Source: Hydra vulgaris
Taxonomy: Eukaryota > Cnidaria > Hydrozoa > Anthoathecata > Hydridae
DNA: 64,000 nucleotides
NCBI RefSeq assembly: GCF_038396675.1
Contig: NC_088931.1
Coordinates: forward strand, 60,235,001-60,299,000
Reading direction: 5' to 3'
Below, piece by piece: positions 1 to 64,000 of the stretch. Under the pieces are notes generated by a model, which saw only the letters and a program-made list of their open reading frames with translations, made no database searches and had not been told where the DNA came from. A program made the translations under genes and the position numbers. Within the stretch, counting starts at the first letter, position 1; every line of letters begins with the position of its first letter.

Positions 1-1124
1 TTGGCATGACCAGCTCGATTATGTTTTACTTTACCAAATCTTTAAAAGGTATGGTTTACATATAAAAAGTTCGCTTTGAAATAAAGAAAATTATTAGCTA
101 ATTTGTTATATAAACCTTTAAATATAAACCTTATCCCTCCTGGTAAGTCAAAATACAAAATTTTAATGTAGTTTTAACAATGCACACCAAAAGAACCAAC
201 ATGGACACAACCCATGTGCACCATGACAGTCCTAAAAAAAATTTTTACGTTGTTAATATGCAATAATTTTTGTTAACATACTTATGTTTTGCATAATTAT
301 GCAGCTATTGTTAAAACTTGTTTAAATTATCATAGAATTCAAGAAACCTTATTTCTTGCAGACCACATCAAACTAGATTACTAGTCGTAGCCATTTTAAA
401 ACTGTACATTCATTAAAAGATAACAGAAATAATTGAGTCACAAAAAATAATTTAGAACTCAAGTATTAAGAAAATCCACTGGTCATTATCCTACACAGAA
501 AACAAAGTGACACAAATTTACATTGACCCCAGCTTACAATATAAAGAAAAGACGTCAGGCTTTTCAGCAAAGCATCGGTTTTCCTTTAAGGGTTGGCTCA
601 GTATGTTTTATACAAAACTATAGCTTGATTCAGTTTACATATTACAAAAAATGAGTACTTTTATGAAAACAATATCTTTTCTATTACTAAATGTCCTCGA
701 TTTAATAGCATCAAGTTAACTAAGTCATTCACAGGTTGCTTTTAATTAGCCTTTGCCTAAAAAGCAAACTTTACCAGTCTGTAAAAGATTTAAGTAAGTT
801 GTACTATATTACATGTTATTAACTGCTAAGTGGTTTTAACTGCTAACAGGTTAAACACTTTTAACAATGTTTAAAATATGTTAGATTAAATGAGTATCCA
901 AGAATTCAATTATATAATAAAACTTTTTTTATGAGTTAAAAAATCAAAAAAGTCATACAATAAATCTAAATATTCTCAACTATTAAGTCAGAACCGTAAA
1001 TAGGTTTGACTTTGCTTATTTTAATAAAATGTTTAGTATTTTTATTATAATTAAGTTTACTAATTGATTTTTTATTGTGTATTAGTTATTTATATTTAAA
1101 TATAATACTTAATTAACTATTTAG
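1..1124. other. AT-rich non-coding sequence, presumed upstream intron of gene A
   Basis: No exon, RNA gene or element could be supported here. The first recognisable PKD2 exon starts at 1125 with two bases that complete a split codon, so an intron must lie to its left. The missing 5' exons are expected outside the window. Confidence 0.5.
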
Positions 1125-26595
<25,471 letters not shown>

Positions 26596-27396
26596 TTTGA
26601 TTAAGAAGTGGCATCAAAAACTACTATAAACTTTTTTTTTTTTTGTATTTTTTTTTTAATTTAAAATATTCGTTTTTGTTTGATTCGTGTTTTATCACTT
26701 ACAAAATGTCGAATAATAGCATAAGTTAATAAAAACTTCACATTTATATGTTTAGAATCCTATTTTATGGTTTCTTTGTTAGCGTCAGTATAAAATAAAG
26801 TTTGATGTAATTTCATACTTAGCTCTGTGTCTCGGTCTAGGTTTTTTGTTCAGCAATCTTTGCCTAGTCTTGAAAGTTGCGCGTTATTGATTAAAATATC
26901 GTTAAAATCTTTTATGATCAGACCAAAGAGTTCATCAAAAATATATCCTATGGAGCAATTGCTTTAAATATTTTTACATTTGTTTATATATACTTTGTTT
27001 ATACTTATATCTAAGTATTTATTATTTAATGTCTAACGTTTTTTATTATATATGCATGCATTAAGCATACTGTTATGTATGTATGTATTGTAGTAAAAAT
27101 ATATTGTAAATAAAAAGTTATTCTCTTTATATCTGTAATTGTATGCCAAGAAAAATTTTATTAGGCTTTTGATTAATGTACTATATACTCAAAACTCTTA
27201 ATAATAAATCATTTTTATTTTTGTTTTTTAAGGTAGACAAAATCAAGTGAAACAATCATTACTGTTAATTATTACAATCATAACTCTTAACTAAAGTAAT
27301 AGAGTATTTTATAAATAAAATATAGAACATAAAAGAATATTTAAAATAGTTAACTGCGTAATAAAATCCTATAAGCAAAAACTAAGGGGACAGCAA

Positions 27397-27428
<32 letters not shown>

Positions 27429-27830
27429 GCTAAAGATGAATAAAGCTCTTACATATTGTAATATATTAAATACAAAAAACAACAGACCATTAGTAGGGTT
27501 ATGAGATTTTTTGAATCTGTTGTGGCCATACTATAACCTGAAAAATGTTGAGTAGTTGATAAAAAAAACTGGTTTAATGGTGGTCTAGTTGCAAAAATTA
27601 CCCCCCCCCCCCCCCTTGATAATAACGTGATTTTTCATAGATTACATGAGGACACTTAAAGCTTATTTCCAACCCATTTATAAACAACCACAAAAATAAA
27701 TAAAACTAATTGTAAATTATATTTAGTATTTATAAACTACATATCATTGAAGTGGATCAATAAAAGTTAATATTTTCAGCAAGTTAGTTTTAACGCTTCA
27801 CAGGTCATTTTTTCCAATAAATTTCACATT
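26596..27830 (+). other. Gene A 3' UTR and downstream sequence
   Basis: AATAAA hexamers at 26728-26733 and 26794-26799 are candidate polyadenylation signals. Beyond them there is only AT-rich sequence, a short (TA)n at 27396-27420 and a run of about 16 C at 27600-27615. Confidence 0.45.
27601..27615. repeat. Poly-C tract
   Basis: An uninterrupted run of about 16 C (poly-G on the minus strand), unusual in such AT-rich DNA. Confidence 0.9.
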
Positions 27831-29074
27831 TGCATATTTCCATTTTTTTGATTTTTGAAAGACATCTTCCATCTATTTAACGCCTCGTTCAGCAATGATG
27901 TTTGTTCTTGGAATATGAACTACACTATCTTCTTGCTCCAGTGTTTCATAAAGCTCTTTAAAGCAGCTGTACACTTAATTTCAGTCAATGCATCAAGCAT
28001 AAAGTCATATGATTTATCATCAAATAATTGTTTGCTGAACCAAAGATTTTTCCATTGGTTTACAATAAAAGTTGCTGCACTTTCAAGTTCACACCTCCAT
28101 GTTGGTATAAGAAAATAGGCAAGAAGAACATATGATGCTCTAGAGTTCGATCTAGCACTGTGCAATGGAGAAAGCTTGTGCCACTTAATTTTTGGCAATT
28201 TTTTATGATTCTTGAAATAACTAAAAGCTTCACATAACTCATAAAGGAATTTGAAGTCATCTCGCCATCCCAAGTTTACATAATGATTAGGCTCAGCTTT
28301 ATATGTATAACTTTTTTGAAGATTTTCATAATTTTCGGTTAAGTCCTTCACAAATTTATAATCAAAACCAGGACTTGTTGATTTACAATTTACAAAATGA
28401 TTCAAAACGTTTAAAGGAGATCCAGTAAAAGGAGATCCAGTATATGATGCTGACATCCTAAATATTGTGGTTTAGTAAAGCCTCTGGTTTCCATTTCATT
28501 TTGTATTTTCACAACAATACCATTTAATCTTCCTGTGTTTACTGCTGTTGTGTCACATATAATCATTGAAATACATTTCCATGCATCAAAATTATTTAGC
28601 AATTTTTTAAAAGCTTTAAAAATATCATTGGATTTTCCACTTTCACATTTAAGAATTCCTAAGTTAATTTTCCTTTCCTCATTTTGAAGTATCACAACTT
28701 GGTATTCAGTCTTGTTTATTTTCTTTCCATCAAAATGTAGGCAGAATTGTTCTTCTTGTACCATTTTAGCAACAATTTTCTTCATGCTTTCCCTTTTCCT
28801 TATAGTTGATCTCCATATTCCTGTCTGACATGGAGTTTCTATTTCAATACCCTTTTCAGATAACTTTTTACAGATTTTAGCTGATTTAATTAATTTGTAC
28901 TTAAAGATTCAGTTATCACAAGATTAGATGCTAACTTTGTTCTATTATATACTCTCTTTCTTGATTTTTTAATTCCACTGGTTCATAATTGTCTTGTGAA
29001 TCTAAATCTGAACCACTTTCTTCTGATGGAGTTGAACTGCTAACTGGACAATTACTTTCTTTCAGGGTTGCATG

Positions 29075-29215
29075 GTTTTAACCAAATGGTTTAAACCATT
29101 GGTTTTAACCAAATGGTTTAAACCATTGGTTTTAACCAAATGGTTTAAACCATTGGTTTTAACCAAATGGTTTAAACCATTGGTTTAAACCATGGTTTAA
29201 ACCAATTAAAAAAAT
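29075..29215. repeat. 27-bp palindromic subterminal array of the hAT
   Basis: The unit GGTTTTAACCAAATGGTTTA plus AACCATT is repeated about four times. Each unit contains two palindromes (GGTTTTAACC-like and AATGGTTTAAACCATT). Related GGTTTTTTT/AAAAAAACC motifs occur at the other end (31590-31675). Family knowledge: hAT transposases bind subterminal repeats. Confidence 0.9.
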
Positions 29216-29519
29216 GTTGGTTTAAACCAAATTAATGTTTTTTTTAAAAATGATTTGAACTTACAACAGGAAACTAAAAGAGGGTTATGTTCACAAATAA
29301 AACTAATCTTCAACATAGATGATTTTTTTTGAATCCATGAGTTTTGTTTTTGTTTTTTCATAGAATAGAGTCCTCAGTGTTATTATAGAACAAAGCAGTA
29401 ATAAATTAGTAATAACACTTATTTATCTGTTTTCTTCTACAGGCAGTTTCTCCTTCAATAGGTTCATCAAGAAGCATTGCTTCCTGATGAACTTATTTCA
29501 TTAGGAAGTTTTCTTAACA

Positions 29520-29639
<120 letters not shown>

Positions 29640-29690
29640 TGTTTAGCAAAAGTATAAGTAGTTATAACACAATTTATTGATACCACAAAA

Positions 29691-31488
29691 ATGTCTCAAA
29701 AAACTGGGCGCAAATGTGATATGATTTGGTTAAAATATACACGAGTGACTGTTCCAGATAGAAAGGGGTGTAGAGCAGTTTGTAATGCGTGTAGAAAAGA
29801 AATGGAAGGTCAAATTCAAAGGATGCATGAACATATAAAAAAGTGCAAGCAATCACAACCCCATGAAATTATGGATTCATTTGAAGATCAACAACTTCTT
29901 GAAGGTAATTAAATGAGTGCATGGTCATTTTAAATTTTATACTTTCCCTAAATTGTAAACATATATATTTAGAATAATTCAACAAACTGCAATTTCATTT
30001 TAAAGGTAACTCACCATCAACATCACAACAACAAATGAAAAGTTTCCAGCCCAATTCAACATCAGCTGATAAATATTTGAAAATTGATAAGTTTTTCACA
30101 CGAACAAGCCTCAAAGAGAAAGATTTATTTGATCTGCAACTTGGTAGATTTATATACAGTACAAACTCTAGCTTCAGAACAGTTGAACACAAAGAATTTA
30201 AAAAATTTATCAATGTGCTTCATCCAGGATACACTCTACCTAATAGAACTCAAATTGGAGGAGAAATATTAGATAGGGTTTACACAGAAGAAATTGAAAA
30301 ATGTAATGCATTAAATGGGAAAATTGTAGCCATGTCTTTAGATGGCTGGAGTAATGTACATAATGAACCTATAGTTTGTATCTCTGTAATTACAGATAAA
30401 ATTAACATTTTAGTAGAAACAATCAACACTTCTGGTCATTCACATACTGGTGGATATCTTACACAATTAGCAAAAGAAGCAATAGATTCTGTAAGACGTA
30501 AATTTGGATGCACAGTAAAAAGCTTTGTGACTGACAATGCAGCTAATATGAAATCAATGAGACAAGAACTGTCATCTGAAAAAGATATCATAACTTATGG
30601 GTGTGCTGCTCATATGCTGAATCTTTTAGCAAATGATCTTAACATTGAAAATGTGAGCAAGCATGTTACACAAATAATAAAATATATAAGAAATAATCAT
30701 CAAGCTGGAGCAATTTATAAATTAAGCGGAGGAACAAAATTGCCACTTCCTACTGAAACTCGCTGGAATTCTGTATGTGATTCACTTGAAAAATATGTCA
30801 ACAACTGGAGCATCATTTTCACAATGTTTGAAAAAAATAAAGAATTGGATCCTATGATTGGTAAAAAAGTAAGTGATATACAGATATAGCGAAACGCAGA
30901 AGATTTATTAAAAATATTAAAACCAATTGCAGTAGCTCTAGATAAGTTGCAAAGTGGTCAAGCAAAAATAAGTGACAGTGTTGAAATTTTTAAAGATTTG
31001 ATGAACAGTTTATCATTTTTATCAAACGAAAAAAAAATTGAATCTAGATACCATCAGACTGTCAGTGATGCTCATTTACTGGCAAACACACTAGATCCTA
31101 GATATTTTGGATCTAATCTTTCTGAAAATGAAAATGAAGCTGCCATGAATTTCGCAGATAAAGAGTTCAAGAACTTGTTGCCAATAATATTCAAATTAAA
31201 AGCCAAATCTGCTCCATTCGATAAAAGCTATCTGTATAGTGAATTTGTTTAAAAAATGTATCAATAGAATGGTGGAAATCTCTTAAAATTGTGGATTGTA
31301 ACATAGTGGATATTGAAGGTTTATTAAATGCACCAGCTTCTAGTGCTGGAATTGAAAGAATTTTTTCAACTTTTGGCCTTGTTCATTCTAAGTTAAGAAA
31401 CCAATTGGGGGTAGAAAAAGCAGCAAAACTCGTATTTATATATAGAACATTAAATAATGATGTATTGAATAATTTTGATGAAATATAA
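29691..31488 (+). pseudogene. hAT transposase with BED finger, two exons, lightly damaged
   Basis: Exon 29691-29904 encodes a BED-type zinc finger (CRAVCNACRKEMEGQ...RMHEHIKKC). An intron with GTAATT...AAAG (29905-30005) follows. The second exon carries MSLDGWSNV, FVTDNAANMKSM, CAAHMLNLLANDL and TETRWNSV, then the C-terminal dimerisation block APASSAGIERIFSTFGLVHS. In-frame TAG at 30887-30889 and a frameshift in an A-run near 31250 break the frame. The start was chosen because it precedes the BED motif. All hAT blocks are present, so only these two lesions separate it from an intact gene. Confidence 0.9.
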
Positions 31489-32235
31489 CAGTAATATTGA
31501 TAAAGAATATAGTTTACTCACATAAAATGCGTTATGCTTTTTTTTAATTTAAAAGGATAACTAAATACGGCATTTTTTAATAAAAACCTAATTTAAACCA
31601 AAAAAACCATGGTTTTTTTGGTTTTTTTAAAAAAACCTATGGTTTTTGGTTTTTTTCAAAAAAACCGGTTTTTTTGCAACCCTGCTTTCTTTGCTTTTAG
31701 AAGTTGTATTTTTTGCATTACAAACTCTGACTTTTGAAGGATGCAATGACACTTATGTGTTAGTACTGTGACCAACTTCTCCTGAACTTAATAATTGTAT
31801 GTTATAAAATTTTTTATCTTCCAGACTAAGCCATATGCCCCTAATATTGGTGTTATCAAAAACTTCTTTAAAAACAGAGCATTCTTCCTTTTTGCCAGAC
31901 TTTTTAAGATGCTTGTCATGTTTCTCTATAACCTTTTCAATTTTTTTTCCAACTGATTTTTCAGAAATACTTGGAAATTTGAGTTTGTTCCATAATTTAC
32001 TTATTTCGACAGCAATTAACTTTACTCTTTCTTTTCTGCTTTTTTCAATTGATGCCAGGTAGTTGTAACTTCCAATAATAAAAGCTTTTTTTAGCATTAT
32101 ATTAAATGAACCTAATGGTTTTTCAATAAAGGGTAGACCAATTCTTGATGTTATACGTTTTTCAAACGAAACTGAATTTTTTGTCCATACTCTTGAATAT
32201 TTGTCAACAACAGTTTTGCTATATTTATTTGACAT

Positions 32236-33352
32236 ATTAGAAAATTCTAAAATGGATGGATAATATATGTTAGTAATGTTCTATGTTTTAATATCATTTT
32301 AATAAAAATTCTTTTCTTTAAAAATTTACTGTATAAATATAAAATTAATTAAAAAAGACATTAAAATGGGTAAAGACAAAAGAAACGAGTAAAACATTTA
32401 ACGCATTAGTATTAACTACTTTCTGTATTTGTGTAATATTTCAGTTCAGACCAACATATTACACAAGCACATAAAATAGTTTTTACTTAAGTTTTTATTT
32501 TATGCTTTATAGCAAATTTAAAAATCAAATACTTCCATAATAGTCATAAAAACAACAATATTTTTATAGAATAACTTAATTGTGGGTGGGTGGGGGACAT
32601 TTTTTAACTATATTCAATATTACTATGAAATTTTAATATTAACTATCAATTTCTCAAGTTTTAAAACTATAGCCAATTAAAACTGTGACAAAAGTTAAAA
32701 AATCACAACTAGGCCGGTGGCCATATAGCAAAAATGTGACTAAAAATGAGTTTTCATTGGACACTTGTAATAACTAAGTTTTTTGTTTCGATATTGTTAG
32801 AGCATGGTACCAAGATACGATAAACAGAAACTTGCCCCATTTTTGCCCTGCAGTTTTTGAGAAATTAGGGCTTGGGTCTTTTACCCCAAAAGGGCAATGG
32901 AAAAAAAAATTATGGTCAAATTTTGTGAAAGTGATATTTTACTTGTAGTAAATTAAACACTGAATGCATTTTTTCTAACAACATTGACCTTAAAATGCAT
33001 TGTTTTCAAGGATAGACCCGACGTTATTTGAGGTTAGAGGGGGGGGGGAAAGGGGGGAACAATTAATAAATTTTTGTTTATTTAGTTGGCAAATGTGGAC
33101 CTTTTAGCTCATTTAGTCTGCAAGTTTAAACTTTTTTTGTCGGATCAGCTTGCGAATTTGGAATAGTAACCTTTTTAGACTTACGCCCCCCCCCCACCCC
33201 CATTTACTTGATATCTATTCTCGCCGGCCATGACTCAAGATAATAAGTTTTGTTTTCGTCGATGCAATACCTCGTACTCATATATTGTGTAACAAAAAGT
33301 AGAGCACCTAAAGTTTAAAACAAAAAAAAATACTAGAAATGTCAACTATTTT
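32236..33352. other. Non-coding interval with G and C homopolymer runs
   Basis: G-rich runs lie near 32583-32596 and 33038-33057, and a C run at 33185-33204. No coding sequence is supported. Part of it may be the 3' region of the CXC-family gene to the right. Confidence 0.5.
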
Positions 33353-33661
33353 TTATTCATCAAGATCGCTTTCTGACTCTATTTCATTATCATCATCATC
33401 AGCATCATCATCATCATAGAGTCTTTCGTCAAACGAGGTGTTTTCACACGCTTCACCGCATGCGCATAGATCAGTGCATGTGATTCCGTTTTGTTTACAA
33501 GAACATCGATTTGTGACGCAAACAGGTTTGCAAGAACAGTGAACAAATTCAAGAAGTAAATCGGGTGCAGGTGGAATTGTTGTCCAAACCAAGTTTATCT
33601 GGTCTCCATTTAAAGACCAACCATAGCCATCGGGCGAAGGAACATTTAATATACCTTTCAA
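33353..33661 (-). other. Cysteine-rich CXC C-terminal domain of the family gene
   Basis: C-S-C-x3-C-x4-C-S-C-x5-C-x3-C-x-C is followed by GEACENTSFDE and an acidic tail (DDDDADDDDNEIE). The pattern is that of Tesmin/TSO1-like CXC domains, which bind DNA in other proteins. Confidence 0.6.
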
Positions 33662-36600
33662 TGCATTTTTTCGGATGTAAGCATCATAATTATCACGTTT
33701 AATGTGTAAAATAAGCGAATCATAATTTGGAGGAGCATTTCTTCTGTAGATTTGCCCATTTTGAACAATTAATATCGTGCTTTATTGACAACATCTTTTT
33801 TGCTCGCACCATAAAGGTGACAAACAAATTTCTGTATGCCATTAACAACGTCATCTGATACATCTTGTGACATTCCGATACCTCAGAATGCTGTACAATA
33901 TTCTTTTTTCTTTCCTGCCGTCTTTAGAGCAGATAATTTACCTTTTCCTTAAAAAGCAGACACTGCATCACAACCTAAGTAATAAGTAGAAACACTTCAA
34001 ACATTTACGTTTTCAGATACAAAATTAGTTTAGATAAACAGCACAATTTAATACATTATTTTTGATAAAGTAGCATAATAGTGCTTGAAATAAATTCTTT
34101 GCAAAAAAGATTATGATTTTACTTATGAAATTTAATTTGAATTTACCTGTAGAGGAATGGAATCCAATCATTGCATCACACCAATCGTAACCAATCTCTT
34201 TTGCGATTTTATTTACATTAAGGATACGTTATTTGTTTCCACATCCTGTTTCAAAATGAAGAGTTGCAGAGATGAATCAACTATGGTAAAATGCACTTAC
34301 GAACACATCTGTATCGGGGCTTGCAATTATAACATGAGCATATGAAACCGAAGCGTGCTTACAATGTAACAATAACCGAGTATCAACTTTTTCTTGGTCG
34401 TTACGAAGTTCGGACAATTCCGTACAAATCGAATTTCTGAAGCAGTATGTGCTATCACCATGTGTAATAAATATCTCTATTTCATTTATTGCATAACCTT
34501 TCCATTCTTCCAAGAGAAACTTAACCAGTTCCTCTTTATTGCTGCCAACACTCATAAACTTCTTCCATTGTTTGGGTACTTTTTGATCAGGCCCAAATAT
34601 AGTAACATTCTGGACACCAGATTCAGCTCGTCTTTGTCGCTCGGCGTGTTTGATACTAATATTTCGATACCTGTCCGTAACAAAGTCAACTCTATTTGAC
34701 TTATAGCAAAATTAATTACCATAGTGAATATCAATCGACTGAGTTTCTCAAAATTTTCGGGTATAGGTTTAATTATTTGCAATATAGCCATACCGTCCAA
34801 AATTAATGCGTTGTTTTTAGGAATATCCACTGATAACTTATCGATACATTTATCTTCGAGTATATTTATAAGCTTCAACTTCGTTGATTTTATGATACCA
34901 ACTGAGGCGGGAATACTAATTTCAATAATAATTACTCTAATTTCAACAAACAAACCACTTTCAATATACCAGTGGAATTCAGAAGTTCCATGTAATTCCA
35001 TTAATAACAAGCAGAAATCCTCTACTTCATGTCGGTTGTCAACATCCAAGGAGTTCAAGAATGATTCAAATCTAAGGCGACTTAAAGCTTCAAACATGAA
35101 TATATGCACCATTATGCTTCTGTAATAGTGTTTACCTGTGGGAATACCTTTAATTTCTCCCTCTGCCACTAGACCAGATTCAATGACAATATCCTTAAAT
35201 TGAGACTGATATATTAATGCCCAAAGCTTACAGTTTTAGTAAACCAATAAATGATAGCTTGCAAATTTTTTAAAAAAATTAAAGTTCATAATTTTATCAA
35301 AATATCTTTCATCTCTAAATAGAAATAGCAATCTTCTAAAATTTTCATCCTTATGTTTAAAACTAATTAAATACCTTAAAACCGAATCCATCAAATCTTT
35401 TAGCAATAGCAGTCACAAATGACATCATAGTATGAAATTCGCCAAGTCTTACTACAAATCTATTCGAAAACTCAGGTTCCTTCCACCGAACCATTTGAAT
35501 TTTTGAATACACAGCCTCATCACAGACAATTACTCCATACTTCAAATTTAGTTTGTTTATAATATCAACACTTCTAAGTAATATTGTGTACATTGTTGTA
35601 ATATCAGTAACAGGAGCATCAACAACTGGTAAATATCTAATGTACGAGACATGAGAGGCAGCTTTGTTTTGACCAATATTGAAAGCAGTCCAACTTGGAA
35701 AGGAATTTTATTGAATTTGGCTTTTGCATAATAGATAAGCCCTATCCTGATCCTTGACTTTCTCTATTGATATAGATAAAATGACAAGATCAATGTTTAT
35801 TTTTTCGATTAGCTTTTTAAGCTTGGGTGATTCTTTTTTCCCAATCTGATAACATAATATGCTAGAAAGTGGTTCTTGAATAGATTGAAGTCGTTTTGAA
35901 ACTGTTATCTAATAAAAAAAAGTGAAGTTTTTTTTATAGAAAATAGCTAAATCCAATATAGAAACATAAATGAATGAACCCCTACTAAAAAAAATAGAAT
36001 TGCTAGCTATAAAACTATGTAGTTTTAACAAACAACATAAATATTTCAAAAAAGATCATAAAGTTTCTAATTTTGATTTAGTATAATTGATATGCAGTGC
36101 TCCATGTACGGGGGGAAGGGCAAGATGTCATCCAACCACTTTTTTAAAAACTATAATCCATTCTTTTCTATATCTTTCCTAACATAGCAACGATTAGACA
36201 AGAAAAATTATATTTATAAATTAGTGAAAACTGTCCCTTTAGTTTTTCCCCTTACATTGCGCACTGTTTATACCTCTCTTTTTTCTTGGGTTGGTCTAAT
36301 ATTTAAAGGTTGAACAATGATTCCATTAGCCATATGAGTAGCTCCTTTCTCAGATCTTGTTTCCTCACCGAAATCGATGTTGTCCCAAACCAAAATTGAC
36401 AGTCATGTGTCTTTAGTTCCTGATTAAAAATTTGATTTAGAAGACCAGAAATTTATTGTATAAACCCGATAAAAAAATAAAGCTATTATTAAGATAAATT
36501 ATATACTTATTTTGATTTTTTTTGAATATATTATTGTTTGTATTATGGTGATAACACTTACAAAAGCCTTGTTTTGATCACTTTAGAATTAAAATTATTT

Positions 36601-38282
36601 TTCATCATAGATATTGTTTAATCTTACCTTGCGGTAAAACTACATCTCCCTTTAGATTGATAGATGCTAATGCTATTTCATACCTCATTGTGGCTGAATA
36701 TGATATACAATGACCAAAACCACTCAATATTTTTATCAACTCTTTTGATCCAGTTATCTGGCTTGTTGCCATTGTGACAATGCCACAGATTTAGGTGTTT
36801 GTTTGTGCCCAACTGAACTTATATAAATGCAAAAAATTAAATAACCCAGGTGGTACAATGTTCTCTATATTTTTATATGAGAATTCAGAAGATAATGGAG
36901 GCCATGTTGAAAAGAAATCAGGAGTCGTATTTATTATATTTCGAAAATGCAATGCTGTTCTATATATGCTACTCGTATCAACAAATTCATAGTTGATATT
37001 TTGAGGTTTATCAGTATCCGACAAAGGTTCTGTTTGAGAAAACTCACTTTGTGATGTTTCATTATCATAAACAAGGTTCTTTTCAGCAAAATGGCCACTT
37101 GATAGATTTTCAAGCAAAACTATTTTACTTGAATTTCTTTTACCAGGTGTGTGGAAAATAATTGTGGAAAAGCTGCTTGAATCTTTGACTTTAAATGGGA
37201 CACTTTATAATTACTGGCATCAATATTTTCTTCATGATAAACGATTGAAACAAACAGACTAAACGACTTTGGCATAAACATGATTTTTTTCTTTTTAATT
37301 AATTTTTCTATTATTATTTCATTTGAAAATATATCAAAAGATTTATTGTAATATTGAACTTTAGGCTGACCTTTGTGCTGATTTGCTAAACACTTTGTAT
37401 AACTTATGTAACACGTTTGATGATATTTAACTTCAAGAGCAACACAGTTCTTTCCGTTAATATGTATAAGAATATTTTCATCGAATTTATAGTTGGCTGC
37501 TTTTCTTAACCTCGCACAATCAAATGTTTCTGATCTTGAGAGCGATTCAAGCATTCGTTGTAGAGATACCTGAAACCAGCTCTGAAAATTAATATTTCTA
37601 AACAGTTATTACACTCTCAACAGTTATCATCAAAAAGTTACTCTAATGCATTTAAAAAAAAAGAATTAGTTATATTGTAAAAATTTAATTTTCCTGTTAA
37701 ACTGTTTGCAATACAAACAAAAACTTATTTTTTTAATTTTAATAATACTTATTTCCGCACCATTGACGTCAACCAAATCAAACAAATTAAAAAATAAAAT
37801 AGAGAGATTTTTGAGAAAAACTATGTTATAAAGTATGCATTAGTTATAGATTAATAAATAAAATTAGTTAATAATGTACAATTTTACCTTGTCATGATTC
37901 CATTTTTGTTTCTTTTGACATATTATGCATATATCTGGCCACAAATAATTACTCTCACCCAATTGTCTACACCGAATTTTTTTCTTTTTGGCTGAGCTTT
38001 GTCAGTGCTTGCATTTATATATGTCGATTGTTGCATTTCATCATCTATATTAGTTTTCCTACATTCTTTTAGATCAGTTTGTTGGTGTTCATCCCAGTCA
38101 ATTTTTTCTGTCTGCTTATTATTTTCTGCTCTTTCAAGTTTGAAAACATTAAAAATACGTTCGTAACATTTTGGATGGTAAAAATAACCCATGGAAAAGC
38201 TTTCCATTTCTATATTATCTGCAATTGAGTTGAATTCCTCTTCTGTTTTAGCGTTAATGGTTATAAAACAAAATCTTGCCAT
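33353..38282 (-). pseudogene. CXC-motif multicopy family gene, seven exons, unclassified
   Basis: Exons on the minus strand are about 38282-37888, 37581-36628, 36419-36274, 35908-35375, 35227-34301, 34280-34147 and 33974-33353, all GT-AG. Motifs in order: ICIICQKK; FDCARLRKAANYK...GKNCVALEVKYHQTCY; VPPGLFNFL; ILVWDNIDFGEE; YGVIVCDEAVYSK and RLGEFHTMMSFV; GKHYYRSI...EALSRLRFESFL; KVDTRLLLHCKHA and IIASPDTDVFV; IGFHSSTGCD; and a cysteine-rich C-terminus (CSCKPVCVTNRCSC, CTDLCACGEAC) like Tesmin/TSO1 CXC domains. I recognise the arrangement as a dispersed family in cnidarians and fish but know no accepted function. The DTR...SPDTD block might be a PIN-like nuclease fold; that is inference. Damage includes an A-run frameshift near 37985, frameshifts near 37115 and 34612, and several stops. 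Confidence 0.7.
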
Positions 38283-38519
38283 ATCTCCATTTTTATTTTG
38301 AAGTTTGCACCACCTTTTTCGTGTGCTAAATATTTTTTTTTATAGCTTTAGTACTGCATTATTACAAGCATACACGCGTTATCTCCAGGCATTGTAGACT
38401 AACGCTGGCAAATTTGCTACCACTGGAAAATTTAAAAAACGAAAATAACGAAAAACCTTCAACGTTGCATTTCAAGTCACTAATTATTCATTATTTACTT
38501 TTAAATTAAAAGTAATTTA

Positions 38520-38640
38520 TAGTGTTGTTATCGACTTCGACTAAATCGGCTAAAAGTTGAAACTAGTCGACTTTAAAAAATCGAATAGTCAATTTAAACG
38601 ACTATGGACTCCTATTATTCAATTAAAAGTCTATTTAGTC
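38520..38640. mobile_element. Possible solo hAT terminus
   Basis: The sequence starts TAGTGTTGTTATCGACTTCG and continues with repeated CGACTA/TAGTCGA motifs in both orientations to about 38640. A TAGTG start and clustered short inverted motifs resemble a hAT end. No partner end or target duplication was found. Confidence 0.3.
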
Positions 38641-39012
38641 GAGTAAAAATCTTAAAATTTTTTATCTTTTTATTCAATTTAACTTGTCAATCTTTAATTT
38701 TTGTTTGCTTATTTAATAAAAATAGTATACACTATTATAACTATTACCTAACTTTTTGTTTACTCTCAGGGGTAGTGTTCGGCACAAATTCAAATAGTTT
38801 GATCAAATATGCGTCAAATGTTTGAAATGGCCAAATTCAAATCTTCCTATTTTGAATTTAGATCAAATTCAAATCTTTCCAAGATTTGATGTATATTTGA
38901 ACGTTATTTAACTTATTTCATTTATTAATTTTAGTTATCTGAATCTATAAATTTTATTCATATTGCAGCATTTGTTACTATTTCTCACACATTACAGCTT
39001 CTTTTATTCTTT

Positions 39013-40812
39013 TTAATCCAACCAAGACTTCAAGCACTGGCAAGCTTGAATGGTATCTGCAGAGAGAAGATTTCTTTTTTCAGTAATAAGATTTTTTCCT
39101 AATGAGAAGAGCCTTTCTGATGATACAGATGTAGCAGGAATGGCCAGGTAATCTCTGGCCATTCTGGATAGGTTTGGATATTTGTCAGATCGAGATTTCC
39201 ACCAAAGTAATATGTTGCTATTATTGCCGCCATCTATCTTACTTGTATCATTACAATAGTTTTCAAACTCATTACATGGAATGGATGAAACACGCGATTT
39301 GAACGGGGTATATTTTGAAACGTTTTGAATGCTTGTAGCAGTTGTACCATTGCTTGGGGCATAATTGATTTGATATTCACAATTGACTGTGTCCATAATC
39401 TTTGTATACGACTCGCTGTTTGCGCCCTTATCATTTTTGTAATATTCAATACCAAATCTTGGGTCCAGGACAGTGCAGATAGTAAAGCAGTCACTAGTCA
39501 AATTATAATATTTTGAAATTTTTGCGAGCGCTGCAACTGTAGAGCGGTGTAGATTATCTTCAGGGTTGGTTTTTGTGGTCATCCATTCAGTAATGTGATC
39601 CAAAAGAATATTGAAGAGAGGAACCACCAAAGACAATGTGGAATATGAATCACCACTAATGAGCTGGGTAAATTCCTTGAATGGTTCAAGATACAAAACA
39701 ATTGTTTCAAACCTGTTCCAAACATCTGCTGAAATTGATAGACAACAGTCTGGATTGTTTGCAGTTGAGTCAAAATCTCAAAAATACGCAATGAAACCAA
39801 CTTTTAATTCCATTGCTCGTTTAAGCATATCAGCTGTTGAGTTCCATCTTGTAGGGACATCAAGTATTGGTTTTAAGGTGCAATTTGATTGCTGGAAACC
39901 TTTGAACCTAGAATATGATTGAGGACTGGATCGGATTTTTTTAATTCCTGTTCTAAGTTTTACAAGATCATCTTTCAAAACATCCAAACCTGCTTGCGCG
40001 CCCAAATTCAGCACATGAGCAAAACACCGGATATGCTCAAAGGTGGTTTTAATTTCGTACTTGGAATTTAAAATATCCATAAATGAATTATTATTGGAAG
40101 CATTATCTAAGGTAATGCCCATTCCTTTGCTTGTAAGACCGAATTCAATCAAAACTGACAAGAATGCATTAGATAAATTTGAACCTGAATGGGAATCAGG
40201 CAAGGATTTGAAATCAAGAGTTTTGGCATGTAGGTTCCAGTCTTTGTCAATGTAATGAGCCGTTATGCCCATAAAAGCAATGTTGTTGGGTGATGTCCAG
40301 CAGTCAGTGGTGAATGAAACCTTTGAGTCAAGATTCAAAAAAAGGGTCTTTAGCAATTGTTTTTTGGTGTTGTAAGTGTCCATTATCTGGCGTTTTAATT
40401 GGCGCGCACTCATGATTGACAAATTTGGTTTCAGTAGAGTGAGTAGTTTACGAAAGTGGCTGGACTCTACCTCATTAAATGATTGATCATTCTTGACAAT
40501 CCAGCTAACTAAGTATTCATTGAATAGATCTGGAGAATAAACGATTGGTGTCATTATCATGTCATCTAAACGTTGTTGCTTTGGTTCTCTGTCCCCAAGT
40601 AATTTGCTTTTGTGTTGAGAATTTAAATGGTTCATTAGATTTGTTGTCCCACCTTTATTGTAAGCATACTTGTTCTTGTGCTTTGGACAATGCTGGCATA
40701 TGGCCTTGGTTTTTTCATGCTCATCAACTGTGAAATGATCCCATACAATTGATTGTGAACGTTTGGTGGTTTTTGTAACAGAAAAAGATTCGGGTTCTGG
40801 ATTATCCGACAT
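39013..40812 (-). pseudogene. hAT transposase with BED finger, one internal stop
   Basis: One frame runs from ATG (40812) to the stop at 39013, 599 residues, interrupted only by a TGA at 39778-39780 (FIAYF-stop-DFDSTANN). BED finger: VWDHFTVDEHEKTKAICQHC...HLNSQH. Catalytic blocks: TTDCWTSPNN, ITLDNASNN, RCFAHVLNLG and TRWNSTADM. C-terminal dimerisation block: IPATSVSSERLFSLGKNLI. One stop in 600 codons and an exact target duplication point to recent activity. It would be functional only with readthrough or if the stop is a sequencing error. Confidence 0.93.
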
Positions 40813-41219
40813 AATTAGGAATGTAATATATATTTCTGAAATAGATACATTTCAAGGTTGTTTACAAATAGTAAATATACTAATATTAAGTAAACACCTA
40901 ATGAAAATGATTAAAATAATAATGGTTTAAATAATAAAAATAATATTAATAATAATGATAACAATAATAATAATTATATATAAGTCACTTGTCTTTATAA
41001 ATACAATAGCTACATAAACAAAGTTAGACAGTTACAAACAGTTAAAACTGATAAAACGTAAAAGTAAACAATGACATATAGCAACTATTATAATGAAAAA
41101 TAATTAATGAAAATAAGAATAACGAATATTAAAATAAATTTGAATTTGAATACACGACGGAAAATACAAACAATAGACAAACATACAAAAACGCACAGAA
41201 AATTAATAAAATTAAAAAA

Positions 41220-41520
41220 AAAAATTCTTTGCTTTCAAGCAAGCCATTATTATATATTTTTTTTATTTTCTTTTTTTGAATGATTGTTTCTTTCAATGAA
41301 TGTTTTTCGATTCGTTATTGTTTTACTTTTTCCATTTTTATTGTGGTTAAATTGTATTTGCAATTTTTTCTTTTGATTTTTACATATATTTTTTTCTACG
41401 TTTTTTCTTTTAATCTTGTACTTTGTTTACATTTCTTTTTTTTTTTTCTTTCTCTATGCTCTTTACTTTCTCTTTAATATTAACAAACTTTAATTAAAAA
41501 CTCTTTTTTTTTTTTTTTTT
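41220..41520. other. Pyrimidine-rich end region of the hAT
   Basis: A T-rich stretch with (T)n runs upstream of the transposase start. No gene. Confidence 0.5.
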
Positions 41521-42009
41521 TTTACGTTATTGAAAGGCGACCGCCATTCCGGAAACCACTGCAAAGACCCCGGAATAAAGTGATATATATGTTTGCGGGC
41601 CTGTAAAATTTGGCGTTTTTTTTTCAAACGCAAAAATTGAGAACAAAGTGAATATTTGAAAATCAAATCCAAATCCTCCAGATATTTGTCAAATCAAATT
41701 CAAATCTATCCCCTCAAAGAACAGTTCAAATTCAAATCTTTAAAGGTTTGACGTATATTTGATTTTGCCGAACACTACTCAGGGGCAAAACTAAAACGTG
41801 GCACTCAAAATTCTAAATGGCATCTATAAAATGAAGTTATAAATATGACTGTAATGACTTTTTGATATATAGCCACTGCGTCACGAAATGACTTTTAATT
41901 CGAACCAGTGGCGTAACTAGGGGGAGCACAGCCCCGCAAGGCGGTAAGGCCCCGGAGCTTAGAGGGCCCCGCGAAGATTTTTCACGTATTCTTAAATGAA
42001 AAACAGATA

Positions 42010-42230
42010 ATTTTTCAACAATGGGAACTCTATCATAGAATTTAATTTCAATAGAAATTCTATAATAGATTTAGTTTCAATAAACGTTTTATCGGAAAAT
42101 TAATTTTCAATAGAAATTCTATTTCAGAATTTAACTTCAATAGCAAATCCATTATAGAATTTCGATTGAATGTAACATTCTATTGTAAATTTCTATTGAA
42201 TGTAAACATTAGCGAATAGTTACGTTGTCT
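42010..42230. repeat. Subterminal inverted motif cluster in the hAT
   Basis: AATAGAAATTCTAT-like palindromic motifs recur about eight times in both orientations. Confidence 0.75.
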
Positions 42231-42856
42231 ATTATAGAAATACCGCTGATAAAATTTAGTACTTTAGTATTTGTCGATAAAGTCATGTGATGATTTTAAA
42301 GTGGAAAATTAAGTATAAATTATTAAATATAATTATATTTAGTAGGTAAGTGCTTTTCTATTTATATACATTCATGCAAAGCAGTAAAAAAGTTATATAA
42401 CTATAATTTTCATTACAATAAGTTGAGTTATCAAAATGTTTAGCTTATAGGTAATAAATTAGCTATATTTTTAATATTGGTAATATTTTTTAACTGCTTG
42501 TTAAAAAAATCTTGCAATTTTATTCTAGCGATTTAAAATATCCTATATAAATTAATTACTGAGATCTTGATTTTTTAAATAAAAAATGTATATAAAAGCG
42601 ATACATGTAGAACTATGTTTTTGTGTTGAGTACGCACTAGGTTTTGCTATAGTACGAGGATAGTACGAATTAACAAAGAAACACAAATTATGTGTACATA
42701 TTTAATATAAAATTGAAAGAGCGGACTCAAGATACGAACTAAAGAATAAATACAAATTAAGTTTATTATTTATTCAAAAATATTTAGCCACATATATTTA
42801 TATCTATAGGGTTAATACATATAATTGTTCTAATAAAACATTTTTCTTTCAATAGC

Positions 42857-45414
42857 ATGGACTCAAAAAGAACTTATATGAGTGGAACCAGAAAAAGGAA
42901 ATTAAAAAAGGAGGCTGATGATAGATTACGTAAAAACAATAAAAAGATATCCTTATTTTTTTCATTAGTAGAACAGAAACCTAGTGAAGAAGTTGCAGAT
43001 AAAAATATCAATGTCGTTACTAGTACTTCTCAAGCAACCCAACAAGAAGAAATGTTATCTGTTTCAATTAACTTAGAACACAAGGAAATTTCGAAAGATC
43101 ATAATGAATCTCGTTATAAAAGTAAAGCATATATTTTCGCAAATCCTAATAATCTTACCACTGCAATGCAAGTTGAAGAAACAGATCCAGAACCGGATAT
43201 ATTTCAGGAATTAAATACATTAGCAACAGTATGGGATACTTTAAAGGAAAATTTCTTGATGATAGCACAAAAAGATTTATTATTTCCTCTGAAAGATGCA
43301 AACCACAAGGACCATTTAAAAAAGATCCTTCACAAAATTTTAGACATTTTTCCACAAATTATTATTATTGTGCATATAAGTTTGGTCGAACACAGCGATT
43401 TTGGCTCTCTTATTCCAAAATTCTGGACTCAGCATATTGTGAACCATGTTGGTTATTTTCAAATGATAAAAATAACCAATGGCGTACGGGAGTTCGAAAC
43501 TGGAAAGGGCTAAGTAAAAAAATAAAAAGTCATGCTAATAGCCTAAAACATATTGAAGCATGTCAAGTATACGATCATTGGAAACAAAACAGGACACTTA
43601 ATGAGGATACAGAGACAATAATTCGTCATAAAGCTTCATTTTGGAAGATGGTATTGGAAAGGTTATTTAACATCACTTTAATGTTAACAAAAAACTCACT
43701 TGCATTTAGAGGTCATAGTGAAGTGTTGGCAGATGAAATTTACAATGGCAATTTTTTGTCTCATGTTTAATTGCTGTCAAAGTACGACGATACAATGAAA
43801 CAAGTACTCAATAAGCCTAAAGGCACGATAAAATATCTTAGTCCAGCTATCCAAAATGAAGTGATTCAATGTTTAAGCCAAAATTTAGAAAAAACATTAT
43901 TATTCGAAATAAATGAATCTGCCTTTTTTTCTATTATAGTTGACACAACTCAAGATGTATCTAGAAAAGAACAATTAAGTTTAATTTTTCGATACGTTCA
44001 CATAGTGCGCAAACAGGACACTCAACCTTGTCAATTAGAGATTAAAGAAACATTTTTGGGTTTTTATGAAATAAAGGATCATTCGGCAGTAGGTTTAACC
44101 AATCAATTGTTATTATTGCTTGAAAATAAAGGAATAGATTTAAAAAAGTGCCGTGGTCAAGGATTTTTATATCGGCATTCATAACGGAGTTCAGAAAAAA
44201 ATAAACAATATTCAGCCATCTGCACAATATGTTCATTGTGCGAGTCACAATTTAAACCTGGTTATAAATGATGCTGTTTCTGGTTGTAGAGAAGTAAAAA
44301 AATTTTTTATAACTTTACAAGAAATTTACTCCTTTTTTGGCAACAGTATTAAAAGATGGGATTTGGTATCAAATTTTAGCGAGGAACCCAACAAGATGGT
44401 CTTCAAAAATTAAACCCAACAAGATGGTCTTCAAAAATTAATTCTTTATTAGCTCTAAAGTTACGCTTTTTAGATATAGTTAAAACTTTAACTGAAATTT
44501 CTGTAAAATATTCGAAAAGAGTAGAACAAACTGAAGCTCTAAAATTAAGGGACAAAATATCAAACTTTGAATTTGTTTTTATTTGCGTCATTATGTATCA
44601 CATATTAACGAATGTAAATTATGCTTCAAAAAACTTACAAAAAAAGTACATAGATCTATACGAAGCGGCCACGTTATTTGGTACACTGAAATTCAAGTTA
44701 AAAGATTTTCGATCAAATTACGATTTATTTAAATTAGAGGCTGTTACTATTTGCAGTAAGTGGAAAACAAAGCCAACATTGAAGGTTAAGAGACAATCCA
44801 AATATGCGAGACATTTTGATGATTTAAGTGGAAGTCATTTAAACGAATGCACTGAAAAAAGATTTCAAATTAATGTATTTTATAGAACCATAGATATTGT
44901 TAACGTGCAAATAAGTGATAGATTTACTGGAATGGAAAAACTTTCAAATCTTTTTAATTTTTTGCAACCTCAAAATTTAATAAAATTGTCTGAAGATGAT
45001 CTAATTAAATCAGCTAAATTATTGCAACATAGTTACCCAGACGATTTGACAAAACATTTTCCAACCCAATTAATTAATGCAATCACTTTTATTAAAAATG
45101 ACATCGCAGAAGCAACTACATTAAAAGATTTAGCTGACATACTGTTCATCAAATACAGTTTTATGGAGTGCGATTTTTCAGATGTAAACACAGCAATATT
45201 GCTATTGATGACAATACCTATGACAGTTGCAAGTGCTGAAAGATCTTTCAGCAAATTAAAGATTATCAAATCATATTTAAGAAATAGCATGTCTCAGAAG
45301 CGTCTCAAACATTGTGCAATTTTGGCAATAGAGAACGAAAAAGGACAAACATTAGAATTAGATAAAGTAATTGCGGAATTTGCGAATAAGAAGGCAAGAA
45401 AAGTTTATATTTAA
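42857..45414 (+). pseudogene. hAT transposase, MYM/TTF-type, inactivated
   Basis: It starts MDSKRTYMSGTRKRKLKKEA. A zinc-finger region follows (RFWLSYSKILDSAYCEPCWL). Catalytic and core blocks are IIVDTTQDVSRKEQLSLIFR, VHCASHNLNLVINDAV and NPTRWSSK. It ends with the dimerisation domain TVASAERSFSKLKIIKSYLR and stop 45412-45414. Lesions: frameshift near 43200, TAA at 43768-43770, frameshift near 44155 where GYDGAS-like residues are expected, and a 28-bp tandem duplication at about 44388-44443 that shifts the frame just before the TRW block. It is non-functional. Confidence 0.9.
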
Positions 45415-46439
45415 AGTTGTTCAATAAATTCAAAGTTTCTTAGAGTATTCTTCAATTTTTTTTTCTATTCTTGATAGCATTCTAAGAATTACTGTCTTAA
45501 GATAGTATAGTTATTATGAAAATAAAAATTCTCCCATAGGCATAAGTGAGGTAAAGTTAGTTTTTGCTATTAAGGATGTTCGTTCTTTTTTATAATTATT
45601 TTGTGAAAAGATTCTAGATTATTTCTCAAATTTATAAAATAAATATTTTTTATATTCTTAATCGTATTATATTAACTCAATATAAAAAGCAAATATTGGG
45701 TATTTCATTTGTAAATATATTTTGAAAAAATTTAAAGTGGGAGGGCCCTCTTTTCTTTTTTGGCGAGGGAGGGGGGGGGGGAATTTATAGTTACGCCACT
45801 GATTCGAACCTCTTTTCCCAAGAAAAACCTTTGGGAGTATGGTAGTACAAGTATGCAGGAGTAAATTAGAGTTGGTTTTAAAATCTTTTAGTATCATCCG
45901 TGAAAGAAAAATTGATTATTTATAGAATGAATATGTTAGAACAAGTTTCAAATGGTTTCAATAGAAAATTTGAATTTTCGATCTCGTTGCTCTTAACAAA
46001 TGAGTTACATTGTTCTGTTGAAAAAATTTGAAAATTGTTCTAATATATTTATTCTATAGATAAGCAGTGTACTAACAACTTAGAAACAACAACAAACAAA
46101 AAAGCATTCAATTTCTTCAGAAAATTAAAAAAAATCAGATTCAAGCTTAACAGATCAAGCAACTTAAAAAAAAGGATTACTCTTATTAAATGTTCTTAAA
46201 AATTGATGTTGAAAGATAGTTTCTTACATATCATATATTATAATACAGTATTTTCTACAAAGAAGTTAAAAGGAATGTTTGCTGTTTTAATAAATCAAGC
46301 AGTTCAGAAAATTCTTAGGGTGGTCCAGATGATTGAACCGTTGCCAGTGATGGTTGAAGTCATGATAGAGTTATTATGTTGCTAGCTCTTAATAGATGCC
46401 CAGTAAACAGTTGTGGCAATCTATAAACAGTGTCATATG

Positions 46440-48253
46440 AAAAAAGACAGCACGCGCTTTGGAAGTGATATTCGTGTTTGGAAGCTTGATGTAGGAATCC
46501 TAGAGTTCTTCAATGATTATGCGATAGTTGTCTTGAGGAACATTAACAATGGAGGCATGAACAACTGTATCAAACTTTCTGAATGTGTCAATGAATGGAA
46601 ATTCTAAAAAACAAGCATGTTTTTCCGCAAGTTCTTGAAGCCAGTCAACATTTCGCAAAAGTTTTCTGCACTCATTGCCTGCAAATTGCCCTCTGTGAAA
46701 AGGTTGTTGTTGAAAGTTCATTATTTTTGGCCGTTCTGGTGTATTTTTCCACAACACCATCAAGCAAGTGATGCTCTCTGGGTGGAATGAAGTCCAAGAT
46801 AAGTGTTCCTTCAGGTAACTTAATAACTGACTTATGCACAACATTCTGAAAGTCCCTGGCTTTTTTTATTTAAGCACTTGCTGCTTGGAAGCCTGTATAA
46901 TCAGTTTAAATGGAGCCAAATGTTTGGAGCTTACCACTCTGATGAAGATTCTTTGACTCAATGTCACATGGTTCATGGGTAAACACTTGAGTGAGACTGC
47001 AAACCACAAATAATGTTTGCAAGCTTCATTTCACATGACAACACAAAAAGCAATCTCTCAAGGCTCACTTAGTCCATGATCTGATTTACATTGTCATAAT
47101 TTTTAGAATGGTTTTCTGCAAAAGCCACCAGAAGTTGATGCTTCACTCTGGAGTCCTTGAACAGAAGTCAGGAAGCCTTATAGACACTTTCAGGAACCAC
47201 CATCCTCCATCAATAATTACTTTGATGTGTTCATTTGACTAAGGACCTCTGATCTGAACAAAAGTGTTTCCTAGAGCTTCAACATCTTTGCAGTACACCA
47301 ATTGATGTTTGAATTATTCTCTAATAGACATTTAGATGTGTATGAAATTTGAGGTGACAAACAATTCAGAAAAACGCTTTCCAAGAGACTCAAATTTCCA
47401 AGAAACTCAAAATCCCTGATGTTTTTTTCAACTACTCGCTGGGGAGCTACTTTGTTAAGTGTTTGAAAGCCCTGTCTGGTTTTGAACTTGTAGAAGGTGT
47501 TGAGCAGTCAAGGTAGATGTAGCAGCTGAAAAAAGTTCTCTTTGTCTTTATGGCCCTGGAAAAAAAGTTTACATCAACATAAACAGTTTCTCATATTATA
47601 AGGTTTTTATGTTGTAATAAAACAGTCACTAAAACAAAAGCATACTAAGCATATATGGCAAAAATATTTTTTACCTGGAGTAACTGGAAGATACCTTTCT
47701 ATTCCTTGAGCAAAACGCACAGTACCAGGGGGTGAAGGATCCTTGTTAGCTATAACAAAAGGAGCTACTCTTTTTGCTGCTTTTAAGATTTTGCTGCAAC
47801 TTCAAGCAAGCTCTTTCAAAACATTCCTTTTGTACAACTATGTGGAATCCATTTTCCAATCAGTGAAAAGCATGCTGAACACTGTTTTTCAACAGTTGGC
47901 TGTTCTTTCAACTGACTGGTTGTGTTTGTTGTTCCAATTGGCTGAGGGTTTTGAAACTTGGCTTTTTCTACGCAAATCACATGGTGATTCTCTTGTTGCA
48001 GGACATATCTTCATGTTTTGGTCGTCAAGCAGTCAGGGAAGTTAAACATCTTGGTCATTGTCTCTTTTTCTAAAGCCTACTTGACAGTTTTTGCAGATAC
48101 GAATTGAGACTCTTTGATCTTCAAAGTTGATACCTTGAACAAAAATCTCTTGACAGCGTTTAATCATAAAGTTAGTTGCCTGTTAGCTTTTTTCAAACAG
48201 AGAAAACAGACAGTTTTTCTGTTATCATCATGAGTTTTTGCTTGATTCGGCAT
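46440..48253 (-). pseudogene. Unclassified transposon protein with CxxC N-terminus, decayed
   Basis: The likely start is ATG at 48253: MPNQAKTHDDNRKTVCFLCL, with a later RICKNCQVGFRKRD (paired CxxC, probably zinc binding). The C-terminal part reads PFHRGQFAGNECRKLLRNVD, then FPFIDTFRKFDTVVHASI. I recognise a GNECRKLL-type block from multicopy invertebrate elements but cannot name the family. Many stops and frameshifts are present. It lies inside the long-inverted-repeat element. Confidence 0.5.
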
Positions 48254-48620
48254 TTTCAATAGTTTTGCACTTGTATTTTGTTCAAAAGGCACAATAAAAC
48301 TGTTTGCAGGTCTTTCCCGAAATTTTAAAATGAATAAAGGATCTAGAAACTTTTACTTAAACAAGTTGCTTATCTTTGTTAGTAACCTATGTGACAAAAA
48401 TATACAACTTTTATGTAAAAAATATTTTATTTCATTTGATTAATAATTTTTTCAATCAGCCTAAAAATCAAAATATCCAAATCAATTTTGTCTTTCACGG
48501 ATGATGATGAAAGATTTTAAAACCAATACTATTATACACATACATACTTGTACTATCATACCCCTGAAGATTTTTCGCGAGAAAAGAAGTTCGATTTAAA
48601 AGTCATTTAGTGGCACAGTC

Positions 48621-49009
48621 ATAGCAAGTGTTAAAGACGGTCTCTAAATTATTGGGGTCTGGAAACAGATTTTCCCGTTGTCAAAAGAGCCCTTCTCTAA
48701 TATTGTTTTGCTTCATTATTATTTAAATAATATTATGTTTATTTAAATAATATTATGTCAATATTATATAAAGTGAAATTAATGAGTTTGAAAAAGAATA
48801 AAAATTTAAAGGTTTAAAAAGAAATTAAAAAAGAAATTAAACAAAAAAAAAATTTAAAAAGTTGAAAAAAATTATTAAAAATAACAAATAAAAAATTACA
48901 AATCAGTACATATTCGTATACATATTCAATACAATATTAAAGTTAAATAAAATACATTAAAAATAAAAAATTCAAAATTATTTTAATTTTTTAAAAAAAA
49001 GAGAGAATG
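48621..49009. other. AT-rich non-coding interval
   Basis: Poly-A and AAT-rich sequence. Nothing recognised. Confidence 0.6.
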
Positions 49010-49664
49010 TACGTAATGTTTAAATTTAGTAACTGTTTTTTTTATAGTTCTTTTAAATGTATCAATAGATTTTATTTTTTTCATATTTTTGTCAAGAACC
49101 GAATTCCACAAGCGCGGTCCCCGGCATATTGTCGAGAAGTTAGATTTTTTGAGTGATGTTAGTGGGATGTAGTTAGTGTGATGTTAGTGGGATGTAGTTA
49201 GTGTGATGTTAGTGGTATGTATAAATATCATTAATATAAATTAAAAACTCCAAGTATTGATCATTGGGATACTCCGCAACTTATTGATTCAAATGGGGAA
49301 CATGTTAAGTCATATGGTACTCCTTGTTTACGATTTTTTAAATAACATTGCAGCCACTTTAAGTTGGAGTGAACTACTCCATAATTGCGTAGTTTATAAA
49401 TAAGAATCTTGTGGTTGACAATATCAAATGCTTTTGATAGATCTAGAAAAATTTCGAGTGTGTAACTGTTGTTATCAAAACCATTTAAAATTTGGTTGGC
49501 AAGATCAATTACTGCATGTTCAGTGGAATGGTTATTGAGAAAACCAAACTGTTTATGATAAAGAATATCATTTTTTTCAAGATAATTGTACAGTCTGTTG
49601 TGCATAATACGCTCTAGTATTTTGGAAAAACAGGAAAGTATGGAAATTGGTCTGTAGTCTAGAA
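49010..49664 (-). pseudogene. LINE reverse transcriptase with internal deletion
   Basis: From the right: YRPISILSCFSKILERIMHN, NDILYHKQFGFLNNHSTEHA, EIFLDLSKAFDIVNHKIL and CGVSQ-stop-SILG, which is the polymerase core up to motif B. A short out-of-frame YINDIYT follows, and the YADD region is missing. After the 25-bp repeat at 49153-49218, the C-terminal tail resumes as FSTICRGPRLWNSVLDKNMK, KIKSIDTFKRTIKK. The element is dead. Confidence 0.8.
49153..49218. repeat. 25-bp tandem repeat at the LINE deletion point
   Basis: GTGATGTTAGTGGGATGTAG plus TTAGT is repeated 2.6 times, exactly between the two retained LINE parts. Confidence 0.88.
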
Positions 49665-50029
49665 AATATCAGATAGTACACTTCATAACAGAATTCATAG
49701 TACACTTAATGACAAAATTAAAAAATTTGAATTGAATGTGTCAGAAACCATCACATTTATAAGCTTAGTATCAAACCATATGATCTACCAGTACATACCA
49801 TATGATCCATATATACCACATACCATATAATCTATTAGCAATAAATGATCCATTATTAATAAATGCTCAGAATAAATGATCCAGTAATAAATGAGACATG
49901 AACTATTATTAAACCATCATTAGATAACTTATTAATTGAAGCATTCTTAACATAATTACTTAACAACGAATAATAAATTCTAAAAATATAACTTCCCCTA
50001 TCCATTTTTTTTCCACAGCATCTTATATC

Positions 50030-50480
50030 ACTGCAACCGTTTCAAAAAGGCCATTTAGTTTCATTGCAGCTACTAATTACTGATGTTTTAAATGTTATAT
50101 CTCCAATACCTACAATTATTCAAAAAAGAATAAATCCAAGAAAAAAGAAAGCTCAAAGAATTAAAACTTTCACCTCATTTCCTTATGTTAAGCAATTCAT
50201 TGTTGAGCATGGGAACTTTCTAAACTCACTTAATCAAAAAAGCAATAAACCATAAACATGGATTGAAATTAAAAATGCTACTTGTTTGTCTGAAAGTTCT
50301 GAAAACAAAATGCAAATAAAATAGAATGTATAAAATAAGAATGTATAATATGCAGAGAGAACTTTGATGAAGACTGGATTCAAAGCTTTACATGTAAAGA
50401 TTCGCATTGTGTAAAGTTAGTTCCAAACTCTGATTTTTATGACTGTGACGTTTTTATGGTGTTGGCATGTTGTTTTTTTT
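50030..50480 (+). pseudogene. Possible pogo-like transposase C-terminal fragment
   Basis: LKPFQKGHLVS...ITDVLNVISPIPTI and a basic RINPRKKKAQRIK are followed, after a stop and frame changes, by a C-x2-C...FDEDWIQ...CK pattern and FYDCDVFMV. This resembles the zinc-finger tail (EEDWIQC, FYFCD-C) found at the C-terminus of some pogo/DDE_1 transposases. No catalytic part is present. Confidence 0.3.
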
Positions 50481-52199
50481 AGTGGTTTTAAATTTACTGA
50501 TGGATATTTTGACTAGAAAATTATAAAAAATATGTTTCAATGACGTGGCAATTTTTAAAAAATAAGTATCAAAAACTTAAAAAAACGCCTAAACTAAATG
50601 GTCCTATAATTTTAGACGCGCTTGCTGACATTAACTCTGAATATGAAAAAGTCATATAAACCTCAAAAAACAGTCACTTAATTTTTTTTATGATATTATT
50701 CCTGCTTCTGATTATTATAACTAGAATGTTCGTGGTAAAATACAAGTTAAATAATGTATTAAGTTTGTGCCTAATAATATAAAAACTTAAATCCTGTTTA
50801 AGTTATTTCTCCCTCCAAATTTTTAAGATGTCTGTTTTCTAATATTTTTTTTTATGTTTCGTAAATTAATATAGTGCACTATAATTATATTTTTGCTTTT
50901 CAATAAATAAGTGCTTCTATTTTTGTAAAAGTCTTTTTTACACTTTGTCTTTTGTGACCGTTTGAGCAATAAACTAGTTATTCCTTAAGTGTCCGGGGCT
51001 ACCCGACATATTCTTAATGTAACTTTAGTGGTAACACTATGAAATAACACAATGACGTAGCACTATGGAACAAATTACTATGGAATAAATAATTTTAGTT
51101 TCTTTGCCTCTAAAGAATGCTCACGAAGTACTAAAAATAGGAAAAATAAAATTAGGCAATTTCCAATATATGCAATAAAATGAACCATACGTGCCAAACT
51201 AAAACCACCACCACCACCAAACACCAGAAATCTTATTATATTATTTATATTAATATAGAAAAATGGGATTCATTATGTTATTTTTATCTTTCTATTGGAT
51301 GATGAGCTGTAATCCAAATATTCTCACAACCAAACGCAAAACTCAAATGAGAAATTTAATAATTTGGAGTAAGTGACTTAAAAATCTTTTTGTTGATCAT
51401 AAAAATTTAAAATTGGAGTTGATTCTGCAATCCACCAAAACAATGAGTGTTTTACAGAAGGTTTAAAACCTTTTCAGCGTTTGCGATGATATATGTTTTT
51501 AATGTGATTCAGTTTATGAAGATAAAAATTTATTTATATTTCGCAAAAAATTTCAGATGGTGGTAAAAAGCGACAAAAGAAAATCAGAAAGATAATGAAA
51601 GGATTTATAGAAAAACCAAAATAGATGTAAAAGATCATTATCTTCATTGTGGATATTAAACTTTAAATAACGTGTTTTTCTCCAATCCGTGTTGTTTTGT
51701 CTTTTGCTTCAACTTTAAACAATGTACTTTTTTAAAGTTATGCTACAGTTTTGGTGTTTTTACTGTTCAGTTAACATATACTTGTGTCATTTACCAAAAC
51801 CAAGATAGTTAATATATTCCTAGAAACTACGACTCCAAAACTCAAAAGCACCCCTTTTTCTAATGACCTGAAAATTTATTAAAAACTATTTTAATGATTT
51901 TTATAAATATTAATAATCTATTAGTAATTAGTAGTTGAACCAAATCTGAATGTGTTTTTTTTTGAAGCTGTTCACATGTTGTTTAGTTAAGAAGTATGAT
52001 TAATTGTATTTAATTTAAGTAAATAATTTTTGATAAAAAATTTTGTTTTAGCTTGTTAAAGCTAAAGAACTAAAAAAATAAAATGTAAAAAGTTTATTAA
52101 AATAATTTTTATTTTTTTCTATTACGAATATTTAAAATATTATCAGCCACCATCTGATAATATGTAGTATTCGTTTTCTAATTTTTTTTTTTTTTTTTG

Positions 52200-52265
52200 T
52201 AGTTATTAAGGTCCTCCAAGAAGATCTAACGGTCATCACAGATCACCGCGAAAAAGCATTTAACC
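52200..52265 (-). mobile_element. Decayed 3' fragment of the tRNA-derived SINE
   Basis: The sequence around CATCACAGATCACCGCGAAA and GCATTTAAC matches the reverse complement of the SINE body at about 3350-3415 (CACAGAGCACCGCGGGAGAG, GCATTTAAC). Only this body part is visible. Confidence 0.5.
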
Positions 52266-53709
52266 AGGATTAGAGAAAGGTTGCATAAGATGAGCAGGTT
52301 CTTTAGATGGCATAACCTCATATACAGGAAAATTACTAATTTTTTTTTGCGTTTTTTAAAGTTGTTCTCCACGGAGCTTTATTTTTATTTTGGTATTTCA
52401 ATAGCGAAAGTTTTTTCAAAAAATCACAAACTTTTTTAGAGATAGGAAAGATTTATTATTATTATTTTTTTTTTTATATTGTTGAGATAATTACACTTTA
52501 CTTTTGTATAATTCTTAAAGATGGTTTCCCAAGATGTTTTTTTTTTCTTTGTATCTAAATTTGTTTGTTGTGGTCCGATGACATTAAGTTGCATAATTTG
52601 CATTGAATTTGGGACAAAATTTATTTTTTATTAGAAATAAAAAACAATTTATTATACAAAAACTTGTAATCAAAAAATCAACTTTTGAATAATTTAATAC
52701 TCAATTAGCTTTAAAAAAGACAACAAGAAGAAACTATTTAAAAAATTATTAAAAAAGAAATAAATATTAGCGAGGGCAAGTTAACATCATTAAAACCTGC
52801 ATCTTAGAGTCTTATTACTCAATTTTTTTTTTTATTCGTAGTATTTTTTTTGAACTGAAAAAATTCATTTTTAAATTTAGTTTCAAGTTAGATCATAATT
52901 CTTTTGATGTTTGTAACTAAATAATGAAATCATTTGCTAGTTTTGCTTCTCATAAAATGTTTAGCATTTAATCATTTTGTCAATTCAGTGATTAATTTTA
53001 CATGGTTACTTCGTATATGTATCTCATGGTTACTTATTACAACGAATAATCCGAATGAAATTCTTAAATTAAAAATTAAATTTTTTTTTTTTTTTTTAGT
53101 TTTCAAAACGATATTCATTTTGTTTAGCAATTTCTTTAAAGTTGGCAAGGACTTGTTTCACGTGCAGGTTGCTTTTTGTTTTTGTTTTCTTTTCAAGTAC
53201 TAAATAAAGATATATATATATTCAGTTTCGCGAGTTTTTTCAGATGAGTGTATCTATAAAAAATTTGATGTTTATTAACGTTTAAGTTTTTATAAAAATA
53301 TTATGCTTCCTAAAGTTTAAGTTTTTATGAAAATAGTTTTGGCAAGTAAAACTGTTACAGTTTGTTGCAAGTAAAACTGTTACAAAAACGAATTTAATTT
53401 TTTTTAAGAAAGAAGAAATAACGAATTACCTCAAATAAGCCATCAAACACTTTTATTGGTTAAATCAATCAAAGTAAGCAATGAAATACTTTTATTGATT
53501 AACTATAAAAGTATTGGTATTTAATATAAAAAAACTTTCGCTTATTTATGTATTCGCAGGAAAAAGTTCAATAAAATTTATACAAACTTTTGAAACATAT
53601 GGTTTCTAGAAAATTTATTTATAGAAAGTCTATTAACTTCTATAGAAGTTCCTCATAATAAGAGCAATCTATATTTTTTTGACTTTTTCTTTTATATTTT
53701 AAAAAAGCA

Positions 53710-53780
53710 TTTTAAAAAGCTATTTTTATTTATTTTTATTTTTATTCATTTTTATTTTTATTTTTATTTTTATTTTTATA
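53710..53780. repeat. (TTTTTA)n/(TTTA)n simple repeat
   Basis: TTTTTA units with TTTA and CA interruptions. Confidence 0.88.
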
Positions 53781-55399
53781 GAACTTAATAAAGTTGCTAT
53801 AAAAATTTTACTCGAATTTTTATAGAGCATGTGTTTCGAAAGTTTATAAAAATTCAAAAACATTTTTTCCTGGGTTATTTATGAATTTGAAATACGTTGT
53901 TAAAAGTTAATTTGTTACAAAATTCTCTTCAAACAATCTCTGACACTATCTCTTCGAGTAAATTTTCATATAACCAGTAGTGAAAGCAGAGTTAAAATAA
54001 TAAAGACAATTAAAAAATAATATTTGTTAATATACTAATGAAAAATAGATAATTGTTGGTTTACTGAAAAGAGAAAGCGACTAAAAATTTGCGAATAAAA
54101 AAAATCAATTTTAAAATCTTAAAAATAATTGGAAAATTAAAGAAATGATTGAACAAAGCATAAATGAAATATTAGAGTATAATTCCTGAACTTGATTCTT
54201 TTGGGTCCAATGCAAATTGGACTCAAAAATGTATTTTATGAAAATGTCAACTATGTTTAAAATCTGGCGCGGAAAAATCCAAGTTTAACTCATGGTAGTT
54301 TAGTTAAGCAGCTCATCTAAACGCTGACTGGTATTAATGCATGCAATAGTACACTTAAAATACCACTTTTATAAGTGCTGTTTTTATTACAGATTATATT
54401 GAGATAAATTGGGTAAAAAAGATTTCATTAGACTACAGCAAACTAATCAAAGGTTACATTCATTGAAAAATTATTTATTGATGTGTTTAATAGGCAAATA
54501 TATATTATTGTTAAATAGCAGAGCTACAAAAAGTATTTTACAAAGGTTTGTATACCAAGAACCCTAAAATGTGTATTATCACTAGAAATTTATCACTACC
54601 TCGCGACGGTACTTGCCTTTTTTTAAGCAATTCATTATCAAAGCATTTGTGGAAACAGCAAGTTTCACAAGATAAATCTAGAAGTTCTACAAACAGGTAG
54701 TAATTGATAGCATGCTGAAATCAGTTTCTTACAATCTCACAAAAGAAAATTAAAATGCAAAAGCTTTCGTCAAATCCAATGTCATACTAAGATGCGTATA
54801 AAAGTATTATGAAATTTTCAATATTTTTTTTAATTTTTTAATTTTTTATAGAAATTTTTATTGCCCATCGCTACATGAGAGTTTTATTTCTTTTGTTGCT
54901 AATTATTATCTATGAATATTTAATCTTTGGTGTTTCCATTTTCAGTTGTTGAGGGTCTAGGATTTTAAGTCTGTTTACTTTTGAATTATTTTTTCTTGAA
55001 AATGTAATGAATTTAAAAACATAAAGATATTGTAAAAAACATTGATAATTCGAATAAAAATTTGACAGCATGCCATAAAAGTGTCAACAAAAGTAAAATG
55101 TTATCAACACTTGATGAATGCTAGAATGCTCAAAAAAATTTGCAAATGTAATAAAATACCGCAATGATTGTGCTCAAGGTATATTTACAAATGTTTTTAT
55201 ATTACAAAAACAAATGGAATCTGGTTGGGAACTGAAGGTAAACAATTTTATGAAATGCAGTTTAAATTAAAAAAAGAAGGGGGGTATGCAGAAACAGAAA
55301 CAGCCAGTGATACTAATGACTGGTTATCCGTGAAACGTTAAAATTAAAAATCAGCGCTGTGAAATTCGCTCATCTTTAATGATGAAAAAGCATTAACAA

Positions 55400-55990
55400 T
55401 ATTTAATAGAATAACTTAGGTATTGGACTAATATCAACTTCAGAAAGCATTAGTTATAATCTGTGATACCACAAGTGTCAGCATTATCAAAAAAAAAATG
55501 AAGTTGTTGTAATAATCCAAACGGAATTTATATAAAAATTTCTAAACACAATATATAGGATGTTAACATCATGTATTGGATTTAGTCTTGAAGCATTAAA
55601 ATGATAAAATCATAATGGAAAGTAACATCAACCAGTATATCTTATAATTTTGTACAATAAGTTAGAGGCAGTTATGCAAATCTTTAAAATGACTTTTCAA
55701 CAAAGTAGTGAAAAAATAAAATTTAACAACATCAGATGATATGCAGTTTTTATATGAATTAGGAAAGACATACCAATACTCTAGATCAATCAAGAAATAG
55801 GTGCATTTCCCTTTATAATTTTTAAAACATTAACGAATATAAGCAATCCAAAAATTAAACTCTAGAGAAATATATATTTTACTTGCTTTTGTGCTGCTCC
55901 CAGATCGAAGTGAACTGCTTGCTGAAATTTATGGAATTTGGCTTGATATTTTATTCATTGACCATTTTTATAAAGAAGACAATTATAAAA
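55400..55990 (+). pseudogene. Decayed second copy of the 27.8-32.2 kb DDE-type family
   Basis: Across several frames it reads KALVIICDTTSVSIIKK, then HHVLDLVLKH, DDMQFLYELGKTYQYS, IYILLAFVLLPDRSELLAEI and YGIWLDILF. These align in order with IICDTTAVNTG, CQHHILDLLL, DDFKFLYELCEAFSYF and YVLLAYFLIPTWRCELESA of the minus-strand gene. Numerous stops and indels show it is much older. Its limits may extend left to about 54150. Confidence 0.6.
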
Positions 55991-56818
55991 ATTGAAATAT
56001 AGCTTAAAAAACACAAACAATTTATAAGAAACATTAGAATAAAGAAAATACAAGTTTCAACACAAAGAAGTAACATGCTAAACAGGCAATTAAAACCATA
56101 CAATAATAAAGTTTAAAACAGCTGAAAAAATAAATTTGTAGTTTATTTTATGAAAAAAGTGGATTTATTGTATTATAATATTCAAATACTATGTATAATT
56201 TGTGTTTTTTATTTTCATATAGCCCTAAGAATAAATTTCTTAAATGTTTACTAAGTCGCCATATTTCCAGAACAGTTTTTTAAGGTCCTGGGGATACTTT
56301 TGAAATAAAATCATTAAAGAATATCTATTTCAGTGTTTTTATATCAAAACTCATCTTGGAGGACCATGAACTTATGAGGTTAAAAAATGTCCATTTAACC
56401 TCTAAGGATGGTTTAAGTATGGTTTACAAAATATTAACCACACATGTCACACAGTTTAATGACTTCAAGATGATTTTGTTAAAAATTTGGTTGTTTATCT
56501 CAATCAAAGTAATGATTACTAAATTTAAATTAAAGTTGCTTTTTTTCCTAAATGCTCCAAAACATTCTAAAGTAATTCTAAATGTGATTACATTAAGTTT
56601 CGACACTCTGCCTGCTTTTAGTAGCTACATTTAAATATCTGCATTTTAAAATGTATTTAATTGATCGAATATTATCTATGTAAACTTTTTTAAGTACTTT
56701 TTAAGCAAATGTTATTACAATCTTTACAAATAAAATTAATATAAGATTTGTTTAGTAATTTCAAGCATTTAAACACTTAAAAACAAAAATTAAAAACTTA
56801 TATTTAATAAAAATTAAA

Positions 56819-57078
<260 letters not shown>

Positions 57079-57178
57079 TATAAATTATGTTAGTGTATTC
57101 TACAAATACAGTGCTCAATGTTCTAAAAGAACAGAGCAAAAATAAATTAGTATAACACTTATCTAATTAATAATAAAT

Positions 57179-57240
57179 TAAAAACACTTATCTAATTTTT
57201 GATTACTTCGAAGTAATCAAAAATTAGATAAGTGTTTTTA
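57179..57240. repeat. Perfect 62-bp palindrome, no loop
   Basis: 31-bp arms meet at TTCGAA (57207-57212). The arm reads TAAAAACACTTATCTAATTT... inward. A further direct copy of ACACTTATCTAATT lies just left, at about 57156, and a TA array starts just to the right. Confidence 0.95.
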
Positions 57241-57243
57241 CTA

Positions 57244-57245
<2 letters not shown>

Positions 57246-57342
<97 letters not shown>

Positions 57343-57350
57343 TATATATA
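57246..57350. repeat. (TA)n array
   Basis: About 100 bp of TA, beginning 6 bp after the palindrome. Confidence 0.95.
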
Positions 57351-58060
57351 TACAAGTATTAATGTATAAAGATGCAGTTATTAATTGTTACAAGTGTTTA
57401 CAATTATTAAATATAAAAAAGTGAGGGGTAACATTTTAATTAACTTTGTTATATGAATTGTGATAGTGAGAAAAATAAATTTCTTTTTTTTATTTATCTA
57501 AATTTTTTATTTGAGCTTTATTTTATTTAAAAGAAACATTTTTAATCTAGAGTTGTATCATCCATAAGTATTACATAGAGTTGTATCATCCATAAGTAAT
57601 GTAAACCGTTTAGATTTGTTTTTATATTGGTCTTATCTTTTTGTTAACAATATCTAATAACATTTACCATAAATAATATTTACCATACAATACTTAATTG
57701 AGTATTACTTCAATTTCAAATTATACTCTAAAACAAGAAAGTTGTTCTCTGAAAATCTTGTGTAGTATTTACCTAATTATTGGAGTATTTGTGGAGTATT
57801 TTACTACTATAGGATCCAAAAGTTGTGTATGATTGGTAATTGCTCAAGCGATGTTTCAGTATGACAATTAATTATGAATAAAAGCAAAATTTTCATTCAG
57901 TTTTATTTCTTTAAAGCTTACATATGTTTCACTTTTAACAATACTTTTAGTTTATAATAAGATTTGATTTTTTGCTTTGACTGTTTGATTAATTTGGTTG
58001 TTTCAGCTTTATTTAATTTATGGAACAAGTTCAGCATTTATTTAAGGTTTTCTATTTACA

Positions 58061-58574
58061 AATTAATGGTAATAACTTTTGGAGGAGTATTAAGAGTATT
58101 AATTAATGGTAATAACTTTTGGAGGAGTATTAAGAGTATTAATTAATGGTAATAACTTTTGGAGGAGTATTAAGAGTCTTAATTAATGGTAATAACTTTT
58201 GGAGGAGTATTAGGAGTCTTAATTAATGGTAATAACTTTTGGAGGAGTATTAAGAGTCTTAATTAAAGGTAATAACTTTTGGAGGAGTATTAAGAGTCTT
58301 AATTAATGGTAATAACTTTTGGAGGAGTATTAAGAGTCTTAATTAAAGGTAATAACTTTTGGAGGAGTATTAAGAGTCTTAGTTAATGGTAATAACTTTT
58401 GGAGGAGTATTAAGAGTCTTAATTAATGGTAATAACTTTTGGAGGAGTATTAAGAGTCTTAATTAATGGTAATAACTTTTGGAGAGTATTAAGAGTCTTA
58501 ATTAATATTAATAACTTTTGGAGGAGTATTAAGAGTCTTAAATAAAGGTAATAACTTTTGGAGGAGTATTAAGA
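58061..58574. repeat. 40-bp minisatellite, about 13 units
   Basis: The unit starts AATTAATGGTAATAACTTTT and continues GGAGGAGTATTAAGAGTCTT. The period is 40 bp with very few substitutions. A GG deletion shortens one late unit. Because 40 is not a multiple of three, the open frame through it is not a protein. Confidence 0.95.
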
Positions 58575-59850
58575 TGATTGATTAGGTTATTTTTTGAAAA
58601 ATAGTTGTAAAAAGTTGTAACAAATAAATAAAAAAGTTGTTGCTGTAATTTGCAAACTGCATTTTCATTTATTACATTAGGAAAACATAATTTTTCTTTG
58701 AAGTTATACCCATTTAATGTTTTTCAAACTAAAACCTTCATTATAAAGTTTATCATACTAAGAAGTTTTAATGTTTATTTAACAAGAGAGTAAAAACAAT
58801 TTGAATAAAACTCCTGGTTACAAATATTTGGCACAAAATAAGCGCAAGCAGTAGTAATATAAAGAAAAGTTTAATGTAAAATTTAAACAGAGTAGTAAGC
58901 AATATATTTATTTTTTACTTTCGAGGCTAAAAGAACTAAATGACTTTCTGGTCATTGCGACCTACTGTATCAACTTTTCTCCATATATATTTACACATAC
59001 AAGATCTACAAGATTTTTATCAACTTTTCTTAAACAAGAGCGGATTCTTTTTTGCTAATAACGTTAATTTTCAGCTTCCCAATTGATTTCAAACACGCAG
59101 CCATTAAAAATTGAACAGAAATCTCAATAGGTCGGAGTTCTGAAAGAAAAATCGGATTATCAACTTTTATAACATAATAAATATTTTTTTATCCAGGTAT
59201 TTTAATTGATTTGAAATCGTAGATCTTCTGGCATAGTGCAAGGAGGTCTGAGCAAAATGCGCAATTATTATTACTGTGATATTTGTAAATTAACGATTCC
59301 ACGAGGGAATAAATTGTTTTACACCACAAAATTTTTTTTAAGTTTGCTTTTGCGTTAATATTTTACATTTTGAAGCCTCCTTGCAATTGGTTTTTATTTA
59401 GATGTTTAAATGTAAAGTATAACTTACAAACAATAATAAATTCACGATTTTTTACTTTGTAACAAATTCTCCAAAATTTTTTTCAATGTAGGAACAACCA
59501 CATTTGAATTTCTTTCCAATTTTTTTATTGTTAAAGTTACAGATTGGTTATTCGAGAGACCTTTTAGACGGCTAATGTCTATAGCAGTCATAATTTTTGG
59601 GTTTTATATGAACCAGGCTTGCAAGATTGGTTTATTGTTCTTCCACTAACTTTCGATGGTTCATTCACGGTGATAAGAGGCAACAAAATACTCTACAACG
59701 TTTGTATTTTAGTGTTAGGATGCAAACAGTTGTACACAGTGCGGTAGTGGGTTGGAGCCCCGCTTCCAAAAAAACTTGTTATTAGGGCTCAAATTACAAA
59801 AAAATTAAATAAAAAAACCTTCTTAAATTTGCAAATAAACTCCATAAATT

Positions 59851-59898
59851 GGCTAGGCTTGCTCTCCCCCGTATTGGGAGCAAGGGGGAGCCTAGCCA
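59851..59898. repeat. Imperfect GC-rich inverted repeat
   Basis: GGCTAGGCT...CTCCCCC is answered by GGGGGAGCCTAGCC across a short offset loop. It stands out from the AT-rich surroundings. Confidence 0.6.
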
Positions 59899-60534
59899 CG
59901 GCACAGGCTGTACACTTCTTCAATTAGGTAGCTGGCTTCGTTTTTGCGATAACTTTTTAATTAATTATTCTGAACAAAAAAAAAGACCTTTAGATTAATA
60001 CGTTATAAACAAAATATCAAAAAATAGTGAGGCTGGGTACAAAACTGCTATAATTGGTATTAAATTGCTTTAATTTTTCACAAATTCAAAAAGTTTTAAA
60101 TGCTTAAAGATTAGGCCAAATTTTTGTCATCAGGAAACATATTTGAAATAAAAAATTTTTTCAAATATATTTCGTTAAGTTTTTTTTCTTGTTTTTTAAA
60201 GTTTTTTAATTTTTTTAAATGATCGTAAAAAATTGAAAAATTTTCATGTAATTTTTTGAATTTACGTAAAAATTGTTTTGGATACAAAGTTTTCCAATTG
60301 CTCTTATTTTCAAATAGCTTTAATTTTCCAAAATGCTCTTGCATTAATATTGGTTGCATTAGCTTAATAAAAGTTATTAGTAAACTATCAATGGGAAAAT
60401 TTCCATTCTATCATTGAACACAAAATATTTTGAGATATGTTAAAAATATATGAAAAGCCCATTTGCAAAAATATTAACAGAAAAATAAATATTTTGAGTT
60501 AACTTCAATTCAACATTCTGTATACTGAAATATC

Positions 60535-60721
<187 letters not shown>

Positions 60722-61692
60722 TAAATTATAGACTAATTGAAAGTTTTTTGTTTTAAAAAGAGACGAAGAAAATATCAATTTCTGTTAATGCGCGACTAGA
60801 AATAGTGCCGTTTTTCGTCATTTTCTCAAAATCATTTGACTCAGACGTTTTACGTATGCGCTCCTCATATATAGTAAATAATTAAATATTATATAAAAAA
60901 TTAAAAATTACAAAATAAGATTTCGTGATAAAATAATAATGTTCACTGAGACTTATCATCGCAAATCGCTAGTTTTCTATAAAAAAAAATGTTACAAAAA
61001 AAACTAACGAGAAAATAAATTTTTTTAAGAATATATATAGAAACTTGATATGGAGACATTGGGTTTTATACATTTTACCCTAATTTTTGATATTGATTAA
61101 GGGCAAGTAGGGTAATGGAGAAAGCGGGATAACTCTGAACATGGTCAAAACGACATAATAAAAAAAAGATATTTGACAATTTCTTTTTACCTGCTGAGAG
61201 GGGACCCCATACTCAGTTACAGACGTGTAGTTTCCCGTTACTAAAAATACTAAAAGTACTCTTTCAACATGCATAGATGTGGAGTTTGTAGGTTTTCTGT
61301 ATGATGGCACATTCGCATTGAAAAGAGTAATCTTGTACTAAAAATATGTTGTAAACATTTCGTTTACAACTGCTGCCATGAGCAATTCGAAAGCGGCAGA
61401 ATTTTTTTTTTTTAGAATGTTGGGATTTTTCTGCTCATTACAGGGATTTTGTCACAACTCTTAGGAACCTGATTTTCTTAAAAGCCTCTTTTTGTTACTA
61501 AACGTTGGTTTTAAAACTCTGTTATCTTGTTTTATATATCATATAAACAGTATTTAAAAATAGATTTATAAATCTAGCTTAGATAGTTGTCAGTTGTAAC
61601 ATGTGTGTGAGTCAGTTAAAAAAAGTTTGATTTAAAGTATTCGAGTTTGGTTAAATATAGAAATGTCTTAAAATTTAAAAATATTCTTAGAA

Positions 61693-61951
61693 ATGAGTGC
61701 AAAAAAAAGGTTAAGAAGCATGCAGCTCTCTGAACTAAGTCTTCGAGCGGAAAATAAAAACCAGCGATCTAATTCTACAGCAGTGTTTAAACTTGAACAT
61801 TCAACAAATACAAGCAATGATAGCAGCGACTCAACAAATCAAAATACAAATGAAGCAACAGCGGAATCTTATTTTACATATAAAAGTTATGAAGACTATC
61901 CCGATACATCTTATGAAAGTTGGGGGAAAAAGTTTTGTAGAGGTTTTCGAG
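61693..61951 (+). CDS. PKD2: PKD2 gene B, exon 1
   Basis: MSAKKRLRSMQLSELSLRAE, then a low-complexity Ser/Thr/Asn region and TYKSYEDYPDTSYESWGKKF. Donor GTATCA starts at 61952. The cytosolic N-terminus is poorly conserved in the family. Confidence 0.85.
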
Positions 61952-62408
61952 GTATCATTAATATTATTTTTATTTTCATTATTATTTTTATTTTTTTATA
62001 ATTATCATAAGATAACATGATAATAATTTTTAGTATCATTTTATTAGCATTTTTATAAATATTGATCGAAATGATTTAAAATTTCAGGTCTGTGGAAGAC
62101 TAGACAAACTGAAGACGATTGCAGCCAAGAAATGATTGTGAAAACCTCATTGAGAGAACTGACAATTTACTTGTTTTTTGTTTTGATTGTGTCTATTAGT
62201 AAGAATAAATTTTCTTTAGTCATAAATATGTTATAATCTTATAATTATTGTACATCTTAGTTATATAAATAGATATAATATATACTTAATTTATATTATT
62301 AGTGTTACTATTTGTGAAAATTAAATATTGCTCATAAAGTTTGAAATTTTTTAGTTACATTTGGCATGAGCAGTTCCACTATGTACTTCTTCAACCAGTC
62401 ATTAATAG
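61693..62408 (+). CDS. PKD2: Polycystin-2-like channel, gene B, first three exons
   Basis: Exons are 61693-61951, 62088-62198 and 62355-62408, all GT-AG with matching phases. The Ser/Asn-rich N-terminus (86 codons) ends SWGKKFCRGFRG. Then come LWKTRQTEDDCSQEMIVKTS, LRELTIYLFFVLIVSI (membrane segment 1) and TFGMSSSTMYFFNQSLI. Human PKD2 has GLWGTRLMEESS...[35 protein letters not shown] here. The ATG is the first in the frame. It leaves one base of a split codon, and the next exon lies beyond the window. It is on the same strand as gene A, 35 kb downstream. Confidence 0.88.
62088..62198 (+). CDS. PKD2: PKD2 gene B, exon 2 (membrane segment 1)
   Basis: Acceptor TTTCAG ends at 62087 and donor GTAAGA starts at 62199. 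It holds the RGLW-TR motif typical of PKD2 and the hydrophobic stretch LTIYLFFVLIVSI. Confidence 0.92.
62355..62408 (+). CDS. PKD2: PKD2 gene B, exon 3
   Basis: Acceptor TTTTTTAG ends at 62354 and donor GTATTT starts at 62409. It reads TFGMSSSTMYFFNQSLI and ends with a single G of the next codon, the phase that gene A's first visible exon needs. Confidence 0.9.
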
Positions 62409-62437
62409 GTATTTATTTTTAAACACACATATGATTG

Positions 62438-62470
62438 GGTGGTTGGATTACTAACAGTGATCCAACCACC
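62438..62470. repeat. Short hairpin, 11-bp arms
   Basis: GGTGGTTGGAT and ATCCAACCACC are separated by 11 bp. Confidence 0.8.
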
Positions 62471-63044
62471 TTACTTTATAGTAAAACTATTTTTGTTGTG
62501 TAGTGTACTCATTTAATACTAAAAAACTTTGTAGTTGCAAATCAACTAGACACACTTTCCTTTAAAATTTCCAGATAATTCGCGGAATCTCATGTCTCAG
62601 CTTATTGTAAAATGTATAAACTACCACAACCGGTAGCTGCATTCTAAATTATAGTTTTATTTAGTTGTTTTAAGTTTTGTTGTTCGACATTAACTAACAG
62701 AAGGTTCAACGTATCGGCGATTGAAGCGTGAGTTTAGTGACTAATGAACATTGGCTATTTACCGACGAACTAAAAACACTAACGAACTAAAAACGTCTAA
62801 CTAACTCGGCGCAAAATTGGGTGAGAGTTTACTAACGGATGATATTCTATAAAGCTATTTCTGAGGTGTGTGAAATAAGCTTATGGTTATTGAATCGTAA
62901 ATAGAAACTTTCCATATAAAACAGAGTGTGTACAGTTATACATCAGTATATATTCTGTTTTACAAGGAAAGGTCTAAATTAATAGCTACTTTATACTGTA
63001 TAATATATATAAAACTATATATTAGTTTGAGTTTAGTATCTATA

Positions 63045-63117
63045 TTTTTATAAAGTAAAGAAAGATAACCACCAACAATTTAAGTGTTGATGGTTATCTT
63101 TCTTTACTTTATAAAAA
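63045..63117. repeat. Hairpin, 27-bp perfect arms
   Basis: The arms 63045-63071 and 63091-63117 are exact reverse complements. CAACA/TGTTG inside the loop can extend the stem. Confidence 0.93.
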
Positions 63118-63124
63118 CTCCTAT

Positions 63125-64000
63125 AATCACGTGGTTGGCCTGAGCATTTACATTTGTAAAAATTCACTTATTTGTCGTAAAACTAGGTTTGAATCCAAAG
63201 ACTATTTTTTTATGCGCTTTTGCTTAAAACAACTTCATTCTATTGTCTTTCTCTTTGTTCCATATCACTCTCCTTCATGTCAAAACTGCACTCTTTTCGA
63301 TGTTATTTCTGATCAAATTGACCAAGCCCTTTCTTTTTATCCCCTTCAACCAACATCGTTTGTATTAGTGACTTAAATGCTCATCACACTGAATGGCTTG
63401 TTCTAGTGTCAGTAACTCAGATGTGTAGTGCAGGTGTTAAGACTCATAACTTTTGCCTTTTCTTAATCTCTTATGCAAATAGTCAACTTTCTAACTATCT
63501 ACCTAGGGTAGAAACTTTTCGTATTCTTGTTTCCAATTGTGCTTTTTATTTAACTTCTTGAATTCAGGCTGGCATGGAACCTTTTATTCCCTCTAGACAA
63601 TTTTAAGTCAAGCGTCACTCTTCTCCTTGGTTTTCCTCTCATTGGGCTGCTGCAAATTTCAATCATGACTATTAATTCCATATCTATCACTAAAACAATT
63701 CTTTAGAAGACTGACGTCTGTATACTATTGCTATAAACCATTGTAAGTACTTGTATAATGCCAATGCTCGCTATTCTCAGGTCACAAAATCTTGTATTTC
63801 ATCTCAAAAATTAGGCTCCAGAGACTTGTGGAAAATCTTTAACAGTGTTTATGATAAGGGAAAATATATTATTCCTCCTTTCTTGCATGGTTCAAAACAT
63901 TGCTGAATTGTTTGCTAAAAAATTTTCATTAATTTCATCTCTTGATTTCACTAATCACATCCTACCTAATATAGCCGGCAAACATGTTGATCCATTGCAC
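63125..64000 (+). pseudogene. LINE ORF2, endonuclease side, runs off the window
   Basis: It reads SLICRKTRFESKDYFFMRFC, VPYHSPSCQNCTLFDVISDQ, ISDLNAHHTEWL (the catalytic DxNAHH motif of APE-type endonucleases), then IQAGMEPFIPSRQF, HSSPWFSSHWAAANF, KSCISSQKLGSRDLWKIFNS and VYDKGKYIIPPFL. Frameshifts near 63370 and 63400 and several stops show decay. The polymerase domain would follow outside the window. It lies in intron 3 of gene B in the same orientation. Confidence 0.78.

Follow-up and report, generated by a model that had tools for sequence, protein, structure and literature searches.

The window analyzed here is a 64,000-nucleotide stretch of contig 12 (60,235,001-60,299,000) that contains a large part of one predicted polycystin-2 (PKD2) gene, termed gene A, and the first exons of a second, termed gene B. 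PKD2 is a textbook ciliary channel. Each of the two genes would encode a channel subunit of the customary PKD2 layout, in which an N-terminal part and the S1 helix are followed by the TOP/polycystin domain outside the cell, a channel of six helices whose pore segment reads ILGDF, an EF-hand region, and, at the C-terminus, a coiled coil. The genes are separated by a stretch with transposon remains of hAT and reverse transcriptase type (26596..61692), identified by Pfam on selected open reading frames (ORFs), and a tblastn search with both genes turned up no other PKD2 exon in the window.

Gene A and its third exon

Gene A is encoded on the forward strand by 12 exons in the window, which together specify 700 amino acids from the tail of exon 3 to the stop without an internal stop codon, with inner junctions predicted to be GT-AG. 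Exon 4 (1125..1198) begins the TOP/polycystin domain and ends at human codon 281 in phase 0, the position of human intron c.843. It is followed by exon 5 (4630..4784), exon 6 (7718..7816), exon 7 (11754..11889), exon 8 (13781..13869), exon 9 (14093..14492), where the PKD_channel domain starts, and exon 10 (15255..15436). Exon 11 (15525..15872) carries the pore segment with ILGDF, exon 12 (16026..16143) the EF-hand region, exon 13 (25717..25919) a linker, and exon 14 (26343..26595) the coiled coil and the stop codon (26593-26595). Exons 4 to 14 were all placed by frame check, and those from exon 5 onward also by PDB matches, including 3hrn for exon 14; exon 9 was additionally recovered by Pfam and by a whole-genome search with PF08016. 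An extra exon near 1455, which is open and has a GT behind it, was considered and dropped, as the phase-0 end of exon 4 connects straight to exon 5, in agreement with PKD2.

The identity of the product is defined by both domain and structure searches. Pfam assigns PKD_channel (PF08016, E 1.7e-72) and Polycystin_dom (PF20519, E 3.8e-55), both past their curated cut-offs, and a PDB sequence search matches 5mke (polycystin-2, E 1.2e-194), which was taken as the human protein. Their domains follow one another in the same way (TOP, channel, EF-hand region, coiled coil), and 310 of 653 aligned residues (47.5%) are identical. The EF-hand region matches PDB 2kld (E 5.3e-22), which is a piece of the polycystin-2 C-terminus, and Pfam gives no EF-hand model there; the C-terminus matches PDB 3hrn, a TRPP2 fragment (E 6.8e-14) that we take to be a coiled coil. 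The preliminary description had read gene A as running from the TOP domain to the coiled coil (1125-26595), and the 700-residue frame together with the Pfam and 5mke matches confirms that extent. Viral contigs scanned with a gene A exon yielded 17 pattern matches and no confirmed relative.

That description had also stated that no 5' exons of gene A were in view, which proved wrong. Window bases 1..48, on the forward strand, are the 3' part of gene A exon 3, clipped at the left edge of the window; they encode GMTSSIMFYFTKSLK plus one base, are followed by the donor GTATGG, and are in phase to the exon at 1125. The segment of gene B exon 3 that aligns to them encodes GMSSSTMYFFNQSLI plus one base and is followed by GTATTT, with 35 of 48 nucleotides the same in both. 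When gene B exon 3 was scored against 127,912 six-frame positions, the top match other than itself lay at window position 3 on the forward strand, with a score of 42 against 27 for the next, and a chance match was rejected on this ground. The candidate lies on the correct strand, immediately ahead of exon 4, and adjoins a donor site.

A run of exactly 5,000 N (contig 12, 60,230,001-60,235,000) ends precisely at the start of the window and thus clips gene A exon 3. If the assembly is the one published for Hydra vulgaris AEP and described as gapless (PMC12220107), this run would more probably represent withheld sequence than a true gap. The proposal to look leftward for 5' PKD2 exons was rewarded in part: the exon 3 tail was found at bases 1-48, and a search of the whole genome (911.5 Mb) with the N-terminal part of gene B found no exons 1 and 2 for gene A, with 5,000 N directly to the left of the window. 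This pattern would also suit a reading in which both loci are real and gene A, beginning at exon 3, is a pseudogene truncated at its 5' end. We consider that improbable, since the sequence from exon 3 to the stop is one intact 700-residue frame with canonical splice sites and with the pore and coiled-coil segments in place, and exons 1 and 2 would fit easily in the 5 kb to the left, given that the first three exons of gene B span a mere 716 bases.

Gene B within and beyond the window

Gene B begins 35,098 bases past the stop codon of gene A on the same strand, in agreement with the distance of about 35 kb given earlier. Exon 1 (61693..61951, with the ATG at 61693) encodes the N-terminal part and ends at human codon 199 in phase 1, the position of human intron c.595. 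Exon 2 (62088..62198) contains the start of S1 and ends at human codon 237 in phase 1, at human intron c.709. Exon 3 (62355..62408) ends in phase 1 at approximately human codon 255, where gene A exon 3 also ends, likewise in phase 1. Together the three exons comprise 141 codons plus one base, with GT donors throughout and AG acceptors at exons 2 and 3, all of these being predicted junctions. Their product matches residues 188-251 of polycystin-2 in PDB 5mke (E 1.7e-12). The N-terminus is shorter than that of polycystin-2, with 75 residues ahead of the match compared with 187 in 5mke. The three exons are thus real and form the N-terminal part of a PKD2 gene, as had been proposed from the sequence. 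An AG at 61689-61690, two bases ahead of the ATG, could be the acceptor of an intron in the 5' untranslated region or of a trans-spliced leader.

The TOP-domain exons that were to be sought to the right of position 64000 are present, among exons 4 to 14 of gene B between 60,304,259 and 60,363,976 of contig 12, all on the forward strand. Exon 4 (60,304,259-60,304,332) lies 6,850 bases after exon 3 and supplies the residues LFTGPNPPS. The remaining exons are located at 60,323,514-60,323,668 (exon 5), 60,342,594-60,342,689 (exon 6), 60,354,685-60,354,820 (exon 7), 60,356,402-60,356,490 (exon 8), 60,356,584-60,356,983 (exon 9), 60,359,782-60,359,963 (exon 10), 60,360,142-60,360,495 (exon 11), 60,360,588-60,360,705 (exon 12), 60,363,411-60,363,580 (exon 13), and 60,363,790-60,363,976 (exon 14). 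The complete predicted gene comprises 14 exons over 67 kb of contig 12 and encodes 794 amino acids from ATG to TAA; a 5,000-N run (60,330,001-60,335,000) lies within its intron 5. Pfam assigns PKD_channel (PF08016, E 7.8e-67) and Polycystin_dom (PF20519, E 2.4e-50), both past their curated cut-offs; EF-hand models fall slightly short of theirs, with E 1e-5 and 1e-4. The coiled-coil segment aligns to that of gene A. The exon boundaries of gene B were first chosen with the phases of gene A imposed, and the choice was repeated phase-free for exons 4-13, giving identical boundaries for nine of the ten; the start of exon 7 shifts 5 bases later (score 107 versus 105), which puts it out of frame with exon 6.

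These exons bear directly on whether one gene or two is present. In the reading of a single gene, misassembly or rearrangement has put the 5' exons on the wrong side, and the junction from gene B exon 3 to gene A exon 4 is indeed in phase: as had been pointed out, gene B exon 3 leaves one base and the gene A exon at 1125 opens with two. The proposed splice (NQSLI-D-LFTGP) stands as far as its phase is concerned. It merely mirrors a shared intron phase, because A and B have the exon 3-4 intron in common, and gene B has its own exon 4, with NQSLI-G-LFTGP as the natural junction. The window is without any N, so that there is no gap between the two genes. Gene A's own exon 3 at bases 1-48 by itself rules out one gene whose parts lie in the wrong order, and gene B's possession of its own exons 4-14 refutes the misplacement of 5' exons as well; we give this reading next to no credence. 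Separate complete gene models had been named as the observation that would tell against misassembly. Such a model is available for gene B and, from exon 3 on, for gene A, whose exons 1 and 2 were not found.

Mobile-element remains are found both between and within these genes. To the right of 26600, the window contains 132 ORFs of 55 amino acids or more, of which 10 were chosen for Pfam; six of these have a match at E 0.001 or better, one of the six being under its cut-off. They include hAT-type transposase ORFs, with a BED finger and a hAT dimerisation region, along with a fragment of a reverse transcriptase, at 39016-40851 (reverse strand), 43177-45411 (forward), and 49264-49668 (reverse). 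Intron 6 of gene A contains transposase-like ORFs (8128-9236), one with the helix-turn-helix domain DUF4817 and its neighbour (8748-9236) without a Pfam match, and intron 12 contains a transposase-like pair (24353-25271) with a Tc3-type helix-turn-helix (under its cut-off) and DDE_3 (past its cut-off). A repeat of about 240 bases in intron 3 of gene B (63079-63319) is 65.6% identical (E 1.7e-9), in opposite orientation, to a segment of gene A intron 4 (3991-4200). In the same intron of gene B, an ORF at 63322-63561 resembles by eye part of a LINE endonuclease, and the LINE-like ORFs of this intron have no Pfam match.

Shared introns and divergence of the two genes

The intron phases after exons 3-13 are alike in A and B at all 11 positions (1, 0, 2, 2, 0, 2, 0, 2, 2, 0, 2). 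Human PKD2 intron positions were taken from Table 1 of PMC11355194 and compared by way of the PDB alignments of A and B. Of the 14 human introns, 10 have a counterpart in the two models combined, nine exactly and one within one codon. Introns 1 and 2 of gene B fall exactly on human c.595 and c.709 (PMC11355194). Among the 11 introns of gene A, seven fall exactly on human c.843, c.1094, c.1319, c.1716, c.1898, c.2358, and c.2522, one lies one codon off c.2240, and three, including the exon 3-4 intron common to A and B, are absent from human PKD2 as tabulated in PMC11355194. Conversely, the human introns c.1548, c.2019, c.2118, and c.2670 listed in that table are without a counterpart in A or B.

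The agreement of all 11 phases is also what would be expected of uncollapsed haplotypes, in which A and B are alleles of one gene that the assembler put in tandem. The two are too different for alleles, as their proteins are identical at only 426 of 664 aligned residues (64%) and their exon 3 segments at 35 of 48 nucleotides. Intron lengths are also very unlike, at 1,076 bases in A and 6,850 in B for intron 3, and 9,573 and 2,705, respectively, for intron 12. The published assembly of Hydra vulgaris AEP is described in PMC12220107 as haplotype-resolved and gapless, which, if it is the same assembly, argues further against an allelic origin. An allelic pair is thus a highly implausible account of the locus, and the similarity of A and B is better read as that of two paralogues. 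Identity between them rises to 73% over exons 9-12, and both contain the ILGDF segment.

PKD2L1 is a near-equal match to gene A (PDB 6du8 and 5z1w; E 1.4e-186 for 6du8), with 53% identity to A and 52% to B over exons 9-12. In a seven-row tree, described below, PKD2L1 groups with PKD2 and not with any single one of the five copies. In light of this grouping, both genes look like co-orthologues of PKD2 and PKD2L1 taken together and not like one of each.

The same-strand array on contig 12

The genome searched contains 911,502,276 bases in 15 contigs. A PF08016 profile search gave 79 exon-level matches, 15 of which lie on contig 12 at 60.17-60.56 Mb, all on the forward strand. These 15 can be read as five gene sites, all on the forward strand, at 60.178, 60.249 (A), 60.357 (B), 60.453, and 60.555 Mb, which places A second and B third among five predicted PKD2-type genes within about 0.4 Mb. 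Partial models were obtained for the other three, each on the forward strand of contig 12. The first gene (P1) extends from exon 7 at 60,150,304 to the coiled coil at 60,197,289, the fourth (P4) has an exon-2 copy at 60,426,814 plus channel exons, and the fifth (P5) has an exon-2 copy at 60,526,335 and a region from the channel to the coiled coil. The genome-wide search with the N-terminal part of gene B returned nine matches at E up to 10: three are gene B itself, two suit the fourth and fifth genes, and four are weak (E 0.7 to 4.3) and lie on other contigs, so that none in this range could be attributed to gene A or the first gene. Another run of exactly 5,000 N is present on contig 12 at 60,162,501-60,167,500. 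Further groups of PKD_channel matches occur on contig 8 (63.18-66.47 Mb, 31 matches in 3.3 Mb), contig 5 (16.8-28.3 Mb, 18 matches), and contig 13 (1.69-2.34 Mb, 6 matches).

Over exons 9-12, P4 and P5 are 80% identical to each other, and the five copies share 51-56% of their residues with PKD2 and PKD2L1. In an earlier nine-row tree with two long-branched distant relatives, the five copies were not recovered as a group and one of six inner branches was starred. The seven-row tree is the same tree rebuilt minus these two relatives; it covers one region only and has no outgroup beyond the split between the five copies and PKD2/PKD2L1, and in both trees the P4 and P5 rows are short of some exon-end residues. 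In the rebuilt tree, the five copies are split from human PKD2 plus PKD2L1 with support of 100/100, and A pairs with B (98/96) and P1 with P4 (95/94). The copies are therefore adjacent, on the same strand, and nearer to one another than to PKD2 or PKD2L1 in this tree, as is characteristic of a tandem array.

A and B are almost certainly distinct neighbouring polycystin-2 paralogues, the second and third copies in the array, which arose by intron-retaining duplication in the lineage of this animal, most likely Hydra vulgaris strain AEP. The reading of tandem paralogues with conserved introns, one of the two originally offered, is thus supported by gene A's own exon 3, gene B's own exons 4-14, and three more same-strand copies. 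Its basis lies in the sequence, namely the gene order, the predicted exon structure, the intact frames (complete for B, from exon 3 for A), the shared introns, and the way the five copies group. Unequal exchange may be the mechanism of duplication. The array is an ordinary, well-resolved case of tandemly duplicated genes from a known family of channels, and the number of five copies is a modest surprise. Among the matches listed in a search of open-access titles and abstract openings, the five-copy array is undescribed; subscription literature lay outside the scope of this search, and we do not claim that the array is unpublished.

For this locus, the flag of an assembly error is removed and a resolved gene model takes its place. 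Membership in the polycystin family suggests that A and B would have cation-channel activity, and the copies may have divided their labour among themselves. A sensory role for A and B in cells that bear cilia is a plausible conjecture at most. The five-gene expansion could possibly, though this is a tentative view, provide several distinct channel subunits, perhaps for ciliated sensory or stinging cells of different kinds. Given the larger groups of polycystin-channel matches on other contigs, polycystins could be one of the expanded sensory receptor families of this genome. The closely linked PKD2 paralogues of this animal, probably a model polyp, raise the question of which of them pairs with polycystin-1-like partners, and in which cell type.
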